A stretch of 64,000 nucleotides of DNA from Thermoguttaceae bacterium. GTDB lineage: Bacteria > Planctomycetota > Planctomycetia > Pirellulales > Thermoguttaceae. Every line of letters begins with the position of its first letter. The first letter of the stretch is position 1. The notes beneath the pieces are model-generated. The model was not told the origin of the DNA. It saw only the letters and a list, made by a program, of their open reading frames with translations, and searched no databases. The stretch lies in the NCBI GenBank assembly GCA_017407125.1, contig JAFQXE010000025.1:218591-282590 (forward strand), read 5' to 3'. Shown here one piece after another: positions 1 through 64,000 of the stretch. The position numbers and the translations under genes are program-made.

Positions 1-2
1 GC

Positions 3-1172
3 GATCTCGATCTGCATTTCATCTATACGGGGCTGTCGGAATCGTGCTATCACATTTTCCCGGACGGCACGTCAATTCTTATCGACACCGGCGACGTTCC
101 CCCGCGGCAAGGCATTCCTGTCTTGCCAGACAATACCAGACACGCCGGGGAATGGGTGGCGCGGTATATCAAGCGCGTCAATCCGGCTGGGGATCGCGTC
201 GATTATATGATGTGTTCTCATTTCCATGGCGATCATTGCGGAAACAATTACGAACACAACGAAATGACGTCCGGGCGCGGGGAAGATTACCGTCTTTCCG
301 GCTTGGCTCAAGTGGCGGAGTTCATTCATTTTGACGAGGTTTTCGACCGTTCATATCCCGATTACACCGCGCCTGTTACCGCGATGCGTCAGGGCGAAAT
401 TCACAACTGGCTCAAGTTCGTCCAGTATCAGGAAAAGGCGAACGGGCTGAAACGAACCCCGTTTGTCGTCGGACGTGGGAATCAGATTGTTCTCAAAAAG
501 TCGCCGGACAAGTTCAAGGGACAGTTTCAGATTCTCAACGTCTGCGGAAACGGGACGCTGTGTACGGAAGCCCCGAAGCCGGAAGACGAGTTCAATCCGG
601 AGATTCAGCTGCCGACGGAAAACCAGTTCCTCAAATATCCACACAACGACAGACCCGGCGCGAACGAGAATCTGTTCAGCATCGGGCTGCGTCTTTCTTA
701 CGGGAAGTTCCGGTTCTTCACCGCCGGCGACTATAGCGGCGTTGTAAAAGACAACGACGGAAAAGACATCGGCTATGAAGCCATGACGGGAAAGATCGTT
801 GGGAAAGTTCACGTCTGCAAGGCGAACCATCATGGATTTAAAGACGCCATGCGTCCAGAATTCGTCAAGGAACTGCAAGCCCATGTTTACGTTCAAAACG
901 TCTGGAGCCGTTCCCAGGTCAACATGAAAACGCTGCCTTCCATGACGTCTCAGGAATTGTATCAAGGCGACCGCCTTATCTGCCCGACGGTTTACAATCC
1001 GAACGAAATTCAAACCATCAACGAACAGCCATGGACAAATGAAATCGTCAAACGCGGCGGACACGTTGTCGTCAAAGCCTACGACGGCGGAACAAAGTAC
1101 AAGGTTTATTATCTCACCGCCAACGACGAATCCATGACCGTCAAAGCCGTTTACGGTCCGTGGGACTGTTGA
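3..1172 (+). CDS. Metallo-beta-lactamase-fold hydrolase, 5' truncated
   Basis: The reading frame is open from the first bases of the window, so the N-terminus lies outside. The visible protein begins in the first strands of an MBL fold (LIDTGD) and carries the metal-binding motif SHFHGDHCG (HxHxDH) about 70 residues in. Later GDYSG and ANHHGF segments fit the remaining metal ligands. This arrangement resembles the ComEC/Rec2-type stand-alone MBL hydrolases; the substrate cannot be read from sequence. A TTG at 123 could be called as a start, but upstream codons continue the fold, so it is internal. A hairpin with a T-run follows the stop. Confidence 0.75.
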   Translation, partial: DLDLHFIYTGLSESCYHIFPDGTSILIDTGDVPPRQGIPVLPDNTRHAGEWVARYIKRVNPAGDRVDYMMCSHFHGDHCGNNYEHNEMTSGRGEDYRLSGLAQVAEFIHFDEVFDRSYPDYTAPVTAMRQGEIHNWLKFVQYQEKANGLKRTPFVVGRGNQIVLKKSPDKFKGQFQILNVCGNGTLCTEAPKPEDEFNPEIQLPTENQFLKYPHNDRPGANENLFSIGLRLSYGKFRFFTAGDYSGVVKDNDGKDIGYEAMTGKIVGKVHVCKANHHGFKDAMRPEFVKELQAHVYVQNVWSRSQVNMKTLPSMTSQELYQGDRLICPTVYNPNEIQTINEQPWTNEIVKRGGHVVVKAYDGGTKYKVYYLTANDESMTVKAVYGPWDC

Positions 1173-1193
1173 AAATTAGTGACATTTCGGAGT

Positions 1194-1238
1194 GCGGGAG
1201 CAAAGCTCCCGCTTTTATAGCGAGAGCGTAGCTCTCGC
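1194..1238 (+). terminator. Terminator hairpin followed by a second hairpin
   Basis: A perfect 8-bp stem (GCGGGAGC, loop AAA, GCTCCCGC, 1194-1212) is followed by TTTT, then a second 8-bp hairpin (GCGAGAGC, loop GTA, 1220-1238). The first fits an intrinsic terminator for the upstream MBL gene. The GGAGTGCG leader at 1190-1197 recurs at 11182 and 29116, so this may also be a dispersed palindromic repeat. Confidence 0.6.
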
Positions 1239-1275
1239 GCTCAGAAAAACATTTATTTACTCTCCCCATACTGCC

Positions 1276-3609
1276 ATGAAAACTCGATATTTTTTATGTA
1301 TTGTTTTGAGCTTGCTCTGCTTGACAGCCAGCGCGGCGGAGCTGAAGATTCTGGTTCCCGGAGACTGTCACGGTCAAGCGTATCAAATCGCCGGGCAGGA
1401 ACTGCAAAAGTACTGGAATCAGATTACCGGGCAGACGCTCGAGATTGTCAATCAATCTAACGGCGAGGACAGCTATCTGGTTATCGGGTCGGACGCGGTC
1501 AATCCGTTTGTCCGTCAGCTGGTTGAACGGAAAGTCATTCGCGATTTCCCGCTCAAAACAGCGTCTGACGATTTCCGTCTGCTGACTGTTAAAGACGGGG
1601 CGCGAACGCACCTGATTCTGGCTGGCGGACGCGGACGCTCTACGCTATACGCAGTCTACTGCTTTCTGGAAACGCGAGGCGGATGTCGATGGTTCTGGGA
1701 CGGCGACGTCGTTCCCCATCAGGACGCTATCGACATTACCGGATTGGATGTAACAGAAACGCCGCGGTTCTACTATCGAGGAACCCGGTATTTCGCCCAT
1801 CGAGGGCTGCACCGGTTTCAGGCTGAACATTGGTCTTTGGACGACTGGAAACAGGAAATCGACTGGCTTGTCAAAAAGCGTCAGAACGTGTTCATGCTGA
1901 GAATCGGCATGGACGACGTGTTCCAAAAGGCGTTTCCCGACATCGTCGATTATCCCGACCCGTCCAAGCCGCTGCCGGAAGCGTTGACCGGCTACAATAA
2001 CCGAACTCTGTTCTGGTCGCTGCAGTATCGCGGTCAGCTCAGAAAGGCTCTGTTACAGTACGCCTTCGACCGAGACTTGATGCACCCGGAAGATTTCGGA
2101 ACGATGACTCACTGGTATTCTCGCACGCCCAAGCAGTTTTTAGACAAAGTCAAGCCGGAGTTCCTGGATAAGATAACTAATCTTAGTGGTAAAATAGTGG
2201 AACAAACCAATCAGGTTTGGGATATTCATGAGGACAAGTATCTGGACTATTACTGGCAGCTGACTCAGGCGCATATCGACAACTACGGCAAACCGGAGCT
2301 GTTTCATACCATTGCTACAGCGGAACGGCTTGTCATTAATAAAGATCCAGGAGACGACGTAAAACTGAAAAAATACGTATTTCGTCGATTGACAGACAGT
2401 CTTCGCAGCCGTTATCCAAACGGTCAGCTACTGTTAGTTGGCTGGGATTTTATTTTCTGGAAACCACAAGACGTACGTGAATGCATCAGTCAGCTTGACC
2501 CGAACAACACGGTTTTGTGGTGTTACGAAGCGGACACAAAATCCGACCGCAACTTTACCAACTGGGACGTCATCGGCAAGTTCCCGTACACGTTTGGAAT
2601 CTTTCAGGCGTATGAATCAGCGATGGACATTCGCGGGAACTATCCGCTTATCGAACAGCGCATGAAACAGGTCGGCGACGACCCGTTCTGCCGCGGCTAC
2701 ATCCTCTGGCCGGAGAATTCCCATTCCGATATTTTCCTGCTGAATTACTTTACTGCCAATTCCTGGAAGCCGGGTAAAACGACCGACGAACTGCTGACCG
2801 AATTCTGCCGTGACAGATATGGCGCTCAGGCGGACGAGTTGCTGGCTATCTGGCGCGACGTTCTCCCGATTTCTCAAATGCTGAACTGGGTTGGCAACTT
2901 CTGGTCTCAGACGTTCAACACGATGAACGGAGCCGTCAAGCCGCAAGACGCCGCAACCTGGAGGAATGCCAGCCGGGATCAGATTCCGCGGCTGCAAAAC
3001 GCCCCGCAAGTCTTTACGCGTCTGGCAGAAGTCGAATGGTCAACCCCGTTTGTCTATCGGGATTCCATCGACCTGGCTCGAACGACCATTGACCGCATGC
3101 TGACCTGCGCTCGCGTTACGCTCTTTGCCTCCATGAACGACTGGCGCGAAGGGAAAATTTCGACCGAGCAGGCAAAAGCTAAAGTCAGCGCGTATTACGA
3201 ACTGGCAGAGGCAATGCGCGATACGCTCGCGTTACATTCAGACTATTCCATTTACGAAACAGTTGAAGGCATGAACGCCGTCGAACCGATTGTCAATCCG
3301 GACTTCGACCGCGTCATTCTCGACAACGCCTCGTGCGGCTACTGCCAGTCGCACCAGTACGAACTCATGCAGACGTGGTATATGCCGTGCATTAAAACGA
3401 TTTGCGATTGGGCGAACGACCGGCTGAACAGAAACGACAAATCCGCCTTTACGTATCCCGACAGTTTCAAGAAAGTTGTAACGGAGAAAAAAGCGAAAAT
3501 GATGTCAACGCCGTTAAAAGATCAGCGTCCGACGCTGGAACGAACTCAGGAGAATTTCAAAGCAGCTATGCTTCGCGCCGCCAAAGCCGCAAGCGAGGTT
3601 TTAAAGTAA
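1276..3609 (+). CDS. Secreted DUF4838-type glycan-related protein
   Basis: About 777 residues with a clear signal peptide (MKTRYFLCIVLSLLCLTASAA). The start at 1276 is chosen because the in-frame upstream extension encodes no signal and overlaps the hairpins. The N-terminal part (AGQELQKYWNQITGQ, YLVIGSDAVN, LAGGRGRSTLYAVYCFLETRGGCRWFWDGD) matches the alpha-glucuronidase-like N-domain that precedes DUF4838. The middle contains the DUF4838-like stretch with WDIHEDKYLDYYW and FRGYILWPENSHSD-like segments. It is probably a secreted carbohydrate-active enzyme; substrate unknown. It stands alone, convergent with prs, with a shared terminator downstream. Confidence 0.75.
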   Translation: MKTRYFLCIVLSLLCLTASAAELKILVPGDCHGQAYQIAGQELQKYWNQITGQTLEIVNQSNGEDSYLVIGSDAVNPFVRQLVERKVIRDFPLKTASDDFRLLTVKDGARTHLILAGGRGRSTLYAVYCFLETRGGCRWFWDGDVVPHQDAIDITGLDVTETPRFYYRGTRYFAHRGLHRFQAEHWSLDDWKQEIDWLVKKRQNVFMLRIGMDDVFQKAFPDIVDYPDPSKPLPEALTGYNNRTLFWSLQYRGQLRKALLQYAFDRDLMHPEDFGTMTHWYSRTPKQFLDKVKPEFLDKITNLSGKIVEQTNQVWDIHEDKYLDYYWQLTQAHIDNYGKPELFHTIATAERLVINKDPGDDVKLKKYVFRRLTDSLRSRYPNGQLLLVGWDFIFWKPQDVRECISQLDPNNTVLWCYEADTKSDRNFTNWDVIGKFPYTFGIFQAYESAMDIRGNYPLIEQRMKQVGDDPFCRGYILWPENSHSDIFLLNYFTANSWKPGKTTDELLTEFCRDRYGAQADELLAIWRDVLPISQMLNWVGNFWSQTFNTMNGAVKPQDAATWRNASRDQIPRLQNAPQVFTRLAEVEWSTPFVYRDSIDLARTTIDRMLTCARVTLFASMNDWREGKISTEQAKAKVSAYYELAEAMRDTLALHSDYSIYETVEGMNAVEPIVNPDFDRVILDNASCGYCQSHQYELMQTWYMPCIKTICDWANDRLNRNDKSAFTYPDSFKKVVTEKKAKMMSTPLKDQRPTLERTQENFKAAMLRAAKAASEVLK

Positions 3610-3627
3610 CAATCGCGATCATAAAAA

Positions 3628-3660
3628 AGGGAGGGCAGTTAAGCTCTCCCTGATTTGTTT
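3628..3660. terminator. Intrinsic terminator between convergent genes
   Basis: The stem AGGGAG (3628-3633) pairs with CTCCCT (3646-3651), preceded by an A-run and followed by a T-rich stretch. It lies between the 1276-3609 gene and convergent prs and may work in both directions. Confidence 0.6.
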
Positions 3661-3678
3661 TAAGCGGTTTCGATTGTA

Positions 3679-4650
3679 TTAGTATCGGGATTTGAACAGC
3701 ATGCTGACGGATTCGTTGTAGTGAATACGTCTGACGGCTTCTGCCAGCATGGCGGAGACGTCAACGACGACGGTGTTGTTGGGGCGCTGATCTTCCGGAA
3801 TGTAAATCGTGTTTGTAACAGCCAATCCGTCAATGGGCGCGTTGTTGAGCTTGTTGAGCGCGTCGCCGCAGAAAACGCCGTGGGTAGCGCACAGATAAAT
3901 CTTTTCAGCGCCGGCGTCTTTGACCATTTTCGCCGCTCCGGTAATTGACCCGGCGGTGGAAATCATGTCGTCAAAGAGGATAACGGTTTTCCCTTCAACC
4001 GACGGCCCGATGAGGTTTGCCTGACGGGTTTCCGTCGCGCTGGTTCGGCGTTTGTCGACCACGGCAAGCGGGCAGTTGAGGTTGTCTGCGTGCGCCTGAG
4101 CGCGCTTGATGCTGCCTTCGTCCGGGCTGACGACCATGAGCTTGTCCTGCGGCAGGTTCATCTTCTGAATGTGTTCGTCCAGAACTGGCGTTGCGTGCAG
4201 ATGATCGACGGGGATGTCGAAGAAGCCCTGAATCTGAGCTGCATGCAGGTCGATGGAAAGAACGCGGTCAACGCCCGCCTTGGTGAGCAGATTCGCAACC
4301 AGCTTGGCGGTAATCGGAACGCGGCCTTCGTCTTTGCGGTCTTGTCGAGCGTATCCGTAATACGGGATAACGGCGGTAATGCGAGAGGCGCTGGCGCGGC
4401 GGAACGAGTCGATCATAATCAACAGTTCCATCAACGCTTCGTTGACGTCTCGACCGGTTGACTGAACGATGAAAATGTCGCGTCCACGAACGTCTTCTTC
4501 AATTTTGCAAAAAATTTCGCCGTCTGGGAAGTTGCCAATCGAGATTTTACCCAACTTGACGCCCAGGTAATCACACATCCGCGTTGCAAGGTCCGGATTC
4601 GACCGACCGCTAAAAATTTTCATTTCAGGTATGAGGTTGTAGGTATACAT
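3679..4650 (-). CDS. prs: Ribose-phosphate pyrophosphokinase
   Basis: 323 residues, usual length for class I PRPP synthetase. It makes PRPP from ribose-5-phosphate and ATP in the cytoplasm, feeding nucleotide, histidine and tryptophan synthesis. Family signatures are visible: FSGRSNPDLATRM near the N-terminus, YYGYARQDRKDEGR, the DLHAAQIQGFFDIPVDHLHA segment, VVSPDEGSIKRA, and the PRPP loop VILFDDMISTAGSITGA, where Ser replaces the more usual Asp or Thr. The start is MYTYNLIPEM; the inner ATG (MKIFSG) is an alternative. Heptamer repeats occupy its upstream region. Confidence 0.95.
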   Translation of the reverse strand: MYTYNLIPEMKIFSGRSNPDLATRMCDYLGVKLGKISIGNFPDGEIFCKIEEDVRGRDIFIVQSTGRDVNEALMELLIMIDSFRRASASRITAVIPYYGYARQDRKDEGRVPITAKLVANLLTKAGVDRVLSIDLHAAQIQGFFDIPVDHLHATPVLDEHIQKMNLPQDKLMVVSPDEGSIKRAQAHADNLNCPLAVVDKRRTSATETRQANLIGPSVEGKTVILFDDMISTAGSITGAAKMVKDAGAEKIYLCATHGVFCGDALNKLNNAPIDGLAVTNTIYIPEDQRPNNTVVVDVSAMLAEAVRRIHYNESVSMLFKSRY

Positions 4651-4663
4651 AATTTAAGTGCGT

Positions 4664-4795
4664 TGCTAAATAGCTCCTAGCTTCTAGCTTTTAGCTCCCA
4701 GCTTTTTACTCTTGGCTTCCAGCGTTAAATGCTAAACGCATAGAACTATAACCTCCGAGCTAACAGCTAGAGGCTAATAGCTAGAAGCTTCTCTG
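4664..4795. repeat. TAGCTTC heptamer array with inverted second half
   Basis: In the 318-bp gap between prs and the DUF308 gene, seven-base units of the form TAGCTxx run in one direction (about 4665-4705) and again in reverse complement (about 4756-4790), so the block could fold into a long imperfect hairpin. No ORF is supported. The rest of the gap (4796-4968) is the leader of the DUF308 gene. Confidence 0.7.
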
Positions 4796-4968
4796 GTTCG
4801 GACTTGCCAGAAGAAGCATTCTCTCCTATTGTACATCAAAGAATAATATTGACAAGGAGCGGAAGGAAAAAATTTTTGCCGGCAGGGATACAATTTAAAC
4901 AGTTTAGAGAAAGTTTGCGTTCAGGAGCGTTCATTTCCCGGTTATTTAGAGCATTTCAAGGAGCTATA

Positions 4969-5589
4969 ATGACAAATCCAACAACCATTTATAACGATAA
5001 AACCGACGACGTGTTGGTTCAGCCGTCGGCGTTTCGTCTGCCGAAACCGACAATTTCCCTAATAGCCGCCGCAGCAACGATTTGCGTTTTGGGAATCGTG
5101 GCGATTATCTCGCCGTTTTTCTTCAGCGAAATCATAAACGTCGTGCTGGGCTGCGTGATGATCGGAACGGGATTGACGTTTGCTTTTCATATTTTTGCCT
5201 GGAAAAAGGTCAGCCAGCGCATTCTGGTGGGGCTGCTGTCGATTCTCGCGATTATTTCCGGGGCGATTATGCTTTTGCACCCGCTGCTGGGGCTTTACGC
5301 TCTCTCCCTGACGCTGGGCGTCTACTTCCTCGTTGAAGGCTGTTTGAAAATCTTCGGCTTCGGACGTCTTAGCGGCGTCTCCTACGGGATGTCGCTTTTC
5401 AGCGGAATCATGTCCGTCATTTTAGGCGTTTTAATCCTCTGGATTATCCCGATGGACTCAACCTGGATTGTCGGGCTGCTGTTTGGAATCGACCTGTTTG
5501 TCGGCGGAATTACGCTCCTGTCGATATTCATTGCGATTAGGAGAATCCACAAACGGGCGCAGAATGAGGCAGTAGGCAATAGGCAGTAG
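4969..5589 (+). CDS. DUF308 (HdeD-like) membrane protein
   Basis: About 206 residues with six hydrophobic segments in three pairs (e.g. ISLIAAAATICVLGIVAII, IINVVLGCVMIGTGLTFAF, WIVGLLFGIDLFVGGITLL), the usual DUF308/HdeD pattern of an inner-membrane protein of unclear function. The start at 4969 is preceded by AAGGAG at good spacing; the longer frame from 4804 is not supported. The last residues (AVGNRQ) and the stop codon lie inside a GGCAGTA heptamer array, so the C-terminus is repeat-derived. Confidence 0.75.
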   Translation: MTNPTTIYNDKTDDVLVQPSAFRLPKPTISLIAAAATICVLGIVAIISPFFFSEIINVVLGCVMIGTGLTFAFHIFAWKKVSQRILVGLLSILAIISGAIMLLHPLLGLYALSLTLGVYFLVEGCLKIFGFGRLSGVSYGMSLFSGIMSVILGVLILWIIPMDSTWIVGLLFGIDLFVGGITLLSIFIAIRRIHKRAQNEAVGNRQ

Positions 5590-5735
5590 GCAGTAGTGAG
5601 TTGCGAGTAGCGAGTTACGAGAAGTTTTCGAGGGGAACGCTTTGCGTCAATTCCTAATTCATAATTCCGAATTCCGAATTTTTCAACTCCTCACTCCTCA
5701 CCCCTAACTCCTAACTACTCCCTCCCCTCCCCCCC
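5564..5735. repeat. Compound heptamer arrays (GGCAGTA, GCGAGTA, ACTCCTC types)
   Basis: Tandem degenerate 7-mers begin inside the 3' end of the DUF308 gene with AGGCAGTAGGCAATAGGCAG, continue as GAGTTGCGAGTAGCGAGTTA, then after about 30 bp as AATTCCGAATTCCG and CTCCTCACTCCTCACCCC units. They fill the gap up to queG. Confidence 0.7.
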
Positions 5736-5772
5736 TTTTCCTGTGTTCAGTTAGTATTATACTTTATAATAT

Positions 5773-6732
5773 ATGAGCGCAGAGGAAGTACTACTGTCGA
5801 GAGCGAAGGAACTCGGGGCGGTATCAGCCGGGATTATTGAAGCGCGGCGTCCGAACGGCTTGGACAGGTTTTATCGCTGGCTGGACGACGGCTGCAATGC
5901 CGACATGACGTACCTGTCCGCCCGGCGCGAAGCGTACGCAGACGCCAACGCGGTTCTGCCGGGCGTTCGGTCGATGGTTGTCTTGGCGATGCCGCAGGAG
6001 ACGGAATCGCTTGCAAAAAGCGCGTTCCCCTGTCTGGAAAGCGAAACGGGCGAGACGTCAGGCGCGGTTCGAGGTCGAATCGCGTTCTATGCCGTCAGCG
6101 AAGATTACCACAGCCGAATCCGCCGAACGCTCAAGCAGCTTGCTCAGACTCATCGCGAACTGTTTCCCAACGGCAAATGCCGGGGCGTTGTCGATACCGC
6201 TCCGATTTTGGAAAAGGACGCCGCTCTGACTGCTGGGCTGGGATACATCGGCAAAAACACGCTCTTGCAGTGCGGCGACTGGGGGAGCCGGGTTAATCTG
6301 GCGGTTTTGCTGTCGACAGAAGCGCTTCATCCGACGCCCGGTCAAGGCGGACGGTTCGCGTCCTGCGAAGATTGCCGCAAGTGTATAGACGCCTGCCCGA
6401 CAGGAGCGCTGTCAGAATCCGGCTTGGACGCTCGCCGCTGTTTGAGCTACTGGCTGATCGAACATCGAGGACCAATTCCAGATGAAATCGCCAGCCGCGT
6501 TGGGAATCGGGTTTTCGGCTGCGACGTTTGTCAGGACGTCTGTCCGCACAATCGACCGGTCAAGCCCGTATATATAGACGTCAACGCTGTCCTTCGCATG
6601 ACGGAAGACGAGTTCCAGACGCGCTTCGGCTCCACGCCGGTTTCCCGCTGCGGTCTGGACGGGCTGAAGCGAAACGCGGAAATTGTATTACAAAGAAATC
6701 AAACGCTACAGAATTCAGAGAATAAAAAATGA
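5773..6732 (+). CDS. queG: Epoxyqueuosine reductase
   Basis: 319 residues. QueG reduces epoxyqueuosine to queuosine in tRNA, using cobalamin and two 4Fe-4S clusters. Seen here: GYIGKNTLL in the cobalamin-binding half, the ferredoxin motif CEDCRKCIDACPTG, the segment RRCLSYWLIEHRGPIP typical of the family, and the second cluster CDVCQDVCPHNRP. The C-terminal HEAT-like extension of some homologues is absent. The stop overlaps the start of the next gene by ATGA (6729-6732), so the two are translationally coupled. Confidence 0.92.
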   Translation: MSAEEVLLSRAKELGAVSAGIIEARRPNGLDRFYRWLDDGCNADMTYLSARREAYADANAVLPGVRSMVVLAMPQETESLAKSAFPCLESETGETSGAVRGRIAFYAVSEDYHSRIRRTLKQLAQTHRELFPNGKCRGVVDTAPILEKDAALTAGLGYIGKNTLLQCGDWGSRVNLAVLLSTEALHPTPGQGGRFASCEDCRKCIDACPTGALSESGLDARRCLSYWLIEHRGPIPDEIASRVGNRVFGCDVCQDVCPHNRPVKPVYIDVNAVLRMTEDEFQTRFGSTPVSRCGLDGLKRNAEIVLQRNQTLQNSENKK

Positions 6733-8204
6733 AGTTATCCGATTTTTTAAAACATCATGGAATCATCTCCAATCCGTTTGCGGAAGAGGACGCTCAATCC
6801 GACAGCGTTTTTCAAAACGGCTGTGTAGAAACAGCGCGCCACCCGGGATGGGACAAAATTTTCGGCGATCCGGCGCTGCCGTCCACGTCGATTGTCTTTG
6901 GCGAAAAGGGTTCAGGCAAAACCGCTCTGAAAATCCAGATGAATCGCCAAATTGACAAGTTCAATCAGGAAACTCCAGGCAAACGGGATTTTGTGATTCA
7001 GTACGACGACTTCAATCCGTTTCTCGACGCGTTTCAGGAACGCTTTTCCAAGTTCTGGCGCAAGCCGGCGACGCTTCTAAAAAATTGGAAATTGTGGGAT
7101 CATATAGACGCCATTTTGACGCTGGGCGTTACAAAGCTGACAGATCAGGCGCTGCAGATTCGCGACGCTAACGGGAACGTTGACCCGGAATTGAATCTCA
7201 AAGCGCTGGACGACAACCAAAAACGCGACTTCCTTCTCCTGGCGGCTCTGTACGATCAGTCGCCCTCAGGCGGTCAGTACAGCCGCTGGACGAAGCTTCG
7301 CAAAAAACTGGGCGTTTACAATCTTGCGGCGTGGAAATGGTTCTCCGTTGCCGCCGCCTGGCTTTTGCTCTTTTTACTCTGCGCCATTGGATTATGGCGT
7401 TTGGAAGTTCTTAAGAGCAGTCACATTTTGAGCGTGTACTTCTGGCTGGCTCTGTTTATCGGATTTGTTCCATGGATATGGCGATTTGTTACGCTGCATT
7501 GGGAAGCGCGCAAGCTCTGGAAAAACCTTCGCGTTCGCAATTTCGACAAAGCGCCCATGCGGCAGATTCTGCTGGATACGCCGACGTCACAGCTGACCGG
7601 TCAGCCGCTGCCAACCCGCGCGCAGTCTGATGACCGTTACGCGCTGCTGGAAAAGTTCTCGAACTTGACCAAGGTTTTGGGATACAAGTCGATTGTCGTT
7701 CTTGTCGACCGCGTTGACGAACCGTATATGATTACCGGCTCTGCGCCGCTGATGCGCGATTTTATCTGGCCGCTTCTGGATAACAAACTGCTTAAGTATC
7801 CGGACGTTGCTTTCAAACTGCTTCTGCCGGCGGAACTGTACGACTTCGCCAAAAAAGAAAACAACGAGTTCAACGAACGAAGCCGACTCGACAAACAAAA
7901 CCTCATTCCGTCTTTGACGTGGACGGGGCAGTCGCTTTACGATTTGGTCAACGCCCGTCTTGCCGCCTGCACCGACAAAACGATGGTTGAAGTTCCCGAA
8001 ACGCTGGACAAGTGGTTTGACGACAACATGACCTTTGACCATCTGACAAGCTCTCTGGAACGAATCCGAACGCCTCGCCGCGTTTTCAAGTTCCTGTACG
8101 AGCTGATGTGCGAACACGCTCAGTCGTTTACCGACCAGAATCCTCAATGGAGAATCGCAACCAGCGAATTCGACGGAACGCTGAAACATTTTTTGAAAGA
8201 TTAA
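6729..8204 (+). CDS. P-loop ATPase with central membrane segments
   Basis: 491 residues, no specific family recognised. A Walker A motif, GEKGSGKTA, lies near residue 60, and a Walker B-like VVLVDRVDE near residue 320. Between them are two strong hydrophobic segments (WFSVAAAWLLLFLLCAIGLW and ILSVYFWLALFIGFVPWIW, about residues 205-260), so the ATPase is probably membrane-anchored with its two halves on the same face. The C-terminal part (RLDKQNLIPSLTW, ERIRTPRRVFKFL) resembles the winged/lid regions of AAA or STAND-like proteins. It overlaps queG by 4 bp. KAP-type or Sll1717-type ATPase families are possible comparisons. Confidence 0.75.
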   Translation: MKLSDFLKHHGIISNPFAEEDAQSDSVFQNGCVETARHPGWDKIFGDPALPSTSIVFGEKGSGKTALKIQMNRQIDKFNQETPGKRDFVIQYDDFNPFLDAFQERFSKFWRKPATLLKNWKLWDHIDAILTLGVTKLTDQALQIRDANGNVDPELNLKALDDNQKRDFLLLAALYDQSPSGGQYSRWTKLRKKLGVYNLAAWKWFSVAAAWLLLFLLCAIGLWRLEVLKSSHILSVYFWLALFIGFVPWIWRFVTLHWEARKLWKNLRVRNFDKAPMRQILLDTPTSQLTGQPLPTRAQSDDRYALLEKFSNLTKVLGYKSIVVLVDRVDEPYMITGSAPLMRDFIWPLLDNKLLKYPDVAFKLLLPAELYDFAKKENNEFNERSRLDKQNLIPSLTWTGQSLYDLVNARLAACTDKTMVEVPETLDKWFDDNMTFDHLTSSLERIRTPRRVFKFLYELMCEHAQSFTDQNPQWRIATSEFDGTLKHFLKD

Positions 8205-8205
8205 A

Positions 8206-8327
8206 AAGTAGCTTCTAGCTTTTAGCTGTTAGCTTCTAGCTTGAAAAACAAGGCTAACAGCTAGCAGCTAATAGCTAGCGGCTTTCTATTCCCTACTCCC
8301 TATTCCCCATTCCCTACTCCCTAAACA
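8206..8327. repeat. TAGCTTC and CTATTCC heptamer arrays
   Basis: TAGCTTC-type 7-mers in direct orientation (8207-8240), then in reverse complement (8250-8285), then CCCTATTCCCTACTCCC-type 7-mers up to 8325, just before the nitroreductase start. The first two parts can pair as a hairpin. Confidence 0.75.
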
Positions 8328-8330
8328 CCC

Positions 8331-8858
8331 ATGACCGAACCCTACGACCTGTCGCTGTTTACCGCTCGGCGAAGCTGCCGAAATTTCAAGCCGGAACCGA
8401 TTCCGGAAGACGTCCTCAACAAGATTCTCGAAGCCGGGACGTATGCCGCCACCGGGCGCGGTTTTCAATCGCCGATTATGATTGCTGTTACAAACAAGGA
8501 ACTCCGAGACAAGCTGTCCAAAATCAACGGCGAGATTCTCGGAACGACAAACGACCCGTTCTACGGCGCGCCGACAGTCGTTATCGTCCTGGCGGACAAG
8601 AGCAAGCCAACGTATCTTTACGACGGATCGCTCGTCATTGGCAACCTCATGCTGGCGGCAACCGCTTGCGGCGTGGCGTCCTGCTGGATTCATCGCGCCA
8701 AAGAGGAATTTGAACGTCCGGAAGGCAAAGAGATTCTTCAACAGCTGGGAATTACCGGCGATTACGAAGGCATCGGACATTGCGTCCTGGGATATCCCGC
8801 CGCGCCTCTGTCCGCGCCCGCGCCGAGAAAAGAAAATTACGTTTATAGAATTGAATAA
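8331..8858 (+). CDS. Nitroreductase family protein
   Basis: 175 residues, typical for a compact FMN-dependent nitroreductase. The N-terminal signature (TARRSCRNFKPEPIPEDVLNKILEAGTYAATGRGFQSP) is the FMN-binding region; the later segment GNLMLAATACGVASCWIHRA and the C-terminal VLGYP are also characteristic. It would use NAD(P)H to reduce nitro compounds, quinones or flavins; the physiological substrate is unknown. It begins immediately downstream of a heptamer array. Confidence 0.88.
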   Translation: MTEPYDLSLFTARRSCRNFKPEPIPEDVLNKILEAGTYAATGRGFQSPIMIAVTNKELRDKLSKINGEILGTTNDPFYGAPTVVIVLADKSKPTYLYDGSLVIGNLMLAATACGVASCWIHRAKEEFERPEGKEILQQLGITGDYEGIGHCVLGYPAAPLSAPAPRKENYVYRIE

Positions 8859-8896
8859 TCGTAAAAGAGAGCCTTTACAATGAAGATTTGACGCTA

Positions 8897-8919
8897 GACT
8901 CCCCTGTTACAGGGGAGTC
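8897..8919 (+). terminator. Terminator-like hairpin after nitroreductase
   Basis: A perfect 10-bp stem (GACTCCCCTG / CAGGGGAGTC) with a 3-base loop lies 38 bp after the nitroreductase stop. The T-run is weak, so termination is likely but not certain. The rest of 8859-9185 is AT-rich leader and promoter DNA without a gene. Confidence 0.5.
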
Positions 8920-9075
8920 CGTTTGCGCTATGCGTCATATCTTTACCTCTAATTATTTTTCTTTTTAACATCTTGTAAGTAATAGTCTATTCTTTTGACT
9001 CTGAAAACTGCTATTATCATCGTTCGCATAAAACTTTTGCAAACGATTAATAATTATATAGGATTTACTCCCCCC

Positions 9076-9103
9076 TTGTAACGAATATATATGTGTTTAT
9101 AAT
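9076..9103 (+). promoter_or_regulatory. Sigma70-type promoter for the ASCH-like gene
   Basis: TTGTAA (9076-9081), 16-bp spacer, TATAAT (9098-9103). This predicts an 80-base leader before the ATG at 9186, which has GGAGG at 9173-9177. Confidence 0.55.
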
Positions 9104-9185
9104 AACGATAATCACGATTGGCGAGAGTTTAATAATTGGATTTTGAATCTCCCGAATCGTAAACCTTTTTACGGAGGCGTTTTTC

Positions 9186-9653
9186 ATGGCATTCAAAGCA
9201 AAAAGACCGGTTTTGATTCGAATTCAACCGCAATATGTTAAAGATATTAAAAGCGGAGAAAAGGACTGTGAAAACAGATGTGGTAAACCATTTGTTGATT
9301 GCAACTGTTTTATTCTTCATCAATCTCAGGAAGGTCAAGGCATTGTTGGCGTTATAGAAGTCGGACCTCCTGATCCTAAGATTGTAATCGATGAGGATGG
9401 AAAAAAACGTCATTCTTACCCAATTTTGAGAGTATTCGATTTCAAAGAAACTATTCCAATTGAAACAGCTTTTGATAACACGCCAATTAAGAGAAAAATT
9501 TCTTCCCGTTACCAGGACTTTACCTATTTGCGAGACTATGGCGAATGGACTCCGGAAACAGAAGCGGCGGCGGCCGAAGCGGTCAAGATTCTGTTGAGCT
9601 CCCATAAGCATACTACTAAAATCTTTCCAAAACAACCAAAACAAGACTGCTAA
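9186..9653 (+). CDS. Small ASCH/PUA-like protein
   Basis: 155 residues. The N-terminus (VLIRIQPQYVKDIKSGEKDCENRCGKP) follows the pattern of ASCH/PUA-superfamily domains, in which a strand is followed by a helix and a (S)GEKxxExR-like loop; such domains bind RNA or modified nucleotides. Assignment to ASCH rests on this pattern only. Good GGAGG ribosome-binding site and own promoter. Codon use is more AT-rich than neighbouring genes, suggesting a different origin. Monocistronic, with a strong bidirectional terminator downstream. Confidence 0.55.
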   Translation: MAFKAKRPVLIRIQPQYVKDIKSGEKDCENRCGKPFVDCNCFILHQSQEGQGIVGVIEVGPPDPKIVIDEDGKKRHSYPILRVFDFKETIPIETAFDNTPIKRKISSRYQDFTYLRDYGEWTPETEAAAAEAVKILLSSHKHTTKIFPKQPKQDC

Positions 9654-9711
9654 ACCTTATTGGATGAACAACTGCCAATAATCGCCACGTATTGTCAGTA
9701 TTATAAAATCA

Positions 9712-9752
9712 AACGAGTTGCAAGAGCGTATCCTGCAACTCGTTGTTTATTT
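9712..9752. terminator. Bidirectional intrinsic terminator
   Basis: Perfect 11-bp stem AACGAGTTGCA (9712-9722) / TGCAACTCGTT (9734-9744) followed by GTTTATTTTT on the plus strand and an A/T-rich run on the other side. It separates the ASCH-like gene from convergent larA-like. Confidence 0.8.
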
Positions 9753-9771
9753 TTAAACGGCGAAACGACGT

Positions 9772-11061
9772 TTAGTTCAGTCTGTCAGCCGTGCTCCACA
9801 AACCGGCGGACGGCGTGGAAATAAAGTAGATTTCTTCGCCGTCGGGCATGGTATTGAATCCGTTTCTCAGCTCGGCGGGATTGTAACGCTTGAGCGTTTC
9901 GTTGATATCGGCGTAGTTGAAGCAGACGGATTCGATGTCTTTCTGGCTCATCTTGCCGGGGGCATAGGTGATCTTGAATCGTCCTTCGGAAGAGCCGTGA
10001 ATCAGGTGAGCGGTTCCGACGGCAAAGTTCTTCAGGTCGCCGTCGTCCGGGCATTCCTTATACAGCCGCATGACGTTTTCCGTTCCGGAATAGCCGTACT
10101 TGCGAATAATCGCATCGATTTCCGGCTGTTCGCCAAATCGTTCCAGGCCAGGCGCGATAATGAGCAGTTCGCCGCCTTGCGCCAGGGCTTTTCGGGTTCG
10201 ATAAATCGCCTTGTTGGCAACCCAGGTGGAGTAGAACTCGTCGCCCTGCATGACAGCCACGATCTTTTTCAGCGGAGGAACGACGGTAATGTTCTGTTTC
10301 TGTGACGCCCGCGCCGCTTCCAAATACGTTTCGACGTCGTCGCCTGCGTAAACGCCGGTATGAACCAGCTTGCCTTCGGCGTCGTAAGCCATGACGACTT
10401 CAAAATAGGCGTCCGGCAGGAATCCGAGATAGTCCTCTTCCGCCTTGTTGAAGCATTTTCTCAGCGGCGTGGTCAGCGTTCCGAGGTTGTTTTCAATGCC
10501 GCAGCAAGCCGCCATCAGGTGCGAGGCGCAAATCATGTCTTTTCCGCCCAAGCCGATGAAGTAGTTCTTGTTGTGGTTGGCGAACCCCAAAACCTCGTGC
10601 GGAACGACGTGTCCGACGTTGAGAACCAGGTCCCAATTCCCGTTGAGCAGGAAGTTGTCCAGACTGACGGGAATCGCCCAATCGACTTTTCCGCCGGAAA
10701 CCTCTCTGACGAACGACGACGGGACTTCGCCAATTACGGTCGAGCCGCTGCGCCAGTCGTGAACGTGAATCTTCTCTTCCGGGACGGAGCCGAACATCCA
10801 TTTGTTCTGTTCCGGCGTGTGCGGAACGTGCTGTCCGAGAGTGGGAATGAGATGAACGTCCGCGCCGTCGGCGGTAAAGATCTTATACAGTTCTTCGACA
10901 ATCCAACCGGAACCGGAATGAGCGCGGGTAATATCCGGCGGGAGCAGCAAAACGCGCTTCGGATTGGCGCAAATGCGCTTCTTCGCCTCGGCGGCGTACT
11001 GACGCGCCAGTTCGAGAATCTGTTCACGGGAAATATTCGACGATTCTTGTTTAAACCACAT
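9772..11061 (-). CDS. LarA-like nickel-dependent racemase family protein
   Basis: 429 residues, the usual length for the LarA (DUF2088) family. LarA racemises lactate using a nickel-pincer nucleotide; relatives act on other 2-hydroxyacids. Visible motifs: LLPPDITRAHSG near residue 40, PTLGQHVPHTPEQ, GHVVPHEVLGFANHNKNYFIGLGG with the two histidines and glycine-rich loop, and GGELLIIAPGLERFGE near the C-terminus. No larB, larC or larE is nearby, so the cofactor genes must be elsewhere or the protein works on a different substrate. Specific substrate uncertain. Confidence 0.82.
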   Translation of the reverse strand: MWFKQESSNISREQILELARQYAAEAKKRICANPKRVLLLPPDITRAHSGSGWIVEELYKIFTADGADVHLIPTLGQHVPHTPEQNKWMFGSVPEEKIHVHDWRSGSTVIGEVPSSFVREVSGGKVDWAIPVSLDNFLLNGNWDLVLNVGHVVPHEVLGFANHNKNYFIGLGGKDMICASHLMAACCGIENNLGTLTTPLRKCFNKAEEDYLGFLPDAYFEVVMAYDAEGKLVHTGVYAGDDVETYLEAARASQKQNITVVPPLKKIVAVMQGDEFYSTWVANKAIYRTRKALAQGGELLIIAPGLERFGEQPEIDAIIRKYGYSGTENVMRLYKECPDDGDLKNFAVGTAHLIHGSSEGRFKITYAPGKMSQKDIESVCFNYADINETLKRYNPAELRNGFNTMPDGEEIYFISTPSAGLWSTADRLN

Positions 11062-11178
11062 GGTATTTACGGGTAAAGGGTTTTAATGCTCAATATCAAC
11101 GCTGACGCCGTCTGTCAGCTTATATAATATATTGTAAAGCAAATTTCTGAAAATAACAGAGGGGGCGGGAGGAGTTTA

Positions 11179-11377
11179 TATGGAGTGCGACGGCTTGACG
11201 TCGCTTTTCGACGATAAAAGATGAGAATATCCAGGAAAGCGTTTCATGCCAATAACGTGCGAATCTAAATGCAACCCCCCTTGATATTATAACATTGCTT
11301 TATTGGCGCGAATTATATTTTTTGAGATTTCCGGCGGAATTGGTTATGAAAGCGGCGTCAAGCCGCCGCACTCCATA
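11179..11377. mobile_element. MITE-like element with 26-bp terminal inverted repeats
   Basis: The left end (11179-11204) and the reverse complement of the right end (11352-11377) match at 24 of 26 positions; each end starts TATGGAGTGCG and is itself a short palindrome. The 147-bp interior has no ORF. The right end supplies the last residues (WSAAA) and stop codon of the 11358-12206 gene. A related isolated hairpin lies at 29115-29144. No transposase is visible, so a non-autonomous element is inferred. Confidence 0.5.
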
Positions 11378-12206
11378 ATTTCCCAATCCGAGCGTATATT
11401 CTTCGCATAACGAGGTTGAAAACGATGTACGCGATCTGCAATATCAGGATATAGTATAATATTGGCAAGCTCTCAATCGTACAGAAACAGATATAACTCC
11501 AAGGCTGAGTATGTAACAGGTATAGTCCGATAACGGTCAGAGGAATCGTTATACAAAACATAAAATACGCGATTTGACGCCAGATTTCTGCTATGAAGCT
11601 CAGTTTAACAGAACTCAAAAACCGTGAAATCGCTGAGTTGGAATTATCGAAACGTTTTGAGGGATCCGTTTGCGGCTGTGGATATAACAACCATGACGAA
11701 AACATCGTCGTTAAAATCGTCAGAGTTGCAATCAAGCAAGAAAACGCTAATATGGCAGGAATCGGAAAAATGAATATACTCCCAATACTATCATTGTCGA
11801 GACTGATACTGTTAAAAAATCTAATAACGCCCAATGCTATCCATATCGCATAAACAATCAGGAATATTTCAAATAACAGCAAAGGAAAGCGATTTGCTAT
11901 GCGAGTCCGAATCGCTTTTACCCAGTCGTAGTCTTTGTCTTTTTCAAGGACAGAAAAAAACATCGAGCCAAGAACGTATAACGCATAGAAAAACGCCCAT
12001 ACTATAAAAAGCTTTGAGCAAAAATCAAAAATGCTTTGGAATAAGCCAAACGGGGTAATGAACATTGTATTTACATACGCCCATATATCAAACGCCCGTA
12101 AAAACAGGTATACCAGAACAAAGAACAGAGCTATGTTCACAAATCCCAGTAAATAGGCTGCAGCGTTTTTCGTTTCGGCAGTTTCTGTCAGCGTCTCGTT
12201 GCTCAT
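11358..12206 (-). CDS. Membrane protein, paralogue 1 of 3
   Basis: About 282 residues, family not recognised. Several hydrophobic segments (e.g. FVNIALFFVLVYLFL, LLLFEIFLIVYAIWIALGVI, ILAFSCLIATLTILTTMF) separated by charged loops. A shared C-terminal block, EIWRQIAYFMF ... YIVFNLVMRRIYARIGKL, is common to all three paralogues. The start at 12206 is chosen by analogy with paralogue 3; the longer frame would run through the promoter. The last five residues (WSAAA) come from a repeat and replace the IAARE-type ending of the other two. Confidence 0.7.
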   Translation of the reverse strand: MSNETLTETAETKNAAAYLLGFVNIALFFVLVYLFLRAFDIWAYVNTMFITPFGLFQSIFDFCSKLFIVWAFFYALYVLGSMFFSVLEKDKDYDWVKAIRTRIANRFPLLLFEIFLIVYAIWIALGVIRFFNSISLDNDSIGSIFIFPIPAILAFSCLIATLTILTTMFSSWLLYPQPQTDPSKRFDNSNSAISRFLSSVKLSFIAEIWRQIAYFMFCITIPLTVIGLYLLHTQPWSYICFCTIESLPILYYILILQIAYIVFNLVMRRIYARIGKLWSAAA

Positions 12207-12216
12207 CGTAAATATA

Positions 12217-12244
12217 ATTGTAATTGATATAATTGCGTTGTCAA
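12217..12244 (-). promoter_or_regulatory. Promoter of paralogue 1 (leaderless transcript likely)
   Basis: On the minus strand TTGACA (12239-12244), 16-bp spacer, TACAAT (12217-12222). The expected start point, near 12210, is only a few bases before the ATG at 12206 and there is no Shine-Dalgarno sequence. The block is duplicated upstream of paralogue 2. Confidence 0.6.
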
Positions 12245-12275
12245 GCGCTGATAACAATAGACCTCGTCGCCGCTC

Positions 12276-13070
12276 TCATCGTTCACGCGCCGCGATTAAT
12301 TTTCCAATCAGAGCGTATAGTCTTCGCATAACGAGGTTGAATATAATGTAAACAAATTGGATTATTATGAGACCAATAACCAGCGTAGCTATAATAACAT
12401 CGCCAAAATCCAGCGTTCCTATTTTTATTAAATCTTCGATAAAAATTACAACTAAAAACAATACCGGAAACGTTATCCATAATGTAAAAATTGCAATTTG
12501 ACGCCATGCTTCAATAAGAATCGGAGGAATAGCGTTCTTGACGCGAGTAATTAGAGAGCGCTTTGAGGAAACGGAACGAGCGATTGGATTGTAATCTGGA
12601 TCGCAGCAATGCCGACAAAAAGACAATCCCGCAGAAACAACAACTGCAATTATCGCAATCAGACTCGCAAGAACATAAAAAACAGGAAAGAAGGTTATTA
12701 TATTGTCCAAAACTTCTTTCCAGCTAATACCCTCGTTTATTTGAGAAACGCCTGCTAAATTCAGGACTAATAATATAGCAAATAAAATCAAACTTGTTTC
12801 AAAAAGCAATATTATATAGCGATTTAGATAATACGTGCGAATACTTTTCACGCTTGGGAAATTGTCTTCAACTACAAACAGAATTACAGAACCGAAAACA
12901 TAAACGGTATAGACAACAAACCATAGCGCTCCAAAACATAAACCGCCTATCGACTGATTCAACAAACACAACAACGTAAAAAACAGCCCGATATTAACAA
13001 CGCCCAGGAAATAATTGGTTAGCAAATCGCTTTTCGGTTCGGCAGTTTCTGTCGGCGGCTCGGCGCTCAT
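12276..13070 (-). CDS. Membrane protein, paralogue 2 of 3
   Basis: About 264 residues, same unrecognised family as its neighbours: N-terminal polar MSAEPPTETAEPKSD, then membrane segments (YFLGVVNIGLFFTLLCLL, LLFETSLILFAILLVLNLAG, FFPVFYVLASLIAIIAVVVSA) and the shared block EAWRQIAIFTLW ... YIIFNLVMRRLYALIGKLIAARER. CRHCCDPD in the loop is unique to this copy. Own promoter at 13081-13108. AT-rich compared with flanking genes. The duplicated segment includes the 3' end of the preceding copy, pointing to tandem duplication. Confidence 0.7.
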   Translation of the reverse strand: MSAEPPTETAEPKSDLLTNYFLGVVNIGLFFTLLCLLNQSIGGLCFGALWFVVYTVYVFGSVILFVVEDNFPSVKSIRTYYLNRYIILLFETSLILFAILLVLNLAGVSQINEGISWKEVLDNIITFFPVFYVLASLIAIIAVVVSAGLSFCRHCCDPDYNPIARSVSSKRSLITRVKNAIPPILIEAWRQIAIFTLWITFPVLFLVVIFIEDLIKIGTLDFGDVIIATLVIGLIIIQFVYIIFNLVMRRLYALIGKLIAARER

Positions 13071-13080
13071 AGTAAATATA

Positions 13081-13108
13081 ATTGTAATTGATATAATTGC
13101 GTTGTCAA
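13081..13108 (-). promoter_or_regulatory. Promoter of paralogue 2 (leaderless transcript likely)
   Basis: Same block as at 12217-12244: minus-strand TTGACA (13103-13108), 16-bp spacer, TACAAT (13081-13086), with the ATG at 13070 about four bases from the expected transcript start. Confidence 0.6.
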
Positions 13109-13142
13109 GCGCTGATAACAATAGACCTCGTCCCCGCTCTCA

Positions 13143-13928
13143 TCATTCACGCGCCGCGATTCTATTCCCAATCCATGCGTATATTCTTCTCATAACGACG
13201 TTGAAAACGATGTACGTAAATTGTATCAATACAAAATAAACCAGTACAACTGCGAATATCCACGAAACAACCAAAAATGCCTTGCCAGCTGCCAATAATG
13301 ATATTATTACAAAAAACGTCAACGGCGTTGCAAGCAATACCATAAAGATAACAAGTTGACGCCATATATCAACAACAAACCGCCAAATAGCCCCCAAAAA
13401 ACGATTGTGCTGGAAATAGTCTGGTTCGTTTGAATAATCGGACGGAACTGGCAGATCATAATCAAAAAAACTATGACAAAATTCAGTAAACAGCATTGAG
13501 ATTGATACTAAAATTACTGAAATCATACTTGAAAAAACAAGCGTGAGCGAATAAGTTATAATAAAATATGATAGAACAGACTTGCGGAAGTATATCCAGC
13601 ATGCAAATAATAGTATGCTGATTACCATTAACAGTTTACTAAAACGATTTACAAAAGTAATGTAAAACGCCTTTGTCCTGTCGGAGTTTTTCTCAAAAGA
13701 AGAAACCGCTAAAGTGTATATCACATAGAAAAATATCCATATCCCATAATGAAATATCATTTTATGAATAGACAATTTATCAAACGGCAATCCGAAAAAC
13801 GAATTATTATATCTTATAAATAAATACAGCAAAGGAAAGAACAGCGTTAAATTTACAACGCCTGTTATAAAGTTTCGCGTTAACAATGTGTTCGGTTCGG
13901 CAGATTCTGTCGGCATCTCGTTGTTCAT
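13143..13928 (-). CDS. Membrane protein, paralogue 3 of 3
   Basis: About 261 residues beginning MNNEMPTESAEPNTLLTRNF. Same topology and C-terminal block as paralogues 1 and 2 (DIWRQLVIFMV ... YIVFNVVMRRIYAWIGNRIAARE). The start at 13928 follows the stop of the upstream DUF5696-like gene by a single base and is preceded by AGGAGTA, so this copy is cotranscribed with that gene, unlike the two promoter-driven copies. Function unknown. Confidence 0.72.
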   Translation of the reverse strand: MNNEMPTESAEPNTLLTRNFITGVVNLTLFFPLLYLFIRYNNSFFGLPFDKLSIHKMIFHYGIWIFFYVIYTLAVSSFEKNSDRTKAFYITFVNRFSKLLMVISILLFACWIYFRKSVLSYFIITYSLTLVFSSMISVILVSISMLFTEFCHSFFDYDLPVPSDYSNEPDYFQHNRFLGAIWRFVVDIWRQLVIFMVLLATPLTFFVIISLLAAGKAFLVVSWIFAVVLVYFVLIQFTYIVFNVVMRRIYAWIGNRIAARE

Positions 13929-13929
13929 T

Positions 13930-15669
13930 TTACTCCTCGTATTTAAATTCGCGGACGGTTCCGTCGGAAAAGGTCGTTCTGAAAACGCCGGGGGCGACCT
14001 GTTCGTGTTTGTCCATGAACAGGTATTGAAGCGCAACGCGGGAGCGGTATTCGTCGTAGGCGCGCTTCACCGCCTTAACGGATTCTCTCAACTGTTCGTC
14101 CGTCTGGCAGGTCAGGTCAGCGTCGCCCATCCAGCTTTTTCCGTCTGACTTGAACTTGGAATAGAAGTAGAAAACGGGGCGTCCGTTGAACTCTTGCAGT
14201 TTCAGTTCCGCCGTCTTGCCCTTGATCGTCGGGTTGACGGTTGCCGTACAGGGGTTTTGTAACAGAATCCCGTTGTAAACCAGTTGACACATCGGAACGG
14301 TTCTTTCCACCAGCGGCATTTTGGAAAGGTCGATAATATCGTTGAACGTGGCGTAGAGGCAGTAGTCCAGATTGGAAACGACGTGATCAAACGCGCCTTC
14401 CGAGCCGACGGCGCCAAAGTTCTTTTGCCCCTGCGCGAGAATCTTTTTCCAGTACTCGACGCACTGGCGTTTGTTGAGCGGGTGATTTTTGTCCCAACAT
14501 TCGCGCGGCGCAACGGTCGAAATGACGTCGATGTAATGCACGCCGCGAAATCCCAGCTGCGCTATGCGGGGCAAGTCGCTTTGCGTATAGCGTTCATAGA
14601 CCGGCTGGGGGCACAGATTGTACATTCGCCCGCCGCCCCAGGTCGTCTGCGGGTGATTGAGCGACCCGTCCCGATTGACAAGACACAAATCCTCGTTCCA
14701 TGTATCGGCGATAGCGTACCCGTCGGTGGAATTGGTGTGACACGTTATTTGATAGCCCATCGACTGCGCTTTTTGAATGAGCGCTTTGAGTTTCTCTTCG
14801 CCGCCCAGACGTTTGTCGACGGGAAAGATTTGCGGGTATCGACCGTCGTGTCCACCGATATTCCAGCCGACCAGACAGAACTCCGCCTTGTCGATTCCCT
14901 GACGCTTGAACTCGTCGAGGATGTCGGCGACGCGGTCGAAGTCGATGGCGACTTTCATTTCCGGCTCGGTTTCCGGCGTCTGCTCCGCAACCGGCGAGGG
15001 AACCGGCTTCCAGCCCAACCGGAGCCGAACTTCAACCGACTCGACGGCGTAGAGCAGTTCCGGATTGTTTTTGACTCGTTCCGCCAACGGGCGACATTCC
15101 CCGCGGTCAAGCTGATATTGCCGATATCGCCGGGCGACGTCAGAATACGTGGCTTCACGCCCGAGCGGGTAGACGTCAATAATAACGTCCTCGTACGGCT
15201 TGACGCCATTGAACGTAAAGCGCAGGCTGAGCGAGTATTTCCCGTCTTTGAGCCGAACCCGCGGGCGGTAATCGTACGGCATTCCCTTGACGACAACCAG
15301 ACAGCAGCCGGCTTTCGGCGTTTTGAGTCCCAGCATCGGCATGGGAACGACGCCCGGCGAATACAGACCTTCCGGCTGATCGCGAAACGTGATCAGCTGT
15401 CCCTGTGACAGGACGAAAAAGCCGTCGTCGCCGACAGACGCTTTGGCAAACGGCGAGCAGACGTCCAGATACTTTATATCCGTCCCCACTTCCGCCGGGG
15501 TTATTCGGATACGATAATAGTCGCACTGATAAACGGGTTCAGTAAACGACAAACTGACCGAGCCGTCCATTTGCGTCCAGCGATAAACAACGCAATCCTT
15601 TTCCTGCGCCTGACAAACGGTCAATTGAAGGAAAAGGATTGCGAGAGCAAAAAATCGAGTTTTATTCAT
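13930..15669 (-). CDS. Secreted DUF5696-like glycosidase
   Basis: 579 residues with a signal peptide (MNKTRFFALAILFLQLTVCQAQ). An N-terminal beta-rich part (to about 200) precedes a TIM-barrel-like region with FDRVADILDEFKRQGIDKAEFCLVGWN, KAQSMGYQITCHTNSTDG and GFRGVHYIDVISTVAPRECW. This matches the architecture of DUF5696/GH101-like glycoside hydrolases. The likely acidic residues (D in HYIDV, E in GSEGAFDH) are visible, but assignment as catalytic is inference. Probably exported to degrade host or plant glycans. It heads an operon with membrane paralogue 3. Confidence 0.65.
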   Translation of the reverse strand: MNKTRFFALAILFLQLTVCQAQEKDCVVYRWTQMDGSVSLSFTEPVYQCDYYRIRITPAEVGTDIKYLDVCSPFAKASVGDDGFFVLSQGQLITFRDQPEGLYSPGVVPMPMLGLKTPKAGCCLVVVKGMPYDYRPRVRLKDGKYSLSLRFTFNGVKPYEDVIIDVYPLGREATYSDVARRYRQYQLDRGECRPLAERVKNNPELLYAVESVEVRLRLGWKPVPSPVAEQTPETEPEMKVAIDFDRVADILDEFKRQGIDKAEFCLVGWNIGGHDGRYPQIFPVDKRLGGEEKLKALIQKAQSMGYQITCHTNSTDGYAIADTWNEDLCLVNRDGSLNHPQTTWGGGRMYNLCPQPVYERYTQSDLPRIAQLGFRGVHYIDVISTVAPRECWDKNHPLNKRQCVEYWKKILAQGQKNFGAVGSEGAFDHVVSNLDYCLYATFNDIIDLSKMPLVERTVPMCQLVYNGILLQNPCTATVNPTIKGKTAELKLQEFNGRPVFYFYSKFKSDGKSWMGDADLTCQTDEQLRESVKAVKRAYDEYRSRVALQYLFMDKHEQVAPGVFRTTFSDGTVREFKYEE

Positions 15670-15678
15670 GAAAATAAA

Positions 15679-18600
15679 TCAATTTTTTTGTAACGAGTTC
15701 TTTCTTCTCAGCCAGAACAGACCGACTGTTCCGAGAAGCAGCAGCGCCCAGGTGGACGGTTCCGGAACGCCGGAGCCGGGTTCAGGAGCGCCCAAGCCGA
15801 TCAAATAAAGACCGGTGGGTCTGCCTTCCAGAGCAAACATGGTTTGATAGTTGGCAAGCAAGCCGCTCAGGTCGGTGGTATCGGCGGCAAAGCCGTTGTC
15901 GGCAACCAGCTGATATTCTGCGCCTTCTTCCGCCCAAAGAGCGGCATCGCCGTTTTCAAAGTAGAGTTGGATAATTGAATCCGCGTCCAGCGTTAAAGAG
16001 CCATCGTCTTCAATGGTCAGCGTATCGTATTCCTGAGATTGGGGATCCGGATTGTACGCTTTGAATTCAAACAGCCCCGTCGCGCCAGCGTCAATAACAA
16101 CGTTGCCGATAACGGTCAAATCGCCAACGGAGTTGCCCGGCGAGAGTTTCGCACCGGATTTGATTTCCAAATTGCCATTGTAGTCGCCTTTGAAGTCCAA
16201 TTCGCCGGCTTCGACTGCAAAATCATTGGCGGCAAACTGAGTTCCGTCAGCCTTAATCTTGAGCTGTCCGCCGCCCGTTTTACGAACGTTGTCAGCAATA
16301 ACCGTTACATCGTCGGAGAGGGTCAGCTGTTTGGAATCGCCAGCGTCGACATTGAAAATCAAAGTCGTATCGTCAGCGGTTTCAATAGAACCGTTGGACG
16401 GAATCGCGGCGCCAGACAGGGTCAGCGTACCATTGGAAACGGCTGTCTTGCCGGTATACTCTGAACGATCTCCAGAAAACGTTAAAGCGCCGTTGCCGGT
16501 TTTGAGCATAGCGCCGTTGCCGGAAACGTTTCCGGTAAGAGTTAAGTCGTAACCTTCGCCGACTTCAATCGTACCATCATTCGCCATTTGAACCGCGTTG
16601 TCAGTTTCGACAGATTGAGCGTCGCCGTCAACAAGCTTGATACCCAGCTTGTATCCGCCGTTGACTTCCCAGTTCGGAATAGCAGTCGCTTCGTCAGAAT
16701 TGGCTAACCAGTATTTACGCAGACCGACAATGTCTTCGCCAGCGGTTAACGCCCAGTCTTCGCCAGCTTTCTGCAAGCCGGCAACGCTGAGGTGAATTGA
16801 GTTGCCGCCTTCTCCACGCAGTTCGCGCGGGTATTCGTCAGTATTGACGCCCTCAAAGACCAGCGGGTCGTCCGCAATAACGCGATACTGAGCGTTGGTA
16901 ACGTTGGCGTAGGTTACGCCGTTGCCGTCGGCAGAGGCAATCGCAACGCCCCACGGCAAATCTTCGTTGCCGGAATCCTCGCGAGAACGTTCAATCAACG
17001 CGTTGAGTTTGTCATAGTACACATCTTCAGCTGTGCCCCTGTCAGATTCTCCCTGATGCCAGAGGACGCCCGCAAAGCCGTTGGCGTTTTCATTGAGGAA
17101 ATCCATCGCATTCTCGAAGTTGCTGTAAATGGAATTCCAGTCGGCTTCCCATTGGGATTGGCTTGTTCCGCCGTATCCAACGGAATACGTTGCAATTGGA
17201 ACGCCTTCCAGTTCCGCCATTTTATCAGCAAACGCAGGCCACGTCGAACCTCTGGTACTGTTGTCTAACGGACCTTGCTGCGGGTCGGAGTTGTGCTGCC
17301 ATTGTCCTGTCTTTGGATTGTAAGCGTACGCCAGAGCTGACGTTGACGATTGAGCCGCGTCGCCGTAGTTGGTCGAGTTGGACTGACCGGCGGTGATGAA
17401 GATTTCTCCAACGCCTATCTGACCGGATTTGGTTGCGATGACGTTTCCGCTGGAATCCAACGCCTGATATTGAACGTCGTGCATACCGCCGACAAGGGAC
17501 GTCGTTCCAGTAAAGGTTCCGTCTGAATTCATCGTCAGAGTCAGCCAGTCTCCGCCGTCAACGGACGCCTGCAGCGTATCAATCGTGATTCCATTTGAAA
17601 CCGCCCACGTTCCAGCAAGTTTAACTTCGGCAGTATTCGCCAAGTCTCTTTGATACATGGACATGGCGTTAGTCGTCAGCAACGCGTCAACAGGATGAAC
17701 AAACGTATAGACGTTGGCAATGGCGTATCCAGTCTTGGATTCGTCATGCGTCCAGTCTCGCTGACCGCCCTGATTGTTGGTTGAGGCGTTGGGATTTGTA
17801 CCGATGCCGTATTGTTTATTGCCGTTAAGATGATTCAAAGCAAAGATCGTTTGCTCCGTAGCCAGCGAATGAACCTGCATTGAACCGTGTCCAGCGCCTG
17901 TACTTCCTCCAGAGTCGTTTATATCAAACGTGTTGTCGTCGCCCTGAGAAATGATTCCGCTTTTTGCCTGACCGTAGTTTGACGCCCAGAATTCAATATA
18001 GCCCTGATTGTGTGAAATAGTTATATTGGGAGCCGCCTGCTGTCCGGTAGTTGGATCGTTGATTAAACCTTGCGACGTCGTTGCGTTAGTGGTAACTTCC
18101 AGATTGCTCACAACCTGCTGATAGAATTCCCCGGATTTGGAAGTAGGAATGCCAATTCTGCCGATGTCGTTTGTCATGGCGTCAAAGGACGCGAAAACGT
18201 ACGTCAGCGGATCGTTTGCAGTTGCCGCGTATTCCATATAATATCCAACGCGGTCAAAGAGAATGCCTTGACCTTGGAGCGCAGCAAGGTTGTTGACAAT
18301 ATCGTAATTGACGCCGTTGTCATGCCAGTTCGTTCCCATTTGAGTTGTCAAACGAACGCCCTGAACCATCGTGTATTCCGATCCGTTTGTAACGTAAGCC
18401 ATGCCGGGAGCCAAAGCGGCTTCCGCCATGACGTACAGCGTTCGGTTGGAATACTGAGACGCGTTGGAGTTCGCTCCCTGATCGCCATTGAATGTGTAGT
18501 CCGGATCGCCGGCGCCCGTATTGTTGTTTCCGATTCCAATATCGATTGTTCTGCTTGCAGATGTAGCAACGCCGTTCCAGGCGTTAAGAGCCATAACAGT

Positions 18601-21237
18601 CTGATTATTTCCGTAATTGTGAATCTGGAAACTGCCGTAAGATCCGTTTGTCGGTTTATCGCCTGTGTCGTATGCAGAATCGCTGGCTCCAGGAATGCTG
18701 GCAGAATTCGTTTTTTCGTAAGTATTCTTCCATATTTCAATGTTGCCAGACAGACCCGTTCCGTTGACAACGCCGGGAACGTTAGAAGAAACCGTCAGAT
18801 TGTTGACCAATCCCTGACGAATCGAGCCGTCAAAAGGCATGCCTATATTCGCTGGATTATTTGTAGTAGCGTCGTAGGAGGCGTAGGCGTAATCGACTTC
18901 GCCATTTGGTTTTTCCAACGTCATATAATAGGCAACTCGTTTGAGCGGCATGCCTGCCAAATCGCCCAGATTGTTGAGGTTGTTGACGGTGTAATTGTCT
19001 GCAGAATACGTTCCGTTAAGCGGGCAGTCCAGCTTGTAAACCAGGTGCATATTGGCGGCTTCAGACTGAATCGCCGAGAAATGCTCCGCGTCCATGTCGG
19101 ACAAAACAGGCTTGGCAAAGGTGTAGATGTTGGCAATCGCGTATCCGGTTTTGGAAGAGTCAAAAGTCCAGTCTCTCTGACTGCCATCTCTGTTAGTAGA
19201 AGCGTTGGGATTTGTACCGATGCCGTATCCTTTGCCTTGTTTAAAATTGTTCAGAGCATAAATGGTTTGTTCCGTATCGAGCGAGTGGATTTGCATAGAG
19301 CCATATCCGAACCCCATGTCTGAACCGGAGTCGTTGATGTCATAAGTGTTGCCATCGCCCTGAGTAATAACGTTTGCCTTGGCGTTTGTGTAGTTGGACG
19401 GCCAGAATTCCAGATAGCCGGTATTGTGAGCGTAAGTTGTATTTGGAGTTGCCTGCGTGGTTGTGCCAGGCGCGCTGATAAGTCCTTCTGTAGCAGGAAC
19501 GTTTGTCGTTACCTGCATATTTTTAACTTTCTGCTGATAGAACTCGCCGGCGCCGTAAACAGGAACGCCGATTTTGGAAATGTCAGCCGTCATCGTATCG
19601 AAGGACACAAATACGTAATTCAGATCGCTGTCGACGGTTTGAGCGTATTCCATATAATATCCGACGCGGTCAAACGGACCCAGCGTCTTTTGCAGCTGAG
19701 CAACGTTGTTGGCAATGTTATAGTCAACGCCCTGATAATCCGCCCGCCATTCGGTTCCCATCTGAGTGGTCAGTTTCGCTCCCTGAACGAGAACGTACTT
19801 GGAAGCGTCTGCAACGTTTTCCATGCCAGGCGCGATTGCAGGTTCCGCCAGGACGTAAAGCGAACGAGTTTCATATTTAGATGCGTTGGATGTGTTTTTA
19901 TCGTCTCCGTTGAACGTATAGTCTGGTCGACCTGAGCCAGTGTTATTTCCAATTCCAATATCAATGGACTTGTTTCCGCTTGCCTGACCGTTCCATTTAT
20001 TCAACGCCATAACCGTCTGTCCAGCGCCGTAGTTGTGAATCTGGAAACAGCCGTAGTCGCCATTGGTTGGGTTATCGCCAAAATCAAACTCGCTGCCGCT
20101 GGCATTAGGAACGTTGGCGGAGTTATTTTCGTTGTAGTTACTGTTCCACATCTCGATGTTGCCGGTCGCAATGTTCTTACCGTTGACAACGCCTGCAACG
20201 TTGGACTGAACCGTCATGTTGGAAACCGTCTGCTGACGAACAGAGCCGTCAAACGGCAGACCCAGCTTGGATAAATCGTTGGTCGTTGCATCGTATCCAG
20301 CGTAGGCGTAATCGACCGTTCCGTCTCCCTTGTCCAAAACCATGTAATAGCCAACACGTTTCAGCGGCATACCGGAAAGGTCTGAATTGACAGAGTTATT
20401 AATAACGTAATTATTCGTGCTGTATTTTCCCTGCAGAGGGCAGTCGAGCTTATAGAGCAGCTTCATGCCGGAGACTTCGCCGGAAATGGCGGCGTAATCG
20501 GATTCGCTCATTTGAGAAAACACCGGTTTGGCGAAGATGTCCATCTGCTTGACGTTATAAGATTGTGAGTTAACAGCAAACGTCCAGTCCGGTCCCGTAT
20601 TGGCAATATTGCTGTTTCCTACTCCCAGAGCTGCGTCTTCGCCAGCGTTGTTCCAGTTATTGAACGCGAAAATCGTCGTTCTGTTTTGATAGTCATGCAA
20701 CTGCATGGAGCCGTGAAAACCATTGGTCGCCTTGTCGCCAAAGTCATAACCGGAGCGGTCTGTCGCGCTGCTGGCGTTTGGAATGCCTGCCGCATTGTTC
20801 TGCTCGTAATTGAGATACCAGAATTCTATGTTGCCCTGCGAAACAGAAGTTCCTGCTGTGTTGAGCAAAGGAGACTTGGCTTCGTAATAAAGATTATGAA
20901 CATATCTTTGCTGAACGTTCTGATTGGCGTACGTCGGAACGCCATAGCGAGTCAAATCACTGGTGTATGCGCCAAAAGACGCATAGCAGAAATTGTCCTC
21001 GCCCAAATTCAGACGATAAGCAACCGACTCAATTGGACCCAGATTCAAATTGGAGTTGTCAACAGAATACGGAACTCCATTGACCTTAAAATTCGTGTAG
21101 TCTGGAATCGTAAGCGAATAGATGTGGGAATACCCCATCGCTTCAATTTCCTCGTTTGTTTTAAACGTCTGAGCAGACGCAACAAAGCAAACCGCGAGCG
21201 CAACGGTTCCCACAACGCTGGAAATGTACGTTTTCAT
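15679..21237 (-). CDS. Giant surface protein: 5 repeats, SGNH esterase, PEP-CTERM tail
   Basis: 1852 residues. Signal peptide (MKTYISSVVGTVALAVCFVASAQ), then about five units of 210-245 residues (roughly 33-240, 240-467, 467-712, 712-940, 940-1179), arranged as an A-B super-repeat of about 472. Each unit carries GYYM, YASFDAMT and GSMQIH-type motifs. An SGNH/sialate O-acetylesterase-like domain follows: ITAGQSNS near 1280, SVGYGGTSQSQW, LWHQGESD near 1396. A PATR-type repeat (GNGALTFSGDRSEYTGKT) is near 1585. The tail VPEPSTWALLLLGTVGLFWL plus RRK is a PEP-CTERM sorting signal for an exosortase. Probably a cell-surface or matrix glycan esterase. Confidence 0.8.
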   Translation of the reverse strand: MKTYISSVVGTVALAVCFVASAQTFKTNEEIEAMGYSHIYSLTIPDYTNFKVNGVPYSVDNSNLNLGPIESVAYRLNLGEDNFCYASFGAYTSDLTRYGVPTYANQNVQQRYVHNLYYEAKSPLLNTAGTSVSQGNIEFWYLNYEQNNAAGIPNASSATDRSGYDFGDKATNGFHGSMQLHDYQNRTTIFAFNNWNNAGEDAALGVGNSNIANTGPDWTFAVNSQSYNVKQMDIFAKPVFSQMSESDYAAISGEVSGMKLLYKLDCPLQGKYSTNNYVINNSVNSDLSGMPLKRVGYYMVLDKGDGTVDYAYAGYDATTNDLSKLGLPFDGSVRQQTVSNMTVQSNVAGVVNGKNIATGNIEMWNSNYNENNSANVPNASGSEFDFGDNPTNGDYGCFQIHNYGAGQTVMALNKWNGQASGNKSIDIGIGNNTGSGRPDYTFNGDDKNTSNASKYETRSLYVLAEPAIAPGMENVADASKYVLVQGAKLTTQMGTEWRADYQGVDYNIANNVAQLQKTLGPFDRVGYYMEYAQTVDSDLNYVFVSFDTMTADISKIGVPVYGAGEFYQQKVKNMQVTTNVPATEGLISAPGTTTQATPNTTYAHNTGYLEFWPSNYTNAKANVITQGDGNTYDINDSGSDMGFGYGSMQIHSLDTEQTIYALNNFKQGKGYGIGTNPNASTNRDGSQRDWTFDSSKTGYAIANIYTFAKPVLSDMDAEHFSAIQSEAANMHLVYKLDCPLNGTYSADNYTVNNLNNLGDLAGMPLKRVAYYMTLEKPNGEVDYAYASYDATTNNPANIGMPFDGSIRQGLVNNLTVSSNVPGVVNGTGLSGNIEIWKNTYEKTNSASIPGASDSAYDTGDKPTNGSYGSFQIHNYGNNQTVMALNAWNGVATSASRTIDIGIGNNNTGAGDPDYTFNGDQGANSNASQYSNRTLYVMAEAALAPGMAYVTNGSEYTMVQGVRLTTQMGTNWHDNGVNYDIVNNLAALQGQGILFDRVGYYMEYAATANDPLTYVFASFDAMTNDIGRIGIPTSKSGEFYQQVVSNLEVTTNATTSQGLINDPTTGQQAAPNITISHNQGYIEFWASNYGQAKSGIISQGDDNTFDINDSGGSTGAGHGSMQVHSLATEQTIFALNHLNGNKQYGIGTNPNASTNNQGGQRDWTHDESKTGYAIANVYTFVHPVDALLTTNAMSMYQRDLANTAEVKLAGTWAVSNGITIDTLQASVDGGDWLTLTMNSDGTFTGTTSLVGGMHDVQYQALDSSGNVIATKSGQIGVGEIFITAGQSNSTNYGDAAQSSTSALAYAYNPKTGQWQHNSDPQQGPLDNSTRGSTWPAFADKMAELEGVPIATYSVGYGGTSQSQWEADWNSIYSNFENAMDFLNENANGFAGVLWHQGESDRGTAEDVYYDKLNALIERSREDSGNEDLPWGVAIASADGNGVTYANVTNAQYRVIADDPLVFEGVNTDEYPRELRGEGGNSIHLSVAGLQKAGEDWALTAGEDIVGLRKYWLANSDEATAIPNWEVNGGYKLGIKLVDGDAQSVETDNAVQMANDGTIEVGEGYDLTLTGNVSGNGAMLKTGNGALTFSGDRSEYTGKTAVSNGTLTLSGAAIPSNGSIETADDTTLIFNVDAGDSKQLTLSDDVTVIADNVRKTGGGQLKIKADGTQFAANDFAVEAGELDFKGDYNGNLEIKSGAKLSPGNSVGDLTVIGNVVIDAGATGLFEFKAYNPDPQSQEYDTLTIEDDGSLTLDADSIIQLYFENGDAALWAEEGAEYQLVADNGFAADTTDLSGLLANYQTMFALEGRPTGLYLIGLGAPEPGSGVPEPSTWALLLLGTVGLFWLRRKNSLQKN

Positions 21238-21311
21238 TTTGTGTTATAACATTAAAATGTGTATACAAAAACCCGACTATATTTCGAGTTTATAATCTTC
21301 ACTAGTTTACT

Positions 21312-21340
21312 ATTATAACACGTTTTTTCAAAAATTTGAA
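21312..21340 (-). promoter_or_regulatory. Promoter of the PEP-CTERM gene
   Basis: Minus-strand TTCAAA (21335-21340), 17-bp spacer, TATAAT (21312-21317); leader about 68 bases. Confidence 0.5.
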
Positions 21341-21459
21341 CAGAATAGAGAAAATTTTCCGAAAATATTTAAAATAAGGGCAGGAAAGAGTGGGGAATTT
21401 AACAGATTATCATGTTGAATTAATCTACTCCCTATTCCCTACTCCCTATTCCCCAAAAC

Positions 21460-22299
21460 CTAATTCCCAAACCCCTTTAGAACTCTCAGCGCTTCTCGAC
21501 CTGCGCTGTCGGGGTCGTCAACATAGGGATACAGTTCGACGGTAACCCAGCCTTTGTAGCCGGACTTTTCGATGGCGTTGAGAATGGGCGGGAAGTCGAT
21601 AACTCCTTCTCCAGGAACGAGATGGTGATGAACGCGCTGTTCGTTGATGTCCTCGATGTGGTAATGGCGCGTATGCTCTTTGAGCGGTTCGATCCAGTCG
21701 ACGGGATTCTGTCCGACGCAGAAAGCGTGCCCAATGTCGAAGTTCAATCCCAGGCGGGGGCTGTCGATGCGGTCGGCGAATTCCAGATATTGTTCAAACT
21801 TCTCAATCAGCAGCTGCGGTTCCGGTTCGATGAGCAGATCAACGCCGACTTCTTCCGCAACCTCAATGCAAGGCATGATTTCTTCGTAGAAGACGTCGTA
21901 CGCCGCCTGACGCGTCATGCCGTCGGGAATCGGGCCGCCGGGATTGGTTTGAATATTCTTCGCGCCCAGCTGCGCCGCCAAGCGCAGACATCGCTTTGTA
22001 TGCTCTCGACGAATGGCGCGGTAGTCGGCAGACGGTTCAATCCAGGACGGGTGCCAGTACGGCTGGCGCGGGTCGGCAACGGCGTTCATCATGAAAGCGT
22101 TGACGTTGGAAATGGCAAGCCGACATCGTTCGAGGACGTCGCGGATGTTGTCAATCTGAACCGGCAGCAGCCCGGCGGGCCATGCGTGCGGGACGTCCGC
22201 TAGAAGTTCAATGGCGTGATATCCCAGCCGGGATACCTTCAAAACGGTCTGTTCAATAGTAAAATTACGGTAGGCGTTAGTACTGTAGGCGAATTTCAT
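21460..22299 (-). CDS. Sugar phosphate isomerase/epimerase (xylose isomerase-like TIM barrel)
   Basis: 279 residues. A complete AP-endonuclease-2/xylose-isomerase-like barrel: MKFAYSTNAYRNFTIEQTV at the start, LGAKNIQTNPGGP, LLIEPEPQ (metal-binding Glu), GLNFDIGHAFC (metal-binding Asp and His), HYHIEDI, and WVTVELYPYVDD with the C-terminal Glu. Cytoplasmic, with no signal sequence. Substrate unknown; paralogous in fold to 33446-34474. Heptamer repeats flank it on both sides. Confidence 0.85.
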   Translation of the reverse strand: MKFAYSTNAYRNFTIEQTVLKVSRLGYHAIELLADVPHAWPAGLLPVQIDNIRDVLERCRLAISNVNAFMMNAVADPRQPYWHPSWIEPSADYRAIRREHTKRCLRLAAQLGAKNIQTNPGGPIPDGMTRQAAYDVFYEEIMPCIEVAEEVGVDLLIEPEPQLLIEKFEQYLEFADRIDSPRLGLNFDIGHAFCVGQNPVDWIEPLKEHTRHYHIEDINEQRVHHHLVPGEGVIDFPPILNAIEKSGYKGWVTVELYPYVDDPDSAGREALRVLKGFGN

Positions 22300-22655
22300 G
22301 GGGAGGCAGTAGGCAGTAGGCAGTAGTATTTTAGTGTTTGATTCTAACTGATATTATATAAACTATTTTCTGCGATAAAAGGGGGGCAGTTTTTTAATGA
22401 GTATTAATAAAATTCTATATAGTCCGTAAATTTTTCATATTGACTAAAAGTCTTACTTGAGTAAAATATAGGCAGTAGGCAGTAGGCAAGAGACAGTAGT
22501 GATTCGCTTACGGGGGGCGGGTATTACCCGCCAAAAAACAAACAATATTTGACTATCGCGGACAATGTCCGCTCCCCGGAAATAACTCCTCACTCCTCCC
22601 TCCTCACTCCTAACTATTCCCAACTCCGTATTCCCCATTTCCCTATTACGAATCC
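22300..22655. repeat. Intergenic repeat block with double-hairpin element copy 1
   Basis: This 356-bp gap holds GGCAGTA heptamers (22303-22327 and 22470-22498), an AT-rich spacer, a double-hairpin element (22511-22579) and ACTCCTC/CCCTATT heptamers (22585-22650). The element consists of two palindromes, GGCGGGTATTACCCGCC and GCGGACAATGTCCGC, bracketed by CGGGGGG and CTCCCCGG that can pair with each other. The block from about 22490 to 22600 is nearly identical, in opposite orientation, to the insertion in lpxB. Confidence 0.8.
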
Positions 22656-23066
22656 ATGCCACGTAAACGGATATTCCTTCGTCGCGCTACGATTTTGCAC
22701 GCAGGCAGTTTGTTCCTGATGCTGATTGTTTTTATATTCCTGTCAGTTCATCTTGCAAACCGGAGCCTGGAAGAACTCGTGCCGTCGGGCGGTCAGGCGA
22801 CGACAACGCAAAACGGGGAAACCGTTTCCAAAGAACTCAATGCGGCGCAGGCGATGCAAATCGCGAAGATTATCGATTCCGCGCCGTACGAGAATTTACA
22901 GAACAAAACCGAGCTGGCGAAGATCGAACTGGCATACGTCAAAGCCGCTCACGATACGTTTACAATTACCCCCAGCGGCGTTATCAGCCGCCGCGGCTGG
23001 TACAACCAAAGAAAGCTCGACGCCGAACAAGTTGAGCAGATTTTAAAAATAGCATTTCCGAAGTAG
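22656..23066 (+). CDS. Hypothetical single-pass membrane protein
   Basis: 136 residues, not recognised. A basic N-terminus (MPRKRIFLRRATILHAG) is followed by one membrane segment (LFLMLIVFIFLSVHLA) and a soluble, mostly helical remainder rich in Ala, Lys and Glu. Its base composition and codon use match neighbouring genes, supporting a real gene. The ATG follows directly after a heptamer array, with no clear Shine-Dalgarno sequence. A 146-bp palindromic element follows the stop. Confidence 0.55.
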   Translation: MPRKRIFLRRATILHAGSLFLMLIVFIFLSVHLANRSLEELVPSGGQATTTQNGETVSKELNAAQAMQIAKIIDSAPYENLQNKTELAKIELAYVKAAHDTFTITPSGVISRRGWYNQRKLDAEQVEQILKIAFPK

Positions 23067-23072
23067 AATGGA

Positions 23073-23217
23073 ATGGAAGGCGGTAACGAAACGACCAACG
23101 GGAGTGGAGTTACGCAGTTCGCCGAAGGCGAACCCTAAAAATGACCCCAATGTTACGTTCGCCTGACGGCGAATGCGTAATTCCGTTCGCTTCGCTCACT
23201 TCATTACCGCCTTTCAT
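23073..23217. repeat. 146-bp palindromic element, copy 1
   Basis: Bounded by GGCGGTAACGAA and TTCATTACCGCC, with inner hairpins GTTCGCCGAAGGCGAAC and GTTCGCCTGACGGCGAA. The same element lies in reverse complement at 56273-56418. It sits between a gene end and the start of the next gene in both cases. Confidence 0.75.
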
Positions 23218-23250
23218 AATCCTCCAAACACTAACTACCAATTAACACTC

Positions 23251-26200
23251 ATGTCCGATTTGCCTTCTAACAATCGAATTAGCCGTTGGGTTCAGAATTT
23301 ATTGGACTTGACGCTTCGCAACCGTCTTCTTAACCTCAAAGACGCGTCGTTTACCATGGAGCTGATCTGTACCGACGCGGCGGATATAGAAGACCGTCTC
23401 GTTTCGGGATCGCTGCCGTTGAAAAACTTCAAGGAAAGCGAATACGACACCCGTCAATACCGCTCTGCTAAAACAGACCCGGATTCCGGCGAAGTTGTAG
23501 AGGACGAGTTCGCAGACGCCGCGTCCAGTCAGAAGGCGAAAAAGCTCCCGTCGACGGCTCTGTTTGTCAACCAGACGAAAAAGGAAACGGAACGACGTTT
23601 GCTCAAGCTGTATCGTCAGACGAAAACCGACATCAGCGAAGGCGGCGTCAATACGCTCTTTTTGACTATCGGGACGCTCCATTGGCGTGACAAATCCCGA
23701 ACGGAAAAAGAGTATCTGGCTCCGATTATTCTTTTGCCGGTTGAACTGCTTCGCAATTCCGTCAAGGCGGAATTCCGGGTTCAGCGCACCGACGACGACC
23801 CGTTCGTCAACCCGACGCTGTTGGAAGCTCTCCGCCGCGATTTCCAATTGAAAATCACAGACCTGTCAGAGCAGGTAGTCGAAGAGAAAGAGGACATCAA
23901 CGTCAAAACGCTTTTGGACTCGTTTACCGAACAGATTTCCTCCATGACGGGCTGGAAGGTGGAGCCGACGTGCTGGCTGGGACGGTTCTCGTTTGACAAG
24001 TTTATTATGTACACGGATTTGAACAACCGCTGGAAGGAACTGGCGGCGAATCCGGTTGTTAAACAGCTTATCAACCTGACGGACGAACAGGTTCAGGAAG
24101 GATCGGAAGCCAGTCAGGGAGGTACGATCGGCGTCGAAGTCGAGCAGAAAAGCGCGTTCAACGAGCCGCCTGCCGACACCCCGCTGCCGATTGCGGATTA
24201 TCTTAATCTGTTCCTGCCGATTGCCGCTGACGCGTCACAGCGTTCTGCCGTTATTGAGTCAACCAAGGGGCGCAGCTTTGTTCTCTACGGCCCTCCGGGA
24301 ACGGGGAAATCGCAAACGATTACCAACTTAATCGCCTACAACCTGGCGATGGGAAAGAAAGTTCTGTTCGTTTCCGAAAAGCGAGCGGCTTTGGAAGTCG
24401 TGTACAATCGTCTTTCTAAAATTGGGCTGGGGCCGTTCTGTCTGGAACTTCACTCCAACAAGGCGGTAAAGAGAAAGGTTCTCGACCAGTTCGAGGAAGT
24501 CTATAATTTGAACAAAACGAAGGACGTCAACGCTGATTGGACTCGTACGTGCGCCGAACTGACCGAGGTGGAACAGACGCTCGACAACTACGTCCGTCAG
24601 ATTCACAAGCCGATTGTTGGAAACATCTCAGCGTACGATTGCTTCGGCTGGCTGGCGTCGCATGGATACAGCTGGACAACCCGGCTGCCGCGTCTGTACG
24701 ACGGCGCGATTGAAGAGCAGGAATTGCCGGATTTGATTAACGCAGCGGAAGAACTGCAGTCGCACGCGGCGGAAATGGATCCTGTTATGCTCAAAGCGCT
24801 TTCTCCGCTGAAACGGTTCAAGTGGAATCCGGAACTGGAAGCCCAGATGATCGAAAGCGCGTCGGCGTTTCGTCCGGCGGTTGAAGGCGTGAACCAGGTC
24901 TATAAACAGGCGGAAGAGGTTTTGTCGCTGCCGGATATCAAAGACGCGTCCGCCAAGATCACGCTGGCGTCACAGATTTTGGAGTTCCTCCAGGACTCCG
25001 GTCCGCTGCCGTCCAACCTGCTTTCCGAGGCGTTTGGAAAATTCATGCCGCTGGTTGACATGTTTGTCGAACAGGCGAAACAGTACAAAGACGCTGTCGA
25101 AGCTTTGAAACTGTTTGACCTCAATCGGGTTCTCAATCTCCGCGTCGTTCAGCTTAACGACCATATTGCATACGTTAAAAAGTCGTTCTTTATGTTCCGA
25201 TTCATGAAGAAAAGGAGCGTTGTCAAAGAATACGCCAGCCTCGTTCCGCCAACTAACGGCAAGCTGACGTTTGAAATGCTGGAAGCGGCGGCGCCAAAAA
25301 TCGCCGCGTTGCAGGAATCGTACAAACTCCTTTCAGAACACGGGGACGAAATCCTCGCCGCCGTCGGCGACTGGAACGGCGAATCTGCCAATCTGGAAGA
25401 ACTGCTTCCATCCGTTCAGCGAGGGAAAGTCCTTCGAGAAATTCTGTCCGTTGATTGCTTGACCGCGGCTGACCGCAAGCGGTTATTCGATTTCGTGTGC
25501 GAGCAGACAGCCAATCCCAACGCGAACTTTGCCGCTCTGAATGCAGAATTCCAGGCGGCGGTTAAAGAGTACCGCATGGCAATGGAAACGTTCAACCAGT
25601 CCGTTCCGACTCGCACGATGACGCCCATTGAAGCGATGGCTCTTATTGACGCTTTGCCGCAAGCCGGGCGCTCGCTGCGTCAGTTCTCGTTCTGGACGGA
25701 CGTCCGCAACGACGCCAGAAGAATGCACCTGGGACCTTTGGCAAAGGCGATTGAACAGGGCAAAATCGATATTGCCAAGCAGTCTGCGGCGGAAGCCATG
25801 GAAGCGTCTTATCGATGGCAGCTGATTTACAAAGAGCTGGAATTCAACGACGCGTTGAACCGTTTTGACGGCGTAAGTCAAAACCGCTGTGTTGAACGAT
25901 TCTGCTCGTTGGACGACAGTTTCTCGAAGCTGTCAACTCGCAAGATTCTCCTTGCGCTGTCGACGGAAGCCTCCCGCGCCGTTTCGGAATCGACCACAAC
26001 AGGCTCCGCTCTCCGTCCGGAAGGCGACCTGTTACGTCGGGAAATGAACAAGAAGATGCGGTTCCTTCCCATTCGTTCTTTGCTGGAACGCGCCCCGAAT
26101 TTGACGCGTCGGCTCAAGCCGTGTTTTCTCATGTCGCCGCTGTCGGTTGCCCAATACCTGCCGACCAACGACGCGGGATTTGACCTGGTCGTCTTCGACG

Positions 26201-27444
26201 AGGCGTCACAGATTCCAACCTGGGACGCTGTCGGCGTTATCGCCCGAGCGAAAAACGCGATTATCGTCGGCGACCCCAAACAGCTGCCTCCAACCGCCTT
26301 CTTCCAGCGTCAGGATGCTGTTACAGAAGAAATTACGGAACAGAACGAAGACGAAGTCGAAGACATGGAAAGCATTCTCGACGAGTGCATCGCCATCGGC
26401 ATGGACGGCATGAAGCTCAACACCCACTACAGAAGCAAGAACGAGTCCCTCATCGCCTTTAGCAACCATTACTACTATCAGGACGAACTGGACACATTCC
26501 CTGCTCCGGACAGAGCGGGCGGCGAATCTACCTCGGCACAGTCCTCAATTCGCGGCGTTCATTTCGAGTACGTACCCAACGCGGTTTACGACAAGAGCAA
26601 AACGCGAACCAACAAGGCGGAAGCGCAGCGCGTTGTCGAGATTGTTCTCGACCGCTTGAGCAATCCCAAAACGTCGGCTCGTTCGATGGGCGTTGTCGCC
26701 TTCTCCGCTCAGCAGAAAGACCTCATTGAAGACATGCTCGATCAGGCGGCGGACAGCAATCCGGAACTGGCAAACGCGATGTCTGAAGCGATGGCGGAAC
26801 CGCTGTTCGTGAAAAACCTGGAAAACGTTCAAGGCGACGAGCGCGACTGCATTATTTTCAGCATCGGATACGCGCCGGACGCCAGCGGGGCGTTCGCCAT
26901 GAACTTCGGTCCGCTCAACAAGAGCGGCGGTCAGCGGCGTCTGAACGTTGCCGTTACCCGCGCCAAGGAAGAGATTATCGTCGTGTCGTCCATTTACGCG
27001 TCACAGATTGATTTGAACCGCACCAGCGCCGTCGGTCCGGCACATCTCAAAGCGTACCTGGAATTCGCCCAGTCCGGCCGCCCAACCTGGGCAGACGCCT
27101 CCAGCGCCGGTTCGGACTCCTCCGCAGACAAAAACCGCTTTATCCAGTGCGTTGCCGATTTCCTCCGGGAAAACGGCTACGAAGCAGACTGCGGAGTCGG
27201 CTTTTCAGACTACAAAATCGACATTGCCGTCGTCGACCCGAAGAACCCCAACCGCTACTGTCTGGCTGTCGAATGTGACGGAACCGTGTACAAGAAGGCA
27301 AAGATCGCCCGCGACAGAGAAAAGTCTCGTCCGTCCATGCTGGAAGGGCTTGGCTGGAAACGCTGCCGCGTCTGGTCGACGGAATGGTTTACCGACCCTG
27401 AAAAATCCAAAGAGGACTTGCTCAAATGCCTTAAGGGAAAATAG
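23251..27444 (+). CDS. DUF4011 superfamily I helicase with C-terminal nuclease
   Basis: 1397 residues from the ATG at 23251; the in-frame upstream extension lies in the palindromic element. The N-terminus (RWVQNLLDLTLRNRLLNL) is the DUF4011 signature. Helicase motifs are complete: Walker A GPPGTGKSQT near 350, FDEASQIPTW near 980, GDPKQLPPT, HYRSKNESLIAFSN, VQGDERDCIIFS, NVAVTRAK. The last ~100 residues form a PD-(D/E)xK-type nuclease of the MTES_1575/DUF559 kind (KIDIAVVDP ... CLAVECDG ... EGLGWKRCRVWSTEWF). This architecture is known in single-gene antiphage candidates (Hhe-like). It could alternatively serve in DNA repair. Single gene here. Confidence 0.85.
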   Translation: MSDLPSNNRISRWVQNLLDLTLRNRLLNLKDASFTMELICTDAADIEDRLVSGSLPLKNFKESEYDTRQYRSAKTDPDSGEVVEDEFADAASSQKAKKLPSTALFVNQTKKETERRLLKLYRQTKTDISEGGVNTLFLTIGTLHWRDKSRTEKEYLAPIILLPVELLRNSVKAEFRVQRTDDDPFVNPTLLEALRRDFQLKITDLSEQVVEEKEDINVKTLLDSFTEQISSMTGWKVEPTCWLGRFSFDKFIMYTDLNNRWKELAANPVVKQLINLTDEQVQEGSEASQGGTIGVEVEQKSAFNEPPADTPLPIADYLNLFLPIAADASQRSAVIESTKGRSFVLYGPPGTGKSQTITNLIAYNLAMGKKVLFVSEKRAALEVVYNRLSKIGLGPFCLELHSNKAVKRKVLDQFEEVYNLNKTKDVNADWTRTCAELTEVEQTLDNYVRQIHKPIVGNISAYDCFGWLASHGYSWTTRLPRLYDGAIEEQELPDLINAAEELQSHAAEMDPVMLKALSPLKRFKWNPELEAQMIESASAFRPAVEGVNQVYKQAEEVLSLPDIKDASAKITLASQILEFLQDSGPLPSNLLSEAFGKFMPLVDMFVEQAKQYKDAVEALKLFDLNRVLNLRVVQLNDHIAYVKKSFFMFRFMKKRSVVKEYASLVPPTNGKLTFEMLEAAAPKIAALQESYKLLSEHGDEILAAVGDWNGESANLEELLPSVQRGKVLREILSVDCLTAADRKRLFDFVCEQTANPNANFAALNAEFQAAVKEYRMAMETFNQSVPTRTMTPIEAMALIDALPQAGRSLRQFSFWTDVRNDARRMHLGPLAKAIEQGKIDIAKQSAAEAMEASYRWQLIYKELEFNDALNRFDGVSQNRCVERFCSLDDSFSKLSTRKILLALSTEASRAVSESTTTGSALRPEGDLLRREMNKKMRFLPIRSLLERAPNLTRRLKPCFLMSPLSVAQYLPTNDAGFDLVVFDEASQIPTWDAVGVIARAKNAIIVGDPKQLPPTAFFQRQDAVTEEITEQNEDEVEDMESILDECIAIGMDGMKLNTHYRSKNESLIAFSNHYYYQDELDTFPAPDRAGGESTSAQSSIRGVHFEYVPNAVYDKSKTRTNKAEAQRVVEIVLDRLSNPKTSARSMGVVAFSAQQKDLIEDMLDQAADSNPELANAMSEAMAEPLFVKNLENVQGDERDCIIFSIGYAPDASGAFAMNFGPLNKSGGQRRLNVAVTRAKEEIIVVSSIYASQIDLNRTSAVGPAHLKAYLEFAQSGRPTWADASSAGSDSSADKNRFIQCVADFLRENGYEADCGVGFSDYKIDIAVVDPKNPNRYCLAVECDGTVYKKAKIARDREKSRPSMLEGLGWKRCRVWSTEWFTDPEKSKEDLLKCLKGK

Positions 27445-27762
27445 CCATTAGCTTTTAGCTACTAGCTGTTAGCTTCAGATTCAATCCGGTAAGTTGGTTT
27501 TTAAACACGAAAAACACGAAATAAGCGAAGGTTACGAAAAATTTTTAGGAATAAAAATAATTGTAATTAAATAATCCATAAAAATTATCTTTTCGTGTTT
27601 GTTTCGTTCTTTTCGTGTATTTCGTGTTAAAAATACTATTGAGCAGGCAAAACGCCTGCTTTTTGTTTGTAGGATCAACTTGTCGGTTGACCTATAAAAA
27701 CTGCCAGTTTCTGGCTCAAAAGGCTGGAAGCTGGCAGTAAAGGCTAATAGCTAAAAGCTAAA
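27445..27762. repeat. Intergenic block: TAGCTTC heptamers and ACACGAA long hairpin copy 1
   Basis: TAGCTxx heptamers occur at 27447-27475 and 27740-27765. The element at 27499-27633 begins with AAACACGAAAAACACGAA and ends with its inverse TTTCGTGTATTTCGTGTTAAA, so it can form one long AT-rich hairpin. Short palindromes (GCAGGCAAAACGCCTGC, 27643-27660) follow. No gene is supported in this 318-bp gap. Confidence 0.7.
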
Positions 27763-28929
27763 TTAGAACTTCGTCGAGTCGAAGTTGTATGCGTCTTCGC
27801 GGTTGCCCAGAGCGGTATAAATGAGCGGGTCGATATTAAAGGAGATTTCCCGGGTGGAACCATCGCACATGCAGACGTTAAAACCAACGCGGTGAGCGCT
27901 GCCCATAGCGTAGCGGAATTTACCGCTTTGCTTTTCGCTGTCGCTTAAGCGTCTGTCCTGATACGGCAAATATTCGTTGGGATTCGTTCCGATTCTTGTA
28001 GCTCCCTGAACAGCGGACATGTTTGTCCACGTCTTAACTCCGTTGGTTCCCGTTTGCGGGTCAAATTTCACCCCAGTTCCAACAATTCTCACGTTCGAGC
28101 AGGAAATCCCGGTAAACATGCAAACGTCCTCGCCTTTTTCACAGCCGCCCTGATAATTGTCTTTATCAAGAAACTTCTCGCTGAACATGATTGTAGTCGT
28201 CATACCGTCTCGAACGTAGTCAGACGACACTTCGCTTCCAGCAAAGCAAATCCCAAACGACTTCCATTGAACCTGTTTGAAGTTTTTCGTCCAGGTTGAG
28301 TTTGACCCTTCCGTATAACTTTGGGGGTAGCCCGCGCCGGTCGTATCGAGATTATAGAAGCAATCTGTTGTATTTCCGCCGTTAGCGGCATAGTCGCATT
28401 TAGCAACCATTGATGCGACTGTAACGCTTCGTTGCCCTGTGTCTCCGCCATAAAGAACCGCTGTGCTGGAACGCAGCGGGTAAGTCTGCGAACGACGCCG
28501 GGTTGGACAGTTACAAATTTTTAACGACGATTCCACCAGGTCTTTGACGCTTCTTTGAGCGTTGGCGTCATCGTAGGCGGCAGAGTTGTTCGCCAAATGG
28601 TTGTAGTTGAACAGACGTTCCTGATCCAGATACGGCAAAATCGAGTACAGCCAGCCGCCAGGCTGAGTTCGTCCAAAACCGTAGTCTGGATAGCCGACCC
28701 ATTTCGGTCCCCAGCCGCCAGAAGGGAAATATTTTTGACGTTCCAAATGCGCGCTGCTGGCGCCGCCAATTTGACGGAGATTGTTTTTACACTGCATGTT
28801 TCGGGCAGCTTCACGAGCGCTGTTGACAGCTGGAAGAAGAAGCCCGATCAAGGTTGAAATAATTGCAATAACAACCAAAAGCTCTACGAGCGTAAAAGCG
28901 CGAATATCGCGTTGAAAATTATGTTTCAT
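27763..28929 (-). CDS. DUF1559 pseudopilin-like protein
   Basis: About 388 residues. The N-terminus ([26 protein letters not shown]) is a class III prepilin cleavage/membrane signal, followed by [18 protein letters not shown]. The C-terminus carries the H-x9-DG motif ([12 protein letters not shown]). This combination defines the DUF1559 family greatly expanded in planctomycetes; role in surface filaments or pseudopilus-like structures is inferred. The start at 28929 is chosen at MKHNFQRD, thirteen residues inside the longest frame, because it gives the correct prepilin leader. Confidence 0.9.
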
Positions 28930-28944
28930 GGGAGTTGAGGAGGT

Positions 28945-29144
28945 AAAAGGTGAATTAGCAATTAGCAATTGTCAATTAGCAATTACACAAGCGCTACAAT
29001 AATTACTAACTGCTAATCCTAATTATAACAAGTTTAAGTAAAAAATCCAGTAGTATTAAAATATCTTGGGAAAATTTTTTATTTGCATGAGAAACTGGGC
29101 AAGGAGGGATGTTTTGGAGTGCGGCGGCTTGCCGTCGCACTCCA
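28945..29144. repeat. TTAGCAA heptamers and GGAGTGCG hairpin
   Basis: TTAGCAA-type 7-mers at 28950-28985, an AT-rich stretch, then a 30-base palindrome 29115-29144 (TGGAGTGCGGCGGC ... CGTCGCACTCCA), related to the ends of the element at 11179-11377. It lies 10 bp before the lpxB stop. Confidence 0.6.
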
Positions 29145-29154
29145 TAATTCGCCG

Positions 29155-30471
29155 CTAATAGTACATGTTCTTTAAAATAATCTCAGCAGCTTTTTCAGCG
29201 GCTCCGGGGCGGCAGACGTGGCTTTTGAGTTCTTCCAGCTTTTCTTTTTTCTGCTCGTATTCTTCCGGATCGGAAATCCAGGTGAGAATGTTTTCTGCGA
29301 TGGCTTCGGACTCGTCTCGAGCGGTCAGGAATTCCGGAAAGAGCGCTTCGCGAGGATTGGGGGCGATTGGCAAGTCTGGAGCGCGCACAGGAACTGCTCC
29401 GTATTCCAGCAAATTGACCAACGTGATATATTTCACTCTTCGGAAAATGCTTTGAAGGAACATTCCCAGCCAGCTGGTTTTGTAAAGAATCGCGGTTGGA
29501 ATCTCATGGTAAAGCAGTTCCAAAGAAACGGAGCCGGAAACCGCCATGACAGCGTCTGAAGACGCTATAATCTTCGACGCAGCGCCCACTTCAATAACGA
29601 TGTCGTCCAGTCGGGCTTTCGCCGCTTTAGGAGCGATGATTCCCCAATGCTCGTCTTTGAACGCGCCTACTCGAAACTGAATCGGCGTGGCTGATACTTG
29701 GGCAAATTGTTCCTGAATAATTCGCGCCGCCTTGAGCATGGTTGTAATATTCTGCTCGACTTCCTGAGTGCGCGAGCCGGGCAGGATGCCTATTTGGATA
29801 GTTTTTTTCGGCGAGTCGTTGGGTGAGGAGTGAGGAGTTATTTCCGGGGAGCGGACATTGTCCGCGCTAGTCAAATATTGTTTGTTTTTTGGCGGGTAAT
29901 ACCCGCCCCCCGTAAGCGAATCACTACTGCCTATTCCCTCTTCCCTATTCCCTAGCTCAAACTTCTCCGTTTCGTCAAAAAACGGATGCCCAACATAGAT
30001 GCATCTGCATCCTTGATCCTGAAACCATTGCGTTTCAAACGGCAAACCGGACAGAATGCAGTCCACCCATTTCCGCATCTTTCGGACTCGCCACTGCGCC
30101 CAGCCCCAGATCTGAGGCGGCGAATAATAATATACGGGAATTCCAGCGTTATGAGCGCGTTTGGCGATATGCCAGTTAAAGCCGGGATAGTCAATCAGGA
30201 CGACGGCGTCCGGCTTTTCAATTTCAAAATAGTCCTGCGCCTGGGAGGCAAGACTGAAAAAAGTATTGATGTTCCATAAAACGCGTCCCAGCCACATCAC
30301 AGCCAAAGACGTCAGATCAAACATCAGTTCCGCCCCCGCTTCCTGCATTTTGGGACCGCCGAAGCCAACGCATCGCAATTCCTCGCCTGTATAGGCGGCT
30401 TTTAGCGCTCGAATCAAGTTGGCGCCATGGATGTCCCCGCTGGGCTCTCCAACAGAAAAGAATATTTTCAT
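29155..30471 (-). CDS. lpxB: Lipid-A-disaccharide synthase with repeat-derived insertion
   Basis: 438 residues against about 380-390 usually. LpxB joins UDP-2,3-diacylglucosamine and lipid X, in lipid A synthesis at the inner membrane. Motifs: FFSVGEPSGDIHGANLIRAL at the N-terminus, IDYPGFNWHIAKRA, YYSPPQIWGWAQWRVRKM, YVGHPFFDE, and ILPGSRTQEV. Between YVGHPFFDETEK and ILPGSR, which are normally close, about 49 residues (171-219) are encoded by heptamer arrays and a double-hairpin element, in frame. The rest is intact, so an expressed protein is likely. Start at 30471 overlaps the SelA-like stop (ATGA); the longer frame is an artefact. Confidence 0.92.
   Translation of the reverse strand: MKIFFSVGEPSGDIHGANLIRALKAAYTGEELRCVGFGGPKMQEAGAELMFDLTSLAVMWLGRVLWNINTFFSLASQAQDYFEIEKPDAVVLIDYPGFNWHIAKRAHNAGIPVYYYSPPQIWGWAQWRVRKMRKWVDCILSGLPFETQWFQDQGCRCIYVGHPFFDETEKFELGNREEGIGSSDSLTGGGYYPPKNKQYLTSADNVRSPEITPHSSPNDSPKKTIQIGILPGSRTQEVEQNITTMLKAARIIQEQFAQVSATPIQFRVGAFKDEHWGIIAPKAAKARLDDIVIEVGAASKIIASSDAVMAVSGSVSLELLYHEIPTAILYKTSWLGMFLQSIFRRVKYITLVNLLEYGAVPVRAPDLPIAPNPREALFPEFLTARDESEAIAENILTWISDPEEYEQKKEKLEELKSHVCRPGAAEKAAEIILKNMYY
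29815..29958. repeat. Repeat block inserted inside lpxB (double-hairpin element copy 2)
   Basis: Contains the element core 29844-29912 (palindromes GCGGACATTGTCCGC and GGCGGGTAATACCCGCC) with ACTCCTC heptamers on one side and CCCTATTC heptamers on the other. Core and flanks are nearly identical to 22490-22600 inverted. The length keeps the lpxB frame and no stop codon occurs in the coding direction. Confidence 0.85.
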
Positions 30472-31829
30472 CTTATAAATGCCTCTACTAACGCTATGTC
30501 CTGACTGGGCAGAACCGTTCTCATATCCAAAAACAGGAATCTTTCCGCTGCGGTTCCCAAAACGGCGGGAGAGCCTTGAGTCAATCGTTTGCCTAATTCC
30601 GCTGGCGTCATGCCTTTCGGTTGAACAGCAATTCGGCATGTTGGCAGTTTTATTGACAGCCACTGATTGTCGATCGTTGACTGCTCTACGATTTCCGTTT
30701 GCGCGGAGTCCACCCAGTCGGAAACGACGATCTGCTTTTGAATTCGCTGCGCCCGATTGGCAAGATTGGCTTCGGAAAAATGCAGAATCTGTTCAATGGG
30801 AATCGAATTGACGCCGCGGTCTGGCTGAGAGTACAGCAACAGCGTCTGCTCCAGCGCCGCCAATAAATATGGACTGCAAAGCGTCGCCTTCGCCAGCAAG
30901 TCCGCTCGACACAGGTCGATAAACGCTTTTCGTCCTAAAATCATTCCGCAAACGGGACCGCCAAACAACGCCCCGCTTTGCATAATAACAACGTCCGCCC
31001 CGTCTGTCAAGGCAGAAGCCGCGCTGACGGTATCTTTGCCGCCTATCAGACCTGACAAGCCAATGTCGACAATAAGCGGAATCTTGCGAAGCTTGGCGAT
31101 TTTAGACATCTCCGCGATAGTCGGCTGAACGCGGCCAGATTCTTTTTCCGTAGCGGAGTAGATGTACAAAAACGCTCGAACGTTTTCCGGAACGGATGAG
31201 AAATCGTCTGCCGTCGTCCGGTTGACGCTTCCGACTTCAATCGTTGAGCATCCCAACTCCTGAAGAATGTCAGTAATCCGACAGCCGGAAGGAAGTTCGA
31301 ATAACTGTCCTCGACTTATCGCGACAGGGGCTGAGGCATTTTGCCCCGCCCGTTTATTCAAGGCGTGAAGAACCAAAGCCCAGCCGGCTGTCGCCGTATT
31401 GACGGGCATAACGCTTTCCGCGCCAGCAAGCTGATTGATCAGGGATTCTACGCTTCTAAGAAACTGAGCGTTGTCCCATTTTCCGACTGGGCGCCCCATC
31501 GCCGCGTAGTCTTTAGCCAAATCCGTCATGACGTTAATCGCCTGACCTGCCAGCGGCGCCGATCCCAATTCCGGGGGAAACAGACGTCCGGTCGCGTTTA
31601 TCGTCGGAACAAGACGCGCCGGCTCGTTTTGCAGCAGCTTGTCTGCAATCCGATCCGCAACTTCCGTTACCGTCGGCAAGGACATGTCCAGAGCCGACTC
31701 TTTGGTCTGGAGCGCCAGTTCGCCCAAGACCAAAAGAGCGGTCGATACAACTTCACCCCGGTTGAGCTTGGTTATCAGCCCCTTTACCAGCGGGACTTCA
31801 AGGATTTCGTTTATGGTTGGAAGATTCAT
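30468..31829 (-). CDS. SelA-like PLP-fold protein without the PLP lysine
   Basis: 453 residues, similar in length and layout to L-seryl-tRNA(Sec) selenium transferase: an N-terminal helical domain with VPTINATGR near residue 80, AISRGQLFELPSGCRITDI, EVGSVNRTTADD, and VDIGLSG. In the segment that in SelA reads SGDKLLGGP, this protein has QSGALFGGP, so the residue that should form the Schiff base with PLP is Ala (codon GCG). Other changes are VMTDLAKDYAAMGRPVGKW in place of the usual glycine/arginine-rich loop. It is probably not a selenium transferase. It overlaps lpxB by 4 bp; heptamers lie directly upstream. Confidence 0.7.
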   Translation of the reverse strand: MNLPTINEILEVPLVKGLITKLNRGEVVSTALLVLGELALQTKESALDMSLPTVTEVADRIADKLLQNEPARLVPTINATGRLFPPELGSAPLAGQAINVMTDLAKDYAAMGRPVGKWDNAQFLRSVESLINQLAGAESVMPVNTATAGWALVLHALNKRAGQNASAPVAISRGQLFELPSGCRITDILQELGCSTIEVGSVNRTTADDFSSVPENVRAFLYIYSATEKESGRVQPTIAEMSKIAKLRKIPLIVDIGLSGLIGGKDTVSAASALTDGADVVIMQSGALFGGPVCGMILGRKAFIDLCRADLLAKATLCSPYLLAALEQTLLLYSQPDRGVNSIPIEQILHFSEANLANRAQRIQKQIVVSDWVDSAQTEIVEQSTIDNQWLSIKLPTCRIAVQPKGMTPAELGKRLTQGSPAVLGTAAERFLFLDMRTVLPSQDIALVEAFIR

Positions 31830-32190
31830 ATTAGTTGCGAGTTACGAGTTGCGAGTTGCGAGAGGTTTTTGCAAGGAACGAACGCAAAACGTCTCATTGT
31901 TGTTATTTATTATACCCGATTTCTCTTTCTTATCATAGGGGGATTTCTTCTCAAAGGGGGTCTTTTACCAAAAAATAAAAAGAGTAAAATGAGAATAAGA
32001 GTAGAGAGAGGAGCAGGCAGTAGTGGAGGCAGTAGGCAGTAGGCAATAGGCAGTAGGGTAATCATTACTAAGCCTAATGCCTCTTGTCTTCTCTTGCCTA
32101 ATCTCCTCTCTCGGCGCTTTACCTTCTTTTTCGCAAAGCGTTAACGACTCCTCGCAACTAACTACTGCCTACTGCCTATTGCCTAATGCC
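31830..32190. repeat. Intergenic heptamer block upstream of tsaD
   Basis: GCGAGTT-type 7-mers (31833-31862), an AT-rich segment, GGCAGTA 7-mers (32018-32055), CCTAATC/TCTCC motifs and a final inverse block TACTGCCTACTGCCTATTGC (32160-32190). The tsaD start codon lies in the last units. The 32018-32055 and 32160-32190 parts are inverse copies and could pair. No gene is supported in this 356-bp gap. Confidence 0.75.
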
Positions 32191-33262
32191 TAAATATATT
32201 CTTACTATCGAGAGTTCCTGCGATGAGACCGCGGCGGCGGTTATCGGCGACGACGGCGTTGTGTATGCCGACGCGCTGGCGACGCAGGAAAAACTGCACG
32301 CTCTTTACGGGGGCGTCGTTCCGGAACTGGCGTCCAGAGCGCATTGCCAGCGCATCAACCCGATTCTGGACTTGACGCTCAAAAAAGCGCAGGAGAAAAT
32401 TCCCGGATTTACGTTCAATCAGCTTTCTGCCATTGCGGTTGCCAACGCGCCGGGATTGGCAGGGTCGCTGCTGGTCGGTCTGACGGCGGCGAAAACTCTG
32501 GCGGTTGTTTTTGACAAGCCGCTCATCGCCGTTGACCATCTTCAGGCACATCTGTACGCCGCCCAGCTTTACGCCAACTCTCAGGCAAGAGAAGCGGGAT
32601 TAGAGCCGACAAGCGTCTTTCCCTGCGTTGGACTTATCGTTTCCGGCGGACATTCCACGATTTACGAGTGCAAGTCGCCCATTGACTTTGTTACCCTCGG
32701 GTCAACCATAGACGACGCTGCAGGCGAGGCGTTCGACAAAGTCGCCGCCATGCTCGGTCTGCCGTATCCCGGAGGTCCCAGCATCCAAAAAGCCGCTGTG
32801 GACGGCAACCCAAAAGCGTACAATTTTACCCGCTCGCTTCTCAACGACCCGTCACGTTTGGACTTCAGCTTCAGCGGTCTGAAAACCGCGGTTCGATACG
32901 AACTTGTCGGGCCGGGCGAACGCGATTTTCCCGACTTGTCGCAGGAACCGCAGCGTCGAGCCGATCTGGCGGCGTCGTTTCAGGCTGCTGTCGTAGACTG
33001 TTTGGCGGGAAAAGCGGTTTTGGCTCTGAAAAAGACAGGGTACAAAACCCTTTGCGTCGGCGGAGGCGTCGCGGCGAATAAAGCTCTGCGAGATCGTCTG
33101 GAAAAAGAATCCAAAAACAGACGGTTCAAACTGTATATTCCGCCGTTAAAGCTCTGTACTGACAACGCCGTTATGGGAGCTGTCGCGTGGGAAATGTATC
33201 GCGCTGGACGATTCGCTGATTTGTCCCTCGATATTGTCCCGGGATTAAGAAGACCTAAATAA
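32186..33262 (+). CDS. tsaD: tRNA N6-adenosine threonylcarbamoyltransferase
   Basis: 358 residues, normal length. TsaD transfers threonylcarbamoyl to A37 of ANN-decoding tRNAs, with TsaB, TsaC and TsaE. Motifs: ILTIESSCDETAAAV at the N-terminus, YGGVVPELASRAH, GLIVSGGHSTIY, DDAAGEAFDKVAAMLGLPYPGGP, DFSFSGLKTA, and the ATP-binding VGGGVAANKALR. The ATG at 32186 is part of the sequence GCCTAATGCCTAAA that ends a heptamer array, so no typical Shine-Dalgarno precedes it; a later start would cut the conserved strand. Confidence 0.95.
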   Translation: MPKYILTIESSCDETAAAVIGDDGVVYADALATQEKLHALYGGVVPELASRAHCQRINPILDLTLKKAQEKIPGFTFNQLSAIAVANAPGLAGSLLVGLTAAKTLAVVFDKPLIAVDHLQAHLYAAQLYANSQAREAGLEPTSVFPCVGLIVSGGHSTIYECKSPIDFVTLGSTIDDAAGEAFDKVAAMLGLPYPGGPSIQKAAVDGNPKAYNFTRSLLNDPSRLDFSFSGLKTAVRYELVGPGERDFPDLSQEPQRRADLAASFQAAVVDCLAGKAVLALKKTGYKTLCVGGGVAANKALRDRLEKESKNRRFKLYIPPLKLCTDNAVMGAVAWEMYRAGRFADLSLDIVPGLRRPK

Positions 33263-33273
33263 CAAAACGTGTC

Positions 33274-33345
33274 GGACGCGTTCCATTTGCTTATTTTATT
33301 GCATTTGGTCGCGTCCTTGGCAGTATTTTATTTTTTACGTTTTTT
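33274..33345 (+). terminator. Putative terminator after tsaD
   Basis: GGACGCG (33274-33280) can pair with CGCGTCC (33310-33316), followed by T-rich sequence up to about 33345. The long loop makes this a moderate prediction. Confidence 0.4.
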
Positions 33346-33445
33346 GTTATGACGTCTCTTGAAAAATTATAATTTGCGAATATAATTAAAAATATCTGGT
33401 ATAAACAAAACGTTTAATTTATTTATCTTAACAAAAGATTAAATC

Positions 33446-34474
33446 ATGAATCGACGAACAGCATTAAAAAACATGACCGCTGCAGGCGTGGGGGCGGCGC
33501 TTTCGGCGTTGTCAGGAGCCGCGTTTGCGGAAGACGACCCGAAACCTGAGATGCCGGAGTTTGAAAAACCGAAGTACGTCAACCCGATTGTCGTGTCTTC
33601 GTACTCGTACTGGGTTTCAGAAGACGCCCCGACGATGGAACAGTGCATCGACTGGGCGTCAGAAATGGGCTTTGAAGGGCTGGAAATCCTCGAAAAGCAG
33701 ATGTATCTCAACCCGAAGGCGGGCAAGATTACGTCCTCTGTCGTTCCCGGCGGCGGGCAGATGTTTCAAACGTACGAAACGAATCCCGAATATCTTCGCA
33801 ACCTGAAAAAGTACGCTTTTGAAAACGGCGTCTCTCTGTGCGGATACGCAACTCATCAGAGCTTTCTCGATCCCCGCGAGGATTTCCGCGAAAAGAACAT
33901 CAAGACGACCATTGCTGGTATCGAATCCGCCTACGCGTTGGGAATTCCTGTCTTGCGCGTCAACACCGGACGCTGGGGAACGTCAAAATCTTTTATGGAC
34001 TTGATGAACCACAAAGGCATCGAGCCGGCGTTGGAAGGGTACAAAGACGAAGACGGGTTCCCATGGGTAATTGACAGTTTGGAAAAGTGCTTGCCGGTCG
34101 CGGAAAAGTGCGGCGTCATTCTCGGCTTGGAAAACCATTGGGGTTTGGCGCGAAGAGCGGAAGGCGCGTTGAAGATTGTCAACGAAATTGATTCGCCCTG
34201 GATGAAGATTATTCTCGACACCGGCAACCTGCTCGACGATGACCGTTACGAACAGATGGAAGCGCTCGCGGCGAAAGCCTGTTTCGTTCATGCCAAATTC
34301 TATTACGGCGGCGGAATTTATTACACGCTCGACATGGACTACAATCGCATCGCGAAGATTCTTCGCAAGGCAAACTTCAAGGGATACATTTCCGTTGAAT
34401 TTGAAGGCAAAGAAAACGCCATGACCGCGCTGCCGAAATGCCGTCAGACGCTTTTGGACGCGTTTAATGCTTAA
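33446..34474 (+). CDS. Exported sugar phosphate isomerase/epimerase, Tat signal
   Basis: 342 residues. The N-terminus (MNRRTALKNMTAAGVGAALSALSGAAFAEDD) is a twin-arginine-type signal with the RR pair followed by a hydrophobic stretch and an AFA cleavage site. The mature part is a xylose-isomerase-like TIM barrel: GFEGLEILEKQMY, SLCGYATHQSF, LRVNTGRWG, ILGLENHWGL (metal Glu), IILDTGNLLDD (metal Asp), VHAKFYYGGG and ISVEFEGKEN. Periplasmic isomerases of this kind are common in planctomycetes. It overlaps the convergent methyltransferase gene by 11 bp. Confidence 0.85.
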   Translation: MNRRTALKNMTAAGVGAALSALSGAAFAEDDPKPEMPEFEKPKYVNPIVVSSYSYWVSEDAPTMEQCIDWASEMGFEGLEILEKQMYLNPKAGKITSSVVPGGGQMFQTYETNPEYLRNLKKYAFENGVSLCGYATHQSFLDPREDFREKNIKTTIAGIESAYALGIPVLRVNTGRWGTSKSFMDLMNHKGIEPALEGYKDEDGFPWVIDSLEKCLPVAEKCGVILGLENHWGLARRAEGALKIVNEIDSPWMKIILDTGNLLDDDRYEQMEALAAKACFVHAKFYYGGGIYYTLDMDYNRIAKILRKANFKGYISVEFEGKENAMTALPKCRQTLLDAFNA

Positions 34475-35306
34475 CAACCCGGACGAATTCCCCGCAGGGC
34501 ATTGGCGGCAGGTCGACGCTGTACGGACGCATCGCGCCCGACTCGAATCGATAGCCGCCTGGCAATCGCTGTTCTAAAAGCCGCGCCAGTTCCTCAGCGG
34601 GGAATTCTGGCGTGTGCGCCGTTAATAAAGCATATTCCGGCGCGCCGTTGGTTAATTCCATGCATTCGTCAAGCAAGCGGGGCAGGGCGTCCGCGATTTT
34701 CCAGATTTCTCCTTTCGCCCCGTGACCGTAGCTGGGCGGGTCGAGAATAAACGCGTCATAAGCGTTGCCCCGTTTGAGTTCTCTTAATACAAACCGTTCT
34801 GCGTCCTCTGTCAGCCAGCGGATCGACAGCTTTTTCCCGGTCGCTTGCTCTGTCAACTGACCGTTGACTTTCGCCCATTGGACCGTATTGGCGGCGGAAT
34901 CAACGTGACTGACTACCACAGACGAGTCCGCCAGCGCCGGGGCAATCGACGACCCTCCGGTATAGGCAAACAGATTCAAAACCTTCATACCCGGTCGTGT
35001 TACATTCGTCAGCCAGCTCCAATTGTCCGCCTGTTCGACAAACACGCCCAGATGTCCGACGGGCGTTCTTTTCAGACTGAACGTCAAACCGTTAATGCAA
35101 ACGTTCCACGAGTTGGGAAACGGAACGCGGTCAATCCATTTCCCTTTGAGGTCTTTTTCCCGAAAGAATTTGGAATGAGCCTGACTCCAGAGTTTCGGAC
35201 GATTCTTTTTATACGCCTGCACCGCCGGAGCAGGACGGTCGAGAATGAACTCGCCGAATCGTTCCAGTTTCCGACCGTTTCCGAAATCAAGCAGTTGATA
35301 GTCCAT
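34464..35306 (-). CDS. Class I SAM-dependent methyltransferase (RlmI-like)
   Basis: 280 residues, related to the C-terminal catalytic part of RlmI-type rRNA (cytosine-C5) methyltransferases (PF10672). Seen: VFVEQADNWSWL, the SAM-binding VLNLFAYTGGSSIAPALA, SHVDSAANTVQWAKVNG, and the catalytic loop ILDPPSYGHG. There is no N-terminal PUA domain, so the substrate may not be 23S rRNA C1962. The 3' end overlaps the convergent isomerase gene by 11 bp. Upstream is a GGAATAG heptamer array. Confidence 0.82.
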   Translation of the reverse strand: MDYQLLDFGNGRKLERFGEFILDRPAPAVQAYKKNRPKLWSQAHSKFFREKDLKGKWIDRVPFPNSWNVCINGLTFSLKRTPVGHLGVFVEQADNWSWLTNVTRPGMKVLNLFAYTGGSSIAPALADSSVVVSHVDSAANTVQWAKVNGQLTEQATGKKLSIRWLTEDAERFVLRELKRGNAYDAFILDPPSYGHGAKGEIWKIADALPRLLDECMELTNGAPEYALLTAHTPEFPAEELARLLEQRLPGGYRFESGAMRPYSVDLPPMPCGEFVRVVKH

Positions 35307-35340
35307 GTTAGGGAATAGGGAATAGGGAGTAGGGAGTAGA
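35307..35340. repeat. GGAATAG heptamer array
   Basis: About four to five 7-mers (AGGGAATAGGGAATAGGGAG) lie between the methyltransferase start and the epimerase stop, spaced exactly by seven. Confidence 0.75.
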
Positions 35341-35352
35341 CGCGAAGCGTTC

Positions 35353-36339
35353 CTATTCTCCCAGGTCGACTTTCAAAGCCAAAGTCCGATTTTCCTTATA
35401 CCATTGAATCGTCTTTTCGATGCCTTTTTCAATCGACGTTTTGGGCGACCATTTGAGAACCTTTCGGGCGTGGTCGATGTTGGCAGACGTCCGTTTGACG
35501 TCAGCGCGATGAGCGGGGCGATAGTCGATTTTAACCTCTTTGCCCAGCAGACGTCCAATAAGAGAAATTAAATCGTTCAAAACGACGACGTTATCTCCGC
35601 CGAGATTGAAAATATCGTATCCGACTTTCTTTTCTGCCAGCTGCGTTCCGTGGGCGATGTCGTCAACGTAGGTAAAATCGCGTTCCTGAGTCCCGTCGCC
35701 GAAAAGGATTATCGGTTCGCCCTGATCGATGTGACGAATAAACCGGAAGATGCTCATGTCCGGGCGTCCGGCGGGCCCGTAAACGGTAAAGTATCGCAGA
35801 ATAGAAACGTCAATCCCGTGCAAGTGATGATACGAATACGCCATCGCTTCCGCCGCCTTTTTGGACGCTGCGTAAGGCGACAGCGGTCTGTCGGTGCAGT
35901 CTGTTTCAGAGAATTTCCCAGTTGGGCAGTTCCCGTACAGGCTGGACGTTGACGCCATAACGTATTTGGGAACGTCAAATTCGCGGCAGGCGTCGAGAAG
36001 ATTGAGCGACCCGAGCGCGTTGGAATGATAATAAATCCACGGGTTGACAACGCTGGTTCTTACGCCGGCGCGGGCGGCGAGATTGTAGATCGCCTGCAGG
36101 TTCGACTTGCAGGATTTGACCTGCTTAAAAACGAAGTCCTTATCTGCTATGTCGCCTTTTTTGAATCGGAAATTGGGAAACGCCTTGAGGTTTTTGAGCC
36201 GATAGTTCTTCAGCCGACAATCGTATGCGTCGTTGAGAACGTCAATTCCTAAAACGTCGTTTCCCTGTTCGAGCAGGTTTTGAGTCAGTTTCGAGGCGAT
36301 AAATCCGGCGCAGCCGGTTACGATGTACATATCGGACAT
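35353..36339 (-). CDS. NAD-dependent nucleotide-sugar epimerase
   Basis: 328 residues, extended SDR family. The NAD-binding motif is VTGCAGFIASKL at the N-terminus; the catalytic triad appears as SSLYG (Ser/Thr) and YAASKKAAE (Tyr-x3-Lys). Segments YFTVYGPAGRPDMSIFRFIRHIDQGEPIILFGDGTQERDFTYVDDI are typical of UDP-glucuronate 4-epimerase and dTDP-glucose 4,6-dehydratase relatives; the UDP-glucuronate/UDP-glucose epimerase group is the best fit. Role in capsule or lipopolysaccharide sugar synthesis is inferred. The start could be Met1 or Met4 (MYIVTG). Confidence 0.85.
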   Translation of the reverse strand: MSDMYIVTGCAGFIASKLTQNLLEQGNDVLGIDVLNDAYDCRLKNYRLKNLKAFPNFRFKKGDIADKDFVFKQVKSCKSNLQAIYNLAARAGVRTSVVNPWIYYHSNALGSLNLLDACREFDVPKYVMASTSSLYGNCPTGKFSETDCTDRPLSPYAASKKAAEAMAYSYHHLHGIDVSILRYFTVYGPAGRPDMSIFRFIRHIDQGEPIILFGDGTQERDFTYVDDIAHGTQLAEKKVGYDIFNLGGDNVVVLNDLISLIGRLLGKEVKIDYRPAHRADVKRTSANIDHARKVLKWSPKTSIEKGIEKTIQWYKENRTLALKVDLGE

Positions 36340-36497
36340 AGAGGGAATAGGGAATGGGGAATAGGGAATAGGGAATAGGGAATGGTTTAAGGAGTGGTAA
36401 GTGGTAAGTAGTAAGTGGTAAGTTAGACAAGCGCTTGCGTACTAACCACTAACCACTAAAAACTCATAACTACTCCCTATTCCCTACTCCCTGCTCC
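36340..36497. repeat. GGAATAG, GGTAAGT and CTAACCA heptamer arrays
   Basis: The gap between the epimerase and the lipoprotein gene consists almost entirely of 7-mers: GGAATAG (36345-36385), GTGGTAA/GTAAGTG (36392-36425), a spacer GCGCTTGCGTAC, then CTAACCA (36440-36460) and CCCTATT (36472-36495). The same order and the spacer with GCTTGCGT recur at 44277-44345. Confidence 0.75.
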
Positions 36498-37661
36498 CTA
36501 ATTCAGCGGCGCAATGTTCATTAAAATGGACGGCGTGGAATCCTCAATGGATTCTGGATTGACAGGAATGGCGGCTGACGGCGCTTCCTCGGCAGGTCGA
36601 ATCAATGACGTCTGAACGACAGGAATGACGTTATATTCAGACGGGATTTGACGCGCTGTTGACGCGGGAGACGTTTTTGCAACAATCGGGTTTCCCGTTG
36701 CCAGATTGGCGACTTCATGATAGCCCAGCGAACAGAAATCCGATTCTGTCATAACGGCGCCAGTATTTTTTACTGTTACCATTCGGGTGTTATCGAGGCG
36801 ATTCTTCAGTTCATGAGGAACGTCTTTATTATTAGACAATCCAGGCAGGGTTTGGGAATCAAATGAAGACGGAGAATCTGGCGGCGTTATCGGATAAGCG
36901 GGATTCGTTCCCTGCTGAGCAGGGGCTTTTGGCGAAGGCGAGGAAGTCGATGGCGAGAATTCGGATTCAAATCGATTGGGATCCAAACTTCCCGGTAAAA
37001 ACGAACCCTGAGAAGGCGTATACGCCTGCGCTTCACTTTCGGAAATTTCCGTCTGATATTGAACCGGCGCGATATCATTGTTGTTTCGAGTTGAATCAGA
37101 CGCGATTGCTGGAGAAACCGGCGCTTGAATTGGATTGATATTCGGAACGGGCGGCATGTCAGGCAGCGGCGGCATAGCCGGGTTGGTTTCGGAATTAGAA
37201 GCAATTTGTGAGGAAGGAGGCGTTATCGGCGAAATGTCCATTGGCGAGGCGTTTTCTTCTTTATAGGCAACTGGAGCCGCGTTTTTAGACGCGTCGGCGT
37301 TTGCCTGAGCCGTCATTCGTTCTACAGCCGCGTAATTCTCCGCCGGATTGGCTGGCGGTTGATTGAGTTGATCCAGAGATTCGTTATATTTTGGACCGCT
37401 CGGGTTAGAATATCCGCTGTCTGCCAGACGATGTTCTCCCAGAGCAATGGTCGCTTCCGATTTGGCTTTTTTTGCCGGAGGAATTATGTCGCCGTCCGTT
37501 TGAACAGCTTGATGATTTTCTTTATACGTAGCCAACTGATCGGATTTATCCATGTCTTTACGACCAAAAGACCATTTCGAGCCGCCTGTACTGCGACAGC
37601 CAACAAGCGAAACGACGACTAATAACGCCGTGAGCGCCAATCGGAGCTGAAATCTGTTCAT
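36498..37661 (-). CDS. Lipoprotein of unknown function, low complexity
   Basis: About 387 residues. The N-terminus (MNRFQLRLALTALLVVVSLVGCRS) is a lipoprotein signal with lipobox LVGC; the start is set at 37661 to give this. The rest is rich in Pro, Ser, Asn and Ala with no domain recognised, and reads as a disordered, surface- or envelope-attached protein; the C-terminus (LMNIAPLN) is short and hydrophobic. Possibly a planctomycete-specific envelope protein. No operon partner. Confidence 0.7.
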   Translation of the reverse strand: MNRFQLRLALTALLVVVSLVGCRSTGGSKWSFGRKDMDKSDQLATYKENHQAVQTDGDIIPPAKKAKSEATIALGEHRLADSGYSNPSGPKYNESLDQLNQPPANPAENYAAVERMTAQANADASKNAAPVAYKEENASPMDISPITPPSSQIASNSETNPAMPPLPDMPPVPNINPIQAPVSPAIASDSTRNNNDIAPVQYQTEISESEAQAYTPSQGSFLPGSLDPNRFESEFSPSTSSPSPKAPAQQGTNPAYPITPPDSPSSFDSQTLPGLSNNKDVPHELKNRLDNTRMVTVKNTGAVMTESDFCSLGYHEVANLATGNPIVAKTSPASTARQIPSEYNVIPVVQTSLIRPAEEAPSAAIPVNPESIEDSTPSILMNIAPLN

Positions 37662-37938
37662 AATGCTAAATTCCATGACTTGAGTCCATCCATGTCAAAG
37701 TCCACGTCTTGCGTGGGTTAAAGGAATTGTGTATTTCAAGAGTTCTTGAGCCGTCCATGGCGCAACAAACCCAGGAAATGCAGATATATTTCGTCCGCGA
37801 ATTCAAAACAGAAAAACTGTTTTGGCAATAATCGGAACTATAGAGATTTTTTTTCTTTGAGTCAAGAGCGATTTTTTGAAACAGTTTCTGTATTAAAAAC
37901 GACGCTTTGTTTTTAAAAAATTTTTTTGTTGAGAAGGG

Positions 37939-37967
37939 TTGTATTTGGTCATTGATTATTTTATAAT
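37939..37967 (+). promoter_or_regulatory. Promoter of the phosphodiesterase gene
   Basis: TTGTAT (37939-37944), 17-bp spacer, TATAAT (37962-37967), giving a leader of about 98 bases before 38073. The rest of the gap 37662-38072 is AT-rich and holds no convincing gene. Confidence 0.6.
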
Positions 37968-37988
37968 ATCTGTACACTGATTAGAGAT

Positions 37989-38055
37989 GGAACAGTCTGT
38001 TTTGCCGGCGATTGTTCCTTGGTTTTAATTCATAAAGAGCCAAAAGCTCTTTTTT
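37989..38055 (+). promoter_or_regulatory. Leader with hairpin followed by terminator-like hairpin (possible attenuator)
   Basis: GGAACAGT (37989-37996) pairs with ATTGTTCC (38011-38018). Then AAAGAGC (38034-38040), loop CAAAA, GCTCTTTTTT (38046-38055) forms an intrinsic-terminator-like hairpin inside the leader, 17 bases before the ATG. It could reduce readthrough conditionally, or be an end of upstream transcription. Confidence 0.45.
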
Positions 38056-38072
38056 CACAGAAAGGGGATTCT

Positions 38073-39557
38073 ATGAAACGATTATTTATTTGCATCGCGG
38101 CGCTTTTGCTTTTTATTTCTGCTGCTCAGGCAGGAGAGAAAAAAGCTCTTCTTATTATGTTGGATGGACAGCGCGCAGACGCTATGTACACAGCGCCCAC
38201 GCCCAACTTCGATTCTCTCCGCAACGGAACCTGGGCGGAAGGATATAAGGGCGCGTATACGTTCCAGTCGCATACCAACCTGGAATCGGCGCCGTCCAGC
38301 GCAACCAATCACGTTGCCATCGCAACCGGCGTTACCGCCAAAAAGAATGAAGTTTACAAAAACGGTCAGACGTTCAAAGGAAAGTATGACGAGTATCCAA
38401 CGTGGATGCAACGACTGCGAAAAGCCGACCCGAACATCGTTTCCGTTTGGCTGTACAACTGGAGCGAAGATGGACACATTCCCGCAGACGCCACGTATCA
38501 AAACACCCGAGGCGGCGGCGTTGACGGCGACGTCAAAATTATCGACGAGACTATTCAGATTCTCAACGGTACGCTCCCCGACACGCAAGGCGTCAAAGAT
38601 ACAAAATGGACAAACGGCGCCGATGTCGACGCGATTATGCTCTATCTGGATTCTCTGGATATGTTCGGACATCGTTATGGATTCTCCGTCAACGTGAACG
38701 AATACTATGACGCAGTCAAATTCTACGACGAAAAAATCGGAAAAATTCTCGACGCCATCAAGAGCCGTCCCAACTTCGCAAACGAAGACTGGATGATTGT
38801 TATTGCCTCTGACCACGGAGGAATCTATCGCACTCACGGCGTTGTCGGATGCAAAAACTGTTATACGATTCCGTTGATTGTCAGCGCCAAAGACATCGAA
38901 GCTGGCAAGATGGCGGGTCAGCCGCAAAACTGCTGCTCGGCTGCGTATTTGATGAAGCACATGACCGGTTCCGTTCCGGAAGAATTTGACGGATACATTC
39001 CTCAAACCGCTCCGGAAACGCCAGCTAACCTCGATAATCCAATTACCAACGTCGCTGACTTGAAAGCCGGCTGCCCAGCTAACGATTTCAGCTTTGTTAT
39101 CTGGTTCAAGGCGAACGGAGCTCAGGAAGGCGACCCGGCTATCGTTTCCAATAAAGACTGGAACAGCGGACGCAACCCGGGAATCGCGCTGGCAGCGTTC
39201 GACCTGAAAGGCGAGCCGGCTTTTACGCTTAATTTGGGCGACGGCAAAAATCGAGACGACTTCCGCCCAATGTTCTACAAGAACAACGAATGGACGTTTA
39301 TTGCTGTAACAGCTCAAAAGGGCGGCAATGCGATGTTGTTTGTCGGAACGCAAAACGGACGCCTGGCGTTTATTTCCGACGATATCTCCGAGATTAAATC
39401 GTTCTCTTCCAATTTGAACTGGAACATTGGCGAAGACGGCACGGGAAACTATAAGAGCAAGCTCAACGGAGAAACAAAGGGCTTCCAGTACTGGCCTTCC
39501 GTTTTGACGATTGATCAGATTAACGAGCTGTATAAAAAGGGACTTGAAGACAAATAG
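38073..39557 (+). CDS. Secreted alkaline-phosphatase-superfamily phosphodiesterase with LamG-like domain
   Basis: 494 residues with signal peptide (MKRLFICIAALLLFISAAQA). The first ~310 residues are a type I phosphodiesterase/nucleotide pyrophosphatase-like fold: LIMLDGQRADAM (metal Asp), ATNHVAIATG (nucleophile region), DSLDMFGHRYG (metal Asp/His), IVIASDHGGIYRTHG (metal Asp/His). The C-terminal ~150 residues (FSFVIWFKANGA ... NEWTFIAVTAQKGG) resemble a LamG/concanavalin-type sugar-binding domain. Probably releases phosphate or nucleotides outside the cytoplasm. Start chosen at 38073 because of the signal peptide and GGGG-type ribosome-binding site. Confidence 0.85.
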   Translation: MKRLFICIAALLLFISAAQAGEKKALLIMLDGQRADAMYTAPTPNFDSLRNGTWAEGYKGAYTFQSHTNLESAPSSATNHVAIATGVTAKKNEVYKNGQTFKGKYDEYPTWMQRLRKADPNIVSVWLYNWSEDGHIPADATYQNTRGGGVDGDVKIIDETIQILNGTLPDTQGVKDTKWTNGADVDAIMLYLDSLDMFGHRYGFSVNVNEYYDAVKFYDEKIGKILDAIKSRPNFANEDWMIVIASDHGGIYRTHGVVGCKNCYTIPLIVSAKDIEAGKMAGQPQNCCSAAYLMKHMTGSVPEEFDGYIPQTAPETPANLDNPITNVADLKAGCPANDFSFVIWFKANGAQEGDPAIVSNKDWNSGRNPGIALAAFDLKGEPAFTLNLGDGKNRDDFRPMFYKNNEWTFIAVTAQKGGNAMLFVGTQNGRLAFISDDISEIKSFSSNLNWNIGEDGTGNYKSKLNGETKGFQYWPSVLTIDQINELYKKGLEDK

Positions 39558-39615
39558 TTTTCGATAGACGACCGGCGAGCCGTGCGGAAGCCGAGCGGAC
39601 AGAAGGGTAATGTTT

Positions 39616-39699
39616 GCGGGGCGCGGACATTCCGGGGAGCGGACATTGTCCGCGATAAATAATATGTAAGTTTTTTAGGCGGGTAATACCCGCCCCCCG
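39616..39699. repeat. Double-hairpin element copy 3 (with partial duplication)
   Basis: Core at 39632-39699 with palindromes GCGGACATTGTCCGC and GGCGGGTAATACCCGCC between CGGGGAG and CCCCCCG. A partial extra left arm (GCGGGGCGCGGACATT, 39616-39630) precedes it. Located between the phosphodiesterase and the tRNA-Arg promoter. Confidence 0.75.
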
Positions 39700-39773
39700 T
39701 AAACGTTGCATCATATTTTATGCCCTCCAATTTTGAACGCACCCCTCTCCGATTTTTTGCGGTTCTTCCCGCC

Positions 39774-39801
39774 TTGACAAAAACCTTTTTTTCGCTATAT
39801 T
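39774..39801 (+). promoter_or_regulatory. Promoter of tRNA-Arg
   Basis: TTGACA (39774-39779), 16-bp spacer, TATATT (39796-39801), about 23 bases before the tRNA. Confidence 0.65.
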
Positions 39802-39823
39802 AAAGATGCTTTAAATGAGTTGC

Positions 39824-39897
<74 letters not shown>

Positions 39898-39903
39898 TCG
39901 TTT

Positions 39904-39938
39904 GCCCTTGCAATAATTTGCAGGGGCTTTTTCTTTCT
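39904..39938 (+). terminator. Terminator after tRNA-Arg
   Basis: A 10-bp stem (GCCCTTGCAA, loop, TTTGCAGGGGC, 39904-39927) is followed by TTTTTCTTTCTT. Confidence 0.85.
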
Positions 39939-40028
39939 TGAAACAATCCTTGTTTTCTTTGAGAACCTGCAAAGTCATTAACAAATTAAAGTGAAGACTC
40001 ATTGTATTATAACGTCTATTCATAACGT

Positions 40029-40562
40029 CTATTCAGAGGTCTGCGCTTTATACTGTTGAATAATCCAGTCCGCAATCTGCTCTGCGGCAAGAGCGTCTGT
40101 ATCGACGCTGACGTCGGCGGTTTGCTCGTACCAGGATTTTCGCATGTTGAGCATTTTGATGATTTCTTCATACGGGGCGCTGTCCGTCAGGGCAGGGCGT
40201 CGCGTCGCGGTTGTTTCGTCAGAATACATGCGATTGTAAATCGTTTCTGCAGACGCCTGAAGCCAGACGACAAATGCGTTCTGCTTTAATCGTTCCCTGT
40301 TTTCCGGACGAATAACAACGCCGCCGCCTGTTGCGATAATCGTTTGAGCGCGCAAAAGCAGTTCCGCTGTAACGGTTGATTCCAAATCGCGAAACCCGGA
40401 TTCTCCGGACTGCTGAAAAATCTGAGCGATCGTTTTTCCCGCCGCTCGTTCAATTTCGACGTCAGCGTCGACCCAGTTCCAGCCGGGAAGTCGACTTGCC
40501 AGTTCTTTGGCAACCGTTGTTTTGCCTGTTGCGCGATAGCCGATTAAAGCAATGTTTTTCAT
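40029..40562 (-). CDS. aroK: Shikimate kinase
   Basis: 177 residues, standard length. Phosphorylates shikimate in chorismate synthesis. Walker A GYRATGKTT at the N-terminus, WVDADVEIERAAGKTIAQIF (shikimate-binding Asp region), FRDLESTV, the GGGVV loop, RRPALTD in the lid. The P-loop has Arg where Gly is frequent. No other aro gene is near. Confidence 0.93.
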   Translation of the reverse strand: MKNIALIGYRATGKTTVAKELASRLPGWNWVDADVEIERAAGKTIAQIFQQSGESGFRDLESTVTAELLLRAQTIIATGGGVVIRPENRERLKQNAFVVWLQASAETIYNRMYSDETTATRRPALTDSAPYEEIIKMLNMRKSWYEQTADVSVDTDALAAEQIADWIIQQYKAQTSE

Positions 40563-40595
40563 TTCGTGAGATGCGGATTAAACAGGATTTTAAAC

Positions 40596-40641
40596 AAAAA
40601 AATAAGCTGTCAGGACAAATCGTTTTCATCCTGACAGCTTA
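40596..40641 (-). terminator. rpsA terminator
   Basis: Perfect 13-bp stem TAAGCTGTCAGGA (40603-40615) / TCCTGACAGCTTA (40629-40641). On the minus strand it is followed by a run of T (40595-40602), 19 bases after the rpsA stop. Confidence 0.9.
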
Positions 40642-40659
40642 CTGTTACAACATCAAATA

Positions 40660-42465
40660 CTATTCATTGTCCGGGTTGAGGGAGAACAAGGGCTTTCCAT
40701 CGCCGCCGCCCAAACCGCCTTTGAGTTCGGTTGCAGGCGTCGACTTGGCGCTCGGAGCGGCTCCTTCTTCAGCAGCGTCCTGAGCGGCTTCTTCTTCGTT
40801 CGACCATTCAACGCGTTTGCGGGACAGACCGATTTTGCGTTCGTCAATGTCAACGCGAAGAATCTTGACTTCGATTTCTTCGTCAACGTGAACGACTTCT
40901 TCCGGATTGTCAACTTTGTGATCCGCCAGTTCGCTGATGTGCAGCAAACCTTCCAGACCGTCTTCCAAACGAACGAAAACGCCAAAGTTGGTGATCTTGG
41001 TAACTTTGCCCTTGACCAGCTGACCAGCGGCAAAGCGTTTCGGAATATCGGAAGTCCACGGATCTTCGGTCATCTGCTTGAGACCCAAAGCAATGCGGCG
41101 GCTCTTTTCGTCGACCGACAGAACCTTGCATTCGATAACCTGATCTCTCTTGACCATTTCAGACGGATGGCTGACTTTGCGAGTCCAGGACATGTCGGAA
41201 ACGTGAAGAAGACCGTCGATGTTTTCGCGAATCTGAATGAACGCGCCGTAGTTGGTGAGGTTGCGAACCGTACCGGTAACAACGGATCCAACCGGGTATT
41301 CCTGAGCGACTTCTTTCCAGGGATCGGGAGCGGTCTGCTTCATGCCCAAAGAGATTTCTTTCTTCTCTTTGTTGATTCCCAGAACGACAACTTCGACTTC
41401 GTCGCCGAGGCTGACCAGTTCGTTCGGATGATTGATGCGCTTCGTCCAGGACATCTCGGAAATGTGGATAAGTCCTTCGATTCCTTCTTCCAGCTTGGCG
41501 AAAGCTCCGTAATTGGTAATGCTGACGATCGTTCCCTTGACTTTGGCGCCAACGGGATACTTTTCGGCAACCTGTTCCCACGGGCTGGGCTGCTTCTGCT
41601 TCAGACCGAGAGAAATCTTTTCCTTTTCGCGGTCGATGGACAGAATTTTGACTTCGATCTGATCGTCAATTTTGAGCATTTCAGACGGATGATTGATGCG
41701 TCCCCAAGACATGTCTGTAATGTGGAGCAAACCGTCGATGCCGCCCAGGTCGACGAACGCGCCGAAATCGGCAATGTTCTTGACCGTACCCATGCGAAGC
41801 TGACCTTCCTGCAGTTCGGAGAGAAGCTTCTGTTTTTGTTCTTTGCGTTCTTCTTCAATCAGAGCGCGGCGGCTGACAACGATGTTGCGGCGCGCTTCGT
41901 CGATTTTGAGAACGACGCACTTGATCGGCTTGCCGATGAAATCAGCAATGTCGCTGGGGCGACGAATGTCAACCTGAGAGGCCGGCAAAAAGACGTTGAC
42001 GCCAATATCGACCAGCAAACCGCCCTTGATTTTGCGGGTAACTTCGCCTTCGACGATGTCGCCTTCGTGAACCTGCTTCATGACGTTTTCCCAAGCTTCG
42101 ATCTTTTCGGCCTTGCGCTTGGAGAGCATAAGCATGTCGCGGCTTTCCTGGGGTTTTTCAGATTCCTCATCCTCTTCGATGAGAGCTTTGATAGTTTGTC
42201 CAATCTGAGGAGCTTCTTCGTCTTCGCCCCATTCGTCGCGTTTAATTGCGCCTTCGCTCTTGGATCCGATGTCAACCAGGACGAATTCTTTATCGACACG
42301 AACGATAACGCCTTCAACAATGCGGTTAGCGCCGAATTCTTCCGGAGTGCGCCATTCTTTACCTGCATCCAGATCCTGATTGTCTAACGCCTGGTTAAGT
42401 TCAGCTTCCCAATCCGCAAGGTGAGCGGCTGCGTCCAAATTGTGCACCAAATTACGATTTACCAT
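40660..42465 (-). CDS. rpsA: 30S ribosomal protein S1
   Basis: 601 residues with six S1-type OB-fold domains. The first two are divergent (KEFVLVDIGSKSEGAIKRDEW; GGLLVDIGVNVFLPASQ), the others show the typical IADFGAFVDLGGIDGLLHITDMSW, ITNYGAFAKLEEGIEGLIHISEMSW, LTNYGAFIQIRENIDGLLHVSDMSW and ITNFGVFVRLEDGLEGLLHISE motifs. S1 helps bind mRNA to the 30S subunit. The extreme C-terminus is acidic and Gly-rich. Strong terminator after the stop. Confidence 0.96.
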   Translation of the reverse strand: MVNRNLVHNLDAAAHLADWEAELNQALDNQDLDAGKEWRTPEEFGANRIVEGVIVRVDKEFVLVDIGSKSEGAIKRDEWGEDEEAPQIGQTIKALIEEDEESEKPQESRDMLMLSKRKAEKIEAWENVMKQVHEGDIVEGEVTRKIKGGLLVDIGVNVFLPASQVDIRRPSDIADFIGKPIKCVVLKIDEARRNIVVSRRALIEEERKEQKQKLLSELQEGQLRMGTVKNIADFGAFVDLGGIDGLLHITDMSWGRINHPSEMLKIDDQIEVKILSIDREKEKISLGLKQKQPSPWEQVAEKYPVGAKVKGTIVSITNYGAFAKLEEGIEGLIHISEMSWTKRINHPNELVSLGDEVEVVVLGINKEKKEISLGMKQTAPDPWKEVAQEYPVGSVVTGTVRNLTNYGAFIQIRENIDGLLHVSDMSWTRKVSHPSEMVKRDQVIECKVLSVDEKSRRIALGLKQMTEDPWTSDIPKRFAAGQLVKGKVTKITNFGVFVRLEDGLEGLLHISELADHKVDNPEEVVHVDEEIEVKILRVDIDERKIGLSRKRVEWSNEEEAAQDAAEEGAAPSAKSTPATELKGGLGGGDGKPLFSLNPDNE

Positions 42466-42863
42466 TTAGAAGTACCTATGAAACCGATGACAGGGCGCGT
42501 CTAAAGGTTTCGACTGTTTTATCTTGAGGACGCCCTTCTTTTTCGGCGGCTCACTATGATCCGCAAATCGAAAAAGAGCAATTGTTTCTTAATGTTGCGA
42601 TTCTATATATTGAGAACTCCTCAATTATATCGCAAATACATAGTCCACTAAATATACCAGATTTGACGATTTTCTCAAGGGGGTAGCAATATTTTTTTGA
42701 AAAGAAATAAAAAATAATTCAAAAAATGCTCAAGATGGAAATATAAAACTGAGCAATAATGTCGTTAAATAAGCGTGTTTGGGATAAATAGGAGTTTTAG
42801 CTCAGATCGTTTTTGCAACGCCAGACAAAAACAACTTCGTAATAAACGCTTTAAAATAAAAAT
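42466..42863. other. rpsA leader and AT-rich spacer
   Basis: On the minus strand the rpsA leader contains a G+C-rich hairpin (AGGGCGTCC ... GACGCGCCCT, about 42493-42535), possibly a site for S1 autoregulation (inference). The part 42660-42863 is very AT-rich without recognisable signals; no gene is supported. Confidence 0.4.
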
Positions 42864-42938
42864 TGGGCGTGCATGGACTCGAACCATGGACCTCGTCCTT
42901 ATCAGGGACGCGCTCTAACCAAACTGAGCTACACGCCC
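42864..42938 (-). tRNA. tRNA-Ile (anticodon GAT), copy A
   Basis: Cloverleaf on the minus strand: acceptor GGGCGTG / CACGCCC with discriminator A, D-arm GCTC...GAGC, anticodon stem CGTCC/GGACG with loop CTGATAA (GAT), T-arm ATGG...CCAT. No encoded CCA. Identical to copy B. Confidence 0.95.
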
Positions 42939-43007
42939 GCAAAATCTTGGTTGATGTTAAGCCAACCCCGGATTTTAACGGCTGTAAGAAAAAATCCTGA
43001 AAAACAC

Positions 43008-43082
43008 TGGGCGTGCATGGACTCGAACCATGGACCTCGTCCTTATCAGGGACGCGCTCTAACCAAACTGAGCTACACGCCC
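43008..43082 (-). tRNA. tRNA-Ile (anticodon GAT), copy B
   Basis: Same 75-base sequence as copy A, 69 bp upstream of it in the direction of transcription. Both copies stand apart from any rRNA gene, unlike the usual spacer location of tRNA-Ile(GAT). Confidence 0.95.
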
Positions 43083-43299
43083 GCAATGTTTCTTTCAAGG
43101 AAATATCTCCTACAAGATTTTAATAGGATAAACTTTTTTGAGAAATTGTCAATGGGGAGGGGAGAAAGTTTCGAAAAAGGAATGAAAATAACGGAACTTT
43201 TAGACGTTAAACCTTAAAAAATCCGGTCTTTACAGAATCGTTTGGTGAAAATTTGGATTTTTTACGTTCTTTGCCCTGTACTTTATTGGAATTATACGT

Positions 43300-43305
43300 T
43301 ATAAT
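43300..43305 (+). promoter_or_regulatory. Probable -10 box for the MurB-like gene
   Basis: TATAAT at 43300-43305, 57 bp before the start, in an AT-rich gap (43083-43361) with no gene. No good -35 hexamer is present. Confidence 0.35.
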
Positions 43306-43361
43306 TCTAGTTAAGAACTGTTCCAGCGACGGTAGGAATAGCATTATTATCCATATATCAA

Positions 43362-44249
43362 ATGACAATTAACATGTGGTGCGATCCGTTTAAATCGATT
43401 ATTCGTCAAGACGAACCGTTAGCCATGCACACGTGGTTTCAAACTGGCGGCATGGCAGAATATTACGCTCAACCTGAAACTCAAGCTCAAGCGGCAGAAC
43501 TGGTTGCCGCGGCGTCAGACGCCGGTATTCCGATTCGATTGTTGGGCGAGGGTTCCAACGTCCTCATTCGCAACGACGGCGTTTCCGGGCTGGTTATAAG
43601 TCTGGACAGCCCGGCGTTTAAGGAAATCGTTGTTGAAGGAAACTGTATCAAAGCGGGCGCGGCGGCTCGGCTTGGACGCGTTGTAACTACAGCCGTTCAT
43701 GCTGGATTGGCGGGTCTGGAAGACTTTATCGGCGTTCCCGGGTCGGTCGGCGGAGCTTTGCACGTTCACGTTGCCGCCAACATGACGAAAATCAGCCGTT
43801 GCCTTAAATCTACGCTTGAAATGGACTTTCAAGGGAAGATATTCGATAAAACCTCAGAAGAGCTTGCTGCTACGTATCAGGACAAGTCTCTCAACTCGCT
43901 TATTATTCTCGAGACGCTCTTCGAACTGGAACCGGACGATCCCAAAGCGCTCGCTCAACAGATGCAGAAACGCTGGATTCTGAAAAAATCCCAGCAGCCG
44001 ATGAGTTTTCAATGCTGCGGACGCATTTTCAAAAGTCCCACAGGCGCGTCTGCTGGCGAATTAATCGACAGGGCAGGGCTTAAAGGCGCCCGCATCGGAG
44101 GAGCCGTCATTTCTGAACGGCACGCGAACTACATCATTGCGGAACCGGAGTGCTCGTCTGAAGATATTATTCGCCTGATTGACCTCGTTCGAGATCAGGT
44201 TCATAAACGAACGGACGTCCTTCTGGATCTGGATTTGGAAATTTGGTAA
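43362..44249 (+). CDS. MurB-like FAD-binding protein with altered active site
   Basis: 295 residues, length of UDP-N-acetylenolpyruvoylglucosamine reductase, the enzyme that makes UDP-MurNAc for peptidoglycan. FAD-binding features are clear: HTWFQTGGMAEYYAQP, IPIRLLGEGSNVLIRNDG, FIGVPGSVGGAL, AGELIDRAGLKGARIGGAVISERHANYII. But the catalytic Ser/Cys in the usual SAGSxFKNP-type motif aligns with Arg in QCCGRIFKSP, and the usual YRxS motif reads YQDKS. Glycine- and Asn-rich residues after PGSVGGAL are also replaced (HVHVAANMTK). It may be an inactive or repurposed paralogue. The planctomycete wall makes a second, true murB likely elsewhere. Confidence 0.75.
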   Translation: MTINMWCDPFKSIIRQDEPLAMHTWFQTGGMAEYYAQPETQAQAAELVAAASDAGIPIRLLGEGSNVLIRNDGVSGLVISLDSPAFKEIVVEGNCIKAGAAARLGRVVTTAVHAGLAGLEDFIGVPGSVGGALHVHVAANMTKISRCLKSTLEMDFQGKIFDKTSEELAATYQDKSLNSLIILETLFELEPDDPKALAQQMQKRWILKKSQQPMSFQCCGRIFKSPTGASAGELIDRAGLKGARIGGAVISERHANYIIAEPECSSEDIIRLIDLVRDQVHKRTDVLLDLDLEIW

Positions 44250-44382
44250 AAAAGGCAGTAGGCAATAGGCAGTAGGCAGTAGTTAGTGGTAAGTGGTAAG
44301 TTAGATGAACGCTTGCGTCCTAACCACTAACCACTAAAAACTTATTACTAATACCTATCACAACTCGCAACTCATTAAATTC
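44250..44382. repeat. GGCAGTA, GGTAAGT and CTAACCA heptamer arrays
   Basis: Units AGGCAGTAGGCAATAGGCAG (44253-44283), GTTAGTGGTAAGTGGTAAGT (44284-44305), the spacer GAACGCTTGCGTCC, CTAACCACTAACCACTAAAAAC (44320-44342), and CAACTCG. Same order as 36392-36460. Confidence 0.75.
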
Positions 44383-45192
44383 ATGCGATTTTTATTCATT
44401 CTCCTGCTGACGCTTTCGACTAGCGCGATAGCTCAAGACGCAGCCGCTGACGCAGCGCCAGCTCCTGTTGAGAGCTTTCAGCAGCAAACTCCTGCTCAAG
44501 CAGTTCAACCGGAAGTTCAAACGCAGTCAACCTTTTGGACGATTATCAGCGCAGGCGGAACAATCGGTTTGTTGATTTTCGCTCTATCGATTGCCAGCTT
44601 GACTTTAGCGATTGACCAGTTGCGAAAGCTCCGAAAGTCGGCGTTCATGCCGGAAGGACTGGCGCAACAGACGCGGGAATTGATTTCTCAGGGACAGCTG
44701 TTACAGGCAGATCAGTTGTGCCGGCAGTCGCCGTGCTGTTTGTCATACGTGATTAATGCTGGTTTGACCGAAGCGGACGGGGATTGGACGGACATCGAAA
44801 AGGCTCTGGAAGATTCGCTGGCGGAGCAGTCGGCGCAGTGCGGACGTAAAATAGAAATCTTGTCGGTAATCGGGAACATTGCCCCTATGTTAGGGCTGTT
44901 GGGAACGGTCGTCGGCATGGTTTATGCCTTTAGCGAACTGGCGAACACGCAGGGAACCCCCAAGCCGGCGGAGTTGGCGCAGGGCATCTATCTGGCTCTT
45001 GTTACAACGGTTGAAGGGCTTATTGTCGCGATTCCTTCGTTGGCTGCATTTGCCTATTTCCGAAGCCGATTGGATCAGATTATTACAGAAGTCGCATTTC
45101 AGGCGCAGTACGTTTTCATTCCGTTAAAGCGGCAGCTTCGCGCCGGTCGCCGCGTTGGCGCAACTATCCAGGCTCCACCAAAAAAGGCCTGA
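44383..45192 (+). CDS. MotA/TolQ/ExbB-type proton channel protein
   Basis: 269 residues. Signal peptide or N-terminal anchor (MRFLFILLLTLSTSAIAQ), a Pro/Ala-rich linker, then the MotA/TolQ/ExbB domain: TM1 (FWTIISAGGTIGLLIFALSIASL), a cytoplasmic helical loop, and TM2-TM3 with NIAPMLGLLGTVVGMVYAF and LAQGIYLALVTTVEGLIVAIPSL. Such subunits carry protons to power transport with an ExbD/TolR partner. No exbD or tonB is adjacent, which is unusual. Confidence 0.88.
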   Translation: MRFLFILLLTLSTSAIAQDAAADAAPAPVESFQQQTPAQAVQPEVQTQSTFWTIISAGGTIGLLIFALSIASLTLAIDQLRKLRKSAFMPEGLAQQTRELISQGQLLQADQLCRQSPCCLSYVINAGLTEADGDWTDIEKALEDSLAEQSAQCGRKIEILSVIGNIAPMLGLLGTVVGMVYAFSELANTQGTPKPAELAQGIYLALVTTVEGLIVAIPSLAAFAYFRSRLDQIITEVAFQAQYVFIPLKRQLRAGRRVGATIQAPPKKA

Positions 45193-45216
45193 CGCCATTC
45201 AGAGAACCTCTTAATT

Positions 45217-45328
45217 TTTTAAACACGAAATACACGAAATAAGCGAAAAAGACGAAATAATTTTAAAATATATTTTTAAAAATTTTCGTGTCCTTTCGTT
45301 CTATTCGTGTTTTTCGTGTTTTAAAAAA
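45217..45328. repeat. ACACGAA long hairpin copy 2
   Basis: Starts AAACACGAAATACACGAA and ends TTCGTGTTTTTCGTGTTTTA with an AT-rich centre, an imperfect 110-bp hairpin. Follows the ExbB-like gene. Confidence 0.7.
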
Positions 45329-45348
45329 CTACTGCCTACTGCCTCTTG

Positions 45349-45467
45349 CCTCCGTGGGTTAAAACCCACGGCTACTGATATTGAACCGCTAAAGCGGTTC
45401 TAGCGGATGCGCAAAGCGCCTCACAGAATTTTCTCGCAACTCGCAACTCGCAACTCGCAACTCGCTA
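45349..45467. repeat. Three short palindromes and CTCGCAA heptamers
   Basis: CCGTGGGTTAAAACCCACGG, GAACCGCTAAAGCGGTTC and GCGCAAAGCGC are lined up at 45353-45413, then CTCGCAA 7-mers (45433-45463). They lie between convergent genes and may end transcription. Confidence 0.6.
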
Positions 45468-46511
45468 CTAATTCTTCAGCGCTTTTCTCGCCGCTTTTTT
45501 AACGTAGACGTTATCGTCTTCAACGGCTTTGACAACGGCGGATTCAGCGTCTTTGTTGTCCATTGCCAGCCCCAAAGCGCGAATCGCCCAAACGCGAGTT
45601 AAATCGTTTTCGGATTCCGCCAGCGGCAGAACGCTTTCAACGGGAATCGCATAGTCGTTGGCAACTCCCTTTTCTTTGTACAGACAAATAGCGCGCAAGG
45701 CGCGGCGGCGAGCGACGTCGGTTTCGTTCGCCAGCAAACTGTGAACGGCGTCGTATTGTTTTTTGAGCATAAGAACGGTTCCGCAGTCGCGGGCGATGTC
45801 GTCTGAACCGGACTTTTCCAGAAGAATCGCCATTGTTCTATAGAAATCGGACAAGTCTTTCGAGTCGTCCTGCGCCAGGGAAATCAGTTCCGACAGAGCG
45901 GCGATTCGATTGAGCGTTGAGTTCTTTTTGAGCATTCCCAGCAAAGCGTCTTTTCCCTTCTGAGCGTTTGGCGAATCCGCCGGGGCGACTTTCCATAACG
46001 CTGCCGCGACCGCTGCCTTGACGGGTTCAATTAACTCAGATTGAGGGGCGTCGCCGGGTTCCGGTTCCGACCCGTCAAGCGGCGTTCCGTCCAGTAAAGC
46101 GGCCAGCGATTCTGCCGCCGATTCCGCTTCTGTCCCAAAGGCGCCTAACGACTGAGCTGTGCAAATACGAACGGCGTCCATTTTGGACTTAAGCGCTTCG
46201 GTCAACGTGGGAATCGCCTTTTTGTCCTGAATTCGACCCAGCGCCCAGGCACAGACTGCTCGCGTGTACTCGTATTCTTTGATATCCAGCAACCGTTCGC
46301 ACAATGCGTCGACGGCGGACGCTGCCGGCGCCCCGATTTCTCCCAGAGCGTACCCGGCATACCATCGCGTTCTGTTTTGAAGGTTTTCCGTCGATTCCGT
46401 TTTGGTCAGTCGAGCAGTCCAGTACGCGGCGTCTTTGCCGTTAAAAGTTCCTTCTTGAGCAAACAGGATTGTCGAGAATAACGTCAGCAGAGTAAAAAGT
46501 ATCGTTCGCAT
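45468..46511 (-). CDS. Exported HEAT-repeat protein
   Basis: 347 residues from the ATG at 46511 with signal peptide (MRTILFTLLTLFSTILFAQ). The first half has HEAT/PBS-lyase-like repeats: RWYAGYALGEIGAPAASAVDALCERLLD, AVCAWALGRIQDKKAIPTLTEAL, AVRICTAQSLGAFGTEAESAAESL; similar units at the end (RVWAIRALGLAMDNKDAE). It is probably a scaffold in the periplasm; partner unknown. Convergent to the ExbB-like gene. Confidence 0.8.
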   Translation of the reverse strand: MRTILFTLLTLFSTILFAQEGTFNGKDAAYWTARLTKTESTENLQNRTRWYAGYALGEIGAPAASAVDALCERLLDIKEYEYTRAVCAWALGRIQDKKAIPTLTEALKSKMDAVRICTAQSLGAFGTEAESAAESLAALLDGTPLDGSEPEPGDAPQSELIEPVKAAVAAALWKVAPADSPNAQKGKDALLGMLKKNSTLNRIAALSELISLAQDDSKDLSDFYRTMAILLEKSGSDDIARDCGTVLMLKKQYDAVHSLLANETDVARRRALRAICLYKEKGVANDYAIPVESVLPLAESENDLTRVWAIRALGLAMDNKDAESAVVKAVEDDNVYVKKAARKALKN

Positions 46512-46550
46512 GTTGTTTATAATATTGTTAGTTGCGAGTAGCGAGAGGAT

Positions 46551-46658
46551 TTTTAACACGAAATACTCGAAATAAGCGAAAAAGACGAAAGAATTTTAAA
46601 AAATATTTTTAAAAATTTTCGTGTCCTTTCGTTCTATTCGTGTTTTTCGTGTTTAAAA
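46551..46658. repeat. ACACGAA long hairpin copy 3
   Basis: TTAACACGAAATACTCGAAA at the left, TTCGTGTTTTTCGTGTTTAA at the right, with the same centre as copy 2. Lies between hpt and the HEAT gene. Confidence 0.7.
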
Positions 46659-46674
46659 AACTACTGCCTATTGC

Positions 46675-47208
46675 CTAATCTTGCATCCAAATATCCGGCA
46701 AATTTCTGTATCGTTCAGCAGCGTCCATGCCGTAGCCGTAGAGGAATTTGTTTGGAGCGGGCAAGCCGGGGAAATCGACCACGACGTCGGCTTCTCGCCG
46801 TTCCGGTTTGTCAATCAAAGCCGTGACCTTGACGGACGACGCGCCGTTACGCATACAGTATTCCCGCAGCTTGTTAATCGTCCAGCCGGAATCGACGATG
46901 TCTTCGATGAGCAGGACGTGACGCCGTTCCATGCTTATGGACGACGAATGCTGTATTGTAACCGTCCCGCTGGTGTGAGTGGCGTTTCCGTAACTGGACG
47001 CTCGAATGAAATCGATATCCAGGGGCGTTTTCATTTCGCGGACGAGGTCGGCGGCGAAAATAACGGCTCCTTTCAAAATGGCGATCGCCAGCAGCGGCCG
47101 TTCCGGCGTACAGACCCCGACGGGGGAATACCATTCGTCAATCTGTTTCGCCAAACTCGACACGTGCTCGGCTATCTCTTTTGCGGAATACAGGATCTTC
47201 GGTTCCAT
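46675..47208 (-). CDS. hpt: Hypoxanthine phosphoribosyltransferase
   Basis: 177 residues, normal length. Salvages hypoxanthine/guanine with PRPP. The PRPP loop VLLIEDIVDSGWTIN is intact, with Trp in place of the more usual Lys/Arg/Leu after DSG. LAIAILKGAVIFAADLVREM and the C-terminal FLYGYGMDAAERYRNLPDI (purine-binding region) are typical. Start ATG at 47208 with GGAG-like sequence upstream. Confidence 0.93.
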   Translation of the reverse strand: MEPKILYSAKEIAEHVSSLAKQIDEWYSPVGVCTPERPLLAIAILKGAVIFAADLVREMKTPLDIDFIRASSYGNATHTSGTVTIQHSSSISMERRHVLLIEDIVDSGWTINKLREYCMRNGASSVKVTALIDKPERREADVVVDFPGLPAPNKFLYGYGMDAAERYRNLPDIWMQD

Positions 47209-47384
47209 GGCTTTTTCATTCTCCTTTCATATACAATATTATAATCAGATGAGAATATTTTACAAGTGGCGCGACGAGAAGATTAGAACAAGAACGAAAG
47301 ACACGAAAAAAGGGAAGCGTCAATCGACATTCCCGTTTTGATTATTGTTTGTATTGCAAGAGGTTACTGGACGTTGACACCGTT

Positions 47385-48587
47385 TTACTGGAAAAACGCG
47401 TCGATTTCAGCTTTGCTGGATTTGAGCTGGGCTTTGATTTGGAGCAGGTTTTTCTGCTGCGTCAGGACGTCTTTTTTGAACGTCTGGAGCTGAGTGAGGC
47501 TGACTTCGCCGCGGTCGGCGCCTTGCTGCAGCGCGGAGAGCGTCTGCTGCTGTTCCGGTTCGATGTTATTTTGGAAATATTCCAGCTGTTCGTATGCGGT
47601 TTTGTAACTGATAAAGGCGTCGACGAGTTTTTTCTGGATCGCCAGCGCCGCCGATTCCGTTTCGGACTGCGCCTGGCAGATCTGGGCTTGCGCCTGGGCG
47701 ATCGCCCCCTGATTTTTGTTACGCAGCGGGAACGGGACGGAAACCGTTACAAGACCGGTCGTGTATCGGGACGAGCAGTCGTACTGAACGCCCGCTTCGA
47801 CGGTAACGTTGGGCTTTGCCCGCGCGACTTCCGCATGGTACTGGGCGCTGGCGATAAGGTAATTCGTCTGCGCTCGCGCCAATTCCGGCGACTGGCTTTC
47901 CAACCGCGATATAATGTCTTGCCATTCCAGTTTCTCATCGGGGGTGTCGAGAACGTCTTCCATGACGTCCGCCGGCAAATCCGGGTTTCCGACGCAGCAC
48001 GCCAGCTGTTTCCACGCCTTCCAGTACAGCGTTTTCGACTGCTGACATTCCCAGTCGGCGTTTTTCATTTCCAGCCGAACCTGATAGACGTCCGCCAAGG
48101 TAATCTGCCCGCTTTTGTATAAGGACTCGGATTTTTCGAGCTGATTCCGGACGATGTCGCAAATTTTTTCGTTGTAGTCGACGATGCGGCGCGCCAGCAT
48201 GACCTCATATGCCGCCTGACGGACTTCTTTAATTACCATCAGCCGCGCGACGGAGTAGTCGTACTGAGCGGCGAGGATTTCCTGATCGACGACGTGCTGA
48301 TCTTTGCGGAGTTTGTCTGCCGTTACGATTTCCTGACTAATCGTACCGCCCTGAAAGCCGGCTCTGCCGTCGTTTCCCATTTCCGCGCCGGTATAGCTGA
48401 AAACCGGATTCGGACCCAGCCCCGCCTGGAGTCGTTTGCCTTGCAACGCCTGGATTTTTTGTATTTCCGCCCTCAGAGCGGGATGGAAACTCTGAGCCTG
48501 CGTTTCCAGCTCCGCCAGAGTGTACGCATCCGCCGTCGTTACGCTTAACGCTGCGATGAGAATTACCAGTCCAAAGGCGTGTTTCAT
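47385..48587 (-). CDS. TolC-family outer-membrane efflux protein
   Basis: 400 residues. Signal peptide (MKHAFGLVILIAALSVTTADA) followed by two TolC-type coiled-coil repeats (LETQAQSFHPALRAEIQKIQAL ... SESLYKSGQITLADVYQVRLEMKNA; AQTNYLIASAQYHAEVARAKPNVTVEAGVQYD ... RGEVSLTQLQTFKKDVLTQQKNLLQ). Third gene, 213 bp after the RND pump gene with a repeat in between; it forms the outer-membrane exit of a CzcCBA/CusCBA-type metal efflux system. Confidence 0.9.
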   Translation of the reverse strand: MKHAFGLVILIAALSVTTADAYTLAELETQAQSFHPALRAEIQKIQALQGKRLQAGLGPNPVFSYTGAEMGNDGRAGFQGGTISQEIVTADKLRKDQHVVDQEILAAQYDYSVARLMVIKEVRQAAYEVMLARRIVDYNEKICDIVRNQLEKSESLYKSGQITLADVYQVRLEMKNADWECQQSKTLYWKAWKQLACCVGNPDLPADVMEDVLDTPDEKLEWQDIISRLESQSPELARAQTNYLIASAQYHAEVARAKPNVTVEAGVQYDCSSRYTTGLVTVSVPFPLRNKNQGAIAQAQAQICQAQSETESAALAIQKKLVDAFISYKTAYEQLEYFQNNIEPEQQQTLSALQQGADRGEVSLTQLQTFKKDVLTQQKNLLQIKAQLKSSKAEIDAFFQ

Positions 48588-48727
48588 AATCTAAAACGTT
48601 TTGTATCAAGGTATTATGAAAAATCAACAATAGTTGACGTCTATAATCCTTATTCGGATTATTCGTTATAATCGGAATAATCGATACAGAACTTTAGGGG
48701 TATGGAGTTGAAAGGCGTAAACGCTTT

Positions 48728-48794
48728 CGGGGAGCGGACATTGTCCGCGAAATCAAAGGTTGATTGTATTTAGGCGGGTAATACCCGCCCCCCG
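48728..48794. repeat. Double-hairpin element copy 4
   Basis: CGGGGAG, palindrome GCGGACATTGTCCGC, 22-bp spacer, palindrome GGCGGGTAATACCCGCC, CCCCGG. It ends 6 bp before the stop of the RND pump gene and separates it from the TolC gene, so it may affect the operon's relative expression. Confidence 0.8.
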
Positions 48795-48800
48795 GAAACA

Positions 48801-51800
48801 TTACTCTCTGCTCCCTTGCCTTTTCTTGGCGTAGAATTCCCAGAACAGCGCTGGGCGGACGAGGAATTCCATGAGCGTTGAGGTCAGAAGCCCGCCTACG
48901 ACGACGGTTGCAATCGGATACAGAATTTCTCTGCCGGGTTCGTTGGCGGCGAACGTCAGCGGCAACAAGCCGATCGCCGAGGTCAACGCTGTCATCAGCA
49001 TGGGGGCGACGCGCTGGCGTCCCGCTCGAACTATCATGTCTTTGCAGAACGTATCCCCTTCGTAGCGAACCAGATGCAGGTAATGGTCGATTAGCAGAAT
49101 TCCGTTTCTGGAGGCGATGCCGCACAGAGAGATCATACCGACGAGGTTCGGAACCGTTCGCGCCTGCCCGGTGATGAGCATAGCCGCAACGCCGCCGACC
49201 AAAGCCAGAGGCAGAATCGACATGATTTGCAGGCTCAGATTGACGCTTTTGAACATGCTGTACAAGACCATGAACACGCCGACCAGAGACAGACATGTCA
49301 AAAGCATGATTTGCCGGGACGCCGCCTGTTCCGACTCGAACAGCCCCGCCAGTTCAATTTCGACGTTGTCCTCTGTCAGCTCTTTCATGTACGGAGCCAG
49401 CGCAGCTTCGATGTCCTCTTTGACGTCGACGGCGCCGCGTTTTCTCGGATTGGACTGTATCATAATCTGAGGGCGTCCTTTTTCGTGGTCGATTTGACTC
49501 GGCCCGCTGGACTGGGTGTCGATTTGAGCAACGCTTTCCAGCGGGATTCGACCTCCGCCGGGCGTTCCAATGGGCATCTGCGACAATTCCTGAAGGTTCT
49601 CGCGGTACTTGTCCGCCAAGCGGATGAGAACTTCAAACGACCGCTGCCCTTCGATGATTTCCGTCGCAACGCGCCCGTTCATGGCGGTGTAAATAATCTC
49701 GTTGACGTCGCCCGGTCGAAGCCCGTACTGCGCCAGCTGGTCGCGTTTGAGCGTAATTCTGACTTGCGGGATGTCAACCTGAATGGGGTCTGCGCGCAGC
49801 GACCCGACGTCTGGAATGTCCTTGAGGAGTTCCTGAATTCGTTTGGCTCGCTGACGAATCACGCTCGGGCTGTCGCCTCGAACTTTAATGGCGATTTTGG
49901 ATCGCGTACCGCTTCTGAGGTGGTTGATTAAATGCTGCAGCGGCTGGTCGTAAAAGGCGACGGTTCCGGGAATGGATTTCGGGTCGATGAGCTTAACCGT
50001 ATCGTCGATAATCTCGTTGAGCTTTCTGCCGGAATTGGGGTCAAGAGAAACAATCATTTCCGACGTGTTGACTGGTACGGCGTGTTCGTCCATTTCCGAA
50101 CGTCCAACGCGGCAAACCACGGATTTGACGCCGGGGATTTTCAGCAGCTGGGCGGAAAGTTTGTCCGCCATGGCAGACGTCGTTTCCAGCGAAGAGCCGG
50201 GCATGAGGTCCATATTGACCTGCAGCGCGCCTTCGTTAAACGGCGGGATGAAGTCTCGATCCATATTGAAAAACGCCCAGCCCGCCCACAAAATCAGAGC
50301 GCACGATAAAACCATGATGGTCTTGGGAAACGTCATCGAAAATCGAATCAGTCCTTCAGCAATCCACTGCACGAATCGAAGAACGATTCCGACCGACTTC
50401 CGCCCGTCGACGTCGCCCTGAACCGCCTGACGTCTTGCCGCGCCGGGTAAAAGGATGTAGCACAGAACAGGCGTTACTGTTACAGAGACCATCAACGACG
50501 ACAGAATCGAAACGATATACGCCATTCCCAGCGGGGAGAACAGCTTCCCTTCAATTCCAACCAGGAAGAACAGCGGGAGGAATACCAGCACAACGATCAT
50601 CGTCCCGTGAACAATCGAGTTTCGGATTTCTGCCGAGGCGTTAAAGACGATGTTTAGCAGCGTCTTGTTATCCGCGGGCGTGGACTCTGTCCTGTTGGCG
50701 TAAAAGAGTTTCAGCCGCCGGAAGACGTTTTCGACGTCAACAATTCCGTCGTCGACCAGTTCCCCAATCGCCACCGCCAAACCGCCCAGGGTCATTGTAT
50801 TAACGGACAATCCAAACCAGGAGAAAACCAGACAGGCGGCGATAATCGACAACGGCATGGCGATAATCGTAATAAGCGTCGTCCTCAGATTCATCAAAAA
50901 CAAAACCAGAGTCGCCACGACCAGAGCCGCGCCAATCCAAAGGGCTTCAATGCAGTTCGACACCGCCAGATCGATAAACGTCTGCTGTTCGTAGAGCGTC
51001 TCGATCGTCAAACCCGGGTACTGGCGATTGAGCATGCTTTGAATCTTCTGCATCTCCTTGTGGATTTGAGCGGTCAGAGCGCGGGTGTCTTTTGCCGGCT
51101 GTTTGCCGATGTTCAACACAACGCACGGACGCTGTTCGCCGTGGATGTGAGCAGAGGCGTCGCCCACTTTTACCGCGCCCGCCTCGACGACGTCCGCAAC
51201 CTGTTCCAGAAGCAGCGCCGGCTGACGCGAGCCGTCAACGACAATCTGCTGAAGGTCTTCGATTTTTTCGATTCGCCCTACAGCGCGAACCAGATACTGA
51301 TTGGGACCTTGATTCACCAGATACCCGCCGGTAACGTTGCTGTTGGACTGCTCGATTGCGGAAACAACCTGATCCAGCGTAACGTTGTACGAAAGCAGGT
51401 CGTCCGTCCGAACGCGAATCTGATACTGCTTGCGCTCGCCGCCGGTTGGATAGACTTCCGCCACGCCCTCAATTCCCATCAAACGCGGTCGAATCACCCA
51501 GTCAGCCGTCGTCCGCAAATCTATGGGCGACATCTGATCGCTTTCATCCCAAATGCAAAGCATGAGGATTTGCCCCATAACAGAGCTTAACGGCGTCATT
51601 CGCGGCAGAACGCCTTCCGGGAGGGCGTCGCCCGTTGAAGACAAGCACTCCGAAACAATCTGACGCGCTCGATACGGCTCAACGTTCCAGTCAAAATCGA
51701 CTACGACAACGGACAACCCTGCGGAGGACTGAGATCGAATCGCTTCCACTCCAGCCGCGCCGTTAAGAGCCGTTTCAATCGGACGGGTAATCTGAACGGC

Positions 51801-51983
51801 GATTTCCTCGGGCGCCATACCGGGACATTCTGTCATGACGGTAACCCGGGGACGGTTCAAGTCCGGCAAAACGTCAATCGGAAGATTTATGGTTTTATAT
51901 CCGCCATAGCCGATTAACAGAGCGGCAAGGACAAGAATTAACGTCTTATTCGACAGCGAAAAGCTGATTATTTTATTAAACAT
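48801..51983 (-). CDS. Heavy-metal efflux RND transporter (CzcA/CusA family)
   Basis: 1060 residues, full-length inner-membrane proton/metal antiporter. N-terminal TM helix (NKTLILVLAALLIGYG), LPIDVLPDLNRPRVTVMTECPGMAPEEIAVQITRPIETALNG typical of HME-RND, TM4 LGGLAVAIGELVDDGIVDVENVFRRL with charged residues for proton relay, and a repeat of the fold in the second half (GMISLCGIASRNGILLIDHYLHL). The substrate, Cu/Ag or Zn/Co/Ni, cannot be fixed from these motifs. Middle gene of the operon with adaptor upstream (51-bp gap). Confidence 0.93.
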   Translation of the reverse strand: MFNKIISFSLSNKTLILVLAALLIGYGGYKTINLPIDVLPDLNRPRVTVMTECPGMAPEEIAVQITRPIETALNGAAGVEAIRSQSSAGLSVVVVDFDWNVEPYRARQIVSECLSSTGDALPEGVLPRMTPLSSVMGQILMLCIWDESDQMSPIDLRTTADWVIRPRLMGIEGVAEVYPTGGERKQYQIRVRTDDLLSYNVTLDQVVSAIEQSNSNVTGGYLVNQGPNQYLVRAVGRIEKIEDLQQIVVDGSRQPALLLEQVADVVEAGAVKVGDASAHIHGEQRPCVVLNIGKQPAKDTRALTAQIHKEMQKIQSMLNRQYPGLTIETLYEQQTFIDLAVSNCIEALWIGAALVVATLVLFLMNLRTTLITIIAMPLSIIAACLVFSWFGLSVNTMTLGGLAVAIGELVDDGIVDVENVFRRLKLFYANRTESTPADNKTLLNIVFNASAEIRNSIVHGTMIVVLVFLPLFFLVGIEGKLFSPLGMAYIVSILSSLMVSVTVTPVLCYILLPGAARRQAVQGDVDGRKSVGIVLRFVQWIAEGLIRFSMTFPKTIMVLSCALILWAGWAFFNMDRDFIPPFNEGALQVNMDLMPGSSLETTSAMADKLSAQLLKIPGVKSVVCRVGRSEMDEHAVPVNTSEMIVSLDPNSGRKLNEIIDDTVKLIDPKSIPGTVAFYDQPLQHLINHLRSGTRSKIAIKVRGDSPSVIRQRAKRIQELLKDIPDVGSLRADPIQVDIPQVRITLKRDQLAQYGLRPGDVNEIIYTAMNGRVATEIIEGQRSFEVLIRLADKYRENLQELSQMPIGTPGGGRIPLESVAQIDTQSSGPSQIDHEKGRPQIMIQSNPRKRGAVDVKEDIEAALAPYMKELTEDNVEIELAGLFESEQAASRQIMLLTCLSLVGVFMVLYSMFKSVNLSLQIMSILPLALVGGVAAMLITGQARTVPNLVGMISLCGIASRNGILLIDHYLHLVRYEGDTFCKDMIVRAGRQRVAPMLMTALTSAIGLLPLTFAANEPGREILYPIATVVVGGLLTSTLMEFLVRPALFWEFYAKKRQGSRE

Positions 51984-52034
51984 TACTGTTTAGAAGATTA
52001 AATGGGTGGGGTAATAAATATGCTGAAACCGTTC

Positions 52035-53546
52035 TCAGTGATCTCCGCACGGACAGGCAGACTGCAGTTTTCCGCCGCCGGCGTCCAGAGCGATTTGAAG
52101 TTGCGACGCGCCGCGAAGAGCGATTTTAACTCCCGGAGCAATCGAGCCGTCGTTGGCAAGAACAACCTCCGTCTGCGTTTGATGAAGGACGTGAACCGGA
52201 CGGCGAATAAACGTCTTGTGTCCTTCTTCCACGTCTGAAAGCTCAAAGACGTAACAGTCCGCCTGTTGACGCGCAACAGCCCAAACGGGAACGATTATAC
52301 AATTCTCAATCTTTTCGTACGGAACGGAAAGCTGGCATCGCTGCCCCGGCTTGAACCGCCATGACAAAAACGGGTTGCCAGACGTCGTTTCTTCGTTGTG
52401 CTGTTCCAATTCGTTGTCCAGTTCGATATAAAAATTCAGAGTACGATCATCGCTGTTGACCCGGTTGTTGATGTTGCGAATATTCAAATCTGTAACTTTT
52501 TCAAGGTCGCGCCCTGACTGCGTAAAGAGTGCTGTTACATTCGCCCCGTTTTCCATTGCCGCCGCCAGATCGCGTTCGTTGTAGGCGTACGCGCTGCCGC
52601 GAATGAGCAGCTGATCCATGTCGGAAACCTGACACAGCGGTTCGCCAAGATTTATGCTTTGTCCTTTTTGAACGTAAATGGCGTCCATCTGCTGATGGTG
52701 ATCGCAATGTTCTTCCGCTTCTCTTTTACCATTGACGCAATCTTCGTTAGTTTCGGGAGCGTACACCGTTACCATGGAAATAATCTCCCGGTTTTTAATG
52801 AGCTTGTTTTCGACTTCGTCAGCGGGCAAGCCATTGAGAAGCAATACGCTCGTTTTAGCCTTCAACGCTGCGTCGTTTTCCATTTTCTGAAAAGCGACGT
52901 CACGTTTTGCCTGCGGCGCCAAACCGTCTTCCAAACCCGACAGACGCTGTTCCTCTTTGAGAATAATATCGCGTTTTTGAATCAACGCCAGCAGATCCGA
53001 CTGCGCGTTAATAACGTCTTCACGAGTCAGGCGGATGTCAAACAACGCCTGACCGTTTTGAATCATCTGTCCGGGATGAAAATATATCTTTTCGACGACC
53101 CCGCTGACCGGCGACGGGATTTTTGTCAGCGTTTCTCCAGGACGCTCTTCCAGAATGGCAGGAAACGTCAGCGTTTTATCGTACGAACCAACTTTAATCT
53201 CGCCAAAATCGGAATCCTTTTCAATTCCAATATTAGCCAACGCCTGATTTGACAACTCAAGCGTCATCACTTGCTCGTGATTATGCCCGTCATGATCGCT
53301 ATGATTATGCCCGGCATGATCGTGCCCATCGTGGTCATCATCATGGTCGTCATGCTTTGCGTGGTCATGGCCGTCGTGGTCGTCATGCTTTGCGTGGTCA
53401 TGGCCGTCGTGGTCGTCGTGATGATCTTTCTCACCGCTAATTGAATGAATCCATGAATTGACGCTTCCATGAACCGCCGGGACAAAGTAATAAACTAAAG
53501 CCGCTGCAATACACAGCGCTACAATTCCGATAATAATTTTTTTCAT
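52035..53546 (-). CDS. Metal-efflux periplasmic adaptor with His-rich N-terminus
   Basis: 503 residues, membrane-fusion protein of the CzcB/CusB type. An N-terminal anchor (MKKIIIGIVALCIAAALVYYFV) is followed by a stretch of about 50 residues (about 42-90) of HDDHDGHDHAKH repeats, likely a metal-binding segment, then the lipoyl/hairpin part (PSPVSGVVEKIYFHPGQMIQNGQALFDIRLTREDVINAQSDL) and a beta-barrel part. A second His-rich short block (EEHCDHHQQ) and C-terminal CPCGDH may bind metal as well. First gene of the operon with the RND pump and TolC. Confidence 0.92.
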   Translation of the reverse strand: MKKIIIGIVALCIAAALVYYFVPAVHGSVNSWIHSISGEKDHHDDHDGHDHAKHDDHDGHDHAKHDDHDDDHDGHDHAGHNHSDHDGHNHEQVMTLELSNQALANIGIEKDSDFGEIKVGSYDKTLTFPAILEERPGETLTKIPSPVSGVVEKIYFHPGQMIQNGQALFDIRLTREDVINAQSDLLALIQKRDIILKEEQRLSGLEDGLAPQAKRDVAFQKMENDAALKAKTSVLLLNGLPADEVENKLIKNREIISMVTVYAPETNEDCVNGKREAEEHCDHHQQMDAIYVQKGQSINLGEPLCQVSDMDQLLIRGSAYAYNERDLAAAMENGANVTALFTQSGRDLEKVTDLNIRNINNRVNSDDRTLNFYIELDNELEQHNEETTSGNPFLSWRFKPGQRCQLSVPYEKIENCIIVPVWAVARQQADCYVFELSDVEEGHKTFIRRPVHVLHQTQTEVVLANDGSIAPGVKIALRGASQLQIALDAGGGKLQSACPCGDH

Positions 53547-54016
53547 TTTTTCAGTTGGGGGACAGGGAGCTTCTCGAAAGGGAAACGCCTGGAAAATGAT
53601 TAAAAGACGAATATTAGCTGTTTTATGCTAATTATTGAAATTATTATATAGGGAGTATATCAAAAAAAGTGGCTTTATGCAAGATGTTTTTTTGTTTTCA
53701 GACAATATAAATATTGCAATAACCAGAATTAATGACCTTTTTCGTTTTTTCCTTGCTGCCTGTAAATATATATATAGCGTCCTATCTAAAACCGTCGAAA
53801 AACCTTCTAAAGTGATATAATATAATATTCCGATATGTACAATATCAAATAATATTTGATTTGACGCGAAAAACGAATTAGCGTCAATTTTATATGTGCT
53901 GAAAACCACTTTCCGACGTTAAGTCGGCGCATCCACTTAAAGCGGTTTTCAGCATTTTATCTTCTTAAAACGGATACCAATTTATATTTAAATATTACTC
54001 GGAAACGGAGAGTATT
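53547..54016. promoter_or_regulatory. Intergenic region with structured leader of the porin gene
   Basis: AT-rich gap between the divergent adaptor and porin genes. A TATAAT box at 53815-53820 may start a leader of about 190 bases. In it GCTGAAAACC (53898-53907) pairs with GGTTTTCAGC (53945-53954), extended by CTTT/AAAG after one mismatch, with an inner hairpin CCGAC/GTCGG (53913-53927). GGAGAG upstream of 54017 is the ribosome-binding site. The weak ORFs of either strand in this gap lack support. Confidence 0.45.
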
Positions 54017-55276
54017 ATGAAAAAGAGCTTCACAAAGCTGCTGGTTCTTATTGTGTCGGCATTGTTTGCTTTGCCAGCTTGTGCACAGGAATACGTCGAT
54101 TCGTCTTTTTCGGCGCAAGCTTTGGCTCAAGCCGCGATGAAAGCCCCGGAAACGCCTGCGGTTGTAGAACTTCCTGAAGCGGAAGACGAAGAAGACGAAG
54201 ACAAATGGAACTGGGAATTCAACGTCCAAAGCGGATTCTGGGCTAACCAGTGGGGCGCAACCGGCGGGGTTCAGGAATACGGCGTTGCCGGCGGTTGGGA
54301 CTCTTTCGGCGACAAGGGCAACTCCCCAGGCTATTTTAACATTGACAACACCGGATTCCATCTGTACGAGCTTTACGCCGCTGGAAGCAGAGAGTACAAG
54401 CTCGACGGCGACTGGAAGTTCCTTGTTCAGGCAGACTTCCTGTACGGCACAGACGCTCGACTCTATCAATCCGGCAACCGGTTCGATTACATGGCGCTGT
54501 CAAAGGGACAGTACGGTCTTGCGATTCCTCAGCTCTATGCTGGAATTGGAACGGATAAATTCAAAGTAATCGTCGGTAAATTCGCCTGTCCGGTTGACAA
54601 CCCGGGCGACGCTTTCTTTTTTAGCACGTCCTACAACCCGTGGCCGTACACTCACATGGGCGCTTTGGCGACGTGGGATCCCTGCGACGACCTCAGCCTC
54701 TCCTGCGGCTGGATGCATGGCTGGGATGAAGCGTTTGATCCCGATTCCGACTCTTCTCTGATCTGGTTTGGCGCAGGCAAACAGCTCACCAGGGCAATCA
54801 AACTGTCGTACATGATGTACGCTGGCAATATGGCAGGCTACGAAAACACATACTCTCACTGTATTGTACTGGAAACGAAGCTGTCTGATAAGTTGACCTA
54901 CTATCTCGAATACGATTTTGTGAGCTTGTTCAATGGCGACGATCCCAATACCAAAACATGGGGTTTGAACAACAGCTTAATTTACGAGATCAACGAAAAA
55001 GTTCAGGCGGGTCTTCGAATTGAATACCAGGAAGAATTGGTTGAAGACGAAGTTGTCGGTCGATTTGAAGTTACTCTCGGATATTCGATCAGCCCGTTCA
55101 AAGACTGCACGCCTCGCCACAAGCGCAGCTGCCTGTCTGCCTGCCGCGTCATGTCAGGCGAACTGGTTATTCGACCGGAACTTCGTTACGACAACTGGTC
55201 TGGAGCCGACGGATTTAACAACGAAACAAAATCCTATCAGTTCTCTGGCGGCGTTGCTCTGGATTACTCCTTCTGA
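54017..55276 (+). CDS. Planctomycete outer-membrane porin (BBP2-like)
   Basis: 419 residues. Signal peptide (MKKSFTKLLVLIVSALFALPACAQ), an acidic linker (LPEAEDEEDEDKWNWEFN), then a beta-barrel pattern: NVQSGFWANQWGATGG, FNIDNTGFHLYELYAAGSREYKLDGDWKFLVQADFLYGTDA, PQLYAGIGTDKFKVIVGKFACPVD, and FSTSYNPWPYTHMGALATW. The YELY/QADF/VGKF pattern is that of the BBP2 (PF07642) barrel family. The protein ends in an aromatic residue (DYSF), as outer-membrane barrels do. Substrate unknown; may be regulated by its structured leader. Confidence 0.85.
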   Translation: MKKSFTKLLVLIVSALFALPACAQEYVDSSFSAQALAQAAMKAPETPAVVELPEAEDEEDEDKWNWEFNVQSGFWANQWGATGGVQEYGVAGGWDSFGDKGNSPGYFNIDNTGFHLYELYAAGSREYKLDGDWKFLVQADFLYGTDARLYQSGNRFDYMALSKGQYGLAIPQLYAGIGTDKFKVIVGKFACPVDNPGDAFFFSTSYNPWPYTHMGALATWDPCDDLSLSCGWMHGWDEAFDPDSDSSLIWFGAGKQLTRAIKLSYMMYAGNMAGYENTYSHCIVLETKLSDKLTYYLEYDFVSLFNGDDPNTKTWGLNNSLIYEINEKVQAGLRIEYQEELVEDEVVGRFEVTLGYSISPFKDCTPRHKRSCLSACRVMSGELVIRPELRYDNWSGADGFNNETKSYQFSGGVALDYSF

Positions 55277-55319
55277 GTCGCTATTGTAAAAATCACATAC
55301 ATACCCTTGCCTGTGTGTT

Positions 55320-55355
55320 CCCCTTCCATCGAATGATTCGCTGGAAGGGGTTTTT
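55320..55355 (+). terminator. Porin gene terminator
   Basis: CCCCTTCCA (55320-55328) pairs with TGGAAGGGG (55342-55350), followed by TTTTT. Confidence 0.9.
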
Positions 55356-55447
55356 ATTGGTATACATGACTCAATATTTCAAACGTTATTAAAAATCGGC
55401 GTTGAAGAGGAAAAACAGAATGTTTTAATAACGTTTTGATTCTTAAC

Positions 55448-56236
55448 TTATTTCAGCTTCTGTTCAAAGAGCCATTCGGCGAAACCGGGCGTGTAGTAGA
55501 CTTCCGTCCAGATGGGGTGTCCGCGTCCGGGAAGTTCCGTATATTTGACGTCGCAGCCGGCGGCTTTGAGCGCGGCGACGGCAGAGCGAGAGCGTTCGAC
55601 CGGAACGGCGGGATCGCGATCGCCGTGGAAGAACCAGCCTTTGGCGTTTTTGAACTGGCAGATTTTCTCGTTGTCAGCTCCACCGCACAGCGGGACGTAA
55701 GCGGCAACCTCGTCCCCGCGTCGGCAGACGAAATCGCAGGTCCCGTATCCGCCCATCGACATCCCGGTTACGTACAGGCGGGACTTGTCGAGCGAGAACT
55801 CTTTTCTCAATTCGTCAACAACCGCCAGCAGGCAGGTCATGCTGTCAGACGGGGTAGCGGGCGTTGTATGAGTCGTTCTTTCCGACCAGTTCGTTTCGCA
55901 CCAGCGTTTTCTTTCGGGGCATTGGGGCGCGATCAGAAAAGCGGGATTCTTTACCCGATTCTCACCGCTGATAAGCGTCAGGAACTGAGGGTGGAAAAGC
56001 TGCTTGATGTTATCGTTGCCGCGTTCGCCCGCTCCGTGAAGGAAAATAATCAGCGGATAGGATTTGTTCGGGTCGTAGTTGTCCGGCTTAAACAGACGAT
56101 ACGGCAGTTTCGCGCCGTCGGGAGCTTGATAAACTCGCGCCTCGGAATTGGCGATGAGTTCCGAATAATCTTCCGCCGCGTTACAGGTTGTTACAAAGGT
56201 CATGGCTAATAAAGCAAAGGGAATGAGGTGCTTCAT
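55448..56236 (-). CDS. Secreted alpha/beta-hydrolase esterase
   Basis: 262 residues from ATG 56236 with signal peptide (MKHLIPFALLAMTFVTTCNA). Fold and motifs of the PHB-depolymerase/feruloyl-esterase-like family: LPYRLFKPDNYDPNKSYPLIIFLHGAGERGNDN (oxyanion), YVTGMSMGGYGTCDF (G-x-S-x-G with catalytic Ser), FFHGDRDPAVPV (catalytic Asp) and GRGHPIW (catalytic His). Likely hydrolyses ester links in glycans. The frame upstream of 56236 is a palindromic element and gives an artefactual N-terminus. Confidence 0.88.
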   Translation of the reverse strand: MKHLIPFALLAMTFVTTCNAAEDYSELIANSEARVYQAPDGAKLPYRLFKPDNYDPNKSYPLIIFLHGAGERGNDNIKQLFHPQFLTLISGENRVKNPAFLIAPQCPERKRWCETNWSERTTHTTPATPSDSMTCLLAVVDELRKEFSLDKSRLYVTGMSMGGYGTCDFVCRRGDEVAAYVPLCGGADNEKICQFKNAKGWFFHGDRDPAVPVERSRSAVAALKAAGCDVKYTELPGRGHPIWTEVYYTPGFAEWLFEQKLK

Positions 56237-56272
56237 GGGTCTGTGTAAATTGGTTAAGGGGTTAGGGGGACA

Positions 56273-56418
56273 ATGAAAGGCGGTAATGAAGTGAGCGAAG
56301 CGAACGGAATTACGCATTCGCCGTCAGGCGAACAAAACGACAGATACAAGCTTTTTGGTTCGCCTTCGGCGAACTGCGTAACTCCACTCCCGTTGGTCGT
56401 TTCGTTACCGCCTTCCAT
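56273..56418. repeat. 146-bp palindromic element, copy 2
   Basis: Reverse complement of the element at 23073-23217 at the outer parts (GGCGGTAATGAAGTGAGCGA ... CGTTTCGTTACCGCC) with a different centre. Lies between the esterase start and the DUF4091 gene stop (56421). Confidence 0.75.
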
Positions 56419-56420
56419 AG

Positions 56421-59360
56421 CTAGCGGCTCAATTCTTCAATCGCTTCAGCGACTGCGGCGCGGCGCTGGTAAATCGCGTCTGGCGAGAAGTTGAACGTCG
56501 TCCAGTTGGACGTGATTTCCTCTGGAACTGTCAGCAGCGATTCGTATTTCTGACGCTGTTGAGGCGTAAGGTTTTTAGCTTCGGCGAGTTTCGATTTGAG
56601 AATCTGTAACATCTCAAAATCCTCGATTCCTTCGCGGAGCGCTTCAATTCGAATCGACGGAACCGGGTCGTCAAAGTTCGGTTCTGAACTGGGCGTCTGG
56701 CACGACAGCGGCGGATAGAGGAATCGACCGTCGCCGTTGCCCCAGAAGCGTTTCGTTCCAGGCGGAAGCCCGCCGTCGTTAACGTAACTCATCGGGGCAA
56801 GGTATGGATTTTGCGGCGAGTTCGGATCCGGGAACGCAGACGCCGAAGTCCAGTAGTTGGACTGCCAGACGAGAATGCCGCGGTTGTCGTATTTCCAGGT
56901 CTGCCACAGCCACGTTCTCAATTCGACGGCGGCGTGGTCAATGAACAGTGTACAGTATGGCGAGTGCGGCCAGCAGCAGACGTACGTCCAGAATCGCGCG
57001 CCCTTGTCTTTCAGCGGCTGCGCCAAATCGTGATTGTAGTTCGGCGTAACAGGACACCAGATGTCGATTCTGCCGAGGTTTTCCTTTTCCACTTCGTCCG
57101 CTCCCGGCTCTTCCGTAATCATATTCGGAATTTCCGGCGCGTAGCGTTTGATTCGGTTCATGCCGTCGCGAACAAACTCGTAGTCCTTTTCGGCTGGCTC
57201 GTCAAACCAGTATGTGTAAAACATGTTCAGCCAGCCTTTTTCCTTGAGATGGTTTTGCAACTGGACAACCTGGCTTTTGAACATTGCCTGATATTCCGGA
57301 GTATTCTCTTTGTATCCGAGCAGCTGCGGTTCCCAGCGTTGCTGGAAGGTGCCGCCGCCCATGCCGTGAATTGTCAAATGCATTCCGGTGAAATTGTATT
57401 TCTCAATCGCTTTAGCAAAGGCAGCGTCAAACGCTGTGAAATCGATTTCCGCGTGAGAATTGTCCGGATTCTCTTTGTCAACTACAAATTTCACTTTGAA
57501 CGGATCCAGCGGAACCGGATTGTACGGGCTGATTCTGTATCGACCCAAGAGCTTAAGATACTTGTCCAGAATAGCGCGTTTATCGGCTTCCGTTTTAACG
57601 CCGTGGTATTTCCAGACGAAGTTCGAGTGGAACCCAAACGCCGTTTCAAGAGTGTTGAATTTGGGAATATCAAAGCCCCAGACGTGAAGAGTAACAGGGA
57701 CGTTCGCCGTCTGCGTCTGTCCGTTGGCGGTCAGCTTTAGAGCAACGGTCGTCTGGTACGCTCCCGCCGGCGTTCCTGCTGGCACGTAGACAGTAATCCA
57801 AATCGGACAGTTTATCCCGGCGTTGGCGGTCAGTTCGTCCGGCAGAGGCGGCAAGGCGTCCGGCCAGAAATCTCGAACTCCCGTTGAGTCTGTCGGGTGT
57901 GAAACGTAATGATAATAGACGCTTCTCAGTTCGACGTTGGACGCGGGAATCGTCGCGCCGTTGGCGGACTTCAAATCGCCTGCAACGCTGGCAGAGATTT
58001 TCGTTTCGACGTCAGGACGAACGACCAGCTGTGCGGACTCATAATCGTTCCCGGCGGCGGAAAGGAAGATTCCCTTTGTTTCCGGCGCGTCTGACGCTTT
58101 AGGCGCTTTCCGGTTCAGCGGGATTTTATGTGACGCGTTCGCCCACCAGATTGGGACGTTAACGTCGGCTTTGAGCCGCCAGCCGTAATCCTCGCGATAG
58201 AAATCCGGGACGTAATACGAACAGCGCAGAATGCTTGTCTTGTCAGCTCCGGACGCATCTTTCCAGTTGAGCGTTACATCGTAGGTTTGATTTCCCGGAG
58301 CGCCTTGTGGAAGCGTGTACTGAAAATCTTCGGGATAGCCGCCGTCTCCGGAAACGAGTTCCCAGAAATGCGTTGTACCGACAAGGTCTGAGCTGGACGG
58401 CTGATCCGATTGAACGTTCCCGCTTTTTGTATTGGCGGTTAATCGGAATCGATGAAGCTGCAAATTGGCGCTTCCGTTAAATTCCTCTGTAGCAAACCGA
58501 ATCCAGACGCTTTTGGCGTCGAGCTTGTCCGCCGCGCCGTTGGCTGTTCCGGTTTGCGTCAGTTCCGCAAGCGGTTGCCAGTTCTCGCCGTCAAGTGAGT
58601 ACTGAGCGACGAGCTTTCCGCGAAGATAATACTCGCTGCTCATTTCCAGCTGAAAGTCTTTGAACGTGTCGCTGCAGGGCGAGTTGAACTTATAGACGAC
58701 TTCCGAATGACCACCGAAACACCATCGGCAGGTGTTGAAACTCGCTGTCCAACTCTGCAGCGCCGGAGAGCAGGAACCGCCGGTTTTGTTGAACGACGAC
58801 GCAAAACAGTACGCGCCTGTAACAGGATTGTACGTTTCGTTGTCCGAAAGCCCGTTGGCGCCCGTCCTGAGCGTAACAGGAAGAATTTCCGCCTCGGCAA
58901 ACTGGAACGTCGCGTTGGCTTCCCATTGACCCAGACGAAGGATGTCGTTTTTCGCGTCCGGACGAATCGGGAAAATAATCGTATACGTTTTCCATTCCGT
59001 CGTGAACGAAAAATCCTTGTTGCAGAATCGCGGACCTGTCATGCCGCCGTGACCGGCGCCGAGCGTTCGCGCCTTGAATCGGAACAGCCCCAAGCCGCCC
59101 TTGGACGCTTGACGAAGCTGGTCAAACGGAAAATCGGAGTAAATCCAGGCAGACGTCCCGGAGCCTTTTCCGACAAGCTGTAATACAGCGCCCTCAACGC
59201 CGTCGACATGGGGAACGACTTCGCCGACTCCGCCGTCAGTCAGCTTCCATGAGGAATCGGAAAAATCGAATTTCATTCGCCCGCCGTCGAGCGTCGCAGT
59301 ATCCGCAAAGGCGTTGACGTTAAACAGGGCGATTGTTATGAGTAATAATATGCGTTTCAT
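56421..59360 (-). CDS. Secreted DUF4091-type glycoside-hydrolase-like protein
   Basis: 979 residues. Signal peptide (MKRILLLITIALFNVNAFA), an N-terminal carbohydrate-binding-like half, then the DUF4091-type region: PVTLHVWGFDIPKFNTLETAFGFHSNFVWKYHG, YTYWFDEPAEKDYEFVRDGMNRIKRYAPEIPNMITEEPGADEVE, DIWCPVTPNYN, WTYVCCWPHSPYCTLFIDHAAVELRTWLWQTWKYDNRGILVWQSNYW, and the C-terminal REGIEDFEMLQILKSKL, a DUF4091 hallmark. WFDEP is a possible catalytic acid. Target polymer unknown. Confidence 0.82.
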   Translation of the reverse strand: MKRILLLITIALFNVNAFADTATLDGGRMKFDFSDSSWKLTDGGVGEVVPHVDGVEGAVLQLVGKGSGTSAWIYSDFPFDQLRQASKGGLGLFRFKARTLGAGHGGMTGPRFCNKDFSFTTEWKTYTIIFPIRPDAKNDILRLGQWEANATFQFAEAEILPVTLRTGANGLSDNETYNPVTGAYCFASSFNKTGGSCSPALQSWTASFNTCRWCFGGHSEVVYKFNSPCSDTFKDFQLEMSSEYYLRGKLVAQYSLDGENWQPLAELTQTGTANGAADKLDAKSVWIRFATEEFNGSANLQLHRFRLTANTKSGNVQSDQPSSSDLVGTTHFWELVSGDGGYPEDFQYTLPQGAPGNQTYDVTLNWKDASGADKTSILRCSYYVPDFYREDYGWRLKADVNVPIWWANASHKIPLNRKAPKASDAPETKGIFLSAAGNDYESAQLVVRPDVETKISASVAGDLKSANGATIPASNVELRSVYYHYVSHPTDSTGVRDFWPDALPPLPDELTANAGINCPIWITVYVPAGTPAGAYQTTVALKLTANGQTQTANVPVTLHVWGFDIPKFNTLETAFGFHSNFVWKYHGVKTEADKRAILDKYLKLLGRYRISPYNPVPLDPFKVKFVVDKENPDNSHAEIDFTAFDAAFAKAIEKYNFTGMHLTIHGMGGGTFQQRWEPQLLGYKENTPEYQAMFKSQVVQLQNHLKEKGWLNMFYTYWFDEPAEKDYEFVRDGMNRIKRYAPEIPNMITEEPGADEVEKENLGRIDIWCPVTPNYNHDLAQPLKDKGARFWTYVCCWPHSPYCTLFIDHAAVELRTWLWQTWKYDNRGILVWQSNYWTSASAFPDPNSPQNPYLAPMSYVNDGGLPPGTKRFWGNGDGRFLYPPLSCQTPSSEPNFDDPVPSIRIEALREGIEDFEMLQILKSKLAEAKNLTPQQRQKYESLLTVPEEITSNWTTFNFSPDAIYQRRAAVAEAIEELSR

Positions 59361-59376
59361 GGTATTTAGTTAGGAT

Positions 59377-59488
59377 ATTTAAACACAAAATACACGAAAT
59401 AAGCGAAAAAGACGAAAGAGTTTTTAAATATATTTTTTAAAATTTTCGTGTTTTTTCGTCATTTTTGTGTTTTTCGTGTTTAAAAAAT
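59377..59488. repeat. ACACGAA long hairpin copy 4
   Basis: Begins TTTAAACACAAAATACACGA and ends TTTTTCGTGTTTAAA around an AT-rich centre. Upstream of the DUF4091 gene; the gap 59361-59666 holds this and the 84-bp element and no gene. Confidence 0.7.
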
Positions 59489-59556
59489 TTTGCGAGTTTC
59501 AAGTAAATGTAAGCGACCAACGGGAGCGGTTTCTTGCTTTCGCGCGGGTGCGAAGC

Positions 59557-59640
59557 CGCACGGGCAGAAGGACAAGGTTATGCCTCCGAAAAAGCTGATT
59601 TTGGCGTTACCCACGTCCAATCAGGAACCGACCTTGTCGG
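59557..59640. repeat. 84-bp palindromic element, intergenic copy A
   Basis: 84 bp matching 62486-62569 at 68 of 84 positions; the last 33 bp are identical. Contains the inverted pair GACAAGGT (59571-59578) / ACCTTGTC (59631-59638). It is 26 bp from the oxidoreductase stop codon. Immediately left, a CGACCAACGGGAG stretch (59515-59527) also occurs in the 146-bp element. Confidence 0.8.
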
Positions 59641-59666
59641 CGCGGACTGGGAGCGGCGCCTCGCCG

Positions 59667-60989
59667 CTAGAAGTTTCTCGTGATTCCCTGTTTGAACTGC
59701 GGGTAGTTCCCGTCGGCGTCCGGTTCGAGGGGCGAGGGCGAGTCCAGTTCCAGCGCGTCCAGGTCTTTGACGAACTGGAATTCCGAATTCCAGGCGGTGT
59801 CGTAGGAAATCTCCTGACCGGATTCCAGAGCCATGCGTCCCATAACTCCCGCAAAGGCGGACTTGATGCCCTCGTCGACTTTGACGTTGGGCAGGTCTTC
59901 CCGAATAATGCGGAACAGGCGGTTGTGCTCTTCCTGATAGGAATCGTTTTTCGGCTTTTCGGATCGCCAAACGATGTCGTTGTGGTCTTCCGTAAATCCC
60001 TTGTAGATGCACGGGCTGGGATGTCCTTCGCCCAAAACCGCCATGCCTTTGGTTCCCTGAACGACGCATTTGAACGCCCACCACGTGCCGGGGATTTGTC
60101 TCTGCTGAACGACCATTCTCACGCCGTCTTTGAAGTGGTATTCGACGGTAGAATGATCGTAAGCCTGGTCTTTAATCGTGCGAACGGAACGTCCGCAGAC
60201 GCCCTGGCACCAAACCGGCCAGTCGTTCTTCGACCAGCAGCCGATGTCGATGTTGTGAATCATCCAGTCGATAATCGGGCTGCCCGCCACCCACGTAAAG
60301 CTGTTGAAATTGAGAAGCTGGTTTTGCAGAGTCGATTTGTTGGGATCGTAATTGTACGGGACTTCTTCCTGGCAGCGATAGACGAAAATGCCGGTGATGT
60401 CGCCGATAGCGCCGTTGTGAATCTGGTCGACGCAGTCTTCTGTGCGGAAGTATTTGCGGTTGTTGAGCCCCGTCATGACTTTGAGCCCCTTTTCCTGGGC
60501 GATTTCCCACGACTTGGCTACGTGCTTGATGCCGGGCGTGTCGACGGCGAACGACTTTTCCAGAAAGACGTGAATTCCCCGTTCGACCGCGTAACGGAAA
60601 TGAATGTGACGAAACGCCGTCGGCGTGGTCAGAATAACGACGTCTCCGGGATTGAGGGCGTCGATACACGCCTTGTACCCGTGCAAGCCGTGGAATCTGG
60701 CGACCGTGTTCGGGTCATTGTTTTTCAGTCTGTCCGGGCGAGCGTCTTTTACGCGCTGAAGCAGACGTTCCGTTTTGAACTCGAACGCGTCCGCCATGGA
60801 AACCAGCTCAACGGGGCCTTCGGTATTGAGAGCCTGCAGCAACGCGCCCGACCCGCGGCTTCCGCAGCCGACAATGCCGACGTGTATAGTGTTGTTTTCA
60901 GCCGCATGAACGGCGGGAATGGTAAACGTGGACGCGACTGCCGCAGCAGCTGCGGTTCCTTTAAGGAATTGACGGCGGGTTGTAGGCAT
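59667..60989 (-). CDS. Exported Gfo/Idh/MocA family oxidoreductase
   Basis: 440 residues. Twin-arginine signal (TTRRQFLKGTAAAAAVASTFTIPAVHA), then a Rossmann fold for NAD(P): IHVGIVGCGSRGSGALLQAL, followed by VVILTTPTAFRHIHFRYAVERGIHVFLEKSFAVD containing the conserved EK(S/P) lysine, GLNNRKYFR, and the C-terminal substrate domain (WMIHNIDIGCWSKNDWPVWCQGVCGRS, EYHFKDGVRM). Known in planctomycetes in many paralogues and acting on sugars or cyclitols; substrate unknown. An 84-bp palindromic element follows the stop. Confidence 0.87.
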   Translation of the reverse strand: MPTTRRQFLKGTAAAAAVASTFTIPAVHAAENNTIHVGIVGCGSRGSGALLQALNTEGPVELVSMADAFEFKTERLLQRVKDARPDRLKNNDPNTVARFHGLHGYKACIDALNPGDVVILTTPTAFRHIHFRYAVERGIHVFLEKSFAVDTPGIKHVAKSWEIAQEKGLKVMTGLNNRKYFRTEDCVDQIHNGAIGDITGIFVYRCQEEVPYNYDPNKSTLQNQLLNFNSFTWVAGSPIIDWMIHNIDIGCWSKNDWPVWCQGVCGRSVRTIKDQAYDHSTVEYHFKDGVRMVVQQRQIPGTWWAFKCVVQGTKGMAVLGEGHPSPCIYKGFTEDHNDIVWRSEKPKNDSYQEEHNRLFRIIREDLPNVKVDEGIKSAFAGVMGRMALESGQEISYDTAWNSEFQFVKDLDALELDSPSPLEPDADGNYPQFKQGITRNF

Positions 60990-61118
60990 GGGAAATTCTC
61001 CGGGGGGTTAAAGAAAAACAGTTTCCGAATTGCTTTGGTTGCTAAGCAATTGACAACGTTATTATAAAAAATTCGTTTTCCATTTGCAACCCGGTCGAGA
61101 AAAATTTTTCCCGCCTTC

Positions 61119-61147
61119 TTGATTTTTCCATTGCGTTGGGATAAACT
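61119..61147 (+). promoter_or_regulatory. Promoter of the 61209 gene
   Basis: TTGATT (61119-61124), 17-bp spacer, TAAACT (61142-61147); leader about 55 bases with AAGGAC before the ATG. Confidence 0.5.
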
Positions 61148-61208
61148 AAACTTATCATCAAAATACAATTGGATCAATTTTGTTTACTAACTGCAAGGAC
61201 TTTGTACT

Positions 61209-63704
61209 ATGAAACGAATAACGCTATTATTGATAATCCTGTCAGCGCTGGCGGTCAGCGAAACGGTTTTTTCCAACGAGTCAGACGCTCCCGATTCCTG
61301 GACGATGGGGAAGGCAACATGCTGGGGACGCGACGCCGGCGCCGCTACGCTGTCTGAGGATTCTTCCGCACTCCTTAACGGCGCTCCCACCCGGCGGGTG
61401 GACTATACCGGCGTCAACGACTGGGCGGTAACGCCGACGTCAAAGCCGATTCTCGTTCAGGTCGGCGAGGTGTGGGAAATCGCTTGCGACGTCAAAGTCA
61501 AGGGCGACGGCAGAGCGCAGATCGGCGTTGTCGCTTACGACAACAGCAAAGTCGTTCAATGGAACGCCGGCGAAAAGGCGACTACTCAAACCGACGGCGC
61601 TAAGCGATTGACGTCTCGATTCGTCGTGGAACGCAGCGTTACGGCTATTCAACCGCGATTTACCGGGCACGGCGCTGGTTCGTACTGGTTTGCCAATTTC
61701 ACAGCAAAGAGAATCGGCCGCTTGGAACTGCCGACAGAAGACAAGATTCTCACGATTGAAAACGCAGCGATCCGGGGCGAGTTTCATACGCTCAACGGCG
61801 CGCTGGACGTTACCGACAAACGCACGGGGCGGGTTTGGCGTCAGAACTCGGTCAACGCTCGGCTTTGGGTTTTTCGTCCGCGTAAAGTCGGGCAGAGGGC
61901 AATCGCCTTTGACCTGTTCCTGACAAACTCTCAGTGCGTTGTTTCCTGTACTTTTCAAATCGATGAACAGAAACCGGAAATCCTCTTTACCCTCGACGCG
62001 GCGGACAGAACTCAGCCGTTTGGCAATTTGACATACCCGTATCCGTTCCAACCCAAGTCGGGCGACAGAATTATCGTTCCGATGAACGAAGGAATTTCCT
62101 ATCCGGTTGAAGAGCCGAATATTCACTTAAGTTTGATTACGTACGGCGGACACGGGATCTGCATGGCGTTTTGGGGTGTAATGGAAGACGTTTTCAAAAC
62201 GCCTGACAATGCGCCCGGCAGCTCGTACATGGCGATTTACGAAACCCCGGACGACGCCCGGCTGGAAGTTAAGCCCTGCAACGCGAACGACACCGGTCTT
62301 TTGGCGGCGGGCGCGGTTTGGGAATCGCAAAAGGGCTCTTTAGGGTACGCTAGAAAATTGCGTTACGTCTTTTTCGACGGTACCGATAAAGTTCAGGCTC
62401 ACGTTACAATTTGCAAACGCTATCGGGAATACGTCAAACAGACGGGTCTCTGGGTTCCGTTCGACGAAAAAGTTCGGTGCGTACCCGCACGGGGAAGTGG
62501 ACAAGGTTTTGCTTCCAAACGAGCGGGATTCGAAGATACCCACGTCCAATCAGGAACCGACCTTGTCGGGTGCAACCCGGCTCTGGCAGACGGCATTGAC
62601 CGGCTCATCGGCGCAGTCAACGTCTGGTGCATGGGCGGAACCTCCGATAAAGTTCAGCTCGTCAAAGACATGCAGGCGGCGGGAATAAAGAGAATTCTCT
62701 GGTCTGGCGGCGGAAACGAATACGAAATAAAAGCTATGAACGAGCTGCCCGGCGTGTTGACAAGCCGATACGACATCTATCAGGATATTATGGATCCGGC
62801 GCGAGAGCCGGAACTGCCGGGCTGGCATAACGGCTGGATCAAAGAAGCGTGGCCGAACGACATCATGCTCGATAAAAACGGCGTCTGGATTAAAGGCTGG
62901 ACGGTTACTCCCAAAGATAAAACCCAACCGAGAATCCCCTGCGGCGTTTTGTGCGATTGCAAAGCGCCCGACTACGCCCGTAAACGCGTTGGTGAGGAAT
63001 TGAAAACGATTCCGTATAAAGCCAGGTTCATCGATACGACAACCGCGTCGCCGTGGCGCGAGTGTTATTCGCCCAACCACCCCATGACCAGAACCGAAAG
63101 CAAAATCTGGAAAATGCGTCTGCTGGGATTGATGGGCAGGGAATTCAATCTCGTCTGCGGTGCGGAAACCGGACACGAGGCGTCGGTTCCGTACTGCGAT
63201 TTCTTCGAGGGTATGATGAGCCTAGGGCCCTATCGCATCCCGGAAGCGGGTCGAAACATGGTTCAAATTTGGGACGAAGTCCCCGAACGCGTTGCGAAAT
63301 TCCAGGTAGGGGAATCGTACCGGCTTCCGCTGTGGGAACTGGTTTATCACGACTGCACCGTTTCGTACTGGTACTGGGGAGACTATAATAATAAGCTGCC
63401 CTCGTTGTGGGACAAACGCGACCTGTTCAACGCGCTTTACGGCGTCCCGCCCATGTTCATGTTTACCTATCAGTACTGGCTGGAACACAAAGACCGTTTT
63501 GTTCAGAGCTACCAGCTCGGCGAGAAAGTCTGGCGCAGCGCCGGCCGCAGCGAAATGCTCGACCATCGGATTCTCTCGCCTGACCGCACGGTTCAGCAAA
63601 CCGTTTTCGCCGACGGCACGACCGTAACTGTCAACTTTGGTTCAAAAGACTTTAAAACAAAAGACGGCGAAACAATTCCAGCGGGAAAGGCAGTTATAAA
63701 ATAA
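61209..63704 (+). CDS. Large secreted glycosidase-like protein with a palindrome-encoded insert
   Basis: 831 residues. Signal peptide (MKRITLLLIILSALAVSETVFS), a carbohydrate-binding-like N-terminal part (to ~190; VKVKGDGRAQIGVVAYD), a beta-sandwich domain and a TIM-barrel region from about 460: DRLIGAVNVWCMGG, LVKDMQAAGIKRILWSGGG, KARFIDTTTASPWRECY, FNLVCGAETGHEASVPYCDFFEGMMS. This is like DUF5696/GH101-type enzymes, as is 13930-15669. Between FDEKVR and NPALADGIDRLIG, residues about 424-455 are encoded by an 84-bp palindromic element, in frame. Exact glycoside family unresolved. Confidence 0.72.
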   Translation: MKRITLLLIILSALAVSETVFSNESDAPDSWTMGKATCWGRDAGAATLSEDSSALLNGAPTRRVDYTGVNDWAVTPTSKPILVQVGEVWEIACDVKVKGDGRAQIGVVAYDNSKVVQWNAGEKATTQTDGAKRLTSRFVVERSVTAIQPRFTGHGAGSYWFANFTAKRIGRLELPTEDKILTIENAAIRGEFHTLNGALDVTDKRTGRVWRQNSVNARLWVFRPRKVGQRAIAFDLFLTNSQCVVSCTFQIDEQKPEILFTLDAADRTQPFGNLTYPYPFQPKSGDRIIVPMNEGISYPVEEPNIHLSLITYGGHGICMAFWGVMEDVFKTPDNAPGSSYMAIYETPDDARLEVKPCNANDTGLLAAGAVWESQKGSLGYARKLRYVFFDGTDKVQAHVTICKRYREYVKQTGLWVPFDEKVRCVPARGSGQGFASKRAGFEDTHVQSGTDLVGCNPALADGIDRLIGAVNVWCMGGTSDKVQLVKDMQAAGIKRILWSGGGNEYEIKAMNELPGVLTSRYDIYQDIMDPAREPELPGWHNGWIKEAWPNDIMLDKNGVWIKGWTVTPKDKTQPRIPCGVLCDCKAPDYARKRVGEELKTIPYKARFIDTTTASPWRECYSPNHPMTRTESKIWKMRLLGLMGREFNLVCGAETGHEASVPYCDFFEGMMSLGPYRIPEAGRNMVQIWDEVPERVAKFQVGESYRLPLWELVYHDCTVSYWYWGDYNNKLPSLWDKRDLFNALYGVPPMFMFTYQYWLEHKDRFVQSYQLGEKVWRSAGRSEMLDHRILSPDRTVQQTVFADGTTVTVNFGSKDFKTKDGETIPAGKAVIK
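62486..62569. repeat. 84-bp palindromic element inside a coding gene, copy B
   Basis: Same 84 bp as 59557-59640 with 16 differences, none changing length. GACAAGGT (62500-62507) / ACCTTGTC (62560-62567) forms the end stem. Read in frame, it encodes an extra, Gly/Ser/Arg-rich stretch of about 28-32 residues beside a conserved barrel strand; no stop codon is introduced. Confidence 0.85.
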
Positions 63705-63847
63705 ACGAAAAATTTACAGCTTTTTGTGAGTTAAATTATAAAATTTTGGATTTTAACGATTTTAACAGTTGTAGTGAACGGTAAAGATACGACAAACAAA
63801 CTATTTTTAACAAATATTCGTTTTTTTCGAAATTTTTCACCGCATTT

Positions 63848-63876
63848 TTGAAAAAGTAAACTAAAATAGGTAAAGT
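63848..63876 (+). promoter_or_regulatory. Possible promoter of the last gene
   Basis: TTGAAA (63848-63853), 17-bp spacer, TAAAGT (63871-63876), resembling the TTGATT-17-TAAACT box at 61119. Weak -10 match. Confidence 0.35.
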
Positions 63877-63920
63877 AGATAAAATAATCCTGTTTTAACC
63901 TATGATATTGGAGGTGTATT

Positions 63921-64000
63921 TTGAAACGTCAGTTAGCTTTGCAGACAATATTAATGTTGTTATTGTTTGCATTCCCCATTGGAGTAGTAATTTCAGACGA
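63921..64000 (+). CDS. Start of an exported protein, truncated by the window end
   Basis: GGAGGTG (63910-63916) is followed by a TTG start and 26 codons encoding MKRQLALQTILMLLLFAFPI and GVVISD, a typical signal peptide. The rest lies outside the window, so no function can be given. The 216-bp gap before it (63705-63920) is AT-rich with no gene. Confidence 0.6.
   Translation, partial: MKRQLALQTILMLLLFAFPIGVVISD

Follow-up and report, generated by a model that had tools for sequence, protein, structure and literature searches.

The window analysed here, a stretch of 64,000 nucleotides, corresponds to contig C32:218591-282590 of a 4.44-Mb draft genome (G000), whose nearest named relative found is the Thermoguttaceae genome RGIG7588 from water-buffalo omasum. 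The initial annotation had described four copies of a double-hairpin element, and these are indeed present (Table 1): each palindrome has exactly four occurrences in the window, always paired with the other, whereas dinucleotide shuffles gave means of 0.28 and 0.12 chance matches, respectively. Copy 1 corresponds to the covariance-model match G000:C32:241094-241174. Copy 3 adjoins a truncated half-element with the end GCGGACATT and has a phosphodiesterase/sulfatase-like gene upstream of it. Copy 4 stands, as had been noted, between two metal-efflux genes, one for an outer-membrane efflux protein and one for a CusA/CzcA-family RND pump.

The assignment of the gene around copy 2 to lpxB holds as well (PF02684, E 1.7e-63), and the copy is in frame; according to the reading frame it is translated as TGGGYYPPKNKQYLTSADNVRSP. 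This insert adds about 23 residues to the LpxB linker preceding IGILPGSRTQE, the length of which is hypervariable among four congeneric species. Judged by its sequence, the linker is apparently built from translated short (heptamer) repeats, and the in-frame copy would be an example of a mobile hairpin absorbed into a protein linker. Heptanucleotide tandem repeats of the types GGAGTGA, AGGCAGT and GGTTAGT are dense throughout the window, and 32 of 84 element copies have such a repeat no more than 60 nt away, compared with 13% of random window sites.

Table 1. Features of the window (window coordinates)
Feature	Position	Strand	Details
TIM-barrel gene	21460-22299	-	Neighbour of copy 1 on one side
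Heptamer tandem repeats (examples)	22311-22510; 29820-29845; 29925-29960		
Element copy 1	22511-22578	-	H2 hairpin 22516-22532, spacer 22533-22557, H1 hairpin 22558-22572
ORF	22656		Neighbour of copy 1 on the other side
lpxB	29155-30663	-	True start probably MKIFFSVGEPSGD; copy 2 in linker of congener-variable length
Element copy 2	29844-29912	+	H1 29851-29865, H2 29891-29907; within lpxB reading frame
Further interspersed repeats	36357-36500; 44253-44351; 45215-45462; 46528-46677		Many matches in three congeners
Element copy 3	39632-39699	+	H1 39639-39653, H2 39678-39694
tRNA genes (two)	42864-42938; 43008-43082	-	Equal Rfam score (72.2 bits); about 70 bp apart
Outer-membrane efflux gene	47385-48587	-	Neighbour of copy 4
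Element copy 4	48728-48794	+	H1 48734-48748, H2 48773-48789
CusA/CzcA-type RND gene	48801-51983	-	Neighbour of copy 4

Structure of the element

The two palindromes had been called perfect. Both exist, but their centres are ATT and AAT, so that they are stem-loops with a 3-nt loop: H1 is GCGGAC-ATT-GTCCGC and H2, as read in the element, GGCGGGT-AAT-ACCCGCC. The outer CGGGG/CCCCG arms are present and contain a single bulged A, on the H1 side, and the proposed three-way closure was reproduced by ssDNA folding, in which the minimum-energy form of all four window copies consists of two hairpins shut by the outer arms. Folding z-scores of these copies, with copy 2 folded on both strands, ranged from -3.7 to -4.7 relative to dinucleotide shuffles, and a weak third hairpin in the spacer often accompanied the two-hairpin fold.

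Read toward the hairpin, the halves are TTTCTGGGGA-GCGGAC-ATT-GTCCGC and, on the other strand, TTTACGGGGG-GCGGGT-ATT-ACCCGC; equally, the H1 half reads TTTCTGGGGA-GCGGACATTGTCCGC and the H2 half, on the opposite strand, TTTACGGGGG-GCGGGTATTACCCGC. Compared as 25-mers, the two are homologous and differ at about 6 positions; four of these differences form two compensated stem pairs (A:T to G:C and C:G to T:A). The element thus consists of two related units in inverted orientation, with the heads closing the structure, and this H1-spacer-H2 layout was seen in 84 copies. One more compensated pair is found in a diverged copy of the congener G003, GCGGATATTATCCGC, and one G000 copy carries AGCGGGTAATACCCGCT.

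The internal hairpins are the best-conserved part of the element. It had been proposed that the spacer varies while the palindromes do not, and that structure is what is kept. The stems are near-invariant, but the spacer is itself constrained, being AT-rich, 5-28 nt long and of few recurring types. Compensatory change within the family did not exceed that in shuffles: among 64 copies, 3 pairs were changed on both sides, and 138 of 500 shuffles scored as high. Since the stems barely vary, this test is uninformative and gives no argument against pairing; for the same reason, covariation as proof of an RNA element was rejected. The case for kept pairing comes instead from the comparison of the H1 and H2 halves and from the diverged G003 copy.

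Some copies are nested, a new head starting immediately after GCGGACATT; others lie in tandem as 77-bp units at C37:15-183. Tandem copies stand at the ends of contigs C37 (L071:1-190, beside the transposase gene described below) and C51 (L094:1-139), which suggests an unresolved tandem array.

Copy number and polymorphism

Genome-wide, G000 contains 83 exact H1 and 78 exact H2 palindromes, while a reversed-pattern control gave 0. A covariance model built from 64 copies matched at least 140 sites in G000, at least 128 in G001, 14 in G003 and 7 in G002; 150 candidates were scored per genome, and the G000 and G001 counts are possibly slightly low. The initial annotation had named a lack of both further copies and compensating changes as the outcome that would speak against it; what was found is about 140 copies, and compensated pairs between the halves. 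Among 101 family genomes, G000 had 144 occurrences of the core REP pattern, G001 115, G003 10 and G002 a single one, and the remaining 97 lacked it; no similar DNA was detected in a plasmid collection. The copies are dispersed over both strands and chiefly extragenic: of 38 that had long flanks, only 4, the lpxB copy among them, lie deep in a long ORF.

For window copies 1, 2 and 4, at least one congener lacks the element at the orthologous site. Copy 1 is absent from G001 at the corresponding site, and copy 2 from lpxB of G001, G002 and G003. At the site of copy 4, G003 has 11 nt in place of about 100, and the copy is not recognisable in G001 or G002. The empty-site junctions lie among heptamer repeats, which blurs the exact empty sites. 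The site of copy 3 is also occupied in G001 with another spacer type, and this difference suggests either that one copy converted another or that two insertions entered the same truncated unit independently. A repeat found uninterrupted at window positions 36357-36500 is split elsewhere by copy L004.

Target-site duplications of 2-9 nt showed no excess over shuffled pairings in 84 copies, whichever boundary was tested, as expected for HUH transposition. Polymorphic sites together with the lack of flanking duplications point to mobile DNA of HUH type rather than an RNA element. Prompted by the purine-rich left and pyrimidine-rich right flanks, we also tested for flanking inverted repeats, which reached a score of at least 10 in 12% of copies versus 4% of shuffled pairs. 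This small excess indicates insertion at the centre of pre-existing palindromes for a minority of copies at most. Elements lying between inverted repeats, as if inserted mid-palindrome, were seen at L024:1496, L085:2711 and L084:150.

A Y1 transposase flanked by the repeats and the probable origin of the family

The initial annotation had proposed looking for a RAYT-like transposase, and one was identified on contig C37: a Y1 HUH protein of 214 aa with repeats on both flanks. Its gene (C37:243-887), one of ten Y1_Tnp matches in G000, has the tandem 77-bp copies upstream and an H2 unit downstream. The protein carries the motifs NHVH, YIYNNP and DWPFSS and matches Pfam Y1_Tnp (PF01797) with 42.5 bits (cutoff 23). 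The best NCBIfam model was REP_Tyr_transpos (NF047646; 62.4 bits, below the curated cutoff of 80), and the best PDB sequence match, a weak one (E 0.005), was TnpAREP 4er8.

When 60 relatives were searched with the C37 RAYT and the 101 family genomes with the REP pattern, the pattern was abundant only where a near-identical form of this RAYT occurs (G000 and G001), and G003 holds its 10-14 copies without such an ortholog. The G001 protein is 92% identical, and the DNA downstream of its gene is closely similar. In this ortholog (L114:3001-3641), codon 19 is a stop and the frame breaks before codon 36, which may reflect decay or an assembly error; the catalytic core is open, and the REP family is large in G001 despite the broken 5' part.

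We consider it very probable that the elements are REPINs, i.e. mobile DNA of roughly 60-80 bp that is non-autonomous, consists of two REP halves in inverted orientation and is mobilised in trans by the C37 Y1/HUH RAYT. The window copies very probably owe their spread to a REP-type transposase whose gene lies elsewhere in the genome. The observations behind this reading are the architecture, the copy number, the RAYT linkage, the co-occurrence of RAYT and REP among four species, the polymorphism and the lack of target duplication. By the most likely mechanism, the hairpins would form while the element is single-stranded, for example on the lagging-strand template; the RAYT would read head and hairpin as a guide and cut beside them with its tyrosine, and the single-stranded unit would be moved or copied into another single-stranded site, the target bases not being duplicated. 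Single-strand cleavage and the guide role of the CYGG head are inferred, as is the mode of movement, be it excision or copying.

An alternative is that the double hairpin is mainly an RNA device, such as a terminator, an mRNA stabiliser or a processing site, under selection for RNA structure at operon junctions. Effects of REP elements on mRNA stability are known from other systems, either strand can form a stable structure, and one copy does lie between two efflux genes. However, copies are found on either strand and in some cases within coding frames, their sites are polymorphic between species, covariation did not rise above shuffles, and Rfam at the gathering score returned only tRNAs in the window, with no match at the element sites. 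In the scanned stretch 38500-49500, neither copy was listed as a terminator-like site, and a Rho-independent terminator was rejected on this ground. Altogether, an RNA device appears improbable.

Near-invariant palindromes spread over the genome would also suit chromosome-architecture or regulator sites, that is, palindromic operators bound by some host protein and having nothing to do with the transposase. This is very improbable, as the elements combine two distinct palindromes in inverted pairs whose heads are homologous, abundance tracks the RAYT ortholog, and nested and tandem copies are typical of mobile units. Hardly any weight is left for a classical MITE whose terminal inverted repeats are acted on by a DDE transposase: the unit is short and non-autonomous and its ends are inverted repeats of about 10 nt (GTTTMYGGGG), but the flanking duplications are missing, the repeats flank a Y1 transposase, and conservation is highest in the internal hairpins.

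Known REP systems and the head sequence

REPINs are among the commonest bacterial repeats, and most described families are proteobacterial or cyanobacterial. In the literature searched, which covered few subscription papers, we found no earlier description of a REPIN/RAYT system in this planctomycete genus; the system itself is of a known kind, and the head variant and the tag/residue pattern described below may be new. The REPINs and RAYTs of Pseudomonas fluorescens SBW25 (Bertels and Rainey, 2011; PMC3116915) are likewise inverted REP doublets with a spacer and predicted ssDNA hairpins, scattered or in tandem clusters and linked to a Y1 tyrosine transposase, with several families each near its own RAYT. 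They differ in sequence, in having GTAG where the present elements have a CYGG head and a 3-nt linker, and in that the halves have here diverged from each other (heterodimer). The GTAG-tagged REP superfamily, which has been reported in Planctomycetes, shares dimers with outward tags, heterodimers (HH), insertion in other palindromes and units within genes (Di Nocera et al., 2013; PMC3733652). The tag found here is CYGG, however, neither GTAG nor CGTC, and the GGGGWSAS motif of TIRYT-associated repeats is similar but unmatched (GGGGAGCG).

The C37 RAYT resembles TnpAREP subclass 2.4 (Quentin et al., 2018; PMC6006769) in NHVH, YIxNNP and size (214 aa versus a median of 194), and the repeats resemble those of this subclass in their long REPs, G-C pairs at the stem base and reported in-frame REP insertions. 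In contrast to subclass 2.4, W-N replaces W-Q and the REPs are without GT[AG]G. Rickettsia palindromic elements are also palindromic repeats translated in frame within genes, but the present family comes with a RAYT, and most of its copies lie outside long reading frames.

The head follows the plan CYGG-NNN-GCGG, i.e. CYGG and three bases before the GCGG stem. GT[AG]G, which most published RAYT-linked REPs carry at the hairpin foot (PMC6006769, PMC8266576, PMC3733652), was not found 0-2 nt 5' of it; the head reads CYGGGGA or ACGGGGG. At least five RAYT/REP lineages of the genus share this plan, other RAYTs being flanked by hairpin sets of their own: CCGGMTC-GCGGCAGTCCYCTGCCGC, CTGGTTC-GCGGGCGTCTTCGCCCGC, CTGGATC-GCGGCTGTGTCAGCCGC and CCGGGTC-GCGGACGAAGTCCGC. 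Hairpins of 18 nt with CYGGNTC numbered 79 in G000, 77 in G003, 48 in G001 and 49 in G002, with none in the control. In another family of the order, the G054 RAYT has CTGGGG heads, and several other RAYTs of the order have plain GTAG heads.

The glutamine of W-Q contacts GTAG in E. coli TnpAREP. At the positions making such contacts, the GTAG-head group has W-Q and H, and the genus RAYTs have W-N/S/F/Y/H/I/M and R/V. A rule based on Q95 alone was rejected, as G054 combines a CTGGGG head with W-Q and R. From these sequence comparisons we tentatively suggest that a planctomycete RAYT lineage may read a CYGG guide tag instead of GTAG, with changes of W94-Q95 to W-N/S/I/M and of H101 to R/V, so that several REPIN systems coexist within one genus, while the GTAG-head RAYTs of the order keep W-Q and H. 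Because the sample is small and related by descent, this pattern serves as a hypothesis only. The lack of GTAG has precedents, since atypical hairpins without it are already described for some classes of RAYT relatives (2.6 and 3; PMC6006769). The RAYT biochemistry found in the literature concerns GTAG-reading enzymes. A rumen planctomycete genus with several RAYT/REP pairs sharing another head, beside GTAG-head relatives, constitutes a natural experiment on guide reading. The C105/C191 RAYT lineage has other hairpins with no clear fit to the CYGG plan. In the lineage of G001:C191 (L229) and G002:C19 (L231), the flanking hairpins carry GTAG inside the stem (TGTAGCCCGG..CCGGGCTACA) and resemble "double foot" REPs.

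Follow-up and report, generated by a model that had tools for sequence, protein, structure and literature searches.

The essential gene for lipid-A-disaccharide synthase (lpxB) in the 64,000-nucleotide stretch of planctomycete DNA analysed here (the window) combines two kinds of repeat, a REPIN-like hairpin core being nested within heptamer arrays in the linker between the two domains of the enzyme. The core, which is associated with a transposase, very probably entered a linker that already bore heptamers, in frame, and is tolerated there. The interest of the case lies in recent in-frame insertions of an element of the REP type, for which a transposase candidate exists, into single-copy conserved enzymes; as empty sites in sister species stand beside these insertions, both the tolerance and the mobility are open to testing. 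The relatives used for comparison are metagenome genomes of Thermoguttaceae (Planctomycetota) from goat, water buffalo and other gut or rumen samples, among them three sister species of the same genus (G001, G002 and G003; the present genome is G000).

The lpxB gene occupies 29155..30471 on the reverse strand as a single open frame of 438 codons with its ATG at 30471, and a search with PF02684 finds one locus, making it the sole copy in the genome. PF02684 matches the protein at 9e-64 in two stretches that flank the insert, and TIGR00215 matches at 1.6e-55 with a score that, with the insert present, falls just under the cut-off (188.5 versus 190.25); the domain model thus matches on either side of the insert. 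LpxK, a further enzyme of the same pathway, is also found in the genome. Comparison with the three sister species gives, for the gene without its linker, a dN/dS of 0.06-0.09, a value that spans the whole divergence from the sisters and not the time after the insertion alone, and the gene is therefore under purifying selection. Both domains are intact and predicted to be folded, with a pLDDT mostly of 70-95 (AlphaFold2, 7-sequence alignment) and one additional low-pLDDT stretch at residues 343-374. The top PDB matches of the predicted structure are three LpxB entries, though the global rmsd is so poor (~21 A) that the placement of the domains relative to each other is unreliable. The first-pass annotation, which had read lpxB as open and otherwise intact, was right on both points.

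The repeat-derived linker comprises codons 173-221 (29809..29955, reverse strand), lies outside the LpxB models and consists of 49 variable residues with the conserved YVGHPFFDETEK on one side and ILPGSR on the other. It encodes a double hairpin with a heptamer array before and after it. Read in gene sense, the 5' array (29918..29953) passes from the TAGGGAA type into the TAGGCAG type, its outer part resembling the lpxB array of G003 and its inner part the block at 22490; the core (29841..29917) follows, and the 3' array (29815..29840) is of the ACTCCTC type, with a junction like that at 22583 and other loci, all three on the reverse strand. Escherichia coli LpxB does not cover the linker, as 23 residues stay unaligned between aligned stretches (gap 171-193, 5w8n/5w8s). 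Structure prediction for the loop gives a pLDDT below 50 for residues 173-221, which are predicted to be disordered (AlphaFold2, 7-sequence alignment). From the translation, the insert is predicted to yield the tryptic peptides QYLTSADNVR, EEGIGSSDSLTGGGYYPPK and SPEITPHSSPNDSPK.

How much of this is extra depends on the comparison. The interval from GHP to ILPGSR measures 66 residues here against a mode of 28 in the family sample, an excess of 38, and is 53 residues in G003, 44 in G002 and 37 in G001, so that the excess over the three sister species is 29, 22 and 13 residues. The earlier count of about 49 extra codons is thus correct as the length of the repeat linker and too high as a net gain; the sisters already carry repeats there. 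Their intervals hold in-frame heptamer arrays from which the double hairpin is absent. A repeat-derived loop of some kind is therefore present in LpxB of all four species of the genus, its sequence differing widely, and the deeper relatives in the family sample, searched for the same segment, are without it, the opposite of what the first-pass annotation had named as refuting its view. One LpxB linker has been hit independently in two genera, since in LpxB of G035, from another genus (locus L082), the same linker holds ~90 nt of an unrelated, high-copy long-hairpin repeat. That repeat has at least 42 matches in the G035 genome and does not clearly adjoin the one G035 Y1 transposase locus looked at.

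The core measures about 77 nt in lpxB and about 56-77 nt across its family. It follows the pattern CTTACGGGGGGCGGGTATTACCCGCC-spacer-CGCGGACAATGTCCGCTCCCCGGAAA, in which the two ends are related hairpin units in inverted orientation and CGGGG/CCCCG closes the ends; as a single strand it folds into a cloverleaf (z of -3.7 and -4.1 versus shuffles). GGGG(A/G)G precedes the stems, and the canonical REP foot GT[AG]G is absent. Within the window, sequence matches place a sister core in an intergenic region (22506..22582, forward strand) and two further cores without heptamers at 39630..39704 and 48726..48799 (both reverse strand). A sample of eight contigs (C32, C54, C30, C37, C17, C22, C56 and C55; 1.58 Mb, so that counts from it apply to ~36% of the genome) contains 55 copies, part of them partial, and the sequence of the lpxB block has at least 45 matches in the genome; with such numbers the repeat in lpxB is not due to chance. 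Among 40 genera sampled the core was found in one, the present genus, where G003 has only a 24-base trace and G001 a few copies. An Rfam scan of the 64-kb window returned tRNAs only, and promoter and terminator scans of 22300-32300 gave results near chance.

LpxB is not the only enzyme concerned. In-frame cores also occur in squalene-hopene cyclase, in MnmE (directly after the DTAG motif), in two ArnT-like glycosyltransferase paralogs, in a DUF58 protein, which has two in tandem, and in others of unknown function. The sister species supply the empty sites. G000 and G002 share the core in squalene-hopene cyclase, which lacks it in G001 and G003. Among the MnmE genes only that of G000 contains it, that of G003 being empty and those of G001 and G002 carrying another repeat with heptamers at that place, and both the lpxB site and the 22490 locus are without it in G001-G003. 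The insertions into MnmE and squalene-hopene cyclase are not clean, as the element takes the place of ~15-36 nt of host sequence, and inspection by eye of the empty sites of MnmE, squalene-hopene cyclase and lpxB found no clean target-site duplication. Ten of the 55 cores lie within open reading frames of at least 200 aa in a crude gene call, whose overlap rule dropped an eleventh, in the second glycosyltransferase, and ~20% of copies are in frame in genes. The remainder, about 44 of 55, lie outside such frames, which make up 78% of the 1.58-Mb sample; genes are thus strongly avoided.

A candidate for the enzyme that moves the core is a 214-aa Y1 transposase (L139, contig C37) with the motifs NHVH and YIYNNP. 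Upstream of its gene stand three cores in tandem, of which the contig end truncates the first, and downstream lies an inverted partial core. The best NCBIfam family of the protein is NF047646 (REP_Tyr_transpos), at 62.4 bits and so below the cut-off of 80, and its best solved match, a weak one (E 0.005), is the TnpA-REP 4er8. Its motifs fit NH[IFV]H and YIxNNP, which characterise subclass 2.4 of the TnpA-REP proteins (PMC6006769), with WK instead of WQ in the W motif; among the RAYTs, subclasses 2.6 and 3 have feet other than GT[AG]G (PMC6006769). A 91% ortholog in G002 (L218), apparently broken near its 5' end, has full cores on both sides in inverted orientation, in G003, where this core is lacking, a 69% relative has another hairpin at its flanks, and G001 has no close relative. 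High copy number, inverted hairpins and a RAYT-like transposase gene flanked by the element together characterise the core as a REPIN-like, transposase-associated miniature element, and the core would be moved by a RAYT-type transposase, for which L139 is the candidate. As four genomes only are compared, the link between transposase and core is an association and not a proof; in these four genomes, from four species, neither a transposition intermediate nor a within-species polymorphism of the core was seen. The genome has ten Y1_Tnp loci in all (L137-L146), and the core was found near L139 only.

The heptamers are a second and far more abundant system, with 223 period-7 arrays in the 1.58 Mb against none in a 453-kb Markov control. 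Thirty-six of them lie inside open reading frames, some being ordinary coding repeats. Around the intergenic sister core, repeat patterns mark one array on the left (22469..22499) and one on the right (22585..22615), both on the forward strand. Heptamers flank a minority of core copies only in the 1.58 Mb, most being without them; the cores that are nested sit in arrays of several different types, G002 included; and heptamer-palindrome-heptamer structures occur also without a core. Taken together, this makes the core a separate unit. Intergenic arrays forming inverted arms around palindromes are further seen in the window at 5567-5725, 8209-8323 and 36342-36500, and a long near-perfect heptamer run is present in a sister species (L213, G001 C80). 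A literature search found no paper on heptamers in Planctomycetes.

The first-pass annotation had noted a near-identical inverted block at 22490-22600 and had concluded that a unit of more than 100 bp, heptamers included, had moved. The block is indeed there: 22469-22598 is an inverted near-copy of the lpxB block (93% over 130 bp, E 1e-50). The cores of the two blocks agree at 76 of 77 bases, the next-best copies being clearly more distant, and both share a non-heptameric left junction TAGTGATTCGC and right junction AAATAACTCCTCACTCCTC, with a related left junction at C30:123629. These shared inner heptamer junctions, read from the sequences themselves, link the lpxB and 22490 copies by descent beyond the core. 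That they arose by transposition of the whole heptamer and double-hairpin block as one unit is what such sister cores would suggest, yet we consider it unlikely: G001-G003 have heptamers but no core at the lpxB and 22490 loci alike, the outer heptamers of lpxB match those of G003 lpxB while the inner ones match 22490, and most cores are free of heptamers, those that are nested sitting in arrays of several types. The mosaic of outer and inner heptamers, though it rests on few diagnostic bases, suggests recombination via the heptamers, and recombination via pre-existing heptamer arms explains the shared junctions at least as well as transposition of a unit. An alternative is that the core was inserted twice into small palindromes of one kind; at both loci G003 has heptamers around ATTCGCC-NNN-GGCGAAT where the core would be.

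Our preferred account, an entry of the core into a linker with heptamers in place, would run as follows. In the ancestor of the genus the inter-domain linker of LpxB would first have acquired heptamer arrays, flanking a small palindrome in this branch, and in the lineage of the window the core would then have taken the place of the palindrome. Either the transposase inserted the core into the heptamer hairpin, or the linker may have recombined with a sister block like that at 22490, the heptamers serving as homology arms. The core itself would be non-autonomous and depend on a tyrosine transposase of the RAYT (TnpA-REP) type whose gene lies in the same genome. The altered linker stayed in frame, and ribosomes probably read through it to give a disordered loop that LpxB accommodates.

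A draft genome of 57 contigs and a repeat of many copies raise the suspicion that misassembly of the metagenome bin copied the repeat into lpxB. This is extremely improbable, because both flanks continue one gene in frame with 90% identity to G003 and because repeats are in frame at this very site in the independently assembled sister species; the same core is, moreover, found in squalene-hopene cyclase in the assemblies of two species. Mobile bypass elements, which are skipped by ribosomes, exist in some yeast mitochondria, and a compact hairpin inside conserved genes could in principle be left untranslated in the same manner. Against such bypassing, which we regard as very unlikely here, stands the open host frame in all in-gene copies examined, though the search demanded an open frame. 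When cores lying between co-directional frames were scanned, in a limited survey and with no homology test, the pairs obtained could be adjacent genes and none was clearly a conserved gene split in two. The presence of a repeat-derived loop in all four species of the genus might also mean that the insert is retained for a useful function of the peptide in LpxB; a loop whose sequence varies widely between species and which is predicted to be disordered makes this hardly plausible.

REP elements carry 'extragenic' in their name, and the core, too, is mostly extragenic (about 44 of 55 copies). It further resembles the REPINs and REP sequences with their RAYT (TnpA-REP) transposases (Bertels and Rainey 2011, PMC3116915; Nunvar 2010, PMC2817692) in being a high-copy inverted hairpin doublet with a cloverleaf fold and with copies on both sides of a transposase gene, and in that the sister species G003 pairs a diverged transposase with a different repeat. 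It differs from them in having no GT[AG]G foot, in that about one fifth of its copies lie in open reading frames and in being nested, in some cases, in heptamer hairpins. In Opitutus terrae, intragenic GTAG/CGTC REPs form in-frame dimers in conserved genes and add 20-30 residues (Di Nocera 2013, PMC3733652), and flexible loops and linkers were proposed as the sites that tolerate them (PMC3733652). The present core is likewise in frame in conserved genes, but belongs to another phylum, has another repeat sequence, and comes with empty sister sites, a flanking transposase gene and heptamer arrays. Rickettsia palindromic elements, according to the account of Ogata 2000 given in PMC10969869, are ~150 bp long and in frame in many unrelated genes; the architecture, compared from the literature, is similar, whereas the element here is of ~77 nt and flanks a transposase gene.

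Two further systems share single traits with the repeats described here. TIRtrons/TIRYT, which have the motif GGGGWSAS and are numerous in R. baltica as genes and as repeats (PMC3733652), also combine a tyrosine transposase gene with G-rich inverted repeats, but GGGGAGCG / GGGGGGCG does not fit that motif, position 7 being C in both hairpins. The heptamer repeats of cyanobacteria and Beggiatoaceae (PMC4679880) are tandem 7-mers scattered over the genome as well; here the 7-mers are of many types, frequently form inverted arms about a palindrome and in several cases lie in frame in genes. In-frame REPs (PMC3733652) and in-frame Rickettsia elements (PMC10969869) are thus already known, and what the present gut planctomycete adds is a REPIN-like element of non-GTAG type that comes with a candidate transposase and is nested in heptamer hairpins.

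We speculate, as a tentative possibility, that the heptamer hairpins act as standing docks in coding sequence and that an enzyme loop with such a dock becomes a cassette site. If this were true, hairpins borne by a transposase would be exchanged there through insertion and through recombination between heptamer arms, and LpxB, MnmE and other enzymes would gain species-specific loops encoded by repeats.

The window holds other repeats besides these. At 23072-23217, on the 5' edge of a 1423-aa frame, lies another dispersed family with many tens of matches in G001-G003. An imperfect family of the ACACGAAA/CGAAATAA type recurs at 45217-45327, 46550-46660, 59377-59487 and 27498-27547, and two near-identical tRNA genes (42864-42938 and 43008-43082) lie 144 bp apart.
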